A DNA stretch of 64,000 nt from Alistipes sp. Lineage in GTDB: Bacteria; Bacteroidota; Bacteroidia; Bacteroidales; Rikenellaceae. Position numbers and translations under genes: made by a program. Below, in pieces: positions 1 through 64,000 of this stretch. The stretch is taken from positions 28,474-92,473 of the forward strand of contig JAFQOR010000029.1 in NCBI GenBank assembly GCA_017403125.1, read 5' to 3'. The notes beneath the pieces were generated by a model. The model had not been told where the DNA came from and searched no databases. It saw nothing but the letters and a program-made list of their open reading frames with translations. How positions within the stretch are numbered: the stretch's first letter is position 1; every line of letters begins with the position of its first letter.

Positions 1-1235
1 AGATACCCCAGGCAGTAGCTGTTTTGGACCCCAAGCGCACCGACTGCACCTACCCCTTTGACGAGTTGTCGGGGTGTGGCGTTGGATTTAAGCTTGTCGA
101 GGCCTATGCACGACGCAACAATATCCCATTCAAGGATATTGAGCATCTGCTCGACCTTCTGGTCGTAAGCATCGCCTCGGATATTGTACCTCTTGTGGAT
201 GAGAACCGAATCTTAGCGTACTACGGATTGCGTAAACTCAACTCCGAGCCGTCGAAGGGTCTTCTCTCCATAATTAAGATTTGCGGATTGGAGGGACACA
301 ACATCACCATAGATGATATTGTGTTCAAGATAGGTCCACGCATCAATGCTGCGGGTCGCATGCGCATGGACGAGGATGACGAGAACGCAGCACCTTCGGG
401 AGGACACGCCGCTGTGAGCCTCCTTATCGAGGGTAACGAGACCGAGGCACAGAAGTTCGGCGAGGTCATCGACTCCTACAACCAGGACCGCAAGAGCATC
501 GACCGCAATGTCACACAGGAGGCGCACGACTATGTCGAGGCAAATCCGGAGTTGAAGGCACGCAAAAGCACCGTAATCTACAACCCCAAGTGGATGAAGG
601 GCATCGTTGGCATCGTGGCATCGCGCCTTATCGAGTCGTACTACCGCCCTACGGTAGTACTCACCAAGTCCAATGGGTTGGTCACAGGCTCGGCGCGCTC
701 GGTGGCAGGCTTCGACCTCTATCAGGCTGTGGAGTCGTGTTCGGACCTTTTGGAGAACTTTGGCGGCCACATGTATGCTGCGGGTCTTACGATGAAGGAG
801 GAGAATGTCGAGGCATTCACCAAGCGCTTCAACGACTACGTGGAGCAGAATATCGACCCACAGATTCTCGTGCCACAGGTCGATATTGACAGCGAGTTGC
901 TCTTCTCGGAGATTACCGATGACTTCCACCAGCAGCTCAACGCCTTCCAGCCCTTCGGTCCGGGTAACACAGCGCCGGTATTTATGACACGCGGGGCAAG
1001 CAACAGGGGTGATGCAAAGCTCGTAGGAGCCGAGTGTGACCACCTGCGTATGGACCTTATGCAGCGCCAGAAGCCACACACGACGATTCCGGCAATAGCG
1101 TTCCAGCAGCCCACGCACTACGAATGGGTAAGGGCAGGCAAGCCCATCTCGGTATGCTACCAGATTGTCGAGAACCACTATCGCGGCACGGTGAGCAAGC
1201 AGCTGCGAGTTAAGGACATCAAACCCGAGAGGTAG
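1..1235 (+). CDS. recJ: RecJ single-strand-specific 5'-3' exonuclease, C-terminal part (5' end outside window)
   Basis: The reading frame is open from the window edge, so the gene starts upstream and about 411 codons are seen. RecJ degrades single-stranded DNA 5' to 3' in recombination, base-excision and mismatch repair. The visible part opens in the DHH core (PKRTDCTYPFDELSGCGVGF), continues through FKIGPRINAAGRM, and carries the DHHA1 nucleic-acid-binding domain with the motif ENFGGHMYAAGLTM, followed by the C-terminal OB-like domain (PFGPGNTAPVF). These are typical RecJ landmarks. The N-terminal metal-binding DHH motif itself lies outside the window. A strong terminator follows about 45 bp after the stop. 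Confidence 0.95.
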   Translation, partial: IPQAVAVLDPKRTDCTYPFDELSGCGVGFKLVEAYARRNNIPFKDIEHLLDLLVVSIASDIVPLVDENRILAYYGLRKLNSEPSKGLLSIIKICGLEGHNITIDDIVFKIGPRINAAGRMRMDEDDENAAPSGGHAAVSLLIEGNETEAQKFGEVIDSYNQDRKSIDRNVTQEAHDYVEANPELKARKSTVIYNPKWMKGIVGIVASRLIESYYRPTVVLTKSNGLVTGSARSVAGFDLYQAVESCSDLLENFGGHMYAAGLTMKEENVEAFTKRFNDYVEQNIDPQILVPQVDIDSELLFSEITDDFHQQLNAFQPFGPGNTAPVFMTRGASNRGDAKLVGAECDHLRMDLMQRQKPHTTIPAIAFQQPTHYEWVRAGKPISVCYQIVENHYRGTVSKQLRVKDIKPER

Positions 1236-1277
1236 GATATAGTTAGCAGTGTAACAATATAGTGGAATAGATTATTT

Positions 1278-1322
1278 GCCGTCGGCTATCCTTGATTAGT
1301 GGTAGCCGACGGCTATTTTATT
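1278..1322 (+). terminator. Rho-independent terminator of recJ
   Basis: Perfect 11-bp stem GCCGTCGGCTA (1278-1288) / TAGCCGACGGC (1303-1313) with a 14-nt loop, followed by the T-rich tail TATTTTATT. It lies just downstream of the recJ stop and separates recJ from the next transcription unit. Confidence 0.85.
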
Positions 1323-1376
1323 GGGCAATTGACGCATATTTACCGCCCCATATATTGCACTAACAAAAAAAATTTA

Positions 1377-1384
1377 TAACTTTG
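1377..1384 (+). promoter_or_regulatory. Bacteroidota -7 box TAACTTTG in front of structured RNA 1
   Basis: TAACTTTG fits the Bacteroidota TAnnTTTG consensus. The start site would be near 1389-1391, exactly at the foot of the first hairpin of the RNA. The downstream TATTGT is also conserved in the homologous RNA at the other end of the window. Confidence 0.7.
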
Positions 1385-1388
1385 TATT

Positions 1389-1628
1389 GTCGAAGCGACG
1401 CCTTCGACTTTCATATTTTGATGAAAGTGTATTAGCTTTTATCCTCGATTGGGAATCTGGAAAATTTCAAATACTGCGAGGAGGGCAACACACTCGTCAC
1501 TCCGTATTGTTTTGTTTGGGGTGTTCTGTACCCCGTACTCAATACGAGTGTGGGGTATTGTTTATTCGCAGTAAGGTATTCCAGAACCTCCAATCGTATA
1601 AACTAATCGGCTCCACACTTTCTTTTTT
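1389..1628 (+). ncRNA. Structured RNA 1: ~240-nt rod-shaped RNA ending in an intrinsic terminator
   Basis: A 5' hairpin (GTCGAAG 1389-1395 / CTTCGAC 1402-1408) is followed by a long chain of nested pairings. GAAAGTGT (1423-1430) pairs with ACACTTTC (1615-1622); ATTAG with CTAAT (1603-1607); GATTGG with CCAATC; AATAC and TGCGA with TCGCA and GTATT; ACACTCGT with ACGAGTGT; and an apical hairpin GGGGT/ACCCC encloses GTTCTGT. The closing stem runs straight into TTTTTT (1623-1628). A homologue lies at 63180-63423 on the minus strand with the same promoter, apical loop and 3' end. The single rod with internal loops resembles 6S RNA architecture, and promoter plus terminator boundaries fit the description of Bacteroidales structured RNAs, but I cannot confirm the family. 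The small lipoprotein gene follows after 53 nt with no visible promoter of its own, so the RNA could also be a terminator-bearing leader. Confidence 0.7.
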
Positions 1629-1681
1629 GATGATAACCGCCGCAACGGAGCCGCAACGGCAAGACAAAACAAACTATTAAC

Positions 1682-1960
1682 ATGAAAACTTTTTTTAAGG
1701 TAATGCTAATGTTGGCATTAGTTGGAGGTGTTGCTACATCAACTACGGGATGTAGAAATGCAGGTAAGGCTACAAATGACATATGCAATAGCAAGAGAGA
1801 GCAGGAGTGCATAAAGTATTGTTGCGAATTACTTGGCTTATCAACAATAACACCTCAACTTAAAGAAAAAACTCTCCAATTCATATGCAACTCTCTAAAG
1901 TGTTGTGATAATATCGATGCATACAAAGATCTTGTAATGGCATACTCAGCATTATCTTAA
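1682..1960 (+). CDS. Small cysteine-rich putative lipoprotein
   Basis: 92 residues, family not recognised. The N-terminus is a lipoprotein signal: MKTFFKVMLMLALVGGVATS followed by TTGC, so Cys24 would be lipidated and the protein would sit in a membrane facing the periplasm or the cell surface. The mature ~69 residues hold six more cysteines (CNSKREQEC, YCC, FIC, KCC), which suggests disulfide bonding in the periplasm. It follows structured RNA 1 by 53 nt and may be transcribed by read-through of that RNA's terminator. No conserved neighbours indicate a role. Confidence 0.6.
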   Translation: MKTFFKVMLMLALVGGVATSTTGCRNAGKATNDICNSKREQECIKYCCELLGLSTITPQLKEKTLQFICNSLKCCDNIDAYKDLVMAYSALS

Positions 1961-2088
1961 CCATTATTGATAGAAACTCGATACTTCACGCATCTATATA
2001 TATCGAAAGTTGAACGTTGCTGGTGGATAAAAGAGACCCAACACCAACATACGAGATATAAACAAAGAGGTCTCGATAATCTAAACTT

Positions 2089-2571
2089 ATGGCAAGTAAA
2101 TTTGTTAAGAAATGTCAAAATTGTGGTGCAGAGATGAACGGCTATTCGACGAAGTGCACCAACTGTGGAACCGAAATTCAGTTGAAGCGCAACTGGTTTG
2201 TCACCTTCTGGTTATGGTTAGGAATAATCGGGAGTACCTTGGGCATAATCATCAATGTCGATATACTCCTAAATTTACGAAAGATGAGCGAAGGAATGCC
2301 TGAATTTACGTTGACACAATTGGCAATAGTAGTATGCTCTTGCTTATGCTTAATGGGATATATCATGCTGCTACTATGGAAACGAGCTGGATTCTACACA
2401 ATCGTAGGCGCCAATCTTACAGCATTAGGTTTAACGATAATGATGATTGGCACATTCCCCATAGCAAGTTTTGTTGGATTTATAATCGGAACCCTGCTTT
2501 TCTTCGGCATACTCAATATTCGCCGCAACGGAATCTCATATTGGGACGCCATGGAGCTTCGTAAAAAATAA
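2089..2571 (+). CDS. Zinc-ribbon membrane protein
   Basis: 160 residues. Residues about 10-30 form a zinc ribbon with two CxxC knuckles (CQNCG and CTNCG, 14 residues apart). Then come four hydrophobic stretches, about 37-60, 75-97, 102-120 and 124-143, predicted as membrane helices. The C-terminal tail is charged. Zinc-ribbon plus transmembrane proteins of this kind are common and mostly uncharacterised; the cytosolic ribbon may bind protein or nucleic acid. It stands alone between the small lipoprotein and the DksA-like gene, with a terminator downstream. Confidence 0.75.
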   Translation: MASKFVKKCQNCGAEMNGYSTKCTNCGTEIQLKRNWFVTFWLWLGIIGSTLGIIINVDILLNLRKMSEGMPEFTLTQLAIVVCSCLCLMGYIMLLLWKRAGFYTIVGANLTALGLTIMMIGTFPIASFVGFIIGTLLFFGILNIRRNGISYWDAMELRKK

Positions 2572-2653
2572 CATACAAAGAGAGATGTCATAGTCGGGGC
2601 TTTACTATATTTTGCGACTACATATAGCCTAAAAACAGGGGCATTTTCAGTCA

Positions 2654-2695
2654 AGGTTATCCTATGTGTTCACATAAGATAACCTCTCTTTTATC
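2654..2695 (+). terminator. Terminator of the zinc-ribbon protein gene
   Basis: AGGTTATC (2654-2661) pairs with GATAACCT (2678-2685) and TATGTG with CACATA inside it, giving a 14-bp stem with one mismatch. The T-rich stretch CTCTTTTATC follows. Confidence 0.7.
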
Positions 2696-2781
2696 TACTT
2701 TTTTTTCTAATTATTTGCATGTGTCATATTTTTTGCGTACTTTTACAATTATTATAACTAAAAAGTATAAATTTTACGACT

Positions 2782-3156
2782 ATGGCAGAGGAGAAGACAC
2801 GTTACAACGATACCGAACTCGAGGAGTTCCGTAAGTTGATTGAGCAGAAGTTGGCCTCGGCACGTGCCGACTATGATATGTTACGTTCAGCTACGAGCAA
2901 CGAAAACGATACGGAGGATTCGTCTCCTACCTTCAAGGTCTTGGAGGAGGGCGCGACAACGCTCTCAAAGGAGGAGTATGGTCGTTTGGCTCAGCGTCAG
3001 GCAAAGTTCATTCGCAACCTCGAAATGGCGCTGGTGCGCATAAACAACAAGACATACGGCATCTGTAAGACCACCGGTAAACTTATCCCTCGTGAGCGTC
3101 TGCTGCGCGTGCCACACGCTACGGAGTGCATCGAGGCAAAGGAGGCACGCAAATAA
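2782..3156 (+). CDS. DksA/TraR-family protein with two of four zinc cysteines replaced
   Basis: 124 residues. An N-terminal coiled-coil hairpin (about 8-95) precedes a C-terminal zinc-finger-like module, YGICKTTGKLIPRERL then ATECIEAKEA. DksA-type proteins enter the RNA polymerase secondary channel and modulate transcription, usually with ppGpp. The canonical finger is CxxC...CxxC; here the second and fourth cysteines are Thr and Ala, leaving CKTT...CIEA. I recall the same loss in other Bacteroidota homologues, so it is probably a lineage trait rather than decay. The start is ATG 2782; no upstream alternative is better. A bidirectional terminator follows. Confidence 0.85.
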   Translation: MAEEKTRYNDTELEEFRKLIEQKLASARADYDMLRSATSNENDTEDSSPTFKVLEEGATTLSKEEYGRLAQRQAKFIRNLEMALVRINNKTYGICKTTGKLIPRERLLRVPHATECIEAKEARK

Positions 3157-3236
3157 TAGCACAGTGCCCATAACGCTACCATATACACCAACACATGGGG
3201 GTTAGGTGTGTAAGGTCCGATGGTCTGTGAAGTAAA

Positions 3237-3280
3237 TACAAAGCCTTGGCGAATAATGCGTCAAGGCTTTGTATTTTTTT
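3237..3280 (+). terminator. Terminator of the DksA-like gene
   Basis: A perfect 12-bp stem, TACAAAGCCTTG (3237-3248) with its complement at 3262-3273, is followed by seven T residues (3274-3280). Confidence 0.85.
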
Positions 3281-3284
3281 GGGG

Positions 3285-3460
3285 GGGGCGTTTCGCCTTT
3301 GCGCGAGAGCCGATGAGCGAAGAGGGGATTAAGGAGGTTAAAGAAGTTAGGGAGGTTAGGGATAGTGAGCATGTTCACTAAATTCCCTAATCTCCCTATA
3401 CTTGTTCAACTCTCTAATGGAGAGGCGTAACGCAGCCGTCCGCCTGTATAATCGTTCGAC
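3285..3460. repeat. Dispersed purine-rich hairpin repeat, copy 1
   Basis: The purine-rich arm around 3341-3367 contains TTAGGGAGGTTAGGGA and pairs with TCCCTAATCTCCCT (3384-3397) through a near-perfect stem that includes TAGTGA/TTCACTA around a GCATG loop. The right end GTATAATCGTTCG (3447-3459) matches the end of copy 2 at 20519-20531. Related copies occur at about 20255-20531 and 62195-62375. Confidence 0.6.
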
Positions 3461-3463
3461 TCG

Positions 3464-5302
3464 CTATGTAAAGCTCTGCATCTCTATAAGATGTGCATAT
3501 ATACCACCCTTGGCAAGCAACTCGGCATGAGTACCCTGCTCGGCAACACGTCCCTGATCGATAACATAGATGCAGTCGGCATTATAGATGGTGCTCAAAC
3601 GATGTGCAATAACAATCGAGGTGCGCCCTTCAAGGAGCTTCGACAGTGCATCTTGCACTAACTTTTCGCTCTCGGTATCGAGCGCAGATGTTGCCTCGTC
3701 GAGGATAAGTATCTCGGGATTTTTAAGAATTGCGCGTGCGATACTCAAACGCTGACGCTGACCACCCGAAAGTTTCGCTCCACGGTCACCGATATTTGTA
3801 TCGTAGCCCTCGGGGCTCTCCATGATAAAGCCATGAGCATTTGCAATCTTTGCCGCCTCGACTACCTCCTCCTTGGTTGCCGTAGGACGACCCAAAAGGA
3901 TGTTACTCTCGATAGTATCGTTAAAGAGCATGGTCTCCTGCGCTACAATACTCATACTACGACGAAGACTCTCCTGCTGCAACTGTTTTATAGAGACGCC
4001 ATCGAAGAGAATATCTCCCTCGGTGACATCGTAGAAACGCGGGATAAGTTCACTCAACGTAGATTTTCCTCCTCCCGAAGGCCCTACAAGGGCAATGGTC
4101 TGACCCTTGCGGATGGTTATAGATACGTCGTTGATAACCTCGCGTGCACCATCATAGGTAAAGTGGACATTACGAAGCTCGATACTCTCCTTCAGGCCCT
4201 CAAAAGGCTTTGCATCGGGAGCATCCTTAACCTCGCTCTCGGTGTCGATGATAGAGAATATTCGCTCTCCCGCAGCAACACCCTGATTGATGCTGGCAAA
4301 TTGGTCAATAAACGAGCGCAACGGACGTGTAATCTGTGAGAAGGCTGCGATAAATGCGATGAATCCTGCACCATCGAGATCACCATCACCCACAAGCGTG
4401 CCTCCAAAGACCAGAATAACGGCTACGGCAGTGATGCCGAGGAACTCGCTCATAGGCGACGCAAGCTGCTGCTTACGTGCCATGGAGAGGAAGAGGCGCG
4501 ACATATCTGCATTTATGGCCTTAAACTTCTCTTTAAGCGACTTTGTTGCATTATAGCCCTTGACAACCTTGATGCCCGTGAGCGACTCGTCCAAGACCGA
4601 AACAAGGTCTGCCATACGCTCCTGACCCTTTTGTGCCGGATGGCGCAGGCGTTTGACAATGCTGCCGATAAGAATGCCGACAAGAGGCAGGAAGACAACT
4701 GCAAAGAGTGATAACTGCCATGAGATGCTAATCATAAGCACCAAGTAGCCGATAATGAGCAACGGGTCGCGGAAGGCAACCTGCAAGGTGTTGGTGATAC
4801 AGAACTGCACCATCATAACATCCTGCGTAATCTTCGACATCACATCGCCCTTGCGCTGCTCACTGAAATAGCCGACATGCATATCTATGACACGTGTGTA
4901 CATATCGTTACGCATACGCAGCAAAGTCTGAATACGTAACGACTCAACAGTCATGGCGGCAGCGTAGCGGAAAGTATTGCTCAACAGGTTCATACACACC
5001 GTCGTAATACCCAATAGGGCAAGGAAATGTATGCTGTCGAACTCTGCGCCAAAGATTGTGGTATAGAAGTAGAATAGTATCTGGTTGAATCCTGCCTCGG
5101 TAAACTCCAATGCCGGAAACTCATAAACGGGCACGAAGTTGAAACCTCCCTCGGAGGTAAACATGGCATTCAGTATGGGTATTATCATCGCATAGTTGAA
5201 GGTGTTGAACACGGCATGCAACGCAGCATAGATAAAGTAGGGTATCGTATATCGCTTCAAAGGACGAGCAAAGCCCAGAAGTCGTAAGTATGTCTTCAAC
5301 AT
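3464..5302 (-). CDS. ABC exporter, fused membrane and ATPase domains (MsbA-like)
   Basis: 612 residues, a half-transporter that would work as a homodimer in the inner membrane. Residues 1-340 form the six-helix type IV exporter domain. Residues about 375-612 are the nucleotide-binding domain: Walker A GPSGGGKST (407-415), signature LSGGQRQRLS, Walker B ILILDEATSALD and the H-loop IVIAHRLST. Homologues flip lipid A or other lipids (MsbA) or export drugs or peptides; the substrate cannot be told from sequence. It lies 60 bp downstream of nrnA on the same strand and is probably co-transcribed with it. Confidence 0.9.
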   Translation of the reverse strand: MLKTYLRLLGFARPLKRYTIPYFIYAALHAVFNTFNYAMIIPILNAMFTSEGGFNFVPVYEFPALEFTEAGFNQILFYFYTTIFGAEFDSIHFLALLGITTVCMNLLSNTFRYAAAMTVESLRIQTLLRMRNDMYTRVIDMHVGYFSEQRKGDVMSKITQDVMMVQFCITNTLQVAFRDPLLIIGYLVLMISISWQLSLFAVVFLPLVGILIGSIVKRLRHPAQKGQERMADLVSVLDESLTGIKVVKGYNATKSLKEKFKAINADMSRLFLSMARKQQLASPMSEFLGITAVAVILVFGGTLVGDGDLDGAGFIAFIAAFSQITRPLRSFIDQFASINQGVAAGERIFSIIDTESEVKDAPDAKPFEGLKESIELRNVHFTYDGAREVINDVSITIRKGQTIALVGPSGGGKSTLSELIPRFYDVTEGDILFDGVSIKQLQQESLRRSMSIVAQETMLFNDTIESNILLGRPTATKEEVVEAAKIANAHGFIMESPEGYDTNIGDRGAKLSGGQRQRLSIARAILKNPEILILDEATSALDTESEKLVQDALSKLLEGRTSIVIAHRLSTIYNADCIYVIDQGRVAEQGTHAELLAKGGIYAHLIEMQSFT

Positions 5303-5362
5303 ATAATCAAAATCTTCGACCCGCGCCCCATAATCTCAACCGTGGGTCAATTCATCTACAAA

Positions 5363-6388
5363 TTAAAGTTTGCCTTCGGCGGCATACTCCTTTACGGAGT
5401 TCTCGTAGTGAGCCAACGTCTCCTCCATCGATACAAACGACTTGCCACCGGCAGCATTGCGATGGCCACCACCATTGAAGTAGCGCTGCGCAAAGACGTT
5501 TACATCGACATCGCCACGCGAACGCAACGACACACGAATAAAGTCGCTATGCTCGGTAAACATCGCCGACATCTTCATCTTCTTTATGGTCAGGGGATAG
5601 TTTACGAAGCCCTCGGAGTCGCCCTGCTGGAACCAGAAACGACGCAACTCGTCAGCCGTAAGCGACATGTGAGCTACGGCTCCGTTGTGGAATATCTTCA
5701 TCTTGCGATTGATAACATAGCCAAACAGACGTGCACGACCCTCGGTGAAGGAGTTATAGACGTGGTTGTGAATATCCGGGATAGAGATGCCCGTAGCGGC
5801 CAACACCGAAACCATGCGGAATACATCGGGTGTAACAGACGAGAAGGCAAAATTGCCCGTGTCTGTCATCATTCCCACGAATAGGTTTACTGCCATGTTG
5901 GGTGATATCTGCTCGACACCATAAAGCTCCTCAACAATAAGCGCTACGAGGTAGCATGTGCTCGACGCCTCGGGGTACGACAGCATAAGGTCAAAATCCA
6001 CAGATGGGTCGAGATGGTGGTCGATTAGTATGCGCTTGGCATGCTGATTCTCGTCGATAAGATCTCCGAGGTGGTCAAGACGCGACAACGAATGAAAATC
6101 GAGCGAGAAGATGATATCCGCACTCTTAACCGCAGCATTTGCTCTGCCATCCTTATCATCCTTGAAGACAACAATATCCTCGATACCGGGCATAAATTCA
6201 AGGTAGTAGGGGTATCGATTTGGAAGGATGCAGGTTACCTTGTGACCCTGCTTTGAGAGTATCTCCGCCCAAGCCAACGACGAGCCTATGGCGTCACCAT
6301 CGGGGTTAGTGTGCGAGAGAATAACTATCGAGCTTGGCGTAGCAAGAAACGACCGCAGCTCGTCCAATTTGTTTTTGCCAATAACCAT
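5363..6388 (-). CDS. nrnA: NrnA-type DHH phosphoesterase (oligoribonuclease / pAp phosphatase)
   Basis: 341 residues. NrnA hydrolyses short RNA oligonucleotides (including pGpG from cyclic-di-GMP turnover in some species) and often 3'-phosphoadenosine-5'-phosphate. The DHH domain shows SHTNPDGDAIGSS (25-37), a D-F-H at 97-99 and the family motif LIDHH (121-125), all metal-binding. The C-terminal DHHA1 domain ends with FNGGGHRNAAGG. Start ATG 6388 lies about 24 nt downstream of the start site expected from TATATTTG at 6426-6419. The ABC exporter gene follows 60 bp later. Confidence 0.9.
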   Translation of the reverse strand: MVIGKNKLDELRSFLATPSSIVILSHTNPDGDAIGSSLAWAEILSKQGHKVTCILPNRYPYYLEFMPGIEDIVVFKDDKDGRANAAVKSADIIFSLDFHSLSRLDHLGDLIDENQHAKRILIDHHLDPSVDFDLMLSYPEASSTCYLVALIVEELYGVEQISPNMAVNLFVGMMTDTGNFAFSSVTPDVFRMVSVLAATGISIPDIHNHVYNSFTEGRARLFGYVINRKMKIFHNGAVAHMSLTADELRRFWFQQGDSEGFVNYPLTIKKMKMSAMFTEHSDFIRVSLRSRGDVDVNVFAQRYFNGGGHRNAAGGKSFVSMEETLAHYENSVKEYAAEGKL

Positions 6389-6418
6389 AAGCGGGCAAAA
6401 TTATTGCATTAAATTGCG

Positions 6419-6426
6419 CAAATATA
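6419..6426 (-). promoter_or_regulatory. -7 box TATATTTG for nrnA
   Basis: On the minus strand TATATTTG matches TAnnTTTG and would start RNA near 6412, 24 nt before the nrnA ATG. Confidence 0.6.
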
Positions 6427-6674
6427 ATAAAAATAGGTATAACATCCTAATATATCCCCCATTTTAACCAACATACAGGCAATAACCCCTACTCGCGTTG
6501 CCAACACAACATGACAAAACTATGCTTTTCGCACCCAATACTTGACACAATTTGGACTGCATTGTAGAGAATAAAGAGCAGTAAGAGGAGAGCAAGAGGG
6601 GAGCAAGGAGAGCCGGGAAGATTGCCACAGCCGCCGTCAATCCTCGCAATAAACAGGCTAAAAATGGGGCACAG

Positions 6675-6715
6675 ACATAAAATATAGAGGCCGACTAAAT
6701 ATTTAGTCGGCCTCT
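6675..6715 (-). terminator. Terminator of the ompH pair
   Basis: A perfect 30-nt palindrome (6686-6715; half-site AGAGGCCGACTAAAT) lies 26 bp after the ompH stop. It is followed on the minus strand by a T-rich tract (ATATTTTATG). Confidence 0.85.
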
Positions 6716-6741
6716 CGAATTCAGAGTTGCCAAGAGCTACC

Positions 6742-7284
6742 CTACTCCGCCTTCGCATCAGCGATGCCCAACTCGCGCTTCACATCTGCTGTGAGATCCG
6801 TAAGTGCCGCCGCATCGAAGTATGCCAAACCGGCCGACGTAGGCTCGTTGTTTGCTGTGTTAAAGACAGCCAGAAAGCCGCCTGCCTGTGCTACCTTATT
6901 TACAGCATCGGTAGCCTTGGTGTAGATAGGGGCAAGCTCTGCCGCCTCCTTCTGCTGCATATCCTGCTGTGCAATCTGCTGGAAGTCGATGATGCGCTGC
7001 TGCATCTCCTGCAACTCGCGCTCCTTCATCTGACGAGTGGTGTCGCTATATGTGCTAACACTCTTCTCATACTCCAAATACTTGGTGTTGAACTCAACCT
7101 GAATAGCCTCAATCTGCTCCTGCAAATCCTTACCATAGGCTTCGAGGTTTGCCAAAGCCGTCTGATACTCCGGCATATTGGGTACGATAGCCGCCAAATC
7201 AACACGTCCGAACTTCTGCGCCGATGCCGACGTTGCGCCCATGATGAACACAAGTGCAAGAGTTAGTTTCAAAATCTTTTTCAT
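6742..7284 (-). CDS. OmpH/Skp-family periplasmic chaperone (second of a pair)
   Basis: 180 residues from ATG 7284 (an in-frame GTG lies at 7290). The signal peptide MKKILKLTLALVFIMGATSASAQ is followed by FGRVDLAAIVPNMPEY, the usual OmpH opening, and a long Gln/Glu-rich coiled coil (about 40-120) that forms the tentacles of the jellyfish-shaped Skp trimer. Skp-type chaperones carry unfolded outer-membrane proteins to the Bam machine, which fits the neighbourhood of bamA. It lies 33 bp downstream of a second ompH-like gene; the two are diverged paralogues. Confidence 0.85.
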   Translation of the reverse strand: MKKILKLTLALVFIMGATSASAQKFGRVDLAAIVPNMPEYQTALANLEAYGKDLQEQIEAIQVEFNTKYLEYEKSVSTYSDTTRQMKERELQEMQQRIIDFQQIAQQDMQQKEAAELAPIYTKATDAVNKVAQAGGFLAVFNTANNEPTSAGLAYFDAAALTDLTADVKRELGIADAKAE

Positions 7285-7317
7285 CTTCACTTTTTACTTA
7301 ATTATACATTGATTACT

Positions 7318-7827
7318 CTATTTCTTCAAAGCCTCGATAATGCGGTCGGTAAAGTCCACCCTCGTAGCATAGTATAGGATGGTGGGATTAGACGAAATAT
7401 CGATAACAAGGTCGTAGCCATACTGTGCCGAGAACTGCTCAATAGCCGTAAACACCTGCTTCTGTATAGGCTGAATAAGCTCCAAGCGGCGCTTCATAAG
7501 CTCGCCATCGGTACCAAACAACGACTCCTGATACTCGGTTGCCTCGGCCTCCATCTTTAAGATACGCTGCTCGACCTCTTGGCGCGCACTCGCGCTAAGC
7601 GCATCACGCTGCTGCATATAGCTATTGTAGAGTGTTTCTACCTCCTGGAACTTGGCATCCACCTGCTTCTGATACTGCTCGGCAAGCTCCTCGATGCTCT
7701 CCAAAGCGTTGTTATATGCTGTGAGTGACTTGAAAATCTTTTCGCTATCTACGACCATGTAGTTCTGCGCCGATGCCATGCCCATAGTCATAATCGACAG
7801 AACAAGTGTTAAAATCATGCGTTTCAT
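7318..7827 (-). CDS. OmpH/Skp-family periplasmic chaperone (first of a pair)
   Basis: 169 residues from ATG 7827 (an ATG two codons upstream at 7833 is equally possible). Signal peptide MKRMILTLVLSIMTMGMASA, then YMVVDSEKIFKSL, a helical coiled-coil middle (about 35-115), and a C-terminal β-strand (YDLVIDISSNPTILYYA) that matches the Skp body domain. It would help deliver β-barrel proteins to BamA, encoded immediately upstream. A TATATTTG box (7864-7857) suggests that the two ompH genes have their own promoter in addition to any read-through from bamA. Confidence 0.85.
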   Translation of the reverse strand: MKRMILTLVLSIMTMGMASAQNYMVVDSEKIFKSLTAYNNALESIEELAEQYQKQVDAKFQEVETLYNSYMQQRDALSASARQEVEQRILKMEAEATEYQESLFGTDGELMKRRLELIQPIQKQVFTAIEQFSAQYGYDLVIDISSNPTILYYATRVDFTDRIIEALKK

Positions 7828-7856
7828 AACCATATCGTTTTAAGTATTTACTCTTA

Positions 7857-7864
7857 CAAATATA
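7857..7864 (-). promoter_or_regulatory. -7 box TATATTTG for the ompH pair
   Basis: The minus-strand TATATTTG gives an expected start near 7850, about 23 nt before ATG 7827 and inside the 110-bp gap after bamA. Confidence 0.55.
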
Positions 7865-7943
7865 CGTAAATAAATTCAAATTTATTGCCAGCCACACCAT
7901 TTATATCGTAATATGTTGCCGCTACACGACAATAAGCGCTATT

Positions 7944-10499
7944 TTAGAACTGCTGTCCCATGACAAAGTGGAACTGCGAACCACTGGGCTTCGTATCGCC
8001 ATACGCAGGATCGAAACCATAACCCCAGTCGATACCAAGCATACCTACGATAGGCAGATAGAGGCGGACACCAAAGCCAGCCGAACGTTTAATCTTAAAT
8101 GGAGAGAACTCCTTCCAAGAGTTGAAACCATTACCCCCCTCCAAGAATGCAAGGACATATATCGACGAGTTGGGCTTCAAGATTACGGGGTAGCGCAACT
8201 CCATAGTGTACTTGTTGTAAGCAACAGAGTAGTAGTTCGACGGATCGAGAGCTCCATCCTCATAGCCTCGCATCGATATAATATCGACACCATAGATGTT
8301 ATAACCCGTCATACCGTCACCACCAATCTCGAAACGCTCGAAGGGCGACACCTTATCCTTGTTGTAGTGTCCGAGGTAACCCATCTCGGCACCGAGCATA
8401 AGCACCAGATTCTGGTTTGCCGACAACGGGAAGAACCAACGACCTTTGAGCAACCACTTATGGAACTCTATCCAACGATATCTATCCTGATCGGAGAGCT
8501 GCGTTGAGCTATAATCTTTGCCGTCCCAGAGCGAGAAGGGGGGCGTAGCCTGCACCGACAACGTGAACTCCGAACCCGAACGCGAGAAGAAGGGGGCATC
8601 AATCGACGAACGCTGCAACACCAACTTCAACGACAATGTGTTAGACACACCATCGCTCATGATAAACGAGTTCCAACCCTTCAAGCCATATCGCTGATAA
8701 CCAAGCTCGCCATAGAACGTAAAGTAGGGATCGGGCCACGTAAGACGCTTACCAAAACCTACGGCAAGACCCATCGAGCGATAGTACATCGTGGCAGACT
8801 GCGTAATGAAGTATGCGTTGTTCTGCTCCGAGATATATCCCGACACGGTGAACGAGTTGGGACGACGACCGCCAAGCCACGGATCCGTAAAGCTCAACGA
8901 GAGAGCCTTGTAGTAGGTGCCGTTGGTCTGACCCGAAATTGATAGACGCTGATTCTGTCCCGAAGGATAGGGTCGCCAAGCTCCTCGCTTGAAGAACTTC
9001 TTCATCGAGAGGTTGTTAAGCGTAATACCCACCGAACCTACGAATGTTCCCGAGCCCCAACCTCCGGCAATGTTAAATTGGTCTGACGCCTTCTCCTGCA
9101 AGGGCCAATTGATATCGACAAGCTCGTCGGACACGGGTTGAATATCGGGATAGATAGCCTGCTCGTCGAAGTGACCCATGCTCATAAGTGTACGCATGGT
9201 CTGCATCAAGAGCGCACGGTTGTACAACTCGCCGGGACGCACATAGAGCTCACGTCGAATAACCTCATCATCGACACGCATATTTCCCGAGATACCCACA
9301 TTGTTAATCGTAAAGGGCTTACCCTCATAGACGCGCACCTCGATATCCAAAGAATCGGGGCCTACGACAATCTCCGCAGGCTCGATTTGCGACAACAGAT
9401 AACCATTATTCTGGTAAAGTGACGATATGGACATCTCCTCCGGATTCTGCTCCTTACCGATACCGAGTCGCTTATGCATCGACTTCTTGTCGTAGAGGTC
9501 ACCGGGCTTCACACCGAACATCTGTTCGAGCTGCTCGGTAGTGTAAATCGAGTTACCCACCCACTTTACGTTGCGAATATAGTATTGGTTACCCTCGGCA
9601 AGTTTAATGTGTACACCAAGCTGTTTGTCGTCGATGTAATACACCGAGTCGCTAATGATGTTAGCATTACGATAGCCATGGGCATTATAGAAGTCGAGCA
9701 ACAACTCCTTATCTGCCTCGTAATCCTCCTCGATGAACTTTCGCTGCTTGAAGAAGTTGATACTTCGCTGATTTGTCTTCTTGAAGGTGCGACGCAGACG
9801 TTTATCGTCATAGGCATTATTACCCTCAAAGGTCACACTGCCAACCTTAATCTTCGGACCGCGGTCCACGATGAATGTCACATTAACACACTGCTCGTAG
9901 ATGGTATCGTTGTCAAGACGCACCTCAACTTCGCAAGTACGATAACCCTTCTTTGCAAAGTGATCCTTAATGAGGCGGATATTCTTGTCGATGACATAGT
10001 CCGAGAGCTCGGTATTGCGACGCAACTTCAACTCCTCGAACAGATCCTCGCGCTTACTCTTGCTCACGCCCTCGATATCCCATGTGAGGATACGAGCTCG
10101 CTCCTTCAAGAAGACCTCCAAATCCAACGAGTCGCCCTCGATAGTTGCACCTATCTGAATGTCGGAGAAGTAACGCGGGGTCCACAGACGTTGCATGGCA
10201 TTGGTGATAAACTTGCTGGGGAGGTAGAGAGAGTCGCCCTCCTGCAAGCCCGCCGAAGACTTCAAAATATCGTGATTAAGATACTTAACACCGTGGATAT
10301 TTACCTTACGAATGTAGTACAGCGTACCATCCCCCTCGCTCAAAATCGGGGCGTTGAGGTCGAAATCTGTGGAATCACTAATCTCGTTATATGTATCATC
10401 ACCGAGAGTGTAACGACCCGTCCTCTGTTGCGCCATGGCAACCGTAGAGGCAAACATTGTCACAATAACGGCGATTAACGTTAGTCTTATAAATCTCAT
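7944..10499 (-). CDS. bamA: BamA outer-membrane protein assembly factor
   Basis: 851 residues from ATG 10499, giving the signal peptide MRFIRLTLIAVIVTMFASTV; a TTG at 10505 is in frame but unlikely. BamA is the essential insertase for outer-membrane β-barrels. After the signal come about five POTRA domains (residues ~50-450, for example KVNIHGVKYLNHDIL, WDIEGVSKSKR, VTFEGNNAYDDKRLRR, VKWVGNSIYTTEQLEQ and VGISGNMRVDDEVIRR). The 16-strand barrel follows, with GGWGSGTFVG at its start, a conserved SMRGYED in the L6 region and a C-terminal strand ending in F. uppS lies 22 bp upstream and two OmpH genes downstream, the usual Bacteroidota envelope-biogenesis cluster. Confidence 0.95.
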   Translation of the reverse strand: MRFIRLTLIAVIVTMFASTVAMAQQRTGRYTLGDDTYNEISDSTDFDLNAPILSEGDGTLYYIRKVNIHGVKYLNHDILKSSAGLQEGDSLYLPSKFITNAMQRLWTPRYFSDIQIGATIEGDSLDLEVFLKERARILTWDIEGVSKSKREDLFEELKLRRNTELSDYVIDKNIRLIKDHFAKKGYRTCEVEVRLDNDTIYEQCVNVTFIVDRGPKIKVGSVTFEGNNAYDDKRLRRTFKKTNQRSINFFKQRKFIEEDYEADKELLLDFYNAHGYRNANIISDSVYYIDDKQLGVHIKLAEGNQYYIRNVKWVGNSIYTTEQLEQMFGVKPGDLYDKKSMHKRLGIGKEQNPEEMSISSLYQNNGYLLSQIEPAEIVVGPDSLDIEVRVYEGKPFTINNVGISGNMRVDDEVIRRELYVRPGELYNRALLMQTMRTLMSMGHFDEQAIYPDIQPVSDELVDINWPLQEKASDQFNIAGGWGSGTFVGSVGITLNNLSMKKFFKRGAWRPYPSGQNQRLSISGQTNGTYYKALSLSFTDPWLGGRRPNSFTVSGYISEQNNAYFITQSATMYYRSMGLAVGFGKRLTWPDPYFTFYGELGYQRYGLKGWNSFIMSDGVSNTLSLKLVLQRSSIDAPFFSRSGSEFTLSVQATPPFSLWDGKDYSSTQLSDQDRYRWIEFHKWLLKGRWFFPLSANQNLVLMLGAEMGYLGHYNKDKVSPFERFEIGGDGMTGYNIYGVDIISMRGYEDGALDPSNYYSVAYNKYTMELRYPVILKPNSSIYVLAFLEGGNGFNSWKEFSPFKIKRSAGFGVRLYLPIVGMLGIDWGYGFDPAYGDTKPSGSQFHFVMGQQF

Positions 10500-10521
10500 C
10501 TGCAATATATTGCGTTACTCG

Positions 10522-11244
10522 TTACTCTTCATCAGCTACAACTCCGTATCGTCGGTCGCGTTGAGCATATACCTCCAATGCCTTGTCGAACTGCGCCTCG
10601 TCAAAGTCGGGCCATAGCACCTCCGGGAAGTAGAACTCGGCGTAGCTCGCCTGCCACAACAAGAAGTTGCTCAATCGACACTCCCCACTCGTGCGTATTA
10701 TGAGGTCGGGGTCGGGCATAGAGCGCGTCATAAGATGCGCCGATATCACCTCCTCATCGATATCCTCATATCTGATCTCGCCTAACGACACCTTGCGCGC
10801 TATATCTCGCACGGCAAGCGTTATCTCGCTACGCGACGAGTAGTTGAAGGCGAGAACAAGCGTTAGGCGTGTTGCCTCTGCCGTGCTGCGCTCGATGTGG
10901 TCAATCATCTCACGTACCTTCGTCGAGAAACGGCTACGCTCACCCATTATCACAACACGCACACCCTGACTACACAACTCCTCTGCCTCGCTCATAACCG
11001 TCTTGCAAAAGAGCTCCATAATAGCATCAACCTCCGCTGCGGGACGACCCCAATTCTCGGTTGAAAAGGCATAGAGCGTAAGCCACTTGACACCATTACG
11101 CGCGGCAGCACGCACAACGGCACGCACCGAATCTACTCCGGCAATATGGCCCTCGTAACGCTCCTTGCCACGCTGCTTTGCCCAGCGGCCATTGCCATCC
11201 ATGATAATGGCAATATGTTGTGGTATAGCACTTAAACTACCCAT
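10522..11244 (-). CDS. uppS: Isoprenyl transferase (undecaprenyl diphosphate synthase)
   Basis: 240 residues from ATG 11244. It makes undecaprenyl diphosphate by cis-condensing isopentenyl units onto farnesyl diphosphate, supplying the lipid carrier for peptidoglycan and O-antigen. IAIIMDGNGRWAK (11-23) holds the catalytic Asp16 and diphosphate-binding Gly/Arg. TLYAFSTENWGRP is the substrate-binding segment and DLIIRTSGECRLSNF near the C-terminus the second conserved block. A box TACATTTG (11261-11254) lies so close that its transcript would have only about 3 nt of leader. bamA follows after 22 bp, so both are likely co-transcribed. Confidence 0.93.
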   Translation of the reverse strand: MGSLSAIPQHIAIIMDGNGRWAKQRGKERYEGHIAGVDSVRAVVRAAARNGVKWLTLYAFSTENWGRPAAEVDAIMELFCKTVMSEAEELCSQGVRVVIMGERSRFSTKVREMIDHIERSTAEATRLTLVLAFNYSSRSEITLAVRDIARKVSLGEIRYEDIDEEVISAHLMTRSMPDPDLIIRTSGECRLSNFLLWQASYAEFYFPEVLWPDFDEAQFDKALEVYAQRDRRYGVVADEE

Positions 11245-11390
11245 AATAGAACGCAAATGTAATCAATTTAATTTAGAATATGCAACACGTAAAACATAAA
11301 AATTCCTCGCACGTGCGCGAAACACGGCGTAAGCAACTGTGTTATACCGGTTTACACATTCGACAAAATATGGTGTCGGGCGCCTCAAAA

Positions 11391-12260
11391 TCAACGCTTA
11401 TCGATGCCCCACATCATCTTTTGTCTTAACGTATCGTAGAACGATTTATTATGCGGCAGAGCCAGAATTACACTTCGTGGTGCAAGTCCGAGACGTATTA
11501 TCGTGCCATCCTTGACTATACACGTGCGGTTATCTGCCGATAGGAATGCCTCGCCACCGCGGCTATTTATACGCATTGTCATCTCCACGTCGTCGGGAAC
11601 AACCAACGGGCGCATCGTAAGGTTATGTGGAGCTATGGGCGAGAGTACGATACAGCGGCAACGCGGGTCGATAACCGGACCGCCGGCGCTGAGCGAATAT
11701 GCCGTCGAGCCTGTGGGCGTAGATACAACGATGCCATCACCATGATACGTAGCCACCGCATTGCCATCGATACGTGTCTCGACCGAAACCATCATGGTGC
11801 CGTGACGATGTATTGCTATTTCGTTGAGAGCCATACCATTGAAGTTGTCATCAGCGCCCTCCATAACCTGTAACATTCGTCGCTCTTCGAAGTGCAACGT
11901 TCCCTTTGACAAGTGATCGAAAAGTGCCTCTATACCCTCGCCATCATCAACAGTAAGATAGCCCAAACGGCCACTGTTTATGCCGACAACCGGGATTCGA
12001 TAGTCGGGCAAGATGCCCACAGCTTCGAGTAGCGTGCCGTCGCCACCATAGGTTATCATCACATCCCCTCCCTTTGCCGAAGGTTTGTGCATATATATTT
12101 TATCCGAATCCACCGTTATCCCCGTAAGTTGCTCTATCGCAGACGCAAACTCCTCGTTAATGGTGTAGGTATAACCATATTGCTCGATGCATAGCAGCAA
12201 TCTGCGCAACTGCTCCGGACGATGTTTAACCTGCTTACGCGAAAAAAGTATTATGTTCAT
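11391..12260 (-). CDS. nadK: NAD kinase
   Basis: 289 residues. It phosphorylates NAD to NADP and is the only route to NADP in most bacteria. The hallmark GGDGT (72-76) carries the catalytic Asp74. GINSGRLGYL and the NE/GSTAYSLSAGGP blocks complete the fold, and a C-terminal β-sandwich follows. It is transcribed away from pdxJ across a 44-bp gap with overlapping promoters. uppS follows 146 bp later on the same strand. Confidence 0.94.
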   Translation of the reverse strand: MNIILFSRKQVKHRPEQLRRLLLCIEQYGYTYTINEEFASAIEQLTGITVDSDKIYMHKPSAKGGDVMITYGGDGTLLEAVGILPDYRIPVVGINSGRLGYLTVDDGEGIEALFDHLSKGTLHFEERRMLQVMEGADDNFNGMALNEIAIHRHGTMMVSVETRIDGNAVATYHGDGIVVSTPTGSTAYSLSAGGPVIDPRCRCIVLSPIAPHNLTMRPLVVPDDVEMTMRINSRGGEAFLSADNRTCIVKDGTIIRLGLAPRSVILALPHNKSFYDTLRQKMMWGIDKR

Positions 12261-12283
12261 GGTGACGAAATAAAAAAAAATCG

Positions 12284-12305
12284 TAACTTTGCTTTTGCAA
12301 AGATA
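12284..12305. promoter_or_regulatory. Overlapping divergent promoters of pdxJ and nadK
   Basis: TAACTTTG (plus, 12284-12291) would start pdxJ RNA near 12298, and TATCTTTG (minus, 12305-12298) would start nadK RNA near 12291. Together they form one imperfect palindrome: TAACTTTGC, four T residues, GCAAAGATA. Two polymerases could not occupy it at once. The pdxJ leader would be only 6 nt to ATG 12305 or 15 nt to ATG 12314. A second minus-strand box, TAATTTTG at 12325-12318, is an alternative for nadK. Confidence 0.6.
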
Positions 12306-12313
12306 TGAAAATT

Positions 12314-13048
12314 ATGACAAAATTAAGCGTTAATATCAATAAGATTGCCGTAGTGCGCAACTCGCGTGGCGGCAATATGCCCAATCTGTTGAAGGCAGCA
12401 CTCGACATCGAGGGTTTTGGTGCCGACGGTATAACAGTACATCCGCGCCCCGATGCTCGCCATATTCGTTACTCGGATGTGCGCGACTTGAAGGCAAATA
12501 TCGCCACCGAGCTTAACGTCGAGGGCAACCCTATTGAGAGCTTTTGCGAACTTGTCGAGGAGGTGCGACCCGCACAGGTAACACTCGTCCCCGATGCTCC
12601 CGACGCCATAACATCTTCGGCGGGTTGGGATACAATCAAGAATCGCGACTTTCTGGTTGCCATGTCTGAGCGCTTTCACCGCGCCGGCATACGTGTTTCG
12701 ATTTTTGTAGATCCGGTGGTTGAGATGGTTCGCGCCGCAAAGGATTGTGGAGCCGACCGCGTAGAGCTGTACACCGAGGCGTATGCATCGGGATATGCCT
12801 CTGACCGTGAGGCCGCTATCGCGCCCTATGTTGCCGCTGCCGAGGAGGCCCGTCGCATGGGTTTAGGTCTAAATGCAGGACACGATCTTAATACCGAGAA
12901 CCTACAATACTTCATCGAGCGCATACCTTGGGTCGATGAGGTATCGATAGGTCATGCTCTGATTAGCGATGCACTCTACTTGGGCTTGGAGAATACCGTA
13001 GCCCTATATCAGAACTGCATCAAGCGAGCACAGGAGAAGCAGGAGTAA
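12314..13048 (+). CDS. pdxJ: Pyridoxine 5'-phosphate synthase
   Basis: 244 residues from ATG 12314, which gives the family N-terminus [23 protein letters not shown] 12305 would add three residues. PdxJ condenses 1-deoxyxylulose 5-phosphate with 3-amino-2-oxopropyl phosphate to make vitamin B6 phosphate in the DXP-dependent pathway. The TIM barrel shows [15 protein letters not shown] (phosphate and substrate binding), ELYTEAYA, and the C-terminal [12 protein letters not shown] and [12 protein letters not shown] blocks. cca starts 5 bp after the stop, so the two are in one operon. Confidence 0.94.
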
Positions 13049-13053
13049 TAAAG

Positions 13054-14448
13054 ATGCCACTTAAAAAGCCTATTTTCAGACACATACAGCGCGTTGTAGA
13101 TCGCATGGGCGTCGAGGCCTATGTGGTCGGTGGTTACGTGCGCGACCACTATCTGCATCGACCATCGAGCGACGTCGATGTGGTGGTTGTGGGCAGTGGT
13201 GTTGCCGTTGCCGAGGAGTTGGCACGCGAGCTCGGCGTAAAGGTTAGCATCTTCAAAACCTATGGTACGGCGATGCTCAATTGGCACGGCATCGAGGTGG
13301 AGTTTGTGGGCGCTCGCCGCGAGAGCTACACCCCCGAGTCGCGTAACCCGCAGGTCGAGCCCGGAACATTACGCGACGACCAGTTGCGCCGCGACTTCAC
13401 GATAAATGCTATGGCATGGTCGCTAAATGGCGAAACCTTTGGCGAGCTTGTTGATCCCTTTGACGGCATGTACGACCTCGAAGACTGCATCATACGCACC
13501 CCGTGTGAACCCGATAAGACCTTCTCGGACGATCCCCTACGCATGATGCGTGCCGTGCGTTTTGCTTCGCAACTCGGATTCGATATCGACAACGAGACTT
13601 TCGATGGGATATGCCGCCAAGCATCTCGTATTCAGATTATTGCCAGGGAACGCATAGCCGTTGAGTTGAATAAAATCATGGCGTCACCCGCGCCCTCAAT
13701 AGGCTTGGAATTGATGCATAACGCAGGGCTATTGAAATATGTGTTGCCGGAGTTGGAGCGCATGGCCGGCGTCGAGCAGCGAGGCAAACATGCACACAAG
13801 GATAACTTCAAACATACATTAAAGGTCTTGGACAATGTTGCTAAACGTTCCAACGACCTATGGCTACGTTGGGCTGCCCTATTCCACGATATTGGCAAGC
13901 CACAGACCAAGGCCTACGATCCCAGAGCGGGATGGACATTCCATCAGCATGAGGCTGTCGGCTCGAAGATGGTGCCACAACTCTTTCGCCGCTTGAAGCT
14001 CCCTATGGGCGAGCCGATGCGTTTCGTGCAGAAGATGGTATTCCTGCACATGCGTCCGATAGTTCTATCCGAAGATGCCGTGACCGACTCGGCAGTACGT
14101 CGCTTGCTCTTCGAGGCGGGTGACGACGTAGAGAGCCTAATGACACTATGTGAGGCTGATATAACATCGGGCATAGACCGCAAAGTAATGCTCTTCCTGC
14201 ATAACTTCGAGCTCGTAAGAGCCAAGATGCACGACTTGGAGGAGAGGGATAGAGTGCGCAACTTCCAGCCGCCTATCACGGGTGACATCATCATGCGCAC
14301 CTATGACCTACCGCCATCGAGCGTCGTGGGTGAGATAAAGGAGGTTATCAAGAATGCCATCCTCGACGGTGTTATCCCCAACGACTATGATGCCGCCTAC
14401 GAGCTTATGGAGCAGGAGGCTGCACGGCGTGGCATAAAGCACAAATAA
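13054..14448 (+). CDS. cca: CCA-adding tRNA nucleotidyltransferase with HD domain
   Basis: 464 residues. It adds or repairs the 3'-CCA end of tRNAs. The N-terminal class II nucleotidyltransferase head has YVVGGYVRDHYLHRP (22-36) and the catalytic DVDVVV. FVGARRESYTPESR, RRDFTINAMAW and EDPLRMMRAVRF-like (DDPLRMMRAVRFASQLGF) blocks fix the ATP/CTP-specific family. A C-terminal HD phosphohydrolase domain (LFHDIGKP, HEAVGSKM) occurs in many bacterial enzymes and may have phosphatase activity. It sits between pdxJ (5 bp) and a membrane metallophosphoesterase (22 bp). Confidence 0.93.
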   Translation: MPLKKPIFRHIQRVVDRMGVEAYVVGGYVRDHYLHRPSSDVDVVVVGSGVAVAEELARELGVKVSIFKTYGTAMLNWHGIEVEFVGARRESYTPESRNPQVEPGTLRDDQLRRDFTINAMAWSLNGETFGELVDPFDGMYDLEDCIIRTPCEPDKTFSDDPLRMMRAVRFASQLGFDIDNETFDGICRQASRIQIIARERIAVELNKIMASPAPSIGLELMHNAGLLKYVLPELERMAGVEQRGKHAHKDNFKHTLKVLDNVAKRSNDLWLRWAALFHDIGKPQTKAYDPRAGWTFHQHEAVGSKMVPQLFRRLKLPMGEPMRFVQKMVFLHMRPIVLSEDAVTDSAVRRLLFEAGDDVESLMTLCEADITSGIDRKVMLFLHNFELVRAKMHDLEERDRVRNFQPPITGDIIMRTYDLPPSSVVGEIKEVIKNAILDGVIPNDYDAAYELMEQEAARRGIKHK

Positions 14449-14470
14449 GTAGCTTGTTTATAGTTAGGAT

Positions 14471-15568
14471 ATGATACTATATGCTCTATTGGCTCTTGCC
14501 ATCTATATAGGTGGCAACGCCTACATATTTTGGCATCTGCTACAAACCATGAGTTGCGCGCCACAGGGGCTACGCATACTCTTTATCATACTCTTCTGGT
14601 TTGCTGCCTTTGCGCTGTTTATCGCCCTCGGCCTACGCAACGTCGAGCTTCCGTCGTCTCTGCATCGAACACTGCATATCGTAGGCTCGGTGTGGTTGGT
14701 ATTTATACTATATATGGTATTGACTACCGCACTCTTCGACATTGTGCACCTTATCATCCCCACATTCCATGGCGGTGTGATGTATGCACTGTGTGCAACG
14801 GGATTACTGCTTTTTTGCGGATACATCAACTACCAACAACCAGACATCAAACACATCACTATCACAACCGAAAAGTTGGCAGATGGTGAACATCTGCGTG
14901 TTGTGGCAGTTAGCGACATACACCTCGGCTACGGCACAGGACGCGAGGCGTTGTCGAAATACGTGAAGCTTATAAATGGCGAAAGCCCCGACGCCGTAGT
15001 TATCGTAGGCGACCTTATAGACAACAGCATACGCCCCGTGGCAGAGGCACGTATGGAGGAGGTGCTATCCACCATAAATGCCCCACTGGGAGTATATATG
15101 GTCCCGGGCAACCACGAGTATATCAGCGGTCTTGCCAAGTGTGACGCCTATCTGCGGCACACCAACATACACCTATTGAGAGATAGTATCATCAAGTTGC
15201 CCCACAACATCGAGCTTATATGTCGTGACGACCGCACAAATCAGCACCGCAAGCCCCTCGAAGAGCTTGCATCAGAGGCTGATAACGAATCGTTTACCAT
15301 CGTTTTGGACCACCAACCCTACGATATTGCCACAAGCAACGCCTTGGGCATAGATTTGCACCTCTCGGGACATACGCACCACGGTCAGGTATGGCCTCTG
15401 AATATCATCACCGACCTGATGTATGACCAGAGCCATGGCTATCGCAAATGGAGCACCACACACGCCTACGTGTCGAGTGGCTTGTCGCTATGGGGACCTC
15501 CGTTCCGCATCGGCACCAAGAGCGATATGGCCGTTATCGACATCATCGGCACGGGCACTACCAAATAG
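14471..15568 (+). CDS. Membrane-anchored metallophosphoesterase
   Basis: 365 residues. Four hydrophobic segments (about 1-20, 33-55, 68-90 and 98-117) anchor the protein. A calcineurin-like phosphoesterase domain follows, with VSDIHLGYG, GDLIDNS, GNHEY and SGHTHHGQ, which together provide all the ligands of the two-metal site. Relatives include YaeI-type proteins and UDP-diacylglucosamine hydrolases, so a lipid or envelope phosphoester is a reasonable but unproven substrate. It is last in the pdxJ-cca transcription unit. Confidence 0.88.
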   Translation: MILYALLALAIYIGGNAYIFWHLLQTMSCAPQGLRILFIILFWFAAFALFIALGLRNVELPSSLHRTLHIVGSVWLVFILYMVLTTALFDIVHLIIPTFHGGVMYALCATGLLLFCGYINYQQPDIKHITITTEKLADGEHLRVVAVSDIHLGYGTGREALSKYVKLINGESPDAVVIVGDLIDNSIRPVAEARMEEVLSTINAPLGVYMVPGNHEYISGLAKCDAYLRHTNIHLLRDSIIKLPHNIELICRDDRTNQHRKPLEELASEADNESFTIVLDHQPYDIATSNALGIDLHLSGHTHHGQVWPLNIITDLMYDQSHGYRKWSTTHAYVSSGLSLWGPPFRIGTKSDMAVIDIIGTGTTK

Positions 15569-15858
15569 CATAAAATGCTTTTGGGGTCAGCACACAACAA
15601 TTCCCTCGATACTAAACCTTTACACGGGTACTATTTATAATACCCGTGCAGCTGTATAACACAGTTGTAGGGAGCGTGGGCAGACAATAGTATTCAAACA
15701 TTATTTAGGATTTGTTCGAGAATCCCACACTCACTCTGTTCAGTTGAGATGACATTCTGGTTTAACACGCCTAAACATAGATAACGCCCTATAATAAATA
15801 AGCGAGTGGATACCCAAGGGTACCCACTCGCCTTTAATAGAGTATGTTATCCTGCGCT
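15569..15858. other. Convergent intergenic gap with two hairpins
   Basis: Contains CACGGGTA (15623-15630) pairing with TACCCGTG (15641-15648), a possible plus-strand terminator without a T-run, and the ileS terminator at 15802-15831. Nothing coding is seen. Confidence 0.55.
15789..15831 (-). terminator. Terminator of ileS
   Basis: GCGAGTGGGTACC (minus, 15831-15819) pairs with GGTATCCACTCGC (15814-15802) with one mismatch. It is followed on the minus strand by TTATTTATTATAG. Confidence 0.75.
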
Positions 15859-18800
15859 TTATACGCGGGTAACGGCAATCTTCAACGGAGCCTCGTCGAG
15901 GTCCGAATCTATAACCTTCTCGCCGGCAGGTGCCTCCGATGTCTTAACCTCAACGGCAAGAGTCTGCTGTGCAATGTAGCCGGCAAAGCTCTCAACAGCA
16001 GCTACGGTCTGCTCCGTAGCCTCAATCTCGACGCGAATCTTATCGGTAACCTCGAAGCCCGAATCCTTACGGATGTTCTGAATGCGGTTTACCAACTCGC
16101 GGGCAACACCCTCACGACGCAACTCGTCGGTGATAGTGATGTCGAGTGCTACGGTAAGCTTACCCTCCGATGCAACCAACCAACCCGGCATATCCTCCGA
16201 CGTAATCTCGAAGTCGGCAGCCGTAGTGGTGAGTGCCTCGCCATCGATATTGAGGATAGTCTCGGCATCACTCTCCACAGCGGCAATATGCTCCTGTGTG
16301 AATGTTGCTACAAGGGCTGCAATCTGCTTCATATACTTGCCATACTTCGGACCCAAGGTCTTGAAGTTGGGCTTGATACGCTTGGTAATGATGCCCGTAG
16401 TATCCGAGATAAGCTCGATATCCTTGACATTAACCTCGTTCATAATGAGCTGACGCACAGCCTCAATGTGCTTTGCCATATCCTTGTCGAGCACCGGAAT
16501 AATAATCTTGTGCAGGGGCTGACGCACCTTGATATTCACCTTACGACGCAAGGCGAGTACCATAGACGATGTGCGCTGTGCCAACGACATCATGCGCTCC
16601 AAATCACCATCGATAAGGCTCTCATCTGCCTTGGGATAGGTTGCAAGATGCACACTCGAATCGCTATGACGACCACTCACGGCGTTCAAATCGCAGAAGA
16701 TGCGATCCGTGATAAACGGTGCGATAGGCGCTGCCAACATTGCAACGCTCTCCAAACAGGTATAGAGAGTTTGGTATGCCGCCAACTTATCCTTGCTCAA
16801 CTCGCCACCCCAGAAACGCTTACGGTTGAGGCGGACATACCAGTTCGACAGGTTCTCATTGACAAACTGGTCAATGCGTCGTGCCGCAGGCGTAGGATCG
16901 TAATCCTCCAACGAGGCGGTGACATCACGAATCATAGAGTTAAGCTCGGACAATATCCAACGGTCAATCTCTGGTCGCTCCGAAACAGGGATCTCCTCCT
17001 CGCGTCCCGTAAAGCCATCGATATTGGCATAGAGAGCAAAGAACGAGTATGTATTATAAAGCGTGCCGAAGAACTTACGACGACACTCATCAACGCCATC
17101 GACGTCAAATTTGAGGTTGTCCCAAGGCTGCGAGTTAGATATCATATACCAACGTGTGGCATCGGCACCATACTTCTTCAACACCTCGAACGGATTGACG
17201 GCATTGCCCAAACGCTTCGACATCTTGTTACCATTCTTGTCGAGCACCAAACCGTTAGAGATAATGTTCTTGAAGGCAACAGAGTCGAACAACATCACGG
17301 CAATTGCATGCAACGTATAGAACCATCCTCGTGTCTGATCAACACCCTCGGCAATAAAGTCCGCAGGATATACCTCCTCAAATCCCTCCTTCGCCTCGAA
17401 GGGGTAGTGCACCTGTGCATAGGGCATAGCTCCCGAGTCAAACCATACGTCGATAAGGTCGCTCTCGCGCTTCATGGGCTCGCCCTTCGACGAGAGAAGG
17501 ATGATATTATCGACATAGGGACGGTGAAGGTCGATATTCGCGGTAGAGTAGTTCTCCTTCGACATATCTCCCACCTTGAAATTTTTGTAGGGGTTCTCCT
17601 TCATTACGCCAGCAGCTACCGCCTTCTCAATCTCGGAGATAAGCTCCTCGACCGAGCCTATACACTTCAACTCCGAGCGATCCTCCGTAGCCCAGATAGG
17701 AAGTGGTGTGCCCCAGAAACGTGAACGCGACAAGTTCCAGTCGTTGATATTTTCGAGCCACTTGCCAAAGCGTCCCGTACCTGTTGATTCGGGCTTCCAA
17801 TAGATGCTCTTGTTTAGCTCCATCATGCGCTCACGGAGTGCCGTAGTGCGTATAAACCACGAATCCAAAGGATAGTACAACACAGGCTTATCGGTACGCC
17901 AGCAGTGGGGATAGTTGTGCGTATGTTTCTCGATTTTGAAGACCTTGTTAGACTCTTTGAGCTTTATCGAGATGTAGATATCGAGATTCTCGGCAGCAGC
18001 GGCAGCCTTCTCGTCGTAGCGGCCATCAACCGTAAACTGCGGGTCGTAGGCATTCTTCACAAAGCGACCCTCATACTCGTTATATGCCTCCTCGACGCAC
18101 TCGTTACAGAACTTCTCATCGAGCTCCTCACGAAGATAGAACTTACCTGTGAAATCGACCATAGGACGTGTCTCACCACGCTTGTTAATCATGAACAGCG
18201 AGGGGATACCTGCCTGACGCGCCACGAAGGCATCGTCGGCACCAAACGTAGGTGCAATATGCACGATACCCGTACCATCCTCAACGGTAACATAGTCACC
18301 CAAAATTACGCGGAACGCCTTGCCCGCAGCCTCGCACCAATTACCCTGCTCGTCGGCCTCGACAGGCTTAACCCACGGCAAGAGTTGCTCGTAGTGCATG
18401 CCCTCCAACTCCGTACCCTTCCACTTGCCAACAACCTCAAACGGGATGAGCTTGTCACCAGCCTTATACTCGTCGAGAGCTATGCCCTCTGCCTTCTTGT
18501 TGAAGATAGAGAACAACAGAGGCTCTGCAACAACGGCAGTAATCTTCTCCGAGGTATAGGGGTTGTAGCTGCGTACGGCAACATAGTCATACTTGGGACC
18601 AACGCAGAGCGCCGTATTCGAGGGCAACGTCCACGGTGTGGTAGTCCATGCCAAGAATACGGGAGTTCCCCATCCCTCCATCTCGGGCTTGGGCTCCAAA
18701 ATGCGGAACTGCGCAGTACATGTAGTATCCTTAACATCACGATAACAGCCGGGCTGATTAAGCTCATGAGTCGAAAGACCCGTACCCGCAGCGGGCGAAT

Positions 18801-19344
18801 AGGGCTGAATGGTGTAACCCTTATAGAGCAAACCCTTGTCGTAGAGCTGCTTCAAGAGCCACCACAGCGTCTCGATATACTTGTTGTCGTAGGTGATATA
18901 GGGGTCATCCATATTTACCCAATAACCCATGCGGTGCGTAAGATCCTCCCACATGTCGGTAAACTCCATCACCGCCTCACGGCACGCCTTGTTATACTCC
19001 TCGATAGTAATCTTCTTACCAATATCCTCCTTGGTGATACCAAGCTTCTTCTCTACACCCAACTCCACGGGCAGACCATGCGTATCCCAACCCGCCTTGC
19101 GGTGTACAAGATAGCCCTGCTGGGTCTTGTAACGACAAAATACATCTTTGATGGTACGCGCCATAACATGGTGGATACCGGGGGTACCATTTGCCGACGG
19201 GGGACCCTCATAAAATACAAACGTGGGATGACCCTCGCGAGTGGTAATGCTTTTGTGGAAGGTGTCGTCCTCGCTCCAACGAGCCAACACCTCATCGGCA
19301 ACACCGGCAAGGTCAAGACCCTTATACTCTGCAAACTTCTTCAT
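15859..19344 (-). CDS. ileS: Isoleucyl-tRNA synthetase
   Basis: 1161 residues from ATG 19344 (MKKFAEYKGLDL); ATG 19359 would add five residues. This class I enzyme charges tRNA-Ile. The HIGH signature appears as HHVM in ANGTPGIHHVMART, and the second signature is KMSKRLGN. The editing domain contains LAWTTTPWTLPSNTALCV and GTGIVHIAPTFGADD. The length fits the long IleS type with an extended C-terminal region common in Bacteroidota. It lies 32 bp downstream of yebC and is probably co-transcribed. A strong terminator follows. Confidence 0.97.
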   Translation of the reverse strand: MKKFAEYKGLDLAGVADEVLARWSEDDTFHKSITTREGHPTFVFYEGPPSANGTPGIHHVMARTIKDVFCRYKTQQGYLVHRKAGWDTHGLPVELGVEKKLGITKEDIGKKITIEEYNKACREAVMEFTDMWEDLTHRMGYWVNMDDPYITYDNKYIETLWWLLKQLYDKGLLYKGYTIQPYSPAAGTGLSTHELNQPGCYRDVKDTTCTAQFRILEPKPEMEGWGTPVFLAWTTTPWTLPSNTALCVGPKYDYVAVRSYNPYTSEKITAVVAEPLLFSIFNKKAEGIALDEYKAGDKLIPFEVVGKWKGTELEGMHYEQLLPWVKPVEADEQGNWCEAAGKAFRVILGDYVTVEDGTGIVHIAPTFGADDAFVARQAGIPSLFMINKRGETRPMVDFTGKFYLREELDEKFCNECVEEAYNEYEGRFVKNAYDPQFTVDGRYDEKAAAAAENLDIYISIKLKESNKVFKIEKHTHNYPHCWRTDKPVLYYPLDSWFIRTTALRERMMELNKSIYWKPESTGTGRFGKWLENINDWNLSRSRFWGTPLPIWATEDRSELKCIGSVEELISEIEKAVAAGVMKENPYKNFKVGDMSKENYSTANIDLHRPYVDNIILLSSKGEPMKRESDLIDVWFDSGAMPYAQVHYPFEAKEGFEEVYPADFIAEGVDQTRGWFYTLHAIAVMLFDSVAFKNIISNGLVLDKNGNKMSKRLGNAVNPFEVLKKYGADATRWYMISNSQPWDNLKFDVDGVDECRRKFFGTLYNTYSFFALYANIDGFTGREEEIPVSERPEIDRWILSELNSMIRDVTASLEDYDPTPAARRIDQFVNENLSNWYVRLNRKRFWGGELSKDKLAAYQTLYTCLESVAMLAAPIAPFITDRIFCDLNAVSGRHSDSSVHLATYPKADESLIDGDLERMMSLAQRTSSMVLALRRKVNIKVRQPLHKIIIPVLDKDMAKHIEAVRQLIMNEVNVKDIELISDTTGIITKRIKPNFKTLGPKYGKYMKQIAALVATFTQEHIAAVESDAETILNIDGEALTTTAADFEITSEDMPGWLVASEGKLTVALDITITDELRREGVARELVNRIQNIRKDSGFEVTDKIRVEIEATEQTVAAVESFAGYIAQQTLAVEVKTSEAPAGEKVIDSDLDEAPLKIAVTRV

Positions 19345-19376
19345 AAGCTTAACTCTCATTTTTTCAGTAAAAACTA

Positions 19377-20108
19377 CTACTCCTCGTCTTCGTCGCTATC
19401 GGCCATGGTGGTATAGACGTTTGTCACGTCGTCATCCTCCTCGAGGTGCTCGATAAGCTTGTTTACCGACTCACGCTGCTCGGCAGTGAGCTCCTTCTGG
19501 TCGGTAGGGATACGTACCGACTCACCCGATACCAACTCAAAGCCCTTCTCCTCGATCCATGTCTGAATCTGACCAAACGACTCGTAGGCTGCATATACCG
19601 TAACCTCACCCTCCTCGGCATAGAACTCATCCACACCAAAGTCAATCATCTCCAACTCCATCTCTTCGAGATCGGCACCCTCGGTGGGCTTGAACTTGAA
19701 GACACACTTGTGCTCGAACATGAATCCTACCGAGCCAGAGGTGCCAAGCTGACCACCATACTTGTTGAAATACATGCGCACCGAGGCAACCGTACGGTTT
19801 GTATTATCGGTAGCAGTCTCAACCAAAACGGCAATACCATGAGGACCATATCCCTCATAAATCATCTCCTTGTAGTCTGCCGAATCCTTGTCGGTAGCAC
19901 GCTTGATGGCACGTTCAACATTCTCTTTGGGCATATTCTCTGCCTTGGCATTCTGCATCAAAAGACGCAGACGCAAGTTAGACGACGGATCCGGACCCGA
20001 AGCCTTAACTGCCATCTCGATCTCCTTGCCAATCTTGGTAAACGTACGCGCCATGTGTCCCCAGCGCTTCATCTTTCTCGCCTTGCGATACTCAAAAGCT
20101 CTTCCCAT
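19377..20108 (-). CDS. YebC/PmpR-family protein (translation or transcription factor)
   Basis: 243 residues. The family opening MGRAFEYRKARKMKRWGHM is followed by RLRLLMQNAKAENMPKENVERAI and EMIYEGYGPHGIAVLVE. YebC-family proteins were described as DNA-binding regulators, and recent work implicates members in relieving ribosome stalling at proline-rich stretches. The acidic tail DEEDDDVTN/DSDEDEE is usual in Bacteroidota. A TATCTTTG box (20168-20161) lies about 45 nt upstream of the start. ileS follows after 32 bp. Confidence 0.92.
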   Translation of the reverse strand: MGRAFEYRKARKMKRWGHMARTFTKIGKEIEMAVKASGPDPSSNLRLRLLMQNAKAENMPKENVERAIKRATDKDSADYKEMIYEGYGPHGIAVLVETATDNTNRTVASVRMYFNKYGGQLGTSGSVGFMFEHKCVFKFKPTEGADLEEMELEMIDFGVDEFYAEEGEVTVYAAYESFGQIQTWIEEKGFELVSGESVRIPTDQKELTAEQRESVNKLIEHLEEDDDVTNVYTTMADSDEDEE

Positions 20109-20160
20109 AGTTTTATGTTGTTATTATTGTTAATTTTTGACGTACATATATATAATGGCG

Positions 20161-20168
20161 CAAAGATA
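20161..20168 (-). promoter_or_regulatory. -7 box TATCTTTG for yebC-ileS
   Basis: The minus-strand TATCTTTG predicts a start near 20154, about 45 nt upstream of the yebC ATG. Confidence 0.55.
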
Positions 20169-20254
20169 TAAAAAAAAGATGAAATCGCAAAAGAGTTTTA
20201 GACACACCGCTTTTAGGTTTCGCCCGAAGCCGATATCGGATTGGGTTGTAGCAC

Positions 20255-20531
20255 GATAAATTGAGGGAGGAGGTAGTAGGGAAATTAGAGGGGTTAGGGA
20301 GGTTAGGGAGGTTAGGTATAACGGCTTTCTCCTTAAATTCCTCAAACTCTCTAAACTCCTTAACCCCGCCCTACCCACGAGCGTAACGCTTCGCCTTTGA
20401 GCGAAAGCCAACGAACGATTATAAAGGATGAAGGGCAAGGCTTGCGAAGTTTGAGAAACCGCAGTTTACTTGGCGTAAATGAGGATTTCGAAAACGAGCG
20501 TAACGCAGCAATTCGCCTTTATAATCGTTCG
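20255..20531. repeat. Dispersed purine-rich hairpin repeat, copy 2, with 16-bp inverted repeat
   Basis: A GGGGTTAGGGAGGTTAGGGA arm (from about 20288) pairs imperfectly with a CTCTCTAAACTCCTTAACCCC-like arm (to about 20368) around a TATAACGGC loop. To its right, CGAACGATTATAAAGG (20412-20427) and CCTTTATAATCGTTCG (20516-20531) form a perfect 16-bp inverted repeat enclosing 88 bp. The GAGCGTAACGC motif occurs twice. Confidence 0.6.
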
Positions 20532-20535
20532 GACA

Positions 20536-22842
20536 TTAGTAGAACAGGCCCTTACGCCCAAATATAGCATATCCAAAGTTGAAGGTCAAATACATATTCT
20601 TTGAGGAGCTGAAATTATACTTGGTGAACGCAAGGCTTATAGGACCTATCGGGGTATGATATATAAATGACAAATCGGACATAAAGTGGAGGTTTTCTCC
20701 ATTAAACTTATCGCGCAACATCATGTGTGCACTCAACCTTACATAGAGATTATCAATGATGCGTACCGTGGGCATAACGCCAACGCCAATATAGCGGTTA
20801 GCACGAAATTCGGGCATGTATATCATGCGCGAATGGAGCAGAGGGGCATATTGTGGCGAGGTCATAATTGTTGCTGTCTCGGAGTCGAAACTTGGATGAT
20901 TTGAATAGACACCCTCCAAGGCATAACCAAACGAAAATGCACCGCTATCTACAATATCGGCATAGTGCTCCCATTTTAGTTTTGCGCCCCACCACTGACG
21001 TATTCTATCGAAATAGTCGCCACCCTCGGGATAGATAAGACCCTCTCGTGAATCTCGCTCGTCACGACCATAGACATATATTGCCGAGATACCAAAGAGG
21101 GTTCCCGACGTCGGGAAAAGCGGCTTATTCAATGAGTTATACTCCAACGACACTCCACCGGAAAGATACGAAAAGTCGGTATATTGCATACGTTGATACT
21201 CATCCATCTTGTAGCTATAAAGGTCCTTGCCTCCATTCAACGTCACATCTATGACGCTACGTCGCGTTGGCGCCATACCGGCCGAGAACGACAGAAAGTT
21301 CTCTAACATACGCATAGGCTCGGCGTTATCGACCTTGGTGATGTTACCAAAATTCCCTTTGAGCGTCGTGGTCACATTGAAGTTATAGGAGTAGTCGAGG
21401 TAGAATGGAGTTCGACTTGTAAAGGTTGTGCGCCCCTTGACTCGGGCCATAGTATATACCGGACCCAGAAGGATATCAAGGTTGAAAGATTGTATCGCCC
21501 TACCCCACCATCCATAACGCAGACCAATGTATGCTTGGTTAAATGCCGTAGATGAGATATTACCTCCCACCGATATATCGAACCCCGGCTTAACGCTCAA
21601 TGGCAAATTGACGTCGTAGAGCTCTGTTTCGGTATTATAGACAACCTCCGGGAACTCGCTGTTTACGGCATTATTAGCCAACAGCGACAGATAGTTGTCG
21701 CCAACCTCGTCTAACGTCATAGGATTGCTGTCGCCCCTCTTGCGACCCGTAAGACTCATATGTCGCAACACCATGTCGCTCTGTCTTTCGTCCAACCCCT
21801 CCACTGAAATTTTGCCTACGCGCAACTCATCATCGCCACCACGGAAAGCTGTGCGCTTTGCATCACGTTCCTCACCGGTCTCACGACGTGCAACAAGCTC
21901 GCGGATTTGTGGCATTGCTGCAAGTGCATCGTTATATCCCACAGCGATAATCTCACGCGCCTTGCCAAAGTCGAGTGTCGAGGCATTAACGCTGCGCTGT
22001 ATGAAGACCGAGCGACCCTCGGGCATATCGAAGTCCGAAGGCATGGTTATCAGCGACATAACTTGATCTACGACCGAAGCATTGTCCAACGTCTTTGGCT
22101 CGACCGAGACACAGCACGAACCTATGATTACATCGGGATGAAAGGCGTTGTCGAGCGACTTCCATGGGAAGTTATCGTAACAACCTCCATCGCACATCAA
22201 CGCCGAGTCGATAACCACGGGCGGAAAGGCTACAGGGAGTGCCATCGAGGCACGAATAGCTCGACCGAGGTCGCCACTACGAAGTTCGACAGCAGTATGA
22301 CGCCCTATATCTGTTGCCATGCAACGAAACGGAATCATCAAATTATCGAAGTTACCTTGCGACCGCTGCGTAGCATGTGCAAAGAGCTTATTCAGCGTAA
22401 TATCAATCTCGGCGGTATTTATTATGGAGCCGGGAAGGTTGATGCGACGACGTATATCGTTCTCACCCGCCGGGCGCAAATTTACAGGGATGTTAATCAT
22501 GCTGCTTATACGGTCACGCTCCAAATGATAATAGCCGTAATCATCAGATATTTTACCACTTACCCATCTCTCCAAATCTCCCGACAGAGCTATCTGCTCC
22601 AACTCCTCGATAGTATAGCCCGCAGCATAGAGTCCACCGATAATCGAGCCCATGGATGTTCCGGTGATATAGTCTATCGGGATGTTGTTCTCCTCCAACG
22701 CACGCAAGACGCCAATGTGATAAAGACCCTTGGCGCCGCCGCCACTCATCACCACGCCGACGCTCTGCGCCCCAACAATGGTAGGTGTCAAGGCTAATAT
22801 GAGAGATAAAAAGGTGATTATTGTAGAGTAAAACCTTCTCAT
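20536..22842 (-). CDS. Patatin-like phospholipase with POTRA and β-barrel domains
   Basis: 768 residues from ATG 22842, which yields a signal peptide (MRRFYSTIITFLSLILAL); the frame is open 41 codons further but those residues do not look like protein. The patatin domain has the oxyanion loop GGGAKG (34-39), the nucleophile in GTSMGS (Ser63) and the catalytic Asp in DGG (MCDGGCYDN). After it come a POTRA-like segment (VGKISVEGLDERQSDMVL) and a C-terminal Omp85-like barrel to the end. This resembles the PlpD/type Vd layout, a lipase carried to the outer membrane by its own barrel. Bacteroidota homologues are common; substrate unknown. Confidence 0.88.
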   Translation of the reverse strand: MRRFYSTIITFLSLILALTPTIVGAQSVGVVMSGGGAKGLYHIGVLRALEENNIPIDYITGTSMGSIIGGLYAAGYTIEELEQIALSGDLERWVSGKISDDYGYYHLERDRISSMINIPVNLRPAGENDIRRRINLPGSIINTAEIDITLNKLFAHATQRSQGNFDNLMIPFRCMATDIGRHTAVELRSGDLGRAIRASMALPVAFPPVVIDSALMCDGGCYDNFPWKSLDNAFHPDVIIGSCCVSVEPKTLDNASVVDQVMSLITMPSDFDMPEGRSVFIQRSVNASTLDFGKAREIIAVGYNDALAAMPQIRELVARRETGEERDAKRTAFRGGDDELRVGKISVEGLDERQSDMVLRHMSLTGRKRGDSNPMTLDEVGDNYLSLLANNAVNSEFPEVVYNTETELYDVNLPLSVKPGFDISVGGNISSTAFNQAYIGLRYGWWGRAIQSFNLDILLGPVYTMARVKGRTTFTSRTPFYLDYSYNFNVTTTLKGNFGNITKVDNAEPMRMLENFLSFSAGMAPTRRSVIDVTLNGGKDLYSYKMDEYQRMQYTDFSYLSGGVSLEYNSLNKPLFPTSGTLFGISAIYVYGRDERDSREGLIYPEGGDYFDRIRQWWGAKLKWEHYADIVDSGAFSFGYALEGVYSNHPSFDSETATIMTSPQYAPLLHSRMIYMPEFRANRYIGVGVMPTVRIIDNLYVRLSAHMMLRDKFNGENLHFMSDLSFIYHTPIGPISLAFTKYNFSSSKNMYLTFNFGYAIFGRKGLFY

Positions 22843-22857
22843 ATTGCGAAATTTTAG

Positions 22858-22865
22858 TAACTTTG
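22858..22865 (+). promoter_or_regulatory. -7 box TAACTTTG for the pheS operon
   Basis: Predicted start near 22872 with a leader of about 73 nt to ATG 22945. It lies inside the leader of the divergent patatin gene. Confidence 0.6.
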
Positions 22866-22901
22866 TACGTTCTTTATACCTATAAGGTTTGGAACACCTT
22901 G

Positions 22902-22909
22902 CAAAATTA
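22902..22909 (-). promoter_or_regulatory. -7 box TAATTTTG for the patatin-like gene
   Basis: The minus-strand TAATTTTG predicts a start near 22895 and a leader of about 53 nt to ATG 22842. Because the two promoters cross, the pheS and patatin transcripts would overlap by roughly 20 nt at their 5' ends. Confidence 0.55.
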
Positions 22910-22944
22910 GTACATAATATTGTAAAAACAATAATTTGATATCT

Positions 22945-23970
22945 ATGATAAACAAAATTGAACAACTTTTAAGTGAAATAGAGAGTTTCGCCCCCGCCAC
23001 GGCAGCCGACGTAGAGGCGTTCCGCATCAAGATTCTCGGCAAGAAGGGAGCACTTGGTGCCCTTATGGAGGAGTTCAAGAGTGTCCCTGCGGAGCAGAAG
23101 CGCGAATTGGGTCAGCGTCTTAACCACCTCAAAAACGTAGCTACCGAGCGCATCAATACTCTCAAAGAGAGCATTGGCGCAGCCGCAGAGCTCGATGCAT
23201 CGCGCATAGATGATATGAGCCGCCCGGGCGGCAACGAGCCTACCGGCTCTCGCCATCCCATTTCGATTGTAAAGAACGAGATTGTGGGCATCTTTGCACG
23301 CCTTGGCTACACTGTTGCCGATGGTCCCGAGATTGAGGACGACTGGCACGTATTCTCGGCACTTAATTTCCCGCCGGAGCATCCGGCACGCGACATGCAG
23401 GACACCTTCTTCATCGAGAAGAATCCCGATGTGGTACTGCGCACACACACCTCGTCGATACAGGTGCGCACCATGGAGCGCCAAAAGCCCCCTATCCGCG
23501 TAATCTGCCCCGGTCGTGTATTCCGTAACGAGGCTATTTCGTATCGTGCACACTGCATATTCCACCAGATTGAGGGTCTCTATATCGACCGCAACGTGTC
23601 GTTTGCCGACATGAAGCAGTCGCTACTATACTTTGCCAAGGAGCTCTTTGGTGAGCAGGCACAGATACGCATGCGCCCCTCGTACTTCCCCTTCACCGAG
23701 CCCTCGGCAGAGGTTGATGTATCGTGCTCGATATGTGGAGGCAAGGGCTGTGGCGTTTGCAAGGGTACCGGCTGGTTGGAGATTATGGGTTGTGGCATGG
23801 TTGATCCCAACGTGTTGGAGGCCAACAACATCGATCCCAAAGAGTTCTCGGGCTTCGCATTTGGTATGGGTATTGAGCGTATCGCAATGCTTAAATATGG
23901 CGTTGGCGACCTGCGCCTCTACTTCGAGAACGATGTTCGCTTCCTGAATCAGTTCGAGAGCGCACTCTAA
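22945..23970 (+). CDS. pheS: Phenylalanyl-tRNA synthetase, alpha subunit
   Basis: 341 residues from ATG 22945. It is the catalytic subunit of the alpha2beta2 PheRS. The N-terminal coiled coil (1-90) binds tRNA. Class II motif 2 is CPGRVFRNEAISYRAHC, followed by FHQIEGLYID, and motif 3 is GFAFGMGIERIAMLKYG. A cysteine-rich insert (CSICGGKGCGVCKGTGW) is usual in these PheS proteins. pheT is not adjacent. Four envelope and RNA-modification genes follow closely on the same strand (pheS, TPR protein, EnvC-like factor, ybeY, mnmG). Confidence 0.96.
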   Translation: MINKIEQLLSEIESFAPATAADVEAFRIKILGKKGALGALMEEFKSVPAEQKRELGQRLNHLKNVATERINTLKESIGAAAELDASRIDDMSRPGGNEPTGSRHPISIVKNEIVGIFARLGYTVADGPEIEDDWHVFSALNFPPEHPARDMQDTFFIEKNPDVVLRTHTSSIQVRTMERQKPPIRVICPGRVFRNEAISYRAHCIFHQIEGLYIDRNVSFADMKQSLLYFAKELFGEQAQIRMRPSYFPFTEPSAEVDVSCSICGGKGCGVCKGTGWLEIMGCGMVDPNVLEANNIDPKEFSGFAFGMGIERIAMLKYGVGDLRLYFENDVRFLNQFESAL

Positions 23971-23996
23971 ACACCACAGAGCCCTACGGAGTAAAG

Positions 23997-25733
23997 ATGA
24001 AGATATGGAGATATATTGTGGCATGTACAATACTGCTCGTGGCGACAACACAACTTGGTGTTGCCTCGCCACGACGCACCATAATGCCCGTTAATCCCGA
24101 ATATGCTCCCGACACACTCAACCGCTCGTATCGTCATATCGAGGCGGTGAAGTACTATACGCAACACGACTACGAGAGGGCAACGAAGATATGGCAGAGG
24201 CTCATTGAAGAGGACTCTACCTTCTCGCCGGCACTCTACTACATGAGCATAGTTGCAGAGGGTGACGCCGCACGCGAATACGCCTACAAAGCCTATAATG
24301 CCGACTCCACGAATAAGTGGTATGCCCAAAACTTGGGTGCTCGCCTAATCACCGACGGACGCTATCATGAGGCACTACCTATCTTTCGGCGTCTGACACA
24401 GCTCGACAAAAACAACGCACAACCCTACTACAGTCTCGCCATACTTTACAGCATGCACGAGATGCCATACTCTGCCATTGCAACTATCGATACTGCCGAG
24501 ATGCGCATGGGACGCAATCCCATACTCTCGGAGATGAAAATGGAGCTGCTGGTAGGTGTTGGCAACTACGACAAGGCAATAGAGGAGGGGCTACGAATAA
24601 TCGAAGAGAGTCCCTACGACGTTGCTGCACATGTACGCTTGGCACAGGCTTACGAAATTTCGGGCAAAGATTCGTTGGCATTGGCTACATACAAGCAGGC
24701 ATGCTCGCTCGATGAGACCGATATAGATGCCATATCGGCCATTGTAGAGTACTATCGCCGCACCGGCGACATAACAAATATGCTTGGCTACGAGACCCGC
24801 CTTTTTGCCGATAAACGTATCGAACTCGACGAGAAGATTACGCGCTTGGAACGTTATATGCTCAACTACGACATATACGGTGCCCACTTCTTCCGCATAG
24901 GAAGCATCATCGCACAACTCGCCATAGACTACCCTAACGATCGTCGCGTCATAAAGACCTATGCCACACACCTTATTGCAGGAGGCAACAACGACGATGC
25001 ATTGGAGTATATGCGTCACCATCTCGACGATGCGGAGGCGACTGCCGAGGAGCATATGACGGTGATGCAGTATGAACACCTCCTCGGTGAAGAGGCTCTC
25101 CTCGCCGAAGACCTTAATCGCTCGTTGGAGCGCTTTCCCAACGATATTGATATACTCTCGTTCTCGGGCTTCGTAGCGAGCGAGAGGGGCGACATGAAAG
25201 AGGCTGTCGCGATATTCCGCCAAGCGTTGAAAAACGCCACGACCGACGAGGACCGAAGTATGCTATGGGGCTATATAGGCGACATGTATCACGAGCAAGG
25301 ATTGTCGAATAAGTGTTTCAAGGCATACGACAAAGCACTCCGTTTTAATCCCAATAACATATTGGTACTCAACAACTACGCATACTTTCTGTGCCTCGCC
25401 AACAAGGATTTGAATCGCGCTTTGCTGATGGCAAAACAGGTTGTCGAGGAGCAGTCAGGCAACTATACCTATCTGGATACCTATGCGTGGGTACTACACT
25501 GCCTCGGCCGCGACCGCGAGGCAAAAAGCATAATGCAACAAGCATTGTCGTTGAGTTCGCAGCGCGACCCCGATCTTCTTGCCCACTATGGCGATATACT
25601 TTGGTCGTTGGGCGAAAGGTATGTTGCAGAGAGCTATTGGGACAAGGCGGTAAAACAGGGCTACGACACAGTGAAGATGGAGGAGCATCGCAAAAGGCTC
25701 AAAGAGGAGTCGGAAGATGCCGTGATGAAATAG
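23997..25733 (+). CDS. Exported tetratricopeptide-repeat protein
   Basis: 578 residues. A signal peptide (MKIWRYIVACTILLVATTQL, cleavage near GVASP) is followed by TPR units through most of the protein, for example AVKYYTQHDYERATKIW, AQPYYSLAILYSMHEMPYSA, AHVRLAQAYEISGKDSLAL, LSFSGFVASERGDMKEAV and KCFKAYDKALRFNPNN. TPR solenoids are protein-docking platforms; a periplasmic or outer-membrane location is likely. It sits 26 bp after pheS and 3 bp before the EnvC-like gene. It may belong with cell-wall hydrolase control, an inference from position only. Confidence 0.85.
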   Translation: MKIWRYIVACTILLVATTQLGVASPRRTIMPVNPEYAPDTLNRSYRHIEAVKYYTQHDYERATKIWQRLIEEDSTFSPALYYMSIVAEGDAAREYAYKAYNADSTNKWYAQNLGARLITDGRYHEALPIFRRLTQLDKNNAQPYYSLAILYSMHEMPYSAIATIDTAEMRMGRNPILSEMKMELLVGVGNYDKAIEEGLRIIEESPYDVAAHVRLAQAYEISGKDSLALATYKQACSLDETDIDAISAIVEYYRRTGDITNMLGYETRLFADKRIELDEKITRLERYMLNYDIYGAHFFRIGSIIAQLAIDYPNDRRVIKTYATHLIAGGNNDDALEYMRHHLDDAEATAEEHMTVMQYEHLLGEEALLAEDLNRSLERFPNDIDILSFSGFVASERGDMKEAVAIFRQALKNATTDEDRSMLWGYIGDMYHEQGLSNKCFKAYDKALRFNPNNILVLNNYAYFLCLANKDLNRALLMAKQVVEEQSGNYTYLDTYAWVLHCLGRDREAKSIMQQALSLSSQRDPDLLAHYGDILWSLGERYVAESYWDKAVKQGYDTVKMEEHRKRLKEESEDAVMK

Positions 25734-25736
25734 AAT

Positions 25737-26870
25737 ATGTACAGATTTGCAACTATACTCAAACTTATTGTAGTAGTGGTGCTCGCCACTACCCCACTTT
25801 CGGCATCGGCACAACGCAAATCCACGAAGGTGGACCAGCAACAGTCGATAGTCAATAAGCATAAGCGCGACCTCGATGCTGCAAATAGTAGGGTCAAGGA
25901 GCTGAATGGAAAGAGAGGCTCGGCGCTCGAAGCGCTCAACGCCCTAAACGACAAGATGAACCTGCAAAGTAACCTCATTGCCGAGGTTGAGAAGCAGCGC
26001 GAGATGGTCGAGGCAGAGATGATGCATGCCGACTCGTTAGCAGACTCTTTGTCGCTACAACTCAACGCAAATATAGAGCTGTACAAGGAGGTAATACGGG
26101 CCTCATATCGTGAATACCGACACAACAATCATGCAGCATACCTCTTCTCGGCGGGCAGTTTCTCGGACATTACGCGCCGCATGACGCAGCTAAAACGCCT
26201 CGCCGAGCATCAACAGGCACTCGTAGATGAGATTAAGATGCAACAGACGCAGCTCGACGTGGAACGCGAAACGGTACGTGTGCGCCAACATGAGATAGAC
26301 TCGATAGGCCTTATCCTCGAAGAGGAACATAGTCAGCTGGAACGCGACCGTAAAGATGCGCAAAAAAAGTACAAAGAGCTGACATCGGCGCAGCAAAAGG
26401 CGCTCGCCGAGCAAGCGCGCATGCAGAAAAACTACGACAAGGAGGTTGCCGAGCTACGAAAACTCACCGAACGTAATGCATCGCAGCGCACATTTACCGA
26501 TAAAAGCACATCGCTCAACCTGCCCGTTGCAAACGGCACCATGAAGAAGATGAGCAACAATACGGCTGCCATATATGGCAAAAAGGGCTCTGCCGTGCGT
26601 AGTAACTTCGAGGGCGAGGTGCTGAGTATCGAGCAAGATAGGACAAACCACAAGAAGGTGGTCATAGCCAACGACACCTACATATCGGCATATAGCCGCT
26701 TGGCAACCACCAATGTAAAGGTTGGTGACGTTGTTAAACGAGACCAACAGATAGGCACCGTAGGCATAGCCTACGACCACACCTGCAAAGAGGAGGCGTA
26801 CATTCAATTCACGCTTATCTACCGCAAATCGGACAAAGATATAGACCTAAACAGCTTCTTTAAGAGATAA
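25737..26870 (+). CDS. EnvC-like murein hydrolase activator (degenerate M23/LytM domain)
   Basis: 377 residues: signal peptide to about 25 (LSASAQ), a long coiled coil (about 30-250), then a LytM-fold domain (about 275-377). Active M23 peptidases need HxxxD and HxH zinc ligands. Here the expected HLHF motif reads YIQF and the preceding histidine position is YISAYSRL, so the zinc site is gone. EnvC and NlpD have the same loss and activate amidases instead of cutting peptidoglycan, so this protein probably activates an amidase during division. It lies 3 bp after the TPR gene and 2 bp before ybeY. Confidence 0.85.
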   Translation: MYRFATILKLIVVVVLATTPLSASAQRKSTKVDQQQSIVNKHKRDLDAANSRVKELNGKRGSALEALNALNDKMNLQSNLIAEVEKQREMVEAEMMHADSLADSLSLQLNANIELYKEVIRASYREYRHNNHAAYLFSAGSFSDITRRMTQLKRLAEHQQALVDEIKMQQTQLDVERETVRVRQHEIDSIGLILEEEHSQLERDRKDAQKKYKELTSAQQKALAEQARMQKNYDKEVAELRKLTERNASQRTFTDKSTSLNLPVANGTMKKMSNNTAAIYGKKGSAVRSNFEGEVLSIEQDRTNHKKVVIANDTYISAYSRLATTNVKVGDVVKRDQQIGTVGIAYDHTCKEEAYIQFTLIYRKSDKDIDLNSFFKR

Positions 26871-26872
26871 TC

Positions 26873-27307
26873 ATGATACACTTCTACAATGAGGACTGCA
26901 ACTATAATGTTGCCGGCAAAATGAAGATTAGACGTTGGATAGAGGAGGTGATACGACGCGAGGGATATGTTGCAGGCGATATAAACTATATCTTCTGCTC
27001 TTCGGAGTACCATAGACAGATGAATCGCGATTTTCTCGGTCACGACTACTACACCGATGTCATAACATTCGAAGAGCGCGACAGACGCAAGGAGGGTATC
27101 ATAGATGGCGAGGTATATATAGACGTTGCCACCGTGGAGGATAATGCAGAGATATATAACTGTCTGCCATTCATCGAGATGCGCCGCGTAATAGTGCATG
27201 GAGCGCTACACCTTTGCGGACACCTCGATAAGTCGCCCACGGCAGCAAAACGCATGCGACAAATGGAGAACCGCTATCTGAAACTACTTAACACGCCCAG
27301 CCTATGA
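26873..27307 (+). CDS. ybeY: Endoribonuclease YbeY (rRNA maturation factor)
   Basis: 144 residues. YbeY is a metallo-RNase for 16S rRNA 3'-end processing and ribosome quality control. Family blocks: INYIFCSSEYHRQMNRDFLGHDYYTDVITF and DGEVYIDV, with the metal motif HGALHLCGHLDKS. The usual form is HGxLHLxGYDH; here the last position is not His (HLDKS), leaving two clear His ligands plus His in CGH. I believe Bacteroidota homologues commonly vary here. Its stop overlaps the mnmG start in ATGA, so translation is likely coupled. Confidence 0.88.
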   Translation: MIHFYNEDCNYNVAGKMKIRRWIEEVIRREGYVAGDINYIFCSSEYHRQMNRDFLGHDYYTDVITFEERDRRKEGIIDGEVYIDVATVEDNAEIYNCLPFIEMRRVIVHGALHLCGHLDKSPTAAKRMRQMENRYLKLLNTPSL

Positions 27308-29187
27308 TGATGCAATACGATATTGTGGTTATCGGTGCCGGTCATGCAGGGTGTGAGGCGGCCTCGGCAGCAGCACGCCTCGGCAGTCGCACGCTGCTTA
27401 TCACCATAGATTTGGAAAAGATAGCCTCGATGTCATGCAACCCTGCCGTCGGAGGCGTTGCCAAAGGTCAGATAGTGAGGGAGATAGATGCTCTTGGCGG
27501 AATGATGGGACGCATCACCGATACCACAACCATCCAATTCCGCATGCTTAACCGTTCGAAGGGTGCAGCCATGTGGAGCCCACGCGCACAGTGCGACAAG
27601 TCGGCATTCTCGAAGGAGTGGCGCCGCACATTAGAAAACACGCCAAACCTCTATCTATGGCAAGATGCGGTTGTGGACATAGTCGTGGACCACACGGAGT
27701 CAAAACCTCGCGTAAAGGGGGTAAAAACGCGAATGGGGGCATATATCGAGTGCAGTAGGGTAGTGCTAACGGCAGGCACGTTCCTGGATGGCATGATGCA
27801 CTGTGGCGAGATGCATGCAGAGGGAGGTCGTGCGGGCGACCAAGCATCGCACGGCATAACAGAACGTTTGGTGGAACTCGGCTTCGAAACAGGACGCATG
27901 AAAACAGGTACTCCGGCTCGTCTCGATGCACGCACCATAGACTTCGACGCTCTGGAAATACAAGAGGGCGACAGCGAACCGTCAAAATTCTCATTCGACG
28001 CTGATACTCAATACGTTAGGTCGCAGATGCCATGTTTTATGGTATATACATCGAATGAAGTTCACGACATACTGCGAAGTGGCTTCGACCGTTCACCACT
28101 ATTCAATGGCACCATATCGGGCATAGGACCGCGCTATTGCCCGAGTATCGAGGACAAGCTTCGCACCTTTGCCGACAAGGAGCAGCACCAACTCTTCTTG
28201 GAGCCCGAGGGTAGAGATACCAACGAGTACTACCTCAATGGCTTCTCTTCCTCTCTACCTCTTGAAGTACAGATCGACGCGCTACACCGCATTAAAGGGT
28301 TGGAGAGGGTACATATATACCGCCCCGGATACGCCATAGAGTATGACTACTTCCCCCCAACACAGCTCAACCACACATTGGAGAGCAAGCTCGTTGATGG
28401 ACTCTACATGGCAGGTCAGGTAAATGGCACAACAGGCTATGAGGAGGCAGCAGCACAAGGACTTTTAGCGGGTATAAACGCACATCGCTCACTGAAAGGC
28501 GAGGAGAACATAGTACTACGCCGCGACGAGGCCTACATAGGCGTACTGATAGACGACCTTGTTATAAAGGGTGTAGATGAGCCATACCGCATGTTCACGT
28601 CACGCGCCGAGTACAGAATCCTACTTCGTCAGGATAATGCAGACGCAAGACTTACGCCTCTCGGATACAAAATTGGCCTTGTTAATGAGGAAAAACACGA
28701 GGCTCTTCTCAAAAAATTATCTTCTGTAGAAGAGCTTATTTCATTCCTTCGCCAGCAGTCGGTCAAAATGGAGGAAATTAACAGCTATTTAATTTCGATT
28801 GGAGAAGAGCCTCTGACGCAGGGTCGCAAGCTCTACGACGTCGTTTTGCGTAGCGCAGTTAAAATTTCGGAGCTTGGCAAAGTCGTTGCCAAGCTTGGAA
28901 AATATCTCGCGGAGAGAGATGTTGCAGAGGAGGTAATCTCACAAACAGAGATTCAGATAAAGTATCGCGGATACATTGAGCGCGAAAAATTCTTTGCCGA
29001 GAAGCTACTGCGACTCGAAAATATAGCCATACCCGCAGACTTCGACTACAACGCAATGCAATCGCTGACAATCGAAGCTCGCCAAAAACTAACTCGCCAG
29101 CAGCCCAAAACCATAGGTCAAGCTTCGCGCATACCCGGTGTATCGCCAGCTGACATCAACGTACTTCTCATAAAATTCGGAAGATAA
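27304..29187 (+). CDS. mnmG: tRNA uridine-5-carboxymethylaminomethyl modification enzyme MnmG (GidA)
   Basis: 627 residues; any of three consecutive ATGs (27304, 27307, 27310) may be the start. With MnmE it modifies the wobble uridine U34 of several tRNAs using FAD, NADH and methylene-THF. The FAD-binding site is VVIGAGHAGCEAA, followed by MSCNPAVGGVAKGQIVREID, MLNRSKGAAMWSPRAQ, LEPEGRDTNEYYLNGFS and GQVNGTTGYEEAAAQGL. The C-terminal helical domain binds MnmE and tRNA. mnmG often lies near the replication origin, which fits the parS and oriC signals here. The terminator palindrome starts 29 bp after the stop. Confidence 0.96.
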   Translation: MMMQYDIVVIGAGHAGCEAASAAARLGSRTLLITIDLEKIASMSCNPAVGGVAKGQIVREIDALGGMMGRITDTTTIQFRMLNRSKGAAMWSPRAQCDKSAFSKEWRRTLENTPNLYLWQDAVVDIVVDHTESKPRVKGVKTRMGAYIECSRVVLTAGTFLDGMMHCGEMHAEGGRAGDQASHGITERLVELGFETGRMKTGTPARLDARTIDFDALEIQEGDSEPSKFSFDADTQYVRSQMPCFMVYTSNEVHDILRSGFDRSPLFNGTISGIGPRYCPSIEDKLRTFADKEQHQLFLEPEGRDTNEYYLNGFSSSLPLEVQIDALHRIKGLERVHIYRPGYAIEYDYFPPTQLNHTLESKLVDGLYMAGQVNGTTGYEEAAAQGLLAGINAHRSLKGEENIVLRRDEAYIGVLIDDLVIKGVDEPYRMFTSRAEYRILLRQDNADARLTPLGYKIGLVNEEKHEALLKKLSSVEELISFLRQQSVKMEEINSYLISIGEEPLTQGRKLYDVVLRSAVKISELGKVVAKLGKYLAERDVAEEVISQTEIQIKYRGYIEREKFFAEKLLRLENIAIPADFDYNAMQSLTIEARQKLTRQQPKTIGQASRIPGVSPADINVLLIKFGR

Positions 29188-29215
29188 CGCACACCGGCAA
29201 GAGTCAAATAGTAGG

Positions 29216-29246
29216 GTAGTGTTCCACGTGGAACACTACTTTTTTT
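29216..29246 (+). terminator. Terminator of the pheS-mnmG operon containing a parS core
   Basis: A perfect 24-bp palindrome (29216-29239) is followed by seven T residues (29240-29246). The stem centre is the parS sequence described separately, so one element may serve both functions. Confidence 0.8.
29220..29235. other. parS chromosome-partitioning site (perfect match)
   Basis: TGTTCCACGTGGAACA is identical to parS sites known from pseudomonads and fits the general parS form TGTTnCACGTGnAACA bound by ParB. It sits in a terminator palindrome, which alone would be an alternative explanation; a second copy in ilvE (29958-29973) supports the parS reading. Confidence 0.7.
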
Positions 29247-29480
29247 CATATAACTATTACAATAATACCCGAATGAGAGGATAAAAGACAAAAGATTATA
29301 AGCCCTGATAATCAACGCATTAAGCCCCTATCATAAAAACGAACACCTCTAAAATCAGCCATCAGAAGGGATGTAGATAACCATAGCAAAGAGAAAGGGC
29401 GAATGAGATGTGCTCGATGCACCGCCCATTCGCCCTATTTACCGAGAGGCAGCATACAGCCCCCTCTGCCACGCGAGATA
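29247..29480. other. Convergent intergenic gap
   Basis: The remainder of the 293-bp mnmG-ilvE gap. It is AT-rich on the left; a GGGCGAAT (29398-29405) / ATTCGCCC (29428-29435) pair can form a hairpin and probably terminates ilvE. No gene is seen. Confidence 0.5.
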
Positions 29481-30494
29481 CTACTCAACAACCACGTTCC
29501 AGTTGTGAATGTCCTCTACGCGACCATACTGGATACCCTGCAAGTGATCGTACATCTTCTTGCATGTTTCGCCAACCTTCATGCCGTAGTCGTAGGTAAC
29601 GTTGTTATCCAAGTCATACAAAGCACCAATGGGCGAGATAACGGCAGCAGTACCACAAGCACCAGCCTCCTCGAATGTAGAGAGCTCCTCAACAGGAATA
29701 TCGCGCTCCTCAACAACCAAGCCGAGGTCAGCAGCAATCTGACGAAGGCTCTTGTTGGTGATTGACGGGAGGATAGAAGCCGACTTCGGAGTTACGTAGG
29801 TATTATTCTTAATACCGAAGAAGTTAGCAGCACCAAACTCCTCAACCTTGCTGTGAGTTGCAGCATCGAGATAGAGAACATTAGAGAAGCCCTTCTTGTG
29901 AGCAGATTCAAGTGACCAAATTGACGACGCATAGTTACCACCAACCTTAACGTCACCTGTTCCACGTGGAGCAGCACGGTCCTGATCACGCATGATGAGA
30001 GCCTTGATAGCTGTCATACCACCCTTGAAGTAGGGACCTACGGGAGCACAGAAGATAATCAAATCTGCCTCATCAACGGCACGTACGCCCAAGCAGGGCT
30101 TTGTGCCAAGAAGTGTAGGACGCAAATAGAGCGATGCGCCAGTCTCGTAAGGAGGAATGAAATCGGCGTTACGACGAACACACTCCACACAACCCTCAAC
30201 AAACTGCTCAACAGTAGGCGCGGGCAAACAAAGACGATTTGCAGAGTTGATCATACGCTTTGCGTTCTCATCGGGACGGAACAAACGTACCTTGCCATCG
30301 ACACCGCGGAAGGCCTTCAAACCCTCGAATATCTCCAAACCATAGTGCAAGCAAGCTGCCGACATGTGCATCTTGATGTACTCATCGTCGGTTACCTGCA
30401 TCTGGCTCCACTCGCCATTGGCATAGTGATAGCGTACATTGAAAGCGGTCTTGTAGTAAGCAAAACCAAGCTCACCCCATTTAATGTTTTCCAT
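29481..30494 (-). CDS. ilvE: Branched-chain amino acid aminotransferase
   Basis: 337 residues, PLP fold type IV. It interconverts Leu/Ile/Val and their 2-oxo acids. SAACLHYGLEIFEGLKAFRG and LRPTLLGTKP are substrate-loop blocks. The PLP lysine lies in GDVKVGGNYASS, and FEEAGACGTAAVISP holds the phosphate-binding turn. The N-terminus MENIKWGELGF matches the type II BCAT family. The gene carries an embedded 15/16 parS match. It follows metG by 55 bp on the same strand and may share its transcript. Confidence 0.94.
   Translation of the reverse strand: MENIKWGELGFAYYKTAFNVRYHYANGEWSQMQVTDDEYIKMHMSAACLHYGLEIFEGLKAFRGVDGKVRLFRPDENAKRMINSANRLCLPAPTVEQFVEGCVECVRRNADFIPPYETGASLYLRPTLLGTKPCLGVRAVDEADLIIFCAPVGPYFKGGMTAIKALIMRDQDRAAPRGTGDVKVGGNYASSIWSLESAHKKGFSNVLYLDAATHSKVEEFGAANFFGIKNNTYVTPKSASILPSITNKSLRQIAADLGLVVEERDIPVEELSTFEEAGACGTAAVISPIGALYDLDNNVTYDYGMKVGETCKKMYDHLQGIQYGRVEDIHNWNVVVE
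29958..29973. other. Second parS-like site inside ilvE (15/16 match)
   Basis: TGTTCCACGTGGAGCA differs from the parS at 29220-29235 at one base. It is not part of a terminator and lies in coding DNA 738 bp away. Clusters of parS sites a few kb from the origin are the normal arrangement. Confidence 0.65.
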
Positions 30495-30549
30495 AGTTAG
30501 TTTTTAAGTTTTTAGTTATTTAGGTATTAAATATCTGTTAATCAACTTA

Positions 30550-32592
30550 TTACCCCACCATTGCTCCTGCCATCGTCTTATCCTCGGGCTGCAACAAAAC
30601 AAGGCGACCCAAAGCATCCTCCGCCATGAGAATCATACCGCGCGACTCGATGCCCTTAATCTCGCGAGGGGCAAGATTTGCAAGCACCAACACCTGACGA
30701 CCTACGAGCTGCTCGGGAGTGTAATACTCCGCAATGCCCGAGACAATAGTACGTTTGTCGATACCGGTATCGATAGTGAGTTTCAGCAGCTTCTTGGTCT
30801 TGGCAACCTTCTCGGCGGCAAGAATAGTAGATACCCTTATATCCATCTTCTGAAAGTCGTCGAACGACACCTCTGCCTTCTGCTCGGCGACGCTCTTTGC
30901 AGCCTCGGCTTCGAGCTTGGCACGGCGCGACGCCTCCAACTTATCGAGCTGATGCTGAATAACATCATCCTCGATCTTCTCGAACATAAGCTCCGCCTTT
31001 CCAATAGCGTGACCCGCCGCCATAAGCTCCATAGAGCCAAGATCCTCCCAGCTAAACTTATCTACGGCAAGCATGCCGAGCATCTTCTTTGCCGAGAAGG
31101 GCATGAAGGGCTCGATAGCAATGGCCGTATTTGCAGTAATCTGCAAGGCTATGTTGAGAATGGTCTTAACTCGCTCGGGATCACTCTTAACAACCTTCCA
31201 AGGCTCGGTGTCGGCAAGATATTTGTTACCGATGCGCGAATATGCCATAGCATCCTTCAAAGCCTCACGGAAATGGTAGTGCTCGATGTTACGCTCCAAC
31301 GACTGACGAATCTTCTGCATCTCCTCGATTGTAGCCTCATCATACTCTGTAAGCTCGCCACGCTCGGGAACAATGCCGTTGAAGTACTTCGACGTAAGCA
31401 CCAAGGCACGATTTACGAAGTTGCCCAAAACGGCAACAAGCTCGGAGTTGTTGCGTGCCTGGAAATCCTTCCACGTGAAGTCATTATCCTTGGTCTCGGG
31501 GGCGTTTGCACACAATACATAGCGCAAGACATCCTCCTTGCCGGGGAACTCATCGAGATACTCATGGAGCCATACAGCCCAATTCTGCGAGGTCGAAATC
31601 TTGTCTCCTTCAAGATTAAGAAACTCATTTGCAGGCACATTCTCCGGAAGTATATAGTCGCCATGAGCCTTCAACATCGAGGGAAAGACGATACAGTGGA
31701 AGACAATATTATCCTTGCCGATAAAGTGCACCATCTTGGTATCCTCACTCTTCCAATACTTCTCCCAATCGGGTGTTAGGTCCTTGGTTGCCGATATGTA
31801 GCCAATGGGCGCATCGAACCAAACGTAGAGCACCTTACCGTCGGCACCCTCGACAGGTACCGGAATACCCCAATCCAAGTCGCGACTCACGGCACGCGGC
31901 TGCAAGCCGAGGTCGAGCCAGCTCTTACACTGACCATAGACATTAGACTTCCACTCCTTGTGGCCATCCAATATCCACTCGCGCAAGAAACCCTCATATT
32001 TATCCAGAGGCAGATACCAGTGCTTCGTCTCGCGCTTTACGGGAACAGCCCCCGATACTGCACTCTTGGGATTAAGCAACTCATCGGGCGAGAGCGTAGA
32101 ACCGCACTTCTCGCACTGGTCGCCATACGCCTTTTCGTTCTGGCAATGGGGACATGTACCAACGATATAGCGGTCGGCGAGGAAGGTTTGTGCCTCCTCG
32201 TCGTAGTACTGCATCGATGTCTGCTCAATAAACTTACCCTCGTCATACAACTTACGGAAGAACTCCGATGCCGTAACGCGATGCGTAGGCGACGAGGTAC
32301 GTGAATATATGTTGAACGACATTCCAAGACGCTCAAACGATGACTTTATTATCTCGTGATAGCGATCCACAACCTGCTGGGGAGTGATACCCTCTTTGCG
32401 GGCCTTAATCGTGATGGGTACACCATGCTCATCGCTACCGCACACCGACACTACATCGTAGCCACGCAAACGCAAGTAACGAGTGTAGATATCCGAAGGG
32501 ACATAAACACCCGCAAGGTGACCAATGTGGACAGGACCATTTGCGTAGGGTAGTGCCGAGGTGATTAAATAACGCTTATATTGCTTACTCAC
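30550..32592 (-). CDS. metG: Methionyl-tRNA synthetase with C-terminal tRNA-binding domain
   Basis: 680 residues from GTG 32592, since no in-frame ATG precedes [18 protein letters not shown]. The HIGH motif is HIGH itself. The zinc knuckle is [18 protein letters not shown], and the second class I signature is degenerate, KISTS instead of KMSKS. The C-terminal ~110 residues ([20 protein letters not shown] onward) form the EMAP-II/Trbp111-like OB domain that promotes tRNA binding and dimerisation. A TAACTTTG box (32632-32625) gives a 26-nt leader. Confidence 0.96.
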
Positions 32593-32624
32593 TTCTTATG
32601 TTTTGTTTTATATATAATCCGTAG

Positions 32625-32632
32625 CAAAGTTA
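32625..32632 (-). promoter_or_regulatory. -7 box TAACTTTG for metG
   Basis: The minus-strand TAACTTTG predicts a start near 32618, 26 nt before the metG GTG. Confidence 0.6.
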
Positions 32633-32761
32633 ATACTTTTGCTTTGAAATAAAAAATAAAGTGCCCTCTTTTTTGAGCTGCAAACCACATATTAGGCAGA
32701 TTACATCCCCGTTACGGAGATAAACAGCAATCAATCATGCAGCTAACAACCGACGCCAAAA

Positions 32762-35218
32762 TTAAAAATAGTATGACACGTTAAGTAAAAATGTGCGAGG
32801 ATAGGCGTAGGTAAGTTTGTTGTCGAAGGGCGTGACTGCCATATATCCACCCCTCTCGATAGTGCGAACACGATTCTGCTCATAGCTGCTATACACCATC
32901 CTACCACCCAAAATATTGCGTACACCAAGACGAAGATATAACATGCCTGCATCATCAAAATCAAACCTCTTTGCCACCTCAACATCAAAACAGAGCGCGT
33001 TGGGCAGATGCTGCTGGGACATAAGTTGCGCCCTCTCCTCGGGTGACGATGCAAACGACACCACACGCTCCATGCGACGCACTAACGACGGCTCCACATG
33101 GCGCAAAGCATGGTACTGTACAGCAAGCGTGGCTGACCATCCGTTTAGCGAACGGTAGCGCACATTGGCATAGAGCGACAATGTGGGCATAGAGGTGCGA
33201 CATCCGCCAATATGGCTTTTGCTCGTTGCTACCTCATTGTTGTTATCATCGTTATAGAGCACAACTTCGGCATCCTTACGATAGTGCGCATCGCCCACAC
33301 GCAACATAAACTGCGATGTAAGACGCCGCGTATATGTTACGTTAGCGGTAGCTTCGATACCATAGCTCAACCGCCCTATGCCACTAACAACAGCATCGCA
33401 ATAGCTATCCGATAGGTCGTCGTAGTAGCGGACGACATCACACTCATTTCCGGTAACTATAAAATAGGGTTGCACCAAAAGCTCCGTACGCTGACTCATA
33501 ATGGAGTAGGTCATCTGCGCGGCAAAAGTTGTTGCAAGGCGCGCGTTATCGACCACACGATTGTTGTATTGTGGTTGCAAAAAGAGGTTGTCCACATCGG
33601 GCATATCGCCACGCAATAACAGAGATGCCGATAGTTTATGAATGTCGAATACTCGAAGCCACGCAGCATGCAGAGCATAAGGGGCAAGTTTTACCCTCGG
33701 GGACTTACCATAGGAGAGCGCACCCGGAAATAGCTCCTTCTCATAAAAACCCCTACGCTGCACCCCCTCCAACGCAATGCTTGCTCCCGCCGAGAATAGA
33801 TTCCCAAAGAGCCTCCACTCAGCCTCGGCAAATAGCCTCGCACGCAACTGCGAAGTGCGATAGTCGTAGCCAAACTTATCGCCAAGATATACCCTGCGGT
33901 TAGGGAAAGCCACGTTGTTCTGCCTACCCTCGGTTGCAGTGTCATCACCCACGTAGAAGTAGTCGTAATCGTAGATGTATTGTGCGCCTAAAAGGTCGTC
34001 CATGCGCTTAAAGTTGCGCTCTGCAACATAATCCAAGCTGACACCATAGTCTATTGTGGCTACATTATATATGCTGCGAAACAGAGCGCCTAAACCACCT
34101 CTAAACCTATTACTATGGCGCCTCTCAACGGCATAGGCAGCGTGCCCATCCGTCGCCAAATAGTTCGTATGGTAAAGCGCATCCCAATCTATCTGCGTAT
34201 ATCGCAGGTCGTTTCTGCGCCACGCCTGCTCTACCTCCAACGCTACATCCTCTCGCTCGAAATAGGAGGGTAACAAACGATAGTTATCCGGAAGTGGCGA
34301 CGCGGCATCGTACCACGCCAACGAGGTCAAGGCATCCGCCTCGTAAACTAAATCTGCCGACACCATAAACTCGGTAAAAGAGCCCACCATCGCACGCCAT
34401 GAGGCAAGTAGCTCGGGACGTAACTCGCGCGCTATACGAGCATTGCGTTCACGACCATGTTGCATACCCCACGATGGGTTGTAGAGTGCGTTCCCAAGTA
34501 GCGTAAATGCCTCCTCGGTAGATGCTTGACGCAAGCCTCTTTCGGACCATGCCAAGAGCAGAGCGGCATCGAATACTCCGCGCCCCGCCTTCAAGACTAC
34601 ATCGGCACCTATCTCCACCTTATTGCTAAATACCCCCTCGACATAGAGGTCACGACCACCATAGGCACGAGCCACAACACCCACCGACGGGTCATCTTTG
34701 AGCCCGACACCCGACGACGAGGGTTTGAACCTGCCGACATAACTCAAACCTCCAAGATAGTTGCGCCCCGAGAACTCGCCTCGAAGAGCATGATACCTCG
34801 AATAGGGTCGGGGCTCCGAAAACTTATAGCGCACAGTGGATACCAAAGCGGCGCCATCGCCAACACTACCTACCCCCATTGCCTCTTCGCGGTCGTAGCG
34901 CAATGTTGTGAGCAGGCGCGATGTAGCGTAGTCAATCTCCAAGTTACCAACAATATATCGCTGCTCGTTATAGCCCACACCACGCCTGTTTTGCGCTATG
35001 TGCGACCAGAAATATGTAGGAATAGCAGAGTTGAAACCAAGCATCGGCTGCTCACTCGACAGAGAATCCACCTCCATGAGCCACAGTGGCTCGTAGGCAT
35101 CCTCCTTATAGAACTTAAACTCGCGATAATCGAACGTCGGCTCCTGTGCTACAAGCGAGGGGCAAAAGAGCATGGTCAGAACCGCGCATAACATTGTCGT
35201 TTTGACACAATTTATCAT
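32762..35218 (-). CDS. Outer-membrane β-barrel protein, TonB-receptor-like but without a visible plug
   Basis: 818 residues. Signal peptide MINCVKTTMLCAVLTMLFCP, cleaved near VAQ. The mature protein is made of alternating aromatic β-strands (for example YGVSLDYVAERNF, LRARLFAEAEWRLF, LSLYANVRYRSLNGWSATL) and ends LLNVSYYF, the C-terminal aromatic signature recognised by BamA. The last third (LYLRLGVRNILGGR) resembles the barrel of TonB-dependent receptors. No carboxypeptidase-like domain, TonB box or plug domain is visible at the N-terminus. No SusD partner is adjacent. The transported or bound substance is unknown. Confidence 0.75.
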   Translation of the reverse strand: MINCVKTTMLCAVLTMLFCPSLVAQEPTFDYREFKFYKEDAYEPLWLMEVDSLSSEQPMLGFNSAIPTYFWSHIAQNRRGVGYNEQRYIVGNLEIDYATSRLLTTLRYDREEAMGVGSVGDGAALVSTVRYKFSEPRPYSRYHALRGEFSGRNYLGGLSYVGRFKPSSSGVGLKDDPSVGVVARAYGGRDLYVEGVFSNKVEIGADVVLKAGRGVFDAALLLAWSERGLRQASTEEAFTLLGNALYNPSWGMQHGRERNARIARELRPELLASWRAMVGSFTEFMVSADLVYEADALTSLAWYDAASPLPDNYRLLPSYFEREDVALEVEQAWRRNDLRYTQIDWDALYHTNYLATDGHAAYAVERRHSNRFRGGLGALFRSIYNVATIDYGVSLDYVAERNFKRMDDLLGAQYIYDYDYFYVGDDTATEGRQNNVAFPNRRVYLGDKFGYDYRTSQLRARLFAEAEWRLFGNLFSAGASIALEGVQRRGFYEKELFPGALSYGKSPRVKLAPYALHAAWLRVFDIHKLSASLLLRGDMPDVDNLFLQPQYNNRVVDNARLATTFAAQMTYSIMSQRTELLVQPYFIVTGNECDVVRYYDDLSDSYCDAVVSGIGRLSYGIEATANVTYTRRLTSQFMLRVGDAHYRKDAEVVLYNDDNNNEVATSKSHIGGCRTSMPTLSLYANVRYRSLNGWSATLAVQYHALRHVEPSLVRRMERVVSFASSPEERAQLMSQQHLPNALCFDVEVAKRFDFDDAGMLYLRLGVRNILGGRMVYSSYEQNRVRTIERGGYMAVTPFDNKLTYAYPRTFLLNVSYYF

Positions 35219-35250
35219 CGGTTTCTACTTAAAGATGGATTATCGGGTAA

Positions 35251-35258
35251 CAAAATTA
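35251..35258 (-). promoter_or_regulatory. -7 box TAATTTTG for the outer-membrane barrel gene
   Basis: The minus-strand TAATTTTG predicts a start near 35244, about 26 nt before ATG 35218. Confidence 0.6.
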
Positions 35259-35315
35259 CAAAAAAATGTCTATCTTCGCTACATCGTGTAAAGAACAATA
35301 TAGACTTCGACACAT

Positions 35316-35786
35316 ATGAAACGTATTATCAACCCATGGGTCGGCTTGGAGGGCTATGGCTGCTATGGCTGCGACCCGAACAACCATCACGGACTCCGCA
35401 TGGAGTTTATGGAGGATGGCGACTACGTAGTATCTACATGGCATCCGCGCAGAGAGTTCGAGGGGTGGCGCAACACACTTCACGGCGGTATTCAGGCAAC
35501 ACTTGCCGACGAGATAGCGAGCTGGACCATATTTCGCAAACTGCAAACCGGAGGTGTGACATCAAAGATGGAGGTTAAGTATCTGCGCCCGATATACATA
35601 TCCGACGGCGATATCGTACTACGTGCCCACATCGCCGAGCAACGACGCAACTTGGTGCGTGTAGCAATAACGATTGAGAATGGTCGCGGTGAGCGTGCCA
35701 CCGAGGTAGAGTGCCTCTACTTCACCTTCCCGCAAGATAGAGCACGCGAGGAGTTCTGCTTTCTACCCTTCGAAGTTGAGGAGTAG
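35316..35786 (+). CDS. PaaI-type hotdog-fold thioesterase
   Basis: 156 residues. The hotdog core contains NTLHGGIQATLADEIASW, the helix-turn with the HGG motif used by acyl-CoA thioesterases, and MEVKYLRPIYISDGDIVLRA, the paired β-strands. An N-terminal CYGCDPNNHHGLRM motif (CxxC and HxH-like) is common in this subgroup. It probably hydrolyses an acyl- or aryl-CoA; specificity is not readable. It is divergent from the barrel gene and followed by a terminator. Confidence 0.85.
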   Translation: MKRIINPWVGLEGYGCYGCDPNNHHGLRMEFMEDGDYVVSTWHPRREFEGWRNTLHGGIQATLADEIASWTIFRKLQTGGVTSKMEVKYLRPIYISDGDIVLRAHIAEQRRNLVRVAITIENGRGERATEVECLYFTFPQDRAREEFCFLPFEVEE

Positions 35787-36110
35787 AGATAAGACCATAT
35801 TCATAATATACGCCATACACCATAACAGCACATGGCTATGCCTTGCCACCGCTCCGAGAATGAGGGAGTGAGTGGTGGCATAGCCTCTGTTTTTGGTGGG
35901 CTCGAAGGTGCTATTAAGCATAAAATTTATCTATTTTATAAAAATTTTCTTCTTACATTTTGCAGTTTCGAAAAAAGTACCTAACTTTATAATCCGCAAA
36001 GCAGTTTAAGCAGCCCTATCCAACCCGAACCCCTTGGGGCTTACAGGGCAAGTGCGAAGAAAAAGTGGCGAAAAAACTAACAATATAAATAGAACTAAAA
36101 ATTCAATATT
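35787..36110. other. Intergenic gap upstream of EF-G2
   Basis: This 324-bp gap has a terminator at 35832-35896 and an AT-rich promoter region. TAACTTTA (35982-35989) is one base off the -7 consensus, with a leader of about 115 nt to EF-G2 that contains the self-complementary CCCCTTGGGG (36031-36040). A long leader would suit a regulated translation-factor gene. Confidence 0.5.
35832..35896 (+). terminator. Terminator of the thioesterase gene
   Basis: GGCTATGCC and GCCACC pair with GGTGGC and ATAGCC around a GCTCC/GGAG inner stem, and TGTTTTTGG follows. Confidence 0.75.
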
Positions 36111-38264
36111 ATGAAAAACTATTCAGCAAAAGAGATTAAGAACATCGTTCTTATTGGTGCGCCCGGCGCCGGAAAAACTACCCTTGCAGAGGCAATGGCT
36201 TTCGAGGGTAAGGTTATTGATCGCAGGGGTAGTATCGAGACAAATAACACAATCTCGGACAACAGCGACATAGAGCACGAATATAAGCGTTCGATCTATT
36301 CTACGACCCTCTTCACCGAGTTCATGGATCGCAAGCTCAATATCATTGACTGCCCCGGCTCGGACGACTTCTGCGGCTCGCTCTTCTCGGCATTCAAGGT
36401 AGGTGACGTTGGCGTTATGGTACTCAACGCACAGAATGGTTGGGAGGTTGGCTCGGAGCTTCAATCTCGCTACGCACGCATTCTTAATAAGCCCCTTATT
36501 GGTGTTATAAACCAGCTCGACGGTGACAAGGCAAACTTCGACGCTACGTTAGAGGGTATTCGCGCCAACTCATCGGTTAAGCCCGTTATCGTACAGTATC
36601 CTATCAATCAGGGTACCGGCTTCGACTCGTTCATCGACGTTCTCATGATGAAGATGTATAAGTTCATAGATGAGAATGGTAAGCGCGAGGAGCACCCTAT
36701 TCCCGAGAGCGAGATGGACCGCGCTACGGAGCTCAATCAGGAGCTTGCCGAGGCAGCAGCCGTATATGATGACGCTCTTATGGAGCTCTACTTCGAGAAG
36801 GGTTCACTCACTCAGGACGACATTCGTGCCGGCTTGAAACTTGGTGTATCGAAGCGTGATATTATGCCCATCTTCTGTGCTTCGGGCAAGAAGGATATCG
36901 GTACAAAGCGTCTTATGGAGTTCATCATCAATGTTGCTCCGGGTCCCATCAAGGCACCTGCATTCCTCACTACCGAGGGCGAGGAGCTTCACGCTAACGC
37001 CGAAGAGCCTACCGCAGCATTCGTATTCAAGAGCCAGATTGAGCAGCATATCGGTGAGATTACCTACTTCCGCGTTATCCGAGGTAAGGTTACCGAGGGC
37101 ATGGAGCTTGTAAACTCTCGCACAGGCAATAAGGAGAAGCTCTCGCAGCTCTTCGCTGTTGCCGGTAAGAACCGTATTAAGGTTTCGGAGCTTTCGGCAG
37201 GTGACATTGGTTGCACCGTTAAGCTCAAAGGTACACGCACAAACGACACATTGGCGGCACCTTCGACTCCCGTCACTGTTGAGCCTATCGTATTCCCCGA
37301 GCCTCGCTACCGTGCAGCCGTTAAGGCAAAGGAGCAGAGCGACGAGGAGAAGTTGGGTAAGTTGCTCAACGATGCCAAGTATGAGGATCCTACAATCTTG
37401 GTAGAGTACTCGAAGGAGTTGAAGCAGACCATTATTCAGGGTCAGGGTGAGCACCACCTCAACATCTTAAAGCAGCGTCTTTCGACCGAGAACAAGATGG
37501 AGATTGAGTACTTCGCTCCCAAGATTCCGTATCGTGAGACTATTACGAAGGTTGCACAGGCCGACTACCGCCACAAGAAGCAGTCGGGTGGTTCTGGTCA
37601 GTTTGGTGAGGTTCACATGGTCATCGAGCCCTACTACGAGGGCATGCCCGAGCCTACGAAGTATAAGGTTAATGGCCAGGAGATTGCAGTTAGCGTTAAG
37701 GGTAAGGAGGAGTACGACATGCCATGGGGTGGTAAGTTGCAGTACTACAACTCGATTGTTGGTGGTGCTATCGATGCTCGCTTCATGCCCGCTATCTTGA
37801 AGGGTATCATGGAGAAGATGGACGAGGGTCCGCTCACAGGTTCTTATGCACGCGACATCCGCGTAGTCATCTACTACGGTAAGATGCACCCGGTAGATTC
37901 AAACGAGCTTTCGTTTAAGCTTGCAGGCCGTAACGCCTTCAAGGATGCGTTCCGCAACGCAGGTCCCAAGATTATGGAGCCTATTTACAGCGTTGAGGTC
38001 CTCACTCCGAGCGAGTATATGGGTGCCGTGATGAGCGACTTGCAGAACCGTCGTGCCATGATTATGGGTATGGAGTCGGATAAGGGCTTCGACCGCCTCA
38101 ATGCTCGCGTGCCTCTTGCAGAGTTGTATCGCTACTCAACATCGTTGTCATCTCTTACATCTGGTGCTGCTACCTACACCATGCAGTTTGCATCGTATGA
38201 GCAGGTTCCCGCCGATGTTCAGGAGAAGTTGTTGAAGGCCTACACCGACACCGACGAGGATTAG
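36111..38264 (+). CDS. fusA2: EF-G2: elongation factor G paralogue with altered GTPase site
   Basis: 717 residues with the full EF-G domain order: G domain 1-275, II, III, IV (SGGSGQFGEVHMVIEPY) and V (GAVMSDLQNRRAMIMGME). The G motifs depart from canonical EF-G: P-loop GAPGAGKTT instead of AHIDAGKTT, G3 DCPGSDDF instead of DTPGHVDF (the catalytic His is Ser), and G4 NQLD instead of NKMD. This matches the Bacteroides EF-G2, reported as a translocase that works without GTP hydrolysis and is made under carbon limitation for gut colonisation. A normal fusA must be elsewhere. Monocistronic, with a terminator downstream and a ~115-nt leader. Confidence 0.92.
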   Translation: MKNYSAKEIKNIVLIGAPGAGKTTLAEAMAFEGKVIDRRGSIETNNTISDNSDIEHEYKRSIYSTTLFTEFMDRKLNIIDCPGSDDFCGSLFSAFKVGDVGVMVLNAQNGWEVGSELQSRYARILNKPLIGVINQLDGDKANFDATLEGIRANSSVKPVIVQYPINQGTGFDSFIDVLMMKMYKFIDENGKREEHPIPESEMDRATELNQELAEAAAVYDDALMELYFEKGSLTQDDIRAGLKLGVSKRDIMPIFCASGKKDIGTKRLMEFIINVAPGPIKAPAFLTTEGEELHANAEEPTAAFVFKSQIEQHIGEITYFRVIRGKVTEGMELVNSRTGNKEKLSQLFAVAGKNRIKVSELSAGDIGCTVKLKGTRTNDTLAAPSTPVTVEPIVFPEPRYRAAVKAKEQSDEEKLGKLLNDAKYEDPTILVEYSKELKQTIIQGQGEHHLNILKQRLSTENKMEIEYFAPKIPYRETITKVAQADYRHKKQSGGSGQFGEVHMVIEPYYEGMPEPTKYKVNGQEIAVSVKGKEEYDMPWGGKLQYYNSIVGGAIDARFMPAILKGIMEKMDEGPLTGSYARDIRVVIYYGKMHPVDSNELSFKLAGRNAFKDAFRNAGPKIMEPIYSVEVLTPSEYMGAVMSDLQNRRAMIMGMESDKGFDRLNARVPLAELYRYSTSLSSLTSGAATYTMQFASYEQVPADVQEKLLKAYTDTDED

Positions 38265-38300
38265 TCTTGGTCATTGGGCATACCGGCCCAACAAATTTCG

Positions 38301-38337
38301 AGGAGTCGTCCCCACAAGGGATGGCTCCTTGCTATTT
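38301..38337 (+). terminator. Terminator of EF-G2
   Basis: AGGAG...TCCC pairs with GGGA...CTCCT across a CACAA loop and is followed by TGCTATTTT. Confidence 0.65.
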
Positions 38338-38439
38338 TGGGGCATGAAATAAAACATAGAGTAGGTCGTTTCCATACTCTATATATAAATATAAGTATTG
38401 CAGTATTTAGGAAGATTGCCATTATTCGGAGTTTTTTTG

Positions 38440-38447
38440 TACCTTTG
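38440..38447 (+). promoter_or_regulatory. -7 box TACCTTTG for sppA-mrp
   Basis: TACCTTTG predicts a start near 38454 and a ~20-nt leader to ATG 38474. Confidence 0.65.
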
Positions 38448-38473
38448 CATTACAAATCTTTATTATTTGAAGT

Positions 38474-40312
38474 ATGAGCTTTTGGAAGATGTTCGGGGCG
38501 TCGGTAGCCTCGGTATTTGTGGGAATAGTTGTTATAACACTAATAATCGTCTTCTCTTTGACATCGCTCTTCTCGTCTTTCAAGGTCGAAGGAGGGAAGA
38601 TGCCGGAGAATGTTGTCCTATATCTCGATTTTTCGGAGAATGTGGTGGATTCGCCCAGAGTATCGATGTTGAGCGAGATAGACCCCATAAACATGACTAT
38701 TAGTCAGCCACTTACCATATTGCAAGTGCTGTCAGCAATTGAGAGTGCAGCTATCGACCCAAATGTCAAGGCGCTGTGTATTCGTCAGAATGGCATGGGA
38801 ACTATATCTACGGCAAATATCGAAGAGTTGCGCGCAGCCATCGAAGCCTTCAAGCTGTCGGGTAAGCACGTTATTGCCTACGACGAGATTTACACACAGA
38901 GCGAATACTACCTTGCATCGTCTGCCAGCTACGTGCTTATGCACCCGGAGGGAACTATCGAGTGGCATGGTCTGTCGTTTACGCCCGTATTCTTCAAAGG
39001 TCTGTTGGATAAGGTAGATGCCAAGGTCGATACCTTCCGTCCGAAGGATTGCAAGTACAAGAGTGGCGTAGAGCCCTTCATAATGACCAAGATGTCGGAC
39101 GCTAATCGCAAGCAGATGAATGCTCTTGCCGAGTCGATATGGAACTCGGTGGTTGAGGATGTAGCAATCAGCAGATTGTGCGACAAAGAGATTCTCAAAG
39201 AGGCGGCTCGCCAGCTCGATATATCTACTGCCGAGGATGCTTTGACATATGGTCTTATCGACGAGATAGCATATGAGGATAGTCTATACGACTTGTACGA
39301 GAAGTTGGGTGTAGGTCGTAACGAGTTTGGCGACTTCAACTGCATATCCATTGGAGAGTATATCAACATCCAACAGTCACAACAGCTCGCAACGCTCCTT
39401 AACAGTGGTTTGGATACCACATTCGTGCAGAGCGATGGCACACCATTGGTTGCTATAATATATGCCGACGGCGAGATTGTCGATGGCAATATGGTTATGG
39501 ACGACTACGTTTTCAGCTCTACCTTGGCATCGCAACTACGCCAAGCACGTCTCGATAATGATACCAAGGCTGTCGTTGTGCGCATAAACTCTCCCGGAGG
39601 CTCTGCCATAGCTTCGGACGTGATATGGCGCGAGATGTCGCTACTGCGCGAGACCAAGCCCCTTGTAGTATCTATGGGCGAGGCGGCAGCAAGTGGTGGT
39701 TACTATATGTCGGTGCCTGCCGACTACATCTTCGCAAATCGCACCACACTAACGGGCTCGATAGGTGTCTTTGGTTTGAACATTAACCTCGAAAACACAC
39801 TTAAAAACATGTTGGGCATAACCTTCGACGAGGCAGCTACATCCTCTTCGGCGGGAGGCATATCGCCCATACGACCCATAACCACCGAGCAACGACAACA
39901 GATGGAGCAGAGTGTAGATCGCATCTATAACACCTTCGTACAGCACGTTGCCGATGGTCGCAACCTCGACAAGGAGTATGTTTACGACATTGCCGAAGGC
40001 AGGGTATGGAGTGGCGACGAGGCAAAACAGAAAGGTCTTATTGATTCGATAGGTGGTCTTGTTGATGCCATATATTGGGCTGCCGACTTGGCAGATGTAG
40101 TGCAGAACTTTGCCATTTACGAATTTACACCCCCTATGACCTCAATAGAGCAGTGGGCAGAGATTATTGGCTCGCTCTTCCTATCGGATACGGGAGTTAG
40201 TATGCCCAAACTCGGGGAGCAAATCGAGGCTCTCTTCATGGAGTATCCTTACGTTTTCACATATCAGGGTATCAAGGCTATGATGCCCGTACGCATGAGT
40301 ATAAATCTTTAA
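38474..40312 (+). CDS. sppA: Signal peptide peptidase SppA, long (67K) type
   Basis: 612 residues. An N-terminal membrane helix (about 8-35) anchors two tandem crotonase-like S49 domains. SppA degrades cleaved signal peptides in the membrane with a Ser-Lys dyad. The Lys should be in DCKYKSGVEPFIM of the first domain and the nucleophile Ser in GEAAASGGYYMSVPA of the second, the split arrangement of the E. coli-type enzyme. INSPGGSAIASD and NRTTLTGSIGVFG are the flanking family blocks. mrp follows 12 bp later. Confidence 0.93.
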   Translation: MSFWKMFGASVASVFVGIVVITLIIVFSLTSLFSSFKVEGGKMPENVVLYLDFSENVVDSPRVSMLSEIDPINMTISQPLTILQVLSAIESAAIDPNVKALCIRQNGMGTISTANIEELRAAIEAFKLSGKHVIAYDEIYTQSEYYLASSASYVLMHPEGTIEWHGLSFTPVFFKGLLDKVDAKVDTFRPKDCKYKSGVEPFIMTKMSDANRKQMNALAESIWNSVVEDVAISRLCDKEILKEAARQLDISTAEDALTYGLIDEIAYEDSLYDLYEKLGVGRNEFGDFNCISIGEYINIQQSQQLATLLNSGLDTTFVQSDGTPLVAIIYADGEIVDGNMVMDDYVFSSTLASQLRQARLDNDTKAVVVRINSPGGSAIASDVIWREMSLLRETKPLVVSMGEAAASGGYYMSVPADYIFANRTTLTGSIGVFGLNINLENTLKNMLGITFDEAATSSSAGGISPIRPITTEQRQQMEQSVDRIYNTFVQHVADGRNLDKEYVYDIAEGRVWSGDEAKQKGLIDSIGGLVDAIYWAADLADVVQNFAIYEFTPPMTSIEQWAEIIGSLFLSDTGVSMPKLGEQIEALFMEYPYVFTYQGIKAMMPVRMSINL

Positions 40313-40324
40313 TAATATAAGTAT

Positions 40325-41380
40325 ATGAACGAACAATTAGAGGCTCTGCTTCGCCAAATCATACACCCCGAAACAGAGCAAAACATCGTTGATAGCGGCT
40401 TTGTAGATCGCGCTGACAGAGGAGAGGATGGAAATATTGCCATCACACTCCGTTTTCAGAAGGCCCGCGATCCCTTTGCACAGAAGATTAAGGCACAGGT
40501 AGAAAGGGTTGTATCAGAGCATTTCCCCGGCGTAAACGTCATGGTTATCATTCGTGAAGCTGCTCCGAAGCCACGACGTCGCGAGCAGCAGACAACAACT
40601 TCGGATATATGTCGCATCGTTGCCGTTGCTTCGGGCAAGGGAGGTGTCGGCAAATCTACGGTTACGGCAAATATAGCTGTTGCCCTACGCCAACGTGGCT
40701 ACAACGTAGGTGTTTTGGATGCCGATATTTATGGACCGTCGCAGACAAAGATGTTTGGTATAGAGGATTATATTCCCGAAGCAGAGCGCGACGAGGAGGG
40801 CAACGAGTATATTATTCCGGCACAGTCACTCGGCATAAAGGTTATGTCAATCGGCTTCTTCATCAAGCCTACCGACGCACTTATGTGGCGTGGCGCGATG
40901 GCAGTAAATGCACTGCACCAACTTATTCACCAGACACGTTGGGGTAAGTTAGACTATCTGCTTATTGACCTTCCTCCCGGTACGGGCGATATTCACCTCT
41001 CGATGATTAACGAACTTAAACTCTCGGGAGCAGTCATTGTATCTACACCTCAACAGATTGCCGTAGCTGATGTTATACGTGGCGTAGAGATGTTCCGTCA
41101 CAAACAGGTAGATGTTCCGGTGTTGGGCATCGTGGAGAATATGGCATGGTTTACACCCGAGGAGCTTCCCAACAATCGCTACTATATCTTTGGACGAGAG
41201 GGAGCGAAGCGTTATGCAGAAGAGTCGGGAATAGACCTTTTGGGTCAAGTACCTATCATACAGTCTATTATGGATGGATGCGAGGATGGACGTCCCGCCA
41301 CAGGCTTCGATTTACGTGTCGAGGAATACTATGCCCAGATAGCCGAAAAGATTGTTGATAAACTTCCAACAGAGTGTTAA
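40325..41380 (+). CDS. mrp: Mrp/ApbC P-loop ATPase (iron-sulfur cluster carrier)
   Basis: 351 residues. An N-terminal MIP18/DUF59 domain (1-90) is followed by a Mrp P-loop domain with the deviant Walker A GKGGVGKST (104-112), DADIYGPSQTKM and LIDLPPGTGDIHL. ApbC-type proteins bind and pass on Fe-S clusters, usually through a CxxC near the C-terminal part. Here the corresponding stretch reads WFTPEELPNNRYYIFG with no cysteines, which suggests a different ligand arrangement. The 3' end contains one of three TTATCAACA boxes of the putative origin (41353-41361). Confidence 0.92.
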   Translation: MNEQLEALLRQIIHPETEQNIVDSGFVDRADRGEDGNIAITLRFQKARDPFAQKIKAQVERVVSEHFPGVNVMVIIREAAPKPRRREQQTTTSDICRIVAVASGKGGVGKSTVTANIAVALRQRGYNVGVLDADIYGPSQTKMFGIEDYIPEAERDEEGNEYIIPAQSLGIKVMSIGFFIKPTDALMWRGAMAVNALHQLIHQTRWGKLDYLLIDLPPGTGDIHLSMINELKLSGAVIVSTPQQIAVADVIRGVEMFRHKQVDVPVLGIVENMAWFTPEELPNNRYYIFGREGAKRYAEESGIDLLGQVPIIQSIMDGCEDGRPATGFDLRVEEYYAQIAEKIVDKLPTEC

Positions 41381-41760
41381 AAGAGAGGTTAATAAAAGTC
41401 GATAACTTTTCAATAAAAATATTTGCTAATTTGGGAGTGGTTGCTGTATAAGTAACCACTCTCAATTTTCCAAATTTATTTACCTCTTTTTACCTACGAA
41501 GTTATTAAATGAAAAACAGGTGAAGTTGTTAATTTCTATACGATGTAGATATGTTGATAACAGATTTTTTAATTGTGTTTATATCTTCTCAATTTGCTGA
41601 TGTTTAATATCATATTAAAATTTATTTATCAACAAACAAAACCCAAAATGTCAATAAAACTATTTAGCAAAAATTACCAACACTTTCGACACCCTTTATT
41701 ATTATTGTTTTATTTTATTTATTAAATTAGTAATTAAAAACTAAAAAAACTGTTGTTGAA
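41353..41760. other. Candidate replication origin (oriC): DnaA-box cluster and AT-rich unwinding region
   Basis: Three exact copies of TTATCAACA, one base from the DnaA box TTATCCACA, lie at 41361-41353 (minus), 41560-41552 (minus) and 41626-41634 (plus), plus the weaker TTATCGACT at 41405-41397. They precede an extremely AT-rich tract (41692-41748), a plausible unwinding element. The cluster sits where plus-strand composition changes from C>G to G>C. parS sites lie 12 kb to the left. No dnaA is present in the window, which is not unusual in this phylum. It remains an inference without a computed skew curve. Confidence 0.6.
41434..41470 (+). terminator. Probable terminator of sppA-mrp
   Basis: GAGTGGTT (41435-41442) pairs with AACCACTC (41454-41461) across an 11-nt loop; the tail TCAATTTTCC is only weakly T-rich. 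Confidence 0.6.
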
Positions 41761-41950
41761 AGATTTGGTTTTAGTTGGCTTGAACTCGAAGATTGAGACC
41801 TATTAAGAAGTGTGTTAAACCGAACCATAATATCCGGGCTATCCCGATTTTGCTAAATGTAAACCATAGCTACGTCTCCATTACATAGGTTAAAACGGGA
41901 TTAAGGAGAAACAAACTAAAAAAAAATCTTAATTTTTTGAAAATAATTGA

Positions 41951-41958
41951 TACCTTTG
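41951..41958 (+). promoter_or_regulatory. -7 box TACCTTTG for aspartate kinase
   Basis: TACCTTTG predicts a start near 41965 and a ~39-nt leader to ATG 42004. No well-placed -33 element is seen. Confidence 0.5.
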
Positions 41959-42003
41959 GGGCGAAAATATTCCCATTCTTTATTTAATTTATATTAGTTG
42001 AAA

Positions 42004-43257
42004 ATGAAGGTATATAAGTTTGGAGGTGCCTCGGTTAAGGATGCCGCAGGAGTACGTAACCTTCTCGATATAGTCAAGGGCGAGGATGAGCTCTTTATCA
42101 TTGTATCAGCCATGGGCAAGACTACAAATGCCTTGGAGGGTGTGTTCGAAGCTATGCAACTATCCGATACAGCTTTGGCAATGCAGCGTATAGACGACTC
42201 TTTTTCCTACCATAAATCTATAATCGAAGAGCTCTATAACGAGGGTTTTGTGATTGAGCCGGTAAATGCCCTTTTTGACCAGTTGCGTAGCACGGTACAA
42301 AATACCATATATCATAAGTCCGATGCCGAGCTTTGGTACGACACGATTGTTGCCTACGGAGAGCTTATTTCTACAACCATAGTATCCCACTTCTTGAATG
42401 TTAATGGTGTAAAGAATGAGTGGGTGGATATGCGTCGTGCCTTCCTCACCAACGCGCGGCACAAGGATGCAAACGTAAATATTGAGGCTTCGGAGTTGCG
42501 TTTGAAGCGTGAGATGGAGGGTAGCGATAAGAGAGTATTCATAGGTCAAGGTTTCATTGGTGGAGCTCCGGATGGTACTACAACCACACTTGGTAGAGAG
42601 GGTTCGGACTACTCGGCAGCCATTGTTGCCAATATTCTTGATGCAGAATCAATGAGCGTATGGAAGGATGTGGATGGAATACTCAATGCCGACCCGAAGA
42701 TTTTTCCGGATGCCCGCAAAATCGAGCGCCTAAACTATATGGATACCATAGAGATGGCATATAGTGGAGCACAGATTATACATCCCAAGACCATTAAGCC
42801 GTTGCAGCAGAAGAGTATTCCGCTCTATGTTCGTCCCTTTGGTGATAAGCTTGCGCCGGGCTCTATCATCACGGGCGATGTTGAGCGTGCCTATGAGCCT
42901 ATAATGATTCAGAAGAGTAATCAGGTGTTGTTGCGTCTTCACTCTCGTGACTTGTCGTTTGTCTTGGAGGAGAAGTTTGGTAGAGTATTTTCAACGTTGG
43001 AGAGTCATCGCATAAAGACCAATCTTGTGCATAACTCGGCAGTTGAACTCTATCTATCGGTGGACTCTTCGTGGCACATCGACGAGGTTATTGCGGAGTT
43101 GGAGGCCGAGGGCTTCGATGTAGAGTGCAGACGCGATGTGGTAATGGTTACTATACGATATTATAACGATGACCTTTATCATCGTTATGGCTTCGATGAG
43201 CGTATCATAATAAAGCAATCTACACCTCACTCGTTGCGTTTTGTGCGTACAAAATAG
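42004..43257 (+). CDS. Aspartate kinase, monofunctional
   Basis: 417 residues from ATG 42004 (MKVYKFGGASVKDAAG); an in-frame TTG at 41998 is less likely. It phosphorylates aspartate, the first step to Lys, Thr, Met and diaminopimelate. KFGGASV is the ATP/aspartate signature. TTTLGREGSDYSAAI is the second kinase block and VWKDVDGILNADPK the third. Two short ACT-like segments near the C-terminus (from about 300) would bind the feedback inhibitor. No homoserine dehydrogenase domain is fused. From here rightwards plus-strand G clearly exceeds C. Confidence 0.93.
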   Translation: MKVYKFGGASVKDAAGVRNLLDIVKGEDELFIIVSAMGKTTNALEGVFEAMQLSDTALAMQRIDDSFSYHKSIIEELYNEGFVIEPVNALFDQLRSTVQNTIYHKSDAELWYDTIVAYGELISTTIVSHFLNVNGVKNEWVDMRRAFLTNARHKDANVNIEASELRLKREMEGSDKRVFIGQGFIGGAPDGTTTTLGREGSDYSAAIVANILDAESMSVWKDVDGILNADPKIFPDARKIERLNYMDTIEMAYSGAQIIHPKTIKPLQQKSIPLYVRPFGDKLAPGSIITGDVERAYEPIMIQKSNQVLLRLHSRDLSFVLEEKFGRVFSTLESHRIKTNLVHNSAVELYLSVDSSWHIDEVIAELEAEGFDVECRRDVVMVTIRYYNDDLYHRYGFDERIIIKQSTPHSLRFVRTK

Positions 43258-43333
43258 GGGCGGATTGTTCTGTTAAGTACGTAAATCAAAAGGATATAGG
43301 TTAGAAAAAAAATTAAATTTTGGTGCTTTGGGT

Positions 43334-43363
43334 TTTGAAAACTAAAAATTTTATTTACCTTTG
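43334..43363 (+). promoter_or_regulatory. Promoter of rplY-pth
   Basis: TTTG (43334-43337) and TACCTTTG (43356-43363) are spaced 18 nt. The start would be near 43370, leaving a 79-nt leader that can fold as GGTAC...GTACC around TCATAA/TTATGA. Confidence 0.65.
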
Positions 43364-43448
43364 CACTCCCAAGCAGGTACTTATGGGGTCATAACAGTTG
43401 ATTATGATTGAGTGGTACCGAAGTTAAATAAATAATTTACAAAACATT

Positions 43449-44009
43449 ATGCAGTCAATTCAGATTAACGGTACTGCCCGCAACACTTTCGGTAAGAAGT
43501 TTGCAAAGGCAGCACGTCGCGAGGGTAAGGTACCTTGCATTATTTATGGTGGTGGCGAGGAGAAGGCATTTACAATCGATGCCAAGGAGCTTAATCAGCT
43601 TATCTACACTCCCAACTCATACATCATTGAGCTTAATATCGATGGTGTTATCGAGCGTGCGGTAATGCGCGAGGTGCAGTATCACCCTGTTCGCGAGCAG
43701 GTTCTCCATGTTGATTTCTACCGTATCCAGGAGGGTAAGGCCGTTGCAGTAAACGTTCCCGTTCGCCTTACAGGTAATGCCGAGGGTGTTAAGGTGGGTG
43801 GTAAGCTCGCTTTGTCGGCTCGTAAGCTCACAGTTAAGGGTCTTGTTGAGTTTATTCCCGATGAGATCGTTATTGACGTTACTCCTTTGCAGGTTGGTCA
43901 GACTATCTTCGTTGGTGACATCCAGCGCGAGAACCTTACTTTCCTCACTCCTGCAACTACCGCAGTTTGCGCTGTTCGTGTAACACGTGCTTCACGTGCC
44001 GCACAGTAG
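43449..44009 (+). CDS. rplY: Ribosomal protein bL25, CTC type
   Basis: 186 residues. The N-terminal ~95 residues are the 5S-rRNA-binding L25 domain (QINGTARNTFGKKFAKAARR, VPCIIYGGGEEK, YHPVREQVLHVDFYRI). The C-terminal ~90 residues form the extra β-domain of CTC-type L25 (VPVRLTGNAEGVKVGGKL, VEFIPDEIVIDVTPLQVGQT). It binds 5S rRNA in the central protuberance. pth follows after 43 bp, a common pairing. The hairpin in its 79-nt leader could be an autoregulatory site. Confidence 0.95.
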   Translation: MQSIQINGTARNTFGKKFAKAARREGKVPCIIYGGGEEKAFTIDAKELNQLIYTPNSYIIELNIDGVIERAVMREVQYHPVREQVLHVDFYRIQEGKAVAVNVPVRLTGNAEGVKVGGKLALSARKLTVKGLVEFIPDEIVIDVTPLQVGQTIFVGDIQRENLTFLTPATTAVCAVRVTRASRAAQ

Positions 44010-44052
44010 TAGGCAGTAGGGGGTATAAACCTTTTATTGAAAGGATATTACC

Positions 44053-44616
44053 ATGAAATATCTTGTTGTGGGGTTAGGTAATATTGGAGCAGAGTATGCT
44101 TCTACACGTCACAACATCGGATTCAGAGTGTTGGATGCCTTGGCCGAGGCATCCAATATCTCTTTTACGACAGGACGTTATGGAGCTGTTGCAACCTTGA
44201 AGCATCGAGGTCGCACAATACTTCTGCTCAAACCATCAACATATATGAATCTTTCGGGTAAGGCTGTTCGCTATTGGCTGGATCAGGAGCGTATTCCGCG
44301 CGAAAATCTGTTAGTAATATCGGACGATGTTGCCCTTCCGTTCGGAACATTCCGCATGCGCAAAGGTGGTAGCGAGGGTGGTCATAACGGATTGAAAAAC
44401 ATCACCGAGATGTTGGGCGATAACCAATATGCACGGTTGAGATTTGGTGTGGGTGGAGATTTTCCGCGCGGTCATCAGGTAGATTATGTTCTTGGTAAGT
44501 TTACCGACGATGAGGAGAAGTCTATTGGCGATAGACTAAAACTCTTTGGTGACGCCATTCTTTCGTTTGTATCTGTCGGTGCAGACAGAACTATGAATAG
44601 CTTTAACGGTAAGTAG
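44053..44616 (+). CDS. pth: Peptidyl-tRNA hydrolase
   Basis: 187 residues. It frees tRNA from peptidyl-tRNA dropped by ribosomes. The N-terminus MKYLVVGLGNIGAEYASTRH provides the conserved Asn and the catalytic His20 (TRHNIGF). LKPSTYMNLSGKAV and LLVISDDVALPFG (catalytic Asp) follow, then GGSEGGHNGLKNI. Length and order match bacterial Pth. It is second in the rplY operon, and a terminator lies 90 bp downstream. Confidence 0.96.
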   Translation: MKYLVVGLGNIGAEYASTRHNIGFRVLDALAEASNISFTTGRYGAVATLKHRGRTILLLKPSTYMNLSGKAVRYWLDQERIPRENLLVISDDVALPFGTFRMRKGGSEGGHNGLKNITEMLGDNQYARLRFGVGGDFPRGHQVDYVLGKFTDDEEKSIGDRLKLFGDAILSFVSVGADRTMNSFNGK

Positions 44617-44707
44617 TACGACTAAGCAATCTCTTTGACCATTGTCATGTATTAGTAGCAGTGCATGGCTTTTCAAGACGAGAGATTGTTGCTGTAATAA
44701 AAATAGG

Positions 44708-44744
44708 TAACCACACGCAGAAATGTGTGTGGTTATCTTTTTTT
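44708..44744 (+). terminator. Terminator of rplY-pth
   Basis: TAACCACAC (44708-44716) pairs with GTGTGGTTA (44727-44735), followed by TCTTTTTTT. Confidence 0.85.
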
Positions 44745-44795
44745 GTACGAATATCTATTAAATGAGTGTAGAAAATTGAAAAAACAAGTAAAAAA

Positions 44796-44827
44796 TTTGG
44801 TGTAAATGACAAAAAAATATATTTTTG
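44796..44827 (+). promoter_or_regulatory. Consensus promoter of the tandem lipoprotein genes
   Basis: TTTG (44796-44799) and TATTTTTG (44820-44827) are 20 nt apart, a textbook Bacteroidota promoter. The start near 44834 gives a ~110-nt AT-rich leader. Confidence 0.75.
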
Positions 44828-44942
44828 TGCTGTAAATTGGCATTGTGTGTTTATTTTGTAATACTTTGTGTTAAATAACCATAGGTTTGTAAAATTTATA
44901 CAATTTTAATATAATTTTTTTAATAATTTAATTTCAAATTTT

Positions 44943-47198
44943 ATGAAAAAATTAAGCTGGTTAATGATGCTTATGACGGCAATGACATTGTCGTTGGTAG
45001 GTTGTGGTGAGGATCCTGTTGAACCCACGCCCCAACCTGGTCCTAATCCTCCCGCTCCCGAGCCTACGGAGCTTACGTTTGATGTAGAGATTACGGATGT
45101 TACGAAGGCTCGTATGTTCTTTGATGTTACACCTTCGAACAACGAGGCTGAGTACTTGTGTATGGTATATGAGGCAGATTTTGTTGATAGCTACTCAAAG
45201 GACGAGTATCTTGTAGGAGAGATTTTTAATCAAGTATCGGAAGAGGCAGCAAATGAAGGTCTTGTTTTGGGTGAGTATTTGACCAATATCGCCGATAAGG
45301 GTGCTGTTAAAGATGGTTCTTTCAGTGGACTTGTAGTTGATACCAATTACTATCTTTTGGTGTTTGGTTACGAGTTTGACGAAGAGAACGAAGAGTATGT
45401 TCTTAACGGCTCGTTGGTACGCGAGGCTTTCACGACTGAGCCTGCTCCTCAGTTGAACGTTACGTTTGATGTAACTACCTCGGTAGAGAAGAATACCGTT
45501 ACGTTTAGTGTTGTTCCCTCTGATAAGGAGGTGTTCTGGCACCTTATCTCTTGTGAGAAGGCTATGACAGATCAGTACATGACCGAGGGCGGAATGTCTT
45601 TGCAGGCATTCTATATGCAGTATGTACAGCAGGAGATCGATGCCTATGCAAAGCGTGGCTATCCGGCAGATAAGATCATGGAGGCAATCTTCCTTAAGGG
45701 TGATTTGGAATTGACAGCAAAGGGTCTTAATGCTTATACCGAGTATGACTACCTTATTGCCGGATTTGTTGTTGACGAGGATGGTATCTATATTGCTACC
45801 GACGTAGATCGTGACGACTATACAACGCAGGAGCCTATGTACACTGGTATGACATTCGATATTACTGTTGAGAATGTTACTACTGCACGTGCCGACATCA
45901 AGATTGTTCCTTCAGACTTAACGCAGAATTACTTCTGGATTGTTAATCCGTATGATGGAGTAAGCACAGCCGAAGAAGTTGCACAGTCGATTATAAACGA
46001 GTGGGGTATGTGGATGAGCATGATGTGTAATTACTCTGGTGTTCAGGACTATACCGAAGCCGGTCCCCATTATAAATTTAGACTTGAGACAGATAACAAG
46101 GAGTATTGTGTGATTGCGTTTGGTTATGCTAATGCTCTTACTACCGAGCCTACTATGGTTACATTCCAGACTGTAAAGGGTGTTGAGGCTATCGATGCTC
46201 AGTTTGAGCTTGAAGTAGTGGATATCACATCGGATGGAGCAAAACTCAAAGTAACCGCCGAGGATGAGTCTGTACAGTACATGCCTAACGTGGTTGTTGC
46301 AAGTGAGTTCAAAGATCCCGAGACGATGCTCGAGGAGCTCAATGCGGACCTTAAGGTAATGTATCAGGAGATTGTAATGGGTAATCAGGGAGCTGGTATG
46401 CCTGCTCCTTCATATCCCGAGGTATTGAATCAATACTATTATCGTGGAAATCAGGTACTGAGTGCTAATGGTTTGACTTCGAATACGGAGTATAAGCCTT
46501 ACATTATGGTATTTGATGATAAGACGTTCGAGGTTGCCAAGATTTTGGAGTATGATACCTTCACAACGCCTGGCGAGGGTAATATCAATCCTACACTCTC
46601 TCTCAAGGGTATCTTCTCTGGTGACGAGGAGAATGGTCAGATTTGGACTGATGATGATGGTAATCCCGTGGCTAACGGTTATGCAATCGCTGTTATAAAG
46701 ATTGAAAATTATAGCGGAGCAAAATCGTTGTACTTTACAAGCATCGACCAGGATTATACCTACGAAGCATCATACTCGGATGAGTACTTGATGTCGAGTC
46801 TTGGTTGGTCTGATAATTCAGGTGGTACACCCTATACTGAAGCACCTTATATCTTCACGCTACTCTCATGGAATGTGGATTACTCGTTCTTCGCTTATGC
46901 CGTAGATGAGAATGGTGGTGCTGGTAAGGTGGGTCGATTGGCAGTAAAACCCCTTGCAAAGGATAAGCAGCCTATCGATAAGTTGATTGAGCTTTACGAA
47001 GAGGCAAACAGCAGTGCAAGCGCCTATGTTCCCGGTTCATTGGTTATTGAGAACGGTGGTGTGAATATTCCCGTTCCGACAATTACATGCATCGACGAGC
47101 CCAAGGTTGAGAAGCAGCGCAAAGCAGTTGTTGAGGAGGTAGTAGAGCCCGGCTTGATTATCTTGGATTACGTTACTCCCTATTTGTTGCGTGACTAA
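44943..47198 (+). CDS. 751-residue repeat lipoprotein, copy A
   Basis: Signal and lipobox MTAMTLSLVGCGED (Cys21), then a Pro-rich linker (PTPQPGPNPPAPEP) that would lift the protein off the membrane. Four ~110-130-residue β-rich repeats follow, each opening with a similar strand: LTFDVEITDVTKARMFFDV, VTFDVTTSVEKNTVTFSVV, MTFDITVENVTTARADIKIV and AQFELEVVDITSDGAKLKV. They look like Ig/FN3-type modules. A conserved C-terminal domain (from about 555, ending YLLRD) is nearly identical in copy B. Function not recognised; surface exposure is likely. Copy B follows 99 bp later; a terminator separates them. Confidence 0.8.
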   Translation: MKKLSWLMMLMTAMTLSLVGCGEDPVEPTPQPGPNPPAPEPTELTFDVEITDVTKARMFFDVTPSNNEAEYLCMVYEADFVDSYSKDEYLVGEIFNQVSEEAANEGLVLGEYLTNIADKGAVKDGSFSGLVVDTNYYLLVFGYEFDEENEEYVLNGSLVREAFTTEPAPQLNVTFDVTTSVEKNTVTFSVVPSDKEVFWHLISCEKAMTDQYMTEGGMSLQAFYMQYVQQEIDAYAKRGYPADKIMEAIFLKGDLELTAKGLNAYTEYDYLIAGFVVDEDGIYIATDVDRDDYTTQEPMYTGMTFDITVENVTTARADIKIVPSDLTQNYFWIVNPYDGVSTAEEVAQSIINEWGMWMSMMCNYSGVQDYTEAGPHYKFRLETDNKEYCVIAFGYANALTTEPTMVTFQTVKGVEAIDAQFELEVVDITSDGAKLKVTAEDESVQYMPNVVVASEFKDPETMLEELNADLKVMYQEIVMGNQGAGMPAPSYPEVLNQYYYRGNQVLSANGLTSNTEYKPYIMVFDDKTFEVAKILEYDTFTTPGEGNINPTLSLKGIFSGDEENGQIWTDDDGNPVANGYAIAVIKIENYSGAKSLYFTSIDQDYTYEASYSDEYLMSSLGWSDNSGGTPYTEAPYIFTLLSWNVDYSFFAYAVDENGGAGKVGRLAVKPLAKDKQPIDKLIELYEEANSSASAYVPGSLVIENGGVNIPVPTITCIDEPKVEKQRKAVVEEVVEPGLIILDYVTPYLLRD

Positions 47199-47234
47199 GC
47201 TCCGAATAGGTTTAGAATAGAAATATGAGTTTAT

Positions 47235-47275
47235 GAGCCTGCCTAACTTTTCTATTGTTAGACAGGCTCATTTTT
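47235..47275 (+). terminator. Terminator between the two lipoprotein genes
   Basis: GAGCCTG (47235-47241) pairs with CAGGCTC (47263-47269), with a CTAAC/GTTAG inner stem, followed by ATTTTTAC. Confidence 0.8.
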
Positions 47276-47297
47276 ACAGTTAAAGTCGGTATAGTCT

Positions 47298-49553
47298 ATG
47301 AAGTTTTTTAATTTGATTTTTGCTATTACTACGGCAATGACATTGTCGTTGGTAGGTTGCGGTGAGGATGTTGATCCCACGCCCGAACCTGGTCCTAATC
47401 CTCCCGCTCCCTCGGAGCTTACGTTTGATATAGAGATTACGGATGTTACGAAGGCTCGTGTATTTTTTGACGTTACACCATCAAGCAGCGACGCTGAGTA
47501 TATGACGATGGTTTATGATGCAGCCTTTGTCGATAGTTTCTCAAAGGATGAGTATCTCGTGGGGGCAATTTATGAAGATATTACAGAGTTTGCTAATACG
47601 AAGGGTCTTACGTTGAAGGAGTACTTGGCAGAGAATGCTGAACGAGGCGTTATAACAGATGGCGTAGCAAGCGGATTAGCTGTATCTACGGACTACTGCC
47701 TTGTAGTATTCGGTGTTGATGTAGAGAGTATTGTATTTGATGTGGATGGCGAAGACAATAACTATGCTCTTACCTCTGCTATATCGCGTAATCACTTCAC
47801 AACGCAGGATGCTCCCGTATCTGATGCAACATTTGATGTCACAGCAATTGTTGATATGAACACTGTCAAGTTTGAGGTTGTTCCCTCTGATAAGCAGATT
47901 TATTGGCACCTCATGACCTTGCCGCAGGAGAGTATTGATTACTATTTGAGCGATGAGGGAGGCATGACATTGCAGAGCTTCTATATGCGTTATGCACAGC
48001 AGGAGATCGACCAGCTTCTTGGTTTAGGCTACTCTCCTGACGAGGTTATCGAGGCTATCTTCTTGCAAGGAGACCTCACGCTCAATGCAAAGGGCTTGAA
48101 TGCCTATACCGAATATGGTTATCTTATTGCAGGATTTGTCATCGACGAAGATGGTACCTATCTGGCAACAACAATTTCAGAGGGTACTTACACCACATAC
48201 GAGCCTCGCTATACGGGTTTGACTTTCGATGTTACGGTTTCGGAAATTGAGACTACGCGTGCTGCAATTAAGATTGTTCCATCGAACGATACCGATACCT
48301 ATTTCAGCCTTATTGCTCCCTACGATGGTAAGAGTACGGCTGATGAGTTAATGGAGCTTAACCTTAAGCAGTGGGGTAACTTTATGTTTGCCATGGGTAG
48401 CTACACCGGTGCGCATGATTATAGTGGTAAAAACGGAACAAAGAAGTTCCGTCTCGACTCTGACGGAACCGAGTACTACATTCTCAACTTCGGTTATGAT
48501 GGTGGTGTGACATCAGAACCAAACTTGGTAACATTCAAGACAAAAGAGGGCTTGGAGCCCGATGAGGCAGAGTTCACCATGGAGGCTAAAAACGTGACTA
48601 CGCATGGTGCAGATGTCGTTGTAACATGTAACGATGAGTCTGTTCAGTATATCGTAGGCGTTGTGAAACCTTCGGAGTTTGACGAGAAGGCTATTGTCGA
48701 TGAGTTGAATGCTCAATTCCCCGAATGGCTTGCTGAGTCGGCTGCCTTCGACCCTGCAACAACCTATGCACAACTCTTCTCGGGCTACTATTGGCGTGGT
48801 AACCAGACCTTGGCAGTTTCGGGTCTTGCTGCCAATACCGAGGTTATGGGTTACATCATTACTCTCGATGATAAGACCGGTAGGGTATCTACTGTTCACA
48901 CCTTCGATAAACTCTTCTCAACGACAGCCGAGGGTAACATCAACCCAACGTTGAGTAACGAGGGCATCTTCTCTGGTGACGAGGAGAATGGTCAGATTTG
49001 GACTGATGATGATGGTAATCCCCAGGCTATAGGTTATGCAATCGCTGTTATAAAGATTGAAAATTATAGCGGAGCTAAATCGTTGTACTTTACAAGCATC
49101 GACCAGGACTATACCTACGAAGCATCCTACCCCGATACATATTTGATGTCGAGTCTTGGTTGGTCTGATAATTCAGGTGGTACACCCTATACCGAAGCAC
49201 CTTATATCTTCACGCTACTATCGTGGAACAAGGATTACTCATTCTTTGCTTATGCCGTAGATGAGAATGGTGGTACAGGTAAGGTAGGAAGATTGGCAGT
49301 AAAACCTCTTGCAAAGGATAAGCAGCCTATCGATAGGTTGATTGAGCTTTACGAAGAGGCAAGCAGCGATGCAAGCGCCTATGTTCCCGGCTCGATTGTA
49401 GTCGAGAATAGTGTTATTCGCACAAATGCCGTTATCACAAGCAAGGAGGCTCCCGAGTTTGTGAAGGAGAGCGTTGTCTATGACGCGAAGCCTTCGTTGC
49501 AACCCGAGTTGTTGCAGTTTGGCTATGTTAAGCGTCACACGCTTCGTGACTAA
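47298..49553 (+). CDS. 751-residue repeat lipoprotein, copy B (tandem paralogue of copy A)
   Basis: Same length as copy A and offset by exactly 2355 bp. Lipobox SLVGCGED, shorter Pro-rich linker, four β-rich repeats (LTFDIEITDVTKARVFFDV, ATFDVTAIVDMNTVKFEVV, LTFDVTVSEIETTRAAIKIV, AEFTMEAKNVTTHGADVVV) and the same C-terminal domain ending HTLRD. At DNA level the first ~190 bp and the segment from about 48960 to 49390 are almost identical to copy A, whereas the middle has diverged strongly. That mosaic suggests gene conversion or selection for variation in the middle repeats. Its promoter is not evident between the copies. Confidence 0.8.
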   Translation: MKFFNLIFAITTAMTLSLVGCGEDVDPTPEPGPNPPAPSELTFDIEITDVTKARVFFDVTPSSSDAEYMTMVYDAAFVDSFSKDEYLVGAIYEDITEFANTKGLTLKEYLAENAERGVITDGVASGLAVSTDYCLVVFGVDVESIVFDVDGEDNNYALTSAISRNHFTTQDAPVSDATFDVTAIVDMNTVKFEVVPSDKQIYWHLMTLPQESIDYYLSDEGGMTLQSFYMRYAQQEIDQLLGLGYSPDEVIEAIFLQGDLTLNAKGLNAYTEYGYLIAGFVIDEDGTYLATTISEGTYTTYEPRYTGLTFDVTVSEIETTRAAIKIVPSNDTDTYFSLIAPYDGKSTADELMELNLKQWGNFMFAMGSYTGAHDYSGKNGTKKFRLDSDGTEYYILNFGYDGGVTSEPNLVTFKTKEGLEPDEAEFTMEAKNVTTHGADVVVTCNDESVQYIVGVVKPSEFDEKAIVDELNAQFPEWLAESAAFDPATTYAQLFSGYYWRGNQTLAVSGLAANTEVMGYIITLDDKTGRVSTVHTFDKLFSTTAEGNINPTLSNEGIFSGDEENGQIWTDDDGNPQAIGYAIAVIKIENYSGAKSLYFTSIDQDYTYEASYPDTYLMSSLGWSDNSGGTPYTEAPYIFTLLSWNKDYSFFAYAVDENGGTGKVGRLAVKPLAKDKQPIDRLIELYEEASSDASAYVPGSIVVENSVIRTNAVITSKEAPEFVKESVVYDAKPSLQPELLQFGYVKRHTLRD

Positions 49554-49573
49554 TTTTTAACAATCCTCGATGG

Positions 49574-49613
49574 TAGGGGCAGACCAAAATTAGGTTTGCC
49601 CCTATTTTGTTTT
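49574..49613 (+). terminator. Terminator of lipoprotein copy B
   Basis: TAGGGGC (49574-49580) and GACC pair with GGTTTGCCCCTA (49593-49604); TTTTG TTTT follows. The tail overlaps the -33 element of the next gene. Confidence 0.75.
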
Positions 49614-49635
49614 CCAATCTAAATTGCTATCTTTG
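49606..49635 (+). promoter_or_regulatory. Promoter of the M1 aminopeptidase gene
   Basis: TTTG (49606-49609) and TATCTTTG (49628-49635) are 18 nt apart. The leader carries the small hairpin GCGG/CCGC (49653-49668). Confidence 0.65.
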
Positions 49636-49693
49636 TAGAGATAAACTTTGCAGCGGCTGTAACCGCAGGTATCAACCCTAAATTAGCTTAATT

Positions 49694-52213
49694 ATGAATA
49701 CCCTGTTTCGTCCCATCTCTCTCTTTTTTATCGTCGTTATGATGTTTGCATGCTCTCCGCAGAAAGGGGCTGAACAGGAGGTAACGGTGGATGTTGAGAG
49801 TGGTGTAAGTCGTGAATTGGCGCTGATGCGTAAGGCGCAGATAGCTAATTTGCGTTATGAGTTGTGGTTCTACATCCCGGAGTCGAAGAGTGACGATGTC
49901 ATGGGGCGTGTAGCCATACGTTTCGAACTCGAAGCGACGGATAGAGTTGTTATTGACTATCGTGCTGACGAGTCTAATATAGAGAGCGTTATGGTAAACG
50001 ATAAGGAGTGTGATTATCTATTTGTGAATGAGCATATCATCATCGCAGCGCAATGTATGCAGGCGGGTGAAAATGAGGTTGTCGTTGAGTTTTTGGCAGA
50101 CGACCAGTCATTAAATCGTACGGAGGACCAACTCTATACGCTGCTCGTTCCCGAGCGTGCACGCACACTTTTTCCCTGTTTCGACCAGCCTGATATGAAG
50201 GCAGAGTTTAAGCTGAATCTCGAAATTCCTGTGAGGTACGATGCTGTGTCGAACACGGGTGTAGAGAGCATAGAGTTCGTGGATGAAGATAGGGTCATGG
50301 TGCACTTTATGCCTACCGAGCCATTGAGCACCTATCTCTTCTCGTTTGTCGCGGGTGACTTCGAGGTAGCATCATACGAGTATGGCGACCGCACGATAAA
50401 TGCCTACTATCGTGATAGCGATATTGATCGTTCCGAGCAACTTGACCTTATATTCGAGCAGGTAGCCTACTCATTATCGTGGTTGGAGGAGTACACCGGC
50501 ATCCCCTATCCCTTTGCAAAATACGATCTTGTGATTCTCCCCGGATTCCAATATGGTGGCATGGAGCATACGGGTGCTACGCTCTACAACGAGTCGCGCA
50601 TGTTTCTCGACGATAGTGCTTCGCCCGATATGCTGTTGCAGCGAGCAAACGTCATTGCGCACGAGACGGCACATATGTGGTTTGGTGACTATGTAACGAT
50701 GGAGTGGTTCGATGACGTTTGGACAAAGGAGGTCTTTGCCGGTTACTTTGCAAACCTTATTGTTGCCGACCTCTTTCCGAATGTTGATGATAGGATGACG
50801 TGGCTTGGAAATGTCGTCCTGTCGTCGTTGTACGAGGATCGCACAGATGGCTCAACGCCCATAAAGCAGCAACTCGACAACCTGCAAGATGCAGGTCTTG
50901 TTTATGGTAACATTATCTACAACAAGGCGCCCATAATGATGCTTAAACTCGTTGAACTTATGGGTGAGGATGCCTTCCGCGATGGCATACGCGAGTATTT
51001 GCGTACCTATGCCTACGGCAACGCTACATGGGAGCAGCTTGTCGCAATACTCGATAAACATAGCGACAAGGATATAGCAGCATTTAGCGATGTTTGGGTG
51101 CATAAGAGCGGTATGCCCCATATAACGTTGCGCATCGAGGGTGATAGGCTTGTTATTCGTCAGGACGATAAATGGGGAAGAGAGCTTATATGGCCCCAGA
51201 GTTTCGAGGTTACGCTAATGGGCAAAGAGAGGTGCGTAGTTCGTGTGGGGTTGAGCTGCAAGGAGTTTTCTATTCCCATCCCCGAGGGGTGTAGCCACAT
51301 TCTCCCGAATACGGATGGTAGAGGATATGGGCACTTCATTACGAGTGATGAGAATATCGAGTGGATGATGCAGTATCTATCGAATATCGACGATGATGTA
51401 GAGCGCATTGCAACGCTCATGGTGCTTAACGAAAACTACGAGAACACACTAATATCTCACGATGCGTGGTTAGGGATGCTTGTGCGAGAGATTGAGCGAG
51501 AGCAGAGTGCAAATGTGTCGTCGCTGATGAGTGGCTACCTAAAAAATATCATGCGTCCCGGGCGTAGTGAGGCCTACGAAGAGGAGCTGTGGCGTGCCTA
51601 TGAGCAGCACCCCTCGGATGTGTGCCGCAAGTATATACTAAATGTACTCATAAAACGAGCCTTCACGCAGGATATTTGTAGGAACCTATATACCATGTGG
51701 CGTGATGAGAGTTCTCCGCTGTTGGGTGTGAATGACTACATGGAGCTATCGTATCAGCTGTCGTTGCGCTTCCCGGAGCGCAGCGAGTTTATTCTTCAAA
51801 CCCAGCTGGAACGCTTGGAGGGCGATACGCGGCAAAATACGTTCGAGTTTGTGTCGGAGGCGGTGGTGCCCGGCGAGGAAGATAACTTTTTCGAGTCGTT
51901 GAAGAGTAGAAAGAATAGGGTTGTAGAGCCGTGGGTATTGGAGGGACTTGCCCTTATTAACCATCCGTTGCGCGAGCAGGAGTCGGTTAAGTATATACGT
52001 CCCGCATTGGACCTCTTAACAGAGATTCAGCGCACGGGTGACATCTTCTTCCCAATGAGTTGGGCACGCGCCCTTCTCGAAACCCATTGCAGCCAGGAGG
52101 CACTTATCGAAGTTCAGAAGTTCCTCGACGACAATCCCGATTATAAGCCGCTCCTCAAAGGTAAGATTTTGCAAGCTATGTGGCGCATGCAGCGCGAGAC
52201 ACAAGAGTTGTAG
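49694..52213 (+). CDS. M1-family metallo-aminopeptidase, lipoprotein
   Basis: 839 residues. The signal ends in MMFACSPQ, so Cys20 would be lipidated and the enzyme exposed to periplasm or surface. It shows the M1 exopeptidase motif as GGMEHTG (usual GxMEN) and the zinc site HETAH (323-327) with the third ligand Glu346 nineteen residues on, in HETAHMWFGDYVTMEW...TKEVFAGY. The N-terminal β-saddle and C-terminal helical domain fit the aminopeptidase N architecture. It would trim N-terminal residues from peptides for nutrition. Convergent with the LytTR gene. Confidence 0.92.
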   Translation: MNTLFRPISLFFIVVMMFACSPQKGAEQEVTVDVESGVSRELALMRKAQIANLRYELWFYIPESKSDDVMGRVAIRFELEATDRVVIDYRADESNIESVMVNDKECDYLFVNEHIIIAAQCMQAGENEVVVEFLADDQSLNRTEDQLYTLLVPERARTLFPCFDQPDMKAEFKLNLEIPVRYDAVSNTGVESIEFVDEDRVMVHFMPTEPLSTYLFSFVAGDFEVASYEYGDRTINAYYRDSDIDRSEQLDLIFEQVAYSLSWLEEYTGIPYPFAKYDLVILPGFQYGGMEHTGATLYNESRMFLDDSASPDMLLQRANVIAHETAHMWFGDYVTMEWFDDVWTKEVFAGYFANLIVADLFPNVDDRMTWLGNVVLSSLYEDRTDGSTPIKQQLDNLQDAGLVYGNIIYNKAPIMMLKLVELMGEDAFRDGIREYLRTYAYGNATWEQLVAILDKHSDKDIAAFSDVWVHKSGMPHITLRIEGDRLVIRQDDKWGRELIWPQSFEVTLMGKERCVVRVGLSCKEFSIPIPEGCSHILPNTDGRGYGHFITSDENIEWMMQYLSNIDDDVERIATLMVLNENYENTLISHDAWLGMLVREIEREQSANVSSLMSGYLKNIMRPGRSEAYEEELWRAYEQHPSDVCRKYILNVLIKRAFTQDICRNLYTMWRDESSPLLGVNDYMELSYQLSLRFPERSEFILQTQLERLEGDTRQNTFEFVSEAVVPGEEDNFFESLKSRKNRVVEPWVLEGLALINHPLREQESVKYIRPALDLLTEIQRTGDIFFPMSWARALLETHCSQEALIEVQKFLDDNPDYKPLLKGKILQAMWRMQRETQEL

Positions 52214-52271
52214 CGAAAAGGGTTTAGGGGTAACGTTGCAAAAGATGGTGTCTCTTGCATCATAACCGATT

Positions 52272-53192
52272 TTAGTAGTTGCCACTGTTGATGGCCTCCA
52301 TGAGCCTATCGTAGTAGTTCTTCGATATGGGTATTCGTTTTATGCTATCGTCGTTGAGTATTACGTAGCGCAGGCGATGCTCTTCGGTTATCGAGGATAT
52401 CTTTCGTATGTTTATAATATAGGAGCGGTGGCAGCGAATCATGCCGATGTTTGCAAGGTTTTTCTCCAAATCGCCCGTCTTGCAACGCAGCATGTATGTG
52501 ACTATCTTATCGTTGTTTTTGTAATGTACCTTGACGTAGTTATCCTCCGACTCGAAGAAGAATATGGCGTCGAGGGTGATGGTAAGACGCAGCGTGCCGT
52601 TATAGTCGTAGAGATGGACCATCTTCGGGAGCATCTCGCTTGCCGGACGTACTTGCGAGGCCTCGGCTATGCGCTTATCATTTTCCTCCCTTAATATCCT
52701 GTTCTCGTCGCGCACGCGATTAAGTTCGTATCGTGTCGCTTCCAGCTCCTCACAACGGGCGCGATATGAGGCATAGAACATTACCAAGGCATTGGGTATC
52801 ACAAGAATAAGTGTTACGCACATCAGCGCGCGTACAGCAATCTCCGGCGTCGATGTTTCAGCGGGAAATATATATACGGTAATTATCGTATAGAGCAGCG
52901 ATATGAGCAGGTTTTCTGCCATAATCCACCACAGATAGCTAAACATGGTAAGGTTTAGTCTATCTTGCAGGGTGTACATCGTAAGGCGACTTACTATGAG
53001 TATGACTGTTGCGGCGACGTAAAAAAGTATGGTAAAACTGAAACGCAACATGTCGCTCGTACTAAACCATACCGCTAACGAAAATGGTTCATATAGTAGC
53101 AGAAATAGTACCGAAAAGAGTACTATGAAGGTTATCACTGCCGATATATATCGTCTCGATACCAAAAATTCGGGTATGCTTTTGCTGTACAT
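52272..53192 (-). CDS. Membrane-bound LytTR-type transcription regulator
   Basis: 306 residues. Four hydrophobic segments (about 15-37, 48-70, 85-110, 118-142) are followed by a short coiled coil (YELNRVRDENRILREENDKR). A LytTR DNA-binding domain (about 195-300) follows, with IFFFESEDNYVKVHY, MLRCKTGDLEKNL, MIRCHRSYIINIRKI and KRIPISKNYYDRL. There is no receiver domain and no histidine kinase neighbour, so this one-component regulator probably senses a membrane signal directly. Its targets are unknown. A TACCTTTG box (53229-53222) gives a 23-nt leader. Confidence 0.88.
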   Translation of the reverse strand: MYSKSIPEFLVSRRYISAVITFIVLFSVLFLLLYEPFSLAVWFSTSDMLRFSFTILFYVAATVILIVSRLTMYTLQDRLNLTMFSYLWWIMAENLLISLLYTIITVYIFPAETSTPEIAVRALMCVTLILVIPNALVMFYASYRARCEELEATRYELNRVRDENRILREENDKRIAEASQVRPASEMLPKMVHLYDYNGTLRLTITLDAIFFFESEDNYVKVHYKNNDKIVTYMLRCKTGDLEKNLANIGMIRCHRSYIINIRKISSITEEHRLRYVILNDDSIKRIPISKNYYDRLMEAINSGNY

Positions 53193-53221
53193 AATAGTCT
53201 AAAACTCCATTATTTTGGTAA

Positions 53222-53229
53222 CAAAGGTA
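53222..53229 (-). promoter_or_regulatory. -7 box TACCTTTG for the LytTR regulator
   Basis: The minus-strand TACCTTTG predicts a start near 53215, 23 nt before ATG 53192. Confidence 0.6.
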
Positions 53230-53332
53230 TCTATTTTTATATATTTTACAAAATGTTTACCACAAAATATGTGTTTTAGCCACAAAATAGATAAATTTGC
53301 CACAAATTGAGGGAGTATAAATACGTAGAGAG

Positions 53333-53340
53333 TATATTTG
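53333..53340 (+). promoter_or_regulatory. -7 box TATATTTG for the fabH-fabF-fabG cluster
   Basis: Predicted start near 53347. The ~130-nt leader contains GGTTATGACC and GGTT/AACC complementarity (53400-53432). The -33 element is weak. Confidence 0.55.
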
Positions 53341-53477
53341 CACCGCAATACAATATATATATGGGTGTTTTGATGTCACTCCTGCACCAATCATAAGTAG
53401 GTTGTGGTTGGTGGTTATGACCCAAACCCCAAAAACTTTATTGTTGGCGAGAATGTTAAACTAACACAATATTTCTG

Positions 53478-54431
53478 ATGAAAATTATTGGAACAGGTTC
53501 AGCACATCCCTCTTGTGCCGTAAGTAACGAGATGCTTGAAAAGTTTCTTGAAACAACCGACGAGTGGATTACTGAACGAACCGGCATTAAGGAGCGTTGT
53601 GTCATCTCTTCGGAGCGACTCGAAGATATGGCCTGCGAGGCTGCAAACAGAGCCCTCGAAAATGCTAACCTCACTGCCGCTGACATTGACTTTATCATCT
53701 GTTCGAATGTAGTGAACGAGTATGTAACCCCCGCTTTGAGTTGTATCATTCAGGGAAAGATTGGTGCCACATGTCCCACGGTCGATATCAACGCCGCCTG
53801 TGCTGGTTTCATCTATGCTATGGACATGGCAGAGGATAAGTTGAAGTGCAAGAAGGCAAAAAATATTCTCATTGTGTGTGCGGAGGAGCCTTCGCGTATG
53901 GTGAGCTGGCAGAATCGAAGCACTTGCGTACTCTTTGGTGATGGTGCAGGTGCAGCTGTGGTTACCGAGGGTGACGAGTTGAAGGCTATTCGTCTTACTA
54001 CGCAGTCGCTTACCGAAGTGCTCTACTATCAGCGCAAGTTGGAGCCTACGCCCTATATCTCGAAGGAGGAGAATTTCGAGCCTTTGGTGATGAAGGGTCG
54101 CGAGGTCTTCAAACATGCCGTATCCAACTCAAACAAGGATATAAAGATGCTGTTGGAGCAGACAGGTTTGCAGCCCGATGATATCAAGTACTACGTTTTG
54201 CATCAAGCAAATAAGCGTATCATAGATTCGATACGCAACTTCCTTGGTGTGGATGAGAGCAAGGTGCCTCACAACGTCGAGCGTTATGGAAACATATCGT
54301 CGGCAGCGTTGCCCGCACTGCTCGATGAGTTGAATCGTGGTGGCAAGCTGCAAAAGGGAGATAAGTTGGTATTCAGTGCCTTTGGTGCTGGCTTTACCAC
54401 AGGTGCATGCGTTATTGAGTGGGCTATTTAA
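53478..54431 (+). CDS. fabH: β-ketoacyl-ACP synthase III
   Basis: 317 residues. FabH condenses acetyl-CoA or branched acyl-CoA with malonyl-ACP to start fatty acid synthesis. The active-site Cys108 lies in DINAACAGFIYAM. The His is in YYVLHQANKRI and the Asn in YGNISSAALPALL, so the Cys-His-Asn triad is complete. WITERTGIKERC is the CoA-binding segment. In Bacteroidota it would start iso/anteiso chains. fabF and fabG follow on the same strand after 87 and 24 bp. Confidence 0.94.
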   Translation: MKIIGTGSAHPSCAVSNEMLEKFLETTDEWITERTGIKERCVISSERLEDMACEAANRALENANLTAADIDFIICSNVVNEYVTPALSCIIQGKIGATCPTVDINAACAGFIYAMDMAEDKLKCKKAKNILIVCAEEPSRMVSWQNRSTCVLFGDGAGAAVVTEGDELKAIRLTTQSLTEVLYYQRKLEPTPYISKEENFEPLVMKGREVFKHAVSNSNKDIKMLLEQTGLQPDDIKYYVLHQANKRIIDSIRNFLGVDESKVPHNVERYGNISSAALPALLDELNRGGKLQKGDKLVFSAFGAGFTTGACVIEWAI

Positions 54432-54468
54432 CCACATATATTGTCAAAAACAGAGAGTTGTAAATAAA

Positions 54469-54499
54469 ATGACGTAGCGACCTGTTGGTCGCATGTCAT
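54469..54499 (+). promoter_or_regulatory. Hairpin between fabH and fabF
   Basis: ATGAC and GCGACC (54469-54482) pair with GGTCGC and GTCAT (54487-54499) around a TGTT loop. It has no T-run and ends 19 nt before the fabF ATG, so it is more likely an RNA-stability or translation element than a terminator. Confidence 0.5.
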
Positions 54500-54518
54500 A
54501 CAAAAACATAAGAAGTAG

Positions 54519-55772
54519 ATGGAACAGAGAGTAGTTATCACCGGCATCGGTGCAATTACCCCCGTAGGTAACAAGGTTGAGGAGACATGGAAGAATCTCG
54601 TTGAGGGAAATTGTGGTATTGACTTTATCAAGGGATACGACGAGTACAATCTTCCGGTAAAGGTTGCAGGTCAGATCAAGAATTTCGACCAGTCGCAGTA
54701 TGAGCTTAATGCCGGTTTGGCACGTCGTAGCGATAAGTTCTGCGTATATGCCATGGCAGCTGCGTCGGATGCAATGAAGGATTCGGGCTTGAAGAGTGGC
54801 GAGAATATCGCTCCGGAGCGATTGGGTGTATATATCGGCTCGGGTATCGGCGGTATGGATACGTTTGTAAACCAGACCAAGGTAATGTTGGAGGAGGGCG
54901 TAGGTCGTATCTCTCCCTTCTTTGTGCCGATGATGATTTCGAATATCGCATCAGGAAATGTTGCTATTTCGCACAACGCGCAGGGCGTATGTCTTCCTGT
55001 GGTTACGGCCTGTGCAACGGGTACTCATGCCGCAGGTGAGGCGTATCGTGCAATTAAGCATGGTTATGCCGATGCAATTATCACGGGTGGCGCCGAGGCT
55101 TCGGTTCATCCTTTGGCTATTGGTGGCTTTACAAACAGCAAGGCGTTGTCACGTTCGGAGGATCCGTTGCAGGCATCGTTGCCCTTCTCGGCAGATCGTC
55201 ATGGTTTCGTTATTGCCGAGGGTGCAGGTATGATGGTGTTCGAGTCGTTGGAGAGCGCCCAGAAGCGTGGTGCCAAGATTTATGCCGAGGTTGTTGGTTA
55301 CGGTAACAGCTGCGATGCACACCACTTTACGGCTCCCGCCCCTGATGGTATTCCTGCATCGCGTGCTATTAAGCAGGCTCTTGATGAGGCAGCTTTCGAT
55401 GCCGATAAGGACCTTCTCTACATCAATGCTCATGGCACGGGTACGCCGCTTAACGATGCTGCCGAGACACGAGCTATCAAGCTTGCTATGGGTGAGGAGG
55501 CTGCTCACAAAGCAATGATCACATCGACAAAGTCTATCACAGGACACATGCTTGGTGCTACGGGTGCCGTAGAGCTTATCGCATCGGCTTTGTCACTCTA
55601 TCACGGTGTTGTAACACCTACCATAGGTCTTACAAATCCCGACCCCGAGTGCGACTTGGATTACACACCGTTGAAGGCCCGCAAGGCTGATCTCACGGTA
55701 GCCATCTCTAACTCGCTGGGCTTCGGTGGTCACAATGCTTGTGTAGCATTGCGTAAGTGGAACGAAAAGTAG
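54519..55772 (+). CDS. fabF: β-ketoacyl-ACP synthase II
   Basis: 417 residues. It elongates acyl-ACP by condensation with malonyl-ACP. The N-terminus RVVITGIGAITPVGN and active-site Cys in VTACATGTHAAGEA are typical. The two catalytic His are in NAHGTGTPLNDAAE and SITGHMLGATGAVE, giving the Cys-His-His triad of KAS I/II. GGAEASVHPLAIGGF is a further family block. It lies between fabH and fabG; no acpP is seen in the cluster. Confidence 0.95.
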   Translation: MEQRVVITGIGAITPVGNKVEETWKNLVEGNCGIDFIKGYDEYNLPVKVAGQIKNFDQSQYELNAGLARRSDKFCVYAMAAASDAMKDSGLKSGENIAPERLGVYIGSGIGGMDTFVNQTKVMLEEGVGRISPFFVPMMISNIASGNVAISHNAQGVCLPVVTACATGTHAAGEAYRAIKHGYADAIITGGAEASVHPLAIGGFTNSKALSRSEDPLQASLPFSADRHGFVIAEGAGMMVFESLESAQKRGAKIYAEVVGYGNSCDAHHFTAPAPDGIPASRAIKQALDEAAFDADKDLLYINAHGTGTPLNDAAETRAIKLAMGEEAAHKAMITSTKSITGHMLGATGAVELIASALSLYHGVVTPTIGLTNPDPECDLDYTPLKARKADLTVAISNSLGFGGHNACVALRKWNEK

Positions 55773-55796
55773 TAAAACCAAAAATAACGGAGTAGT

Positions 55797-56543
55797 ATGA
55801 AACTTCTGGAAGGAAAAGTAGCGCTTGTAACCGGTGCCGGTCGTGGTATCGGAAAGGCTATCGCTCTGCGCTTTGCAGAACAGGGTGCCGATGTGGCATT
55901 CACCGATTTGGCTATCAATGAGGCAGTCGAGGAGACCGTAAGGGAGCTCGAAGCCATGGGTATTCGTGCCAAGGCTTATGCCTCGAATGCCGCTAATTTC
56001 GACGAGACACACGACGTGGTACTACAGATTATCGAAGACTTTGGCCGTATTGATGTTCTTGTAAATAACGCAGGTATAACCAAGGACGGTCTTATGATGC
56101 GTATGTCGGAGGCACAGTGGGATGCCGTAATTAACGTAAACCTCAAATCGGCATTCAACTTCATCCACGCGGTTGTTCCCGTTATGGCAAAGCAGCGCAG
56201 CGGCTCTATTATCAACATGTCGTCGGTTGTTGGTGTCAGCGGTAATGCCGGTCAGTGCAACTATTCGGCATCGAAGGCCGGTATGATTGGTCTTGCAAAG
56301 TCTATTGCCAAGGAGATGGGTCCTCGTGGTATTCGTGCAAACTGCATTGCTCCCGGCTTTATCATCACCGAGATGACTAACCAGCTTCCGCAGGAGATCA
56401 AGGATCAATGGGCATCGCAGATTCCTATGCGTCGTGGTGGTACGCCCGAGGATGTTGCCAACGTGGCATTGTTCCTTGCATCGGATCTCGCATCGTATGT
56501 CAGCGGTCAGGTTATTCACTGCTGTGGCGCGATGAACTGCTAA
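55797..56543 (+). CDS. fabG: 3-oxoacyl-ACP reductase
   Basis: 248 residues, short-chain dehydrogenase. NADPH-binding VTGAGRGIGKAIAL (about 11-24), DVLVNNAGITKDGL, the catalytic Ser in INMSSVVG and YSASK (Tyr and Lys), and the C-terminal PEDVANVALFLASDLASYVSGQ. It reduces 3-oxoacyl-ACP, the step after FabF or FabH. The usual final Met/Val-rich end is replaced by VIHCCGAMNC. A terminator lies 27 bp downstream. Confidence 0.93.
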   Translation: MKLLEGKVALVTGAGRGIGKAIALRFAEQGADVAFTDLAINEAVEETVRELEAMGIRAKAYASNAANFDETHDVVLQIIEDFGRIDVLVNNAGITKDGLMMRMSEAQWDAVINVNLKSAFNFIHAVVPVMAKQRSGSIINMSSVVGVSGNAGQCNYSASKAGMIGLAKSIAKEMGPRGIRANCIAPGFIITEMTNQLPQEIKDQWASQIPMRRGGTPEDVANVALFLASDLASYVSGQVIHCCGAMNC

Positions 56544-56569
56544 TATCCGAAAGGCGATAAACCAAGATA

Positions 56570-56610
56570 GGGCTGTCGGACCGTTGGGTCGTGACAGCCT
56601 TATTTCGTTT
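56570..56610 (+). terminator. Terminator of fabH-fabF-fabG
   Basis: GGCTGTC (56571-56577) pairs with GACAGCC (56593-56599) with GGACC/GGTC inner pairing; TTATTTCGTTT follows. Confidence 0.7.
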
Positions 56611-56694
56611 CGGAATGACGTTCTGGTCTTATACGCATAAAAGTAGGTTATTCCCAAATTCTTCGAAACAAAGGTTTACGGCTGTCGCTTATTT

Positions 56695-56725
56695 TTTGTT
56701 TACTGGGAAATATTTGCTATATTTG
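56695..56725 (+). promoter_or_regulatory. Consensus promoter of structured RNA 2
   Basis: TTTG (56695-56698) and TATATTTG (56718-56725) are 19 nt apart. The start near 56732 falls just before a small hairpin, as in RNA 1. Confidence 0.75.
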
Positions 56726-56731
56726 TACTAC

Positions 56732-57026
56732 TATTGCGGAATACGCAATGTTTTTAGATGGCATTTAGGGCCGATATAAATTTAGTAAATTACTTAAAAG
56801 ATATGCCTATGAAGCATAGCGTATAGTCCGTACGCACATTTTAGACATATTGGGAAAGCGTTTTAGCTTTATTCTACTGCTCAGAAAGTTTGGCGACTAA
56901 TAGACAGAAGGAATAATAGTTGAAATGCTCGCGCTGTATAGCGTGGGCTTTTTGTTATATTATTCTGTCGGGTTACGCCAAACACCTCTGAGCGGGGATA
57001 TAACTAATTGTCCCGCGCTTTTTTTT
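56732..57026 (+). ncRNA. Structured RNA 2: ~295-nt RNA with multiple hairpins and an intrinsic terminator
   Basis: After the 5' hairpin ATTGCG/CGCAAT (56733-56749) come GCGTA/TACGC and AAAGC/GCTTT hairpins, then a long nested rod. GTTTGGCG (56888-56895) pairs with CGCCAAAC (56976-56983), GACAG with CTGTC (56965-56969), AATAAT with ATTATT (56959-56964), and GCTCGCGCT (56927-56935) with AGCGTGGGC (56940-56948). The RNA ends with AGCGGGGA...TCCCGC and eight T residues (57019-57026). It has a consensus promoter and no convincing reading frame. It is not the same family as RNA 1/RNA 3 but has the same overall plan. It precedes a small lipoprotein gene by 79 nt. I could not match it to tmRNA, RNase P or SRP RNA; 6S RNA is possible. 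Confidence 0.65.
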
Positions 57027-57105
57027 GTGCGTGCATTGTATTGGACACTATTACATCATTTTGTAGTTAACAATTATTTAACACTTTTAAAAATATCAAA
57101 CTATT

Positions 57106-57495
57106 ATGAAAAAGTTATTACTCTGCGCCTTAATGGCAATTATGGGTTTAAGTTTTTTATCGTCGTGCGAGAATGATGGTGGAGGTATGTCTAAATCTGA
57201 ATTAGTAGGAACATGGTACTTCGAATACTCGTATAATACAACACCAAATTCCCCAACGCGTTATCAATACTCAACCATCACCTTCGATAGCGATAAATCG
57301 GGCAATTATGTATTTGAATCTACTACAGGTAAATATGCTACAGCATCGTTCACATGGAAAAAGTCGGGCAACACTGTTAAATGTAGTGGCATAATGGTGT
57401 CAACGACTGCTTCTGAATGTGGTGAATGGAATCCAACTTTTACAATAAGTGGGAATAAATTAGTTCATGGTTCACGAGAATATTACAAACGATAA
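57106..57495 (+). CDS. Small lipocalin-like lipoprotein
   Basis: 129 residues. Signal with lipobox LSSCEND (Cys23). After a Gly/Ser linker the mature part begins LVGTWYFEYSY, the GTW start typical of lipocalin-like Bacteroidota lipoproteins, and continues as β-strands (YQYSTITFDSDKSGNYVF, YATASFTWKKSGNTVKC, FTISGNKLVHG). Two cysteines late in the chain could bridge. A ligand-binding barrel is plausible; the function is unknown. It follows structured RNA 2. Confidence 0.7.
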   Translation: MKKLLLCALMAIMGLSFLSSCENDGGGMSKSELVGTWYFEYSYNTTPNSPTRYQYSTITFDSDKSGNYVFESTTGKYATASFTWKKSGNTVKCSGIMVSTTASECGEWNPTFTISGNKLVHGSREYYKR

Positions 57496-57517
57496 GGACA
57501 TAAACAAATATAGTTAT

Positions 57518-57548
57518 CAAGCCCCTCCTTCAGCAAAGGAGGGGCTTG
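57518..57548 (+). terminator. GC-rich hairpin after the lipocalin-like gene
   Basis: A perfect 13-bp stem, CAAGCCCCTCCTT (57518-57530) with its complement at 57536-57548, and a 5-nt loop. No T-run follows, so it may be a stabiliser or a rho-assisted terminator. Confidence 0.65.
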
Positions 57549-57730
57549 GCGCATGAATGTGAAAATTATCCCTTTTGTTTTGTTCCCTCTATTTAGATAC
57601 CCTCTCCTCAAAAAAAATCTTCTTCGTTGATAGAAAAGCCGTCGCTGACTGCTCTATATAGTCAAAGAGCGAACAACAACACGCGACAAATGACAAACAA
57701 ATAATATTAACTAAAAAAACAACTACAACT

Positions 57731-58156
57731 ATGAAGAAGATTTTTACACTCTTGGCAATGGCAGCATCATTTACAGCAATTGAGAATGCAACAGCTGCAA
57801 CAATCGAAAATGAGGGCAACAATGTGATCGCAATCGAGAGCCTCTCGGATAGCGACTCTGGAACGGCTAACGATGCGGAGTATAGCGAGGCATACGGACG
57901 TGTTCAGGCATACTCGACAAACTTCTATAATCTCGGATTCTATGCCGGCACAACGTCGCGCGTAGTTATCGAGGGCGATGGCGATACCGACCTCGATCTC
58001 TACATCTACGACGGTTATGGCAATCTTATAGCCTATGATGACGACGGACTCGACTACTGCGTATGCGAGTGGTACACTGTGGTTAGCGGATACTTTTCGA
58101 TACAGGTTGTAAATCGCGGTGGTGTCTATAACGATTATAAAATCACGGTAAGCTAA
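57731..58156 (+). CDS. Exported protein with PPC-like β-domain
   Basis: 141 residues: signal peptide MKKIFTLLAMAASFTAIENA (to about ATA), then an acidic region and a β-sandwich with GDGDTDLDLYIYDGYGNLIA, YDDDG and YFSIQVVNRGGVYNDYKITV. The DTDLDLYIYD/...YxIQVVN pattern is that of pre-peptidase C-terminal (PPC) domains, usually appended to secreted proteases. Here the domain stands alone, so it may act as a secreted binding module. A strong terminator follows. Confidence 0.7.
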   Translation: MKKIFTLLAMAASFTAIENATAATIENEGNNVIAIESLSDSDSGTANDAEYSEAYGRVQAYSTNFYNLGFYAGTTSRVVIEGDGDTDLDLYIYDGYGNLIAYDDDGLDYCVCEWYTVVSGYFSIQVVNRGGVYNDYKITVS

Positions 58157-58202
58157 TCGTGGGGCAAGGCGTTAGTTAAATATATAAGGGTTTCTAAATG
58201 TC

Positions 58203-58245
58203 GAGCGGGCTGACCTGATGAAGGGTCAGCCCGCTCTCTGCTATT
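58203..58245. terminator. Bidirectional terminator between convergent genes
   Basis: A perfect 13-bp stem, GAGCGGGCTGACC (58203-58215) with its complement at 58224-58236. It lies 47 bp after the PPC-like gene and 33 bp beyond the stop of the minus-strand barrel gene. A clear T-run is lacking on either side. Confidence 0.75.
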
Positions 58246-58268
58246 TTCTGCACGTTTTTAAGTTGGGT

Positions 58269-59651
58269 CTATTTTGCCTCTTTGGTAACCTTTGGGCGTC
58301 CGAAGTTGAAACCTATACCGGCATACAAATTTATTGAGTTCATATTGCGAGGTATGGGTATATTTTTGTATTTAACCATGTTGAAGTCGAGGTAGTCGGC
58401 GCCAACAAAGATGTTGATAACACTCGGGTGGATATTAAGTGCGAATCCAAAGACGCCCGGCTTATTTTGGTTGAGGAAGGTGTGGCTGAATGTCGCCGAT
58501 AACCAGTTCAAGGGGCGGAAATTGACAGATGCAGTAAGCTCGGTGAACTTCAAGCTGTTGCAGAACTCGGTGTGTGACAATAGACCAAACGAGATGCGGT
58601 TGCGCAAGATGGTATATTCAACACCCACATTAAACGAATAGTTGAGCATGGTGGTATATCCCTTAGTGGGAATATCGCTCCATGTAGCCTCGAAATTGCT
58701 ATCAAGGTCGGCATCGCCCGTATCGAGGTTTACGCCGTTGAAGTAGAAGTCGGCATCTGCCGTTGCTATGATATGCGACTTTTTGTGCCATCTGATAAAG
58801 CCCAGGTCGGTGATGGCTGCCGAGACGCGCAGGTGGTCGTCGAGAAGGTTAAACTCAAAACCGGCATCGATGGCTGCACCAAAACTGCGAACATTGCCCA
58901 ATAGAAAACCTATGTCGTTGGTGCGGATAACGTCGGTGTCTATCTTCTCGCCGGGATGTGCCATTGAGCCGTCGAAGAGTATGCCATTGGCGCGTACCGT
59001 ACCGCGTAGGCGTGCCGTAATAGACTCGGGAGATACGTCGGCAACAATCTCATGAATGTCTGTTGAGGCATTTGCAATACCCAAGAGGAACTTGGCTCTA
59101 ACACCTACCGTAGCCCACTTGCATACGGGGAAAGAGCTGCCAACATATACCTCGGCAAAATTGTTCGAACTTATCGACGTGTCGCTCAAATTGTATGTGC
59201 CGTTGCCCAGGGTTTTCAGCGCGCGGAACAAATCCTTTGACAGGGCAATATCGCTTTGTGAGCGAACGTTGATACCTACGTTCCAGTATGTGTGCTTCGA
59301 GTAGAAGCCTACGCCAAGGATGTTTACGTTAAGGTCAATGCCGAGCTTCTCGATATTGGGCAACTTATTCAAGAAGTCTGCCGATGCAACAGAGCTATGC
59401 AAAGCCGTTACAACTTGATCACCATTCTTGTAGAAGAAGTTATCTACGGATAGGAAGTTGCTCGACACATCGACACCAATGCCGCTCATGCCCGGCAACG
59501 CCAAATATCCGCGTGTGGGACGTAGTGCCGGGTTCATTTCGGTGCGGAAGTATGAACCCTCCATGAAGTATGATGTGGACGACTGTGCTACAGCGTGCTC
59601 ATTTACCATGACAACGGTAAGAGTCAAAAGCGCAATAAGTAATCGTTTCAT
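58269..59651 (-). CDS. DUF5723-type outer-membrane barrel protein
   Basis: 460 residues. Signal peptide MKRLLIALLTLTVVMVNEHAVAQ, then SYFMEGSYFRTEMNPALRP, the opening I associate with the DUF5723 family. The rest is a series of β-strands (IDLNVNILGVGFYSKHTYW, AKFLLGIANASTDIHEIV, DHLRVSAAITDLGFIRWHKK, LSATFSHTFLNQNKPGVFGF). The C-terminus (INLYAGIGFNFGRP) fits a barrel end. Function unknown. It lies 19 bp downstream of the 788-residue lipoprotein gene, so the two probably act together at the outer membrane. Confidence 0.8.
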   Translation of the reverse strand: MKRLLIALLTLTVVMVNEHAVAQSSTSYFMEGSYFRTEMNPALRPTRGYLALPGMSGIGVDVSSNFLSVDNFFYKNGDQVVTALHSSVASADFLNKLPNIEKLGIDLNVNILGVGFYSKHTYWNVGINVRSQSDIALSKDLFRALKTLGNGTYNLSDTSISSNNFAEVYVGSSFPVCKWATVGVRAKFLLGIANASTDIHEIVADVSPESITARLRGTVRANGILFDGSMAHPGEKIDTDVIRTNDIGFLLGNVRSFGAAIDAGFEFNLLDDHLRVSAAITDLGFIRWHKKSHIIATADADFYFNGVNLDTGDADLDSNFEATWSDIPTKGYTTMLNYSFNVGVEYTILRNRISFGLLSHTEFCNSLKFTELTASVNFRPLNWLSATFSHTFLNQNKPGVFGFALNIHPSVINIFVGADYLDFNMVKYKNIPIPRNMNSINLYAGIGFNFGRPKVTKEAK

Positions 59652-59670
59652 ATTAGCCTATTTTTATCTG

Positions 59671-62037
59671 TTATTCAGTCAGTGAGTCAATATCTACGGT
59701 CACGCCCCCGGTAAGTTCCAGCTTCAACGAGGCAGAGACATACTGCTTGTCACTCAGCGGGATGTTGCTTTGGCTTACACCATCAGCGTGGAGCGAGAAG
59801 TTGATGCCGTCGATGTCGGCAAGCGAACGTATTTCGCCTCCGGGGATGTCAAATCCCAAGCGTACCTGCGATGTTGCCTCGTTCACGCCATCCTTCGAAC
59901 CGTTGATGGTAATACCGCCCTCGGGAAGTATGACCTTCACATCCGTAGCTTTGCCATCCTTATCGATAAACTCTGCCGTGCCACTAAACATAAGTGGCGT
60001 GGTGTTGGCAATGTCGGCAATGATGGTTATGTCGCCAACCTTGATGTCGTATTCGGTAATATCCTCGAATACGTCGGCGAGGTCGTTCACGCTGTCGGCG
60101 TAGCTGGCACTCAATTCGCTGCTAAATGCAATGGGGATGTCGATATTGTAGTCGTAGATAAACGAGCTATCCTCGGTAATGTAGATTTCGGAGGTAACAT
60201 CGCCGTCGGTAGAGAGAAGCAACGAGAGCATCATACTATCGGGAAGTTTGCCAGACAGCAGGTCGTCGATGTTGCATGCAACAAAGGTGTAGCCCTCGCT
60301 CGCGAACTCATCACGGCGTGACTCGTCGGCAAGTATAAGATGTGTCTGACCATTGACAATCTCTCCATCAACATAGGTTGCAGGTGCAATGGCTATATCG
60401 TGGATAGAGATGGCGTTCTCATCGAGTGCAACATCGTCGCGCATAGGCGTAAGTTGTGCATCTATATTTGCCGTGAGTGTCAATGGGTTAGAGAGGTTGA
60501 TGGCGATAACGGGCGAGAGTCCCGAGCCCTCAATCTCAACATCGATATCCTCGTCGAGCCCCGTAATCTCAATCAACTCATTGTGTTCATGGTTGTATGC
60601 TATGTTACCACTCACGGACTTTACTTCAAGTGTAGCCTCCTCCAAGCCGGTTTCGAATGCTATCTCACTACCGCCATTTTCGAGCAATGACGATACGAGC
60701 ACCTCGGCATGGTCGGTAAAGTGTGCTACGATGTCGGGGGCAAAGTCTATCTCAATCTCTCCACTCTCCGGAATAATCCTGTTATCGGTGAAGTCGATGG
60801 CCTCGATGCCGATATTCAGTCCGCGGCTCAACTCTTCGAGGGACACGTTAAGCAGATGGCTATCTTCGTTATAGCTGTAATCTACATTGGGTATGCTGTG
60901 CAAAAGGAGGTAGTTCGGAAGGATGATATCCAACTCTACAAGGTCGTCCATCTCCTTCAACCACTCCAAGCCGTGGGCAAAGAGTGTAACCTCCATGTTG
61001 TCGTTGAGAGATATTCGGCTAATGCTCTTTATCTCCTCCGGCAGACCTGTGATTTTGATGGTGTTGCCTCCCTTCTCGTGGTACTCGATGATGGGTTTCT
61101 CGCCATCGAGCTCTACGTCGGCATCCTTGTAGTCTATGACGGCGTCGAAGTTCAACGTGGGCACCTCGTCGAGTGTGAATGTGCCGCTCTGCGTATCCAT
61201 CTCGAATGTCAGGTTGTACTCCAACTCGATTGGAATGTCAAGCACACCATTCTCAATCTCCGAAAGGTCGTCTATCTTCTCAACAAAGACCTCGAAAACA
61301 ACCTCCTCCTCGCTGCTGGCAAACGCATACTCGCGCTGGAGCGTATTACCAATGTGTACCTCGCCATTCTCGTCGCGCAACGTGAATGTGGCGCCCGAGA
61401 GCGTCATGTCGAAGTTTACCTTGCCACCACCATTTATGGCGCTCAAACTATTGAAGTCGAGCGATGCTCGTATGGGTGCGCCATACTCGCCACCTTCGAG
61501 CAACACATACTTAATCTCGGAAATCTGCTCCGGCACGTCGAAGTGTATGTTTTCCAAGGTGCATTGATTGTGGAACTCGCCATTGATGGGTACCGTTACA
61601 CCATCGGGGATGAAGTATGTTTCGCCACCGATATTGTACTCCTCGATATCCATCGCTACTGTCGGGGCCTCGTGAAGCTCAACAGGCTCGCTCTCGATGT
61701 CGAGCGACGGGTAGGTAACCATAAACGAAGTAGAGGTCTTGGGGATGTCGAATGATGAGGTAACGCCCTCAATCTCTACGCTCTTTGTGTCACCGGCATA
61801 GTGTATGGCGTAGTTGCCATTCTCGTCGATTGTGAGCTCGTCGATATCCTCAACGTCGATCATCTCGCCGAGTGTCATCTTTTCGAGATATCCAATCGGA
61901 AGTGTTGTTGTGCTATCCTGTCCGATGGTTATCTCCTTCGAAACCTCATCCAGACGGAATGAATCATCTATGCATGCTACCAATAGCAATGTACATATTG
62001 CCGCACCTATGCGACATACATAGTTTTTTGTTCTCAT
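59671..62037 (-). CDS. 788-residue lipoprotein, partner of the DUF5723 barrel
   Basis: Signal with lipobox LLLVACID (Cys22). The mature protein is very acidic and β-rich. Several segments alternate short strands with turns (VSSFD/ISEIKYVLLEGGEYG, GGSEIAFETGLEEATLEVKS, DVEIEGSGLSPVIAINLSNP). The last ~100 residues (VKVILPEGGITINGSKDG to VTVDIDSLTE) repeat the theme. I do not recognise a named family. It would be anchored in the outer membrane, perhaps as a large surface scaffold for the barrel encoded 19 bp downstream. A TAACTTTG box (62094-62087) drives the pair. Confidence 0.75.
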   Translation of the reverse strand: MRTKNYVCRIGAAICTLLLVACIDDSFRLDEVSKEITIGQDSTTTLPIGYLEKMTLGEMIDVEDIDELTIDENGNYAIHYAGDTKSVEIEGVTSSFDIPKTSTSFMVTYPSLDIESEPVELHEAPTVAMDIEEYNIGGETYFIPDGVTVPINGEFHNQCTLENIHFDVPEQISEIKYVLLEGGEYGAPIRASLDFNSLSAINGGGKVNFDMTLSGATFTLRDENGEVHIGNTLQREYAFASSEEEVVFEVFVEKIDDLSEIENGVLDIPIELEYNLTFEMDTQSGTFTLDEVPTLNFDAVIDYKDADVELDGEKPIIEYHEKGGNTIKITGLPEEIKSISRISLNDNMEVTLFAHGLEWLKEMDDLVELDIILPNYLLLHSIPNVDYSYNEDSHLLNVSLEELSRGLNIGIEAIDFTDNRIIPESGEIEIDFAPDIVAHFTDHAEVLVSSLLENGGSEIAFETGLEEATLEVKSVSGNIAYNHEHNELIEITGLDEDIDVEIEGSGLSPVIAINLSNPLTLTANIDAQLTPMRDDVALDENAISIHDIAIAPATYVDGEIVNGQTHLILADESRRDEFASEGYTFVACNIDDLLSGKLPDSMMLSLLLSTDGDVTSEIYITEDSSFIYDYNIDIPIAFSSELSASYADSVNDLADVFEDITEYDIKVGDITIIADIANTTPLMFSGTAEFIDKDGKATDVKVILPEGGITINGSKDGVNEATSQVRLGFDIPGGEIRSLADIDGINFSLHADGVSQSNIPLSDKQYVSASLKLELTGGVTVDIDSLTE

Positions 62038-62086
62038 ATATTTAGATTATTGCGATTATTAGCTTGTTTAGCTGAACTTTACACAA

Positions 62087-62094
62087 CAAAGTTA
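62087..62094 (-). promoter_or_regulatory. -7 box TAACTTTG for the lipoprotein/barrel operon
   Basis: The minus-strand TAACTTTG predicts a start near 62080, 43 nt upstream of ATG 62037. Confidence 0.6.
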
Positions 62095-62194
62095 ATAAAA
62101 TATTCCAAAAAACAAGACATTAAGGACAATTTTTTTTCTTGCCCCCAGCAATCTTAATGTTCGAATGTTGTGGGTATTGAGTTTGTGGTGGTTG

Positions 62195-62375
62195 TTCGGA
62201 AGGAGTAGGGAGTTAGGGAGAATCTAATGAGTTTAGTGAGAAATGGAGTACCCCCAAAAGTTTGGATAAAAAAATTGGGGGCAGTACATGTTAGTGAGAC
62301 TAGAGAAATTAGTGAATATAGTGTGTGTTTATCCTTAAATTCTTTACATTCTCTAGCCCCCTTATGGGAACGATT
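62195..62375. repeat. Dispersed purine-rich repeat, copy 3 (degenerate)
   Basis: GTAGGGAGTTAGGGAGAATC (62206-62225) parallels the purine arm of copies 1 and 2, and TCCTTAAATTCTTTACATTC (62331-62350) parallels the pyrimidine arm of copy 2 (TCCTTAAATTCCTCAAACTC). A separate CCCCC / GGGGG pair (62251-62283) forms an inner hairpin. It is more decayed than the other copies. Confidence 0.5.
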
Positions 62376-62579
62376 CGTAGCCGTATCTGCAACGATGCAA
62401 GACAGGAATAGTTGTAGTTTTACATATCACATATAATAGGAGATTGATATCGGTTAATCATATGGGATAGGATATATATCAGTTTGTGCAAAATAAAGTA
62501 AGTGTACAAGGTGTTGCAAATCGACTACACATTGTACACTTGTTAGTAAATTCGTGGTTTGATAATATTGGGGATGTTG

Positions 62580-63131
62580 CTAAAATTCGAAAACTGCACG
62601 TGCTCGTCTATCGTCTTCTAATTTCTCCGATGCGTACTCCGTGCCAGAGTCCATGTATACGTGGTACGCTCTCACGGCGTCTTCTTCTGTCGAGGTCCAC
62701 ATTTTACCTTTTATCAATTGTTCTCTTCTTTCGTAGAGGGTTTTGTTAATTGCTTGCTTGTTCTTAAATATTTCTTTTACTTCGTCAAGTGATGGTAGAT
62801 ATCCACCTAACAACACACAAAATGTGTGAGCGGGATACTTATTAGGATTACATCCAGTGTTATTTATGTAGTTCTTTATTATGAAACTGTTGGAGTTCCC
62901 ATTCGATGTACTATGTGCACCGATATCTTCGTACGAACATCCATTTTCCCAAGGACATATACATTCATTTATGCTAATAGCCTTGCCGTGTGTGCCGTCA
63001 ATGTTAACGCTGAAAACAACACCTCTTTTGCCATCTTTGCAGTAATAGTCACCAATGCTGTAACGCTTTTGTGCCTCGAGATTACAAATAAATGTCAAGA
63101 GAGCAATTAAAATTAGAAAATACTTTTTCAT
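62580..63131 (-). CDS. Exported DUF1566-like protein
   Basis: 183 residues. Signal peptide MKKYFLILIALLTFICNLEA. The mature part reads YSIGDYYCKDGKRGVVFSV and then the DUF1566/Lcl-like signature: LPSLDEVKEIFKNK and MWTSTEEDAVRAYHVYMDSG, ending FEF. This C-lectin-like fold occurs in many Bacteroidota surface proteins. It starts 48 nt after the terminator of structured RNA 3 and has no recognisable promoter of its own, so expression may depend on read-through of that RNA. Confidence 0.72.
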   Translation of the reverse strand: MKKYFLILIALLTFICNLEAQKRYSIGDYYCKDGKRGVVFSVNIDGTHGKAISINECICPWENGCSYEDIGAHSTSNGNSNSFIIKNYINNTGCNPNKYPAHTFCVLLGGYLPSLDEVKEIFKNKQAINKTLYERREQLIKGKMWTSTEEDAVRAYHVYMDSGTEYASEKLEDDRRARAVFEF

Positions 63132-63179
63132 AATAAATAGAGTTTATTTCCGTACCACCTCCTACTACGGGATTAATAT

Positions 63180-63423
63180 AAAAAAGAAAGTGTGGAGATG
63201 TTCGTTTATTTAAAGATAGGCATTTGGCGTGGCCTCGACGAAAATAAACTTATACTCCACACCTGTACAGTATGTGGAGTAGGCACAGAACATGCCGACA
63301 TAGCATACCAATACAAGTGATGTAAGCATTCGTTATCCCCTCGTCAAAAATCGCCAAATTTTATCTTTAAGGATTAGCGAAACACTTTCACTAATAAATG
63401 TCTGTCGAGAGCGCACTCTCAAC
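63180..63423 (-). ncRNA. Structured RNA 3: homologue of structured RNA 1
   Basis: Minus strand, about 243 nt. The 5' hairpin GTTGAGAG/CTCTCGAC (63423-63404) lies directly below the -7 box TAATTTTG (63435-63428). GAAAGTGT (63389-63382) pairs with ACACTTTC (63193-63186), and GTGTGGAG with CTCCACAC and GTTTATTT with AAATAAAC form nested pairs. The 3' end CTCCACACTTTCTTTTTT matches RNA 1 exactly. The apical TGTTCTGT (63292-63285) lies 131 nt from the 5' end (133 in RNA 1), flanked by GGCA/TGCC where RNA 1 has GGGGT/ACCCC: different bases, same pairing. The DUF1566-like gene starts 48 nt beyond its terminator. Confidence 0.72.
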
Positions 63424-63427
63424 AATA

Positions 63428-63435
63428 CAAAATTA
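63428..63435 (-). promoter_or_regulatory. -7 box TAATTTTG of structured RNA 3
   Basis: The minus-strand TAATTTTG is followed by TATTGTTGA, as the RNA 1 promoter is followed by TATTGTCGA. Confidence 0.7.
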
Positions 63436-63521
63436 AGCAAACTTTTTTGATTGAGCAAGAAATATATAGTAATTATTAGTCTTATCCAAAATTGCGCAAG
63501 TGTAAAAATTTTGGCAGAAAA

Positions 63522-63552
63522 TTTGTTTTGTTACCAAATATTGGTAACTTTG
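63522..63552 (+). promoter_or_regulatory. Promoter of parDE
   Basis: TTTG (63522-63525) and TAACTTTG (63545-63552) are 19 nt apart. The start near 63559 gives a ~10-nt leader to ATG 63570. Confidence 0.75.
63531..63547. promoter_or_regulatory. Palindromic operator overlapping the parDE promoter
   Basis: TTACCAAATATTGGTAA is a perfect 7-3-7 inverted repeat. It lies between the -33 and -7 elements and covers the first three bases of the -7 box, a suitable target for the ribbon-helix-helix antitoxin ParD in autorepression. Confidence 0.7.
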
Positions 63553-63569
63553 TAGAAAATTATTGCGAT

Positions 63570-63815
63570 ATGAAAACGACATCTGTAGCATTGGGAGCTT
63601 ATTTCGAGAATTTTATCAGAATGAAAGTTGAGCAGGGGCGTTACAATAATGCCAGCGAGGTTATTCGTGCCGGCTTGCGCCTTTTGGAGGAGAACGAGAG
63701 TCATCTGCAAGAGCTGAAGATGGCAATTGCCGAGGGTATTGAGAGTGGTATTGCCACTGGGTTTAACGCTGAGGAGCACCTTAAAGCACTAAAAGCAAAA
63801 CGAGCAAATGGCTAA
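63570..63815 (+). CDS. ParD-family antitoxin
   Basis: 81 residues from ATG 63570 (frames opening upstream run through the promoter). The N-terminal ribbon-helix-helix ([20 protein letters not shown], then [19 protein letters not shown]) is the ParD/CC2985 DNA-binding and dimerisation domain. The C-terminal tail ([15 protein letters not shown], then [14 protein letters not shown]) would wrap the toxin. It neutralises the ParE toxin encoded next and represses its own promoter. The last 8 nt overlap parE. Confidence 0.92.
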
Positions 63816-64000
63816 ATATCACCTAACCAACAAGGCAGTCGAGGACTTATCCAACATCTGGGAATATACGGTTGACACTTGGTCGGAGCGACAAGCTGAC
63901 GACTATTACAATATGCTGATCGCATCGTTTCAGAAAATCACCGAGAACCCTCGACTATTCGGCTTAAAGTATGAAGAAATCGCAGAGGGTCTGTACGGAT
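63808..64000 (+). CDS. ParE-family toxin, N-terminal 64 residues (3' end outside window)
   Basis: Starts at ATG 63808 inside the parD end and runs off the window. [20 protein letters not shown] matches the ParE/RelE-fold toxin opening, followed by [20 protein letters not shown] and [17 protein letters not shown]. ParE toxins poison DNA gyrase. The C-terminal functional residues are beyond the window, so its activity cannot be judged. Confidence 0.88.

What the first reader, a model, noticed from the sequence alone, without database searches (positions are those of the whole stretch)
35000..44000. Strand composition flips here, placing a replication origin inside the window
On the plus strand C exceeds G on the left and G exceeds C on the right, independent of gene direction. 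Hand counts of single 60-base lines: 24901 (plus gene) G10:C20; 30601 (minus gene) about G12:C21; 37921 G17:C17; 39601 G18:C18; 40681 G16:C15; 43081 (plus gene) G26:C9; 52321 (minus gene) G17:C10; 54961 G18:C16. A plus gene with C>G on the left and a minus gene with G>C on the right rule out a simple coding-strand effect. C-to-G is the direction expected at an origin.
Basis: partly seen in the sequence, partly recalled or inferred. Interest (0 to 1): 0.8.

Follow-up and report, generated by a model that had tools for sequence, protein, structure and literature searches.

The report
Chromosomal replication origin of an Alistipes
The strand-composition flip marks the place where this gut bacterium most likely starts copying its chromosome: a short, conserved, AT-rich stretch next to the mrp gene, and, as is usual in this phylum, apparently not beside the gene for the initiator protein DnaA.

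Summary
All 8 hand counts are exact. GC skew rises by about 0.11-0.12 from left to right within plus genes and within minus genes. The raw minimum near 36 kb partly reflects gene direction; allowing for it, the change lies within 36.6-42.3 kb. Sequence evidence puts the origin at about 41.38-41.77 kb, 3' of mrp. The window is an Alistipes metagenome-assembled genome. In a single-contig relative (24% sampled) the skew minimum falls beside mrp; in another, 18 of 18 stretches before mrp are C-rich and 9 of 9 at or after it G-rich. The closest relative, G016, fits poorly: its weak change lies 10-17 kb from mrp. The mrp flank carries a covarying hairpin, TTATCRACA boxes (59 against 0.6 in shuffles, 48 loci) and a tandem-box/DnaA-trio module (47 of 54 loci). 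An exact parS palindrome, single in this genome, lies 12 kb away. This is a new member of a known kind. Possibly new: Rikenellaceae DnaA has N for D in its box-reading motif (9 of 9 loci read, against 0 of 29 from other Bacteroidales families).

The parts
41381..41770 (.). Proposed oriC: conserved AT-rich noncoding element between mrp and an aspartokinase gene (whole gap 41381-41997)
   Evidence: Holds the most AT-rich 300 bp of the 92-kb contig (0.78; runner-up 0.77 at 44,678); conserved blocks in 27 loci, little conservation beyond them
40325..41380 (+). mrp/apbC, Fe-S carrier P-loop ATPase; conserved neighbour of the origin
   Evidence: Pfam PF10609 E 5.7e-87; best NCBIfam hits ApbC and MrpORP, both below their cut-offs
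41431..41465 (+). Terminator-like hairpin after mrp, between mrp and the boxes
   Evidence: Fold -23.5 kcal/mol, z -7.1; 9 of 11 pairs with compensatory changes in 21 sequences; not listed by the consensus terminator scan, probably because its tail has only 4 T
41353..41361 (-). DnaA-box-like TTATCAACA inside the end of mrp
41552..41560 (-). DnaA-box-like TTATCAACA
41626..41634 (+). DnaA-box-like TTATCAACA
41649..41657 (-). DnaA-box-like TTATTGACA
41674..41691 (+). Tandem DnaA-box-like pair TTACCAACA-CTTTCGACA of a basal-unwinding-type module
   Evidence: score 20, reached by 0 of 1000 shuffles
41695..41715 (+). DnaA-trio-like run after a CCC spacer (7 triplets, middle T here = middle A on the other strand)
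41695..41755 (.). Nearly AT-only stretch, probable duplex unwinding element
   Evidence: Sequence; conservation
29220..29235 (.). parS-like palindrome TGTTCCACGTGGAACA (no mismatch), 12 kb from the proposed oriC
   Evidence: one place in the 1.84-Mb genome. Also forms a hairpin followed by T's after mnmG
29958..29973 (.). Second parS-like site (1 mismatch) inside an aminotransferase-type gene
38474..40312 (+). sppA-like peptidase gene, next to mrp
   Evidence: Pfam PF01343
30550..32592 (-). metG, near the flip here and in G019, G023 and G002
   Evidence: Pfam PF09334

Best explanation
The flip marks the origin of bidirectional chromosome replication (oriC) of an Alistipes species, in the AT-rich gap 3' of mrp (about 41,381-41,770). 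DnaA binds an array of TTATCRACA-type boxes; from the tandem pair at 41,674-41,691 it extends along DnaA-trio-like triplets into an AT-rich stretch, opens the duplex and loads helicase. Forks leave in both directions, so the strand shown is lagging to the left and leading to the right, which gives C>G and then G>C. ParB sites 12 kb away would segregate the new origins. dnaA and parB lie on other contigs. Shown: skew change, skew minimum near the homologous place in several relatives, conserved motifs, parS position. Inferred: DnaA binding, opening, ParB binding, origin activity.
For: Skew shift at fixed gene direction. Skew minimum at mrp in G090 and G019; strand-controlled GC change at 483.8-485.3 kb in G019 (0 of 1000 permutations), 243.4-245.8 kb in G023 (28 of 1000) and 24.8-30.2 kb in G002 (15 of 1000), with mrp 3' flanks at about 483.05, 246.3 and 25.4 kb. 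TTATCRACA in the first 430 bp after mrp: 28 in 27 close loci (shuffle mean 0.41, max 3), 59 in 48 loci (0.62, max 4). Unwinding module at score 18 or more in 47 of 54 Alistipes-like loci against 16 of 1080 shuffles. Exact parS palindrome in 7 of 11 genomes, one place each, within about 20 kb of mrp each time. Literature: oriC commonly far from dnaA in Bacteroidetes (PMC4755523, passages); origins of 12 mouse gut strains placed by skew plus parS clusters, supported by coverage, not always at dnaA (PMC10197239, passages).
Against: No canonical TTATCCACA in the contig, and TTATCRACA is not exclusive: 7 of its 10 places in the contig lie elsewhere. The window's own global minimum was not seen. Permutation maxima come close to the observed LR. 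In G016, the closest relative fetched, the GC change lies at 53.3-60.8 kb, 10-17 kb from the mrp flank, and is weak (50 of 1000 permutations). In G019 and G023 the GC range lies in the sppA-mrp gap, 0.5-3 kb off the flank; their T-A changes lie further off (G023 251.2-253.3 kb). 11 of 51 mrp loci do not show higher GC skew right of mrp. 7 of 54 loci score below 18, and 2 of the 47 best hits are off-register. G061 is noisy; Rikenella G062 shows no clear minimum at mrp and lacks the module. Gene-strand bias in G090 does not mark the place. parS-like sites at 3 mismatches are not in excess (6, reached in 6 of 100 shuffles). No growth or binding data.
Confidence: 0.92

Rival explanations
1. The flip is the edge of a recent inversion: a segment from the other replichore was turned round, and there is no origin here.
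For: Gene blocks 3-6, 15.8-32.6, 38.5-41.4 and 52-56.5 kb lie in other order and orientation in G016, where the weak skew change is 10-17 kb from mrp.
Against: G019, G023 and G002, with other local gene orders, change at or within about 3 kb of the same mrp flank; an inversion edge would not carry a conserved box array and unwinding module nor lie near the only exact parS.
Confidence: 0.03
2. The flip is only a gene-direction effect: genes run mostly minus just left of 35.2 kb and mostly plus to the right.
For: Gene strand explains about 0.05 of skew each way, and the raw minimum lies where direction turns.
Against: Within plus genes and within minus genes skew still rises by 0.11-0.12; 0 of 2000 block permutations reach the observed LR.
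Confidence: 0.02
3. An origin is here, but not in the gap 3' of mrp: rather at 35,787-36,110, at 38,265-38,473 or on the other side of mrp.
For: The change-point range reaches down to 36.6 kb; in G019 and G023 the GC change falls in or near the gap between sppA and mrp, a gap that is only 12 bp in the window.
Against: The scan of the contig put its only group of 3 box-like sites within 600 bp at 41,353-41,634, and the AT-richest 300 bp there; the AT-rich, box-bearing stretch lies 3' of mrp in relatives too.
Confidence: 0.05

Closest known systems
Predicted oriC of Prevotella intermedia chromosome I (PMC4755523, passages read)
   Same: GC-skew transition, multiple DnaA boxes, not near dnaA; the authors state that this is common in Bacteroidetes
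   Different: They searched with E. coli boxes and one mismatch; the boxes here are TTATCRACA-type and the neighbour is mrp
Basal unwinding system (BUS): DnaA boxes, spacer, DnaA-trios (PMC8287927, passages read)
   Same: Tandem boxes, spacer of 1-3 nt in most loci, 3 or more triplets, starting 3'-GAT in many relatives
   Different: Boxes depart from TTATCCACA; in the window the triplets are mostly 3'-AAT; not tested with protein
Origins placed by skew and parS clusters in 12 mouse gut bacteria (PMC10197239, passages read)
   Same: parS near the origin, dnaA not always near
   Different: Those had coverage and Hi-C data; parS was searched there as TGTTTCACGTGAAACA with 2 mismatches, here the site is TGTTCCACGTGGAACA

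Membership tests
Bacterial chromosomal oriC | Minimum of cumulative GC skew | tested here: met
   In relatives G090 and G019 and near it in G023 and G002; not in G016; in the window only locally
Bacterial chromosomal oriC | Cluster of DnaA boxes | tested here: met
   TTATCRACA 59 against 0.62 in shuffles, 48 loci; canonical TTATCCACA 0 in the contig
Bacterial chromosomal oriC | AT-rich unwinding element | tested here: met
   0.78 AT, highest 300 bp of the contig, runner-up 0.77 elsewhere
Bacterial chromosomal oriC | parS near the origin (common, not required) | tested here: met
   Exact site 12 kb away, one place in the genome; 4 of 11 genomes lack the exact site
Bacterial chromosomal oriC | dnaA next to the origin (common, not required) | tested here: not met
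   dnaA is on another contig, C31, at unknown distance; 1.36 Mb from mrp by the short way in G090 if its contig is a circle
Bacterial chromosomal oriC | Copy-number peak in growing cells; autonomous replication | not testable with these tools
   No reads or cultures
Basal unwinding system (BUS) | DnaA box(es), spacer up to 16 bp, at least 3 NAN trios | tested here: met
   Window score 20, 0 of 1000 shuffles; 47 of 54 loci at 18 or more, with my own scoring rule and TTATCRACA as the box
Basal unwinding system (BUS) | DnaA-dependent strand opening | not testable with these tools
   Needs protein assays

The most novel reading that the evidence does not exclude
In Rikenellaceae the initiator and its binding site have changed together: DnaA has N at the position that aligns with D of RDHTT in the E. 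coli DnaA chain 1j1v (9 of 9 Rikenellaceae loci read, 0 of 29 loci from other Bacteroidales families), and the Alistipes origin boxes read TTATC(A/G)ACA instead of TTATCCACA. The family would then have its own initiator-origin code, with dnaA itself in the terminus half of the chromosome in at least one species (G090). Not seen here: the boxes of Rikenella and Millionella, which share the N, and the boxes of the other Bacteroidales.
Probability: 0.35. Interest if true: 0.5.

Novelty: new member of a known kind. Interest (0 to 1): 0.36.

Why it matters
Origin positions are needed to estimate growth of gut bacteria from read depth (peak-to-trough methods). For a large, mostly uncultured genus this gives a marker (the mrp 3' flank plus parS) that can be used on fragmented genomes, and it repeats the warning against dnaA as an origin marker. 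The DnaA/box difference offers a possible natural case of altered initiator specificity.

Tried and rejected
Canonical TTATCCACA: no exact hit in the contig, which led to the TTATCRACA form; this form was chosen after seeing the flanks, so the shuffle comparison is not blind. Rfam and tRNA scans of the window found nothing. A chimeric contig was considered because GC content falls to the right and sppA is only 53% identical to the closest relative; rejected because 5 of the 7 genes right of 38 kb with a match in the fetched G016 stretch are 80-94% identical (the other two, sppA and a LytTR gene, 51-55%). Gap 35,787-36,110 near the raw minimum: no box group in the contig scan. Extending the mrp position to Rikenella and other Bacteroidales: 0 of 13 flanks carry the module. 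Gene-strand bias in G090 has its extremes elsewhere. Of the 80 mrp loci, 67 were used and 13 left out (some with incomplete matches, the rest more distant Bacteroidales not entered); L042 was dropped as too short. Of 40 genomes, 30 dnaA loci were returned and read, one of them this genome's. Paper searches: 'Alistipes'+'replication origin'+'GC skew' 0 papers; 'DnaA-trio'+'unwinding'+'origin'+'Bacteroid' 0; 'D433N'+'DnaA box' 0. DoriC itself was not consulted and may hold predicted Alistipes origins.
Full report
What the window is. It is bases 28,474-92,473 of contig C27 (92,473 bp) in a 1.84-Mb genome of 31 contigs, 88% complete. The mrp relatives at 80-84% identity are Alistipes or Rikenellaceae metagenome-assembled genomes from ruminant and other animal guts. 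Genes on both sides of the flip have close matches in the same relative, G016, so the contig does not look chimeric.

The observation. The eight quoted counts are exact. In 2-kb windows GC skew runs from -0.16 to +0.05 left of 35 kb, mostly negative, and from +0.05 to +0.19 between 41 and 60 kb, then near zero to the end of the window apart from the last bin; A-T skew is mostly positive on the left and mostly negative on the right. Gene direction matters: minus genes fill 29.5-35.2 kb and plus genes most of 35.3-58 kb. Separating the two effects, plus genes shift from +0.009 to +0.129 and minus genes from -0.095 to +0.014. A strand-controlled change point lies within 36.6-42.3 kb for GC and 35.7-42.9 kb for T-A. 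On the full grid 0 of 2000 block permutations reach the observed LR, though the largest come close (69.2 against 69.8 for GC, 51.3 against 55.5 for T-A).

Chromosome-wide test in relatives. In single-contig G090 (3.38 Mb, circularity assumed) 20 of 22 sampled stretches from 1.154 to 2.99 Mb have positive GC skew and 17 of 18 on the other arc negative (my count from the table); the best two-break fit is 1.16 and 3.00 Mb for GC and for T-A. mrp is at 1.153-1.154 Mb and dnaA at 3.168 Mb, so dnaA lies near the inferred terminus. In G019, 18 of 18 stretches before mrp are negative and 9 of 9 at or after it positive, the first of the nine containing mrp (540 of 675 kb). Strand-controlled GC changes: G019 483.8-485.3 kb (mrp 3' flank about 483.05), G023 243.4-245.8 (246.3), G002 24.8-30.2 (25.4), G016 53.3-60.8 (43.8). 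So three of four lie on or within about 3 kb of the flank, G019 and G023 on the sppA side of mrp; G016 does not fit, and its change is weak (50 of 1000 permutations). The T-A changes are less exact: G002 18.5-25.7, G019 476.3-483.8, G023 251.2-253.3, G016 44.3-64.4 kb. Coarse samples of G061 and Rikenella G062 are noisy. Across 51 mrp loci with at least 4 kb on each side, 40 have higher GC skew right of mrp; this is not corrected for gene direction and includes outgroups.

The element. The gap after mrp holds the AT-richest 300 bp of the contig (0.78; the runner-up at 44,678 has 0.77), and in most close relatives the AT peak of the locus starts about 80-100 bp after mrp. Over this gap the window is 51-61% identical to 26 close loci, with sharply conserved blocks; the sequence after it shows little conservation (14 of 26 rows printed). 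In order: a terminator-like hairpin with compensatory changes in 9 of 11 pairs among 21 sequences (fold z -7.1); boxes of the form TTATCRACA (59 in 48 loci against 0.62 in shuffles); two boxes in tandem, a short spacer (1-3 nt in most), and repeated triplets running into a nearly AT-only stretch. This last part has the layout of the basal unwinding system described for B. subtilis and many bacteria (PMC8287927, passages). It scores 18 or more in 47 of 54 Alistipes-like loci (16 of 1080 shuffles) and in 0 of 13 outgroup loci. The box form alone is not exclusive: 10 places in the contig, 3 of them at 41,353-41,626, and 16 in the sampled 800 kb of G090, 2 of them behind mrp.

parS. An exact TGTTCCACGTGGAACA lies at 29,220 and a one-mismatch copy at 29,958. 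The looser pattern with up to 3 mismatches is not in excess (6 matches; 6 of 100 shuffles reach 6), so the weight rests on the exact site. It occurs at one place in this genome and in 6 of 10 relatives, each within about 20 kb of mrp; the other 4 have no exact site. In the sampled 540 kb of G019 and 800 kb of G090 there are two sites each with up to 2 mismatches, all within 7 kb of the proposed origin. Caution: the exact site in the window also forms a hairpin followed by a T run behind mnmG, so it could serve as a terminator; the second copy lies inside a gene. A ParB gene is on contig C7.

Initiator. DnaA of this genome is on contig C31, at unknown distance. Its box-reading motif is RNHATVLHS. 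Nine of nine Rikenellaceae dnaA loci read have NHAT, while 29 of 29 loci from other Bacteroidales families have D (26 DHAT, 2 DHST, 1 DHTT). The N aligns with D of RDHTT in chain 1j1v, a DnaA entry. That 1j1v is the E. coli DnaA-box complex, that this D touches the box, and that Millionella belongs to the Rikenellaceae, is recalled, not tested here. A co-change with the box is an idea, not a result.

What is known. A paper on Prevotella intermedia states that oriC is commonly far from dnaA in Bacteroidetes (PMC4755523, passages), and a Hi-C study of 12 mouse gut bacteria placed origins by skew plus parS and urged caution with dnaA as a marker (PMC10197239, passages). The finding is a new, well-delimited member of a known kind.

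Noticed in passing
window 44943-47198 and 47298-49553: Two neighbouring 751-residue proteins with lipoprotein-like starts, 57% identical and more alike towards the C-terminus, without Pfam or NCBIfam match: a tandem duplication of an unknown family beside the origin.
   Followed up: partly
G090:C1:3167896; G072:C5: dnaA lies near the inferred terminus of G090 and 1.55 Mb from mrp on the same contig in G072.
   Followed up: partly
window 29216-29247: The parS-like palindrome is also a terminator-like hairpin with a T run behind mnmG: a possible dual-use site.
   Followed up: no
contig C27, about -28 to -20 kb in window coordinates: A stretch in which all listed ORFs of either direction have negative skew; genes not identified.
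   Followed up: no
G016:C6:1-100000 against the window: Gene blocks around the origin are reshuffled and inverted between close species, and the weak skew change in G016 is 10-17 kb from the mrp flank; a recent rearrangement may explain it.
   Followed up: partly
window 32762-35218 and 59671-62037: Proteins of 818 and 788 residues without Pfam or NCBIfam match.
   Followed up: no
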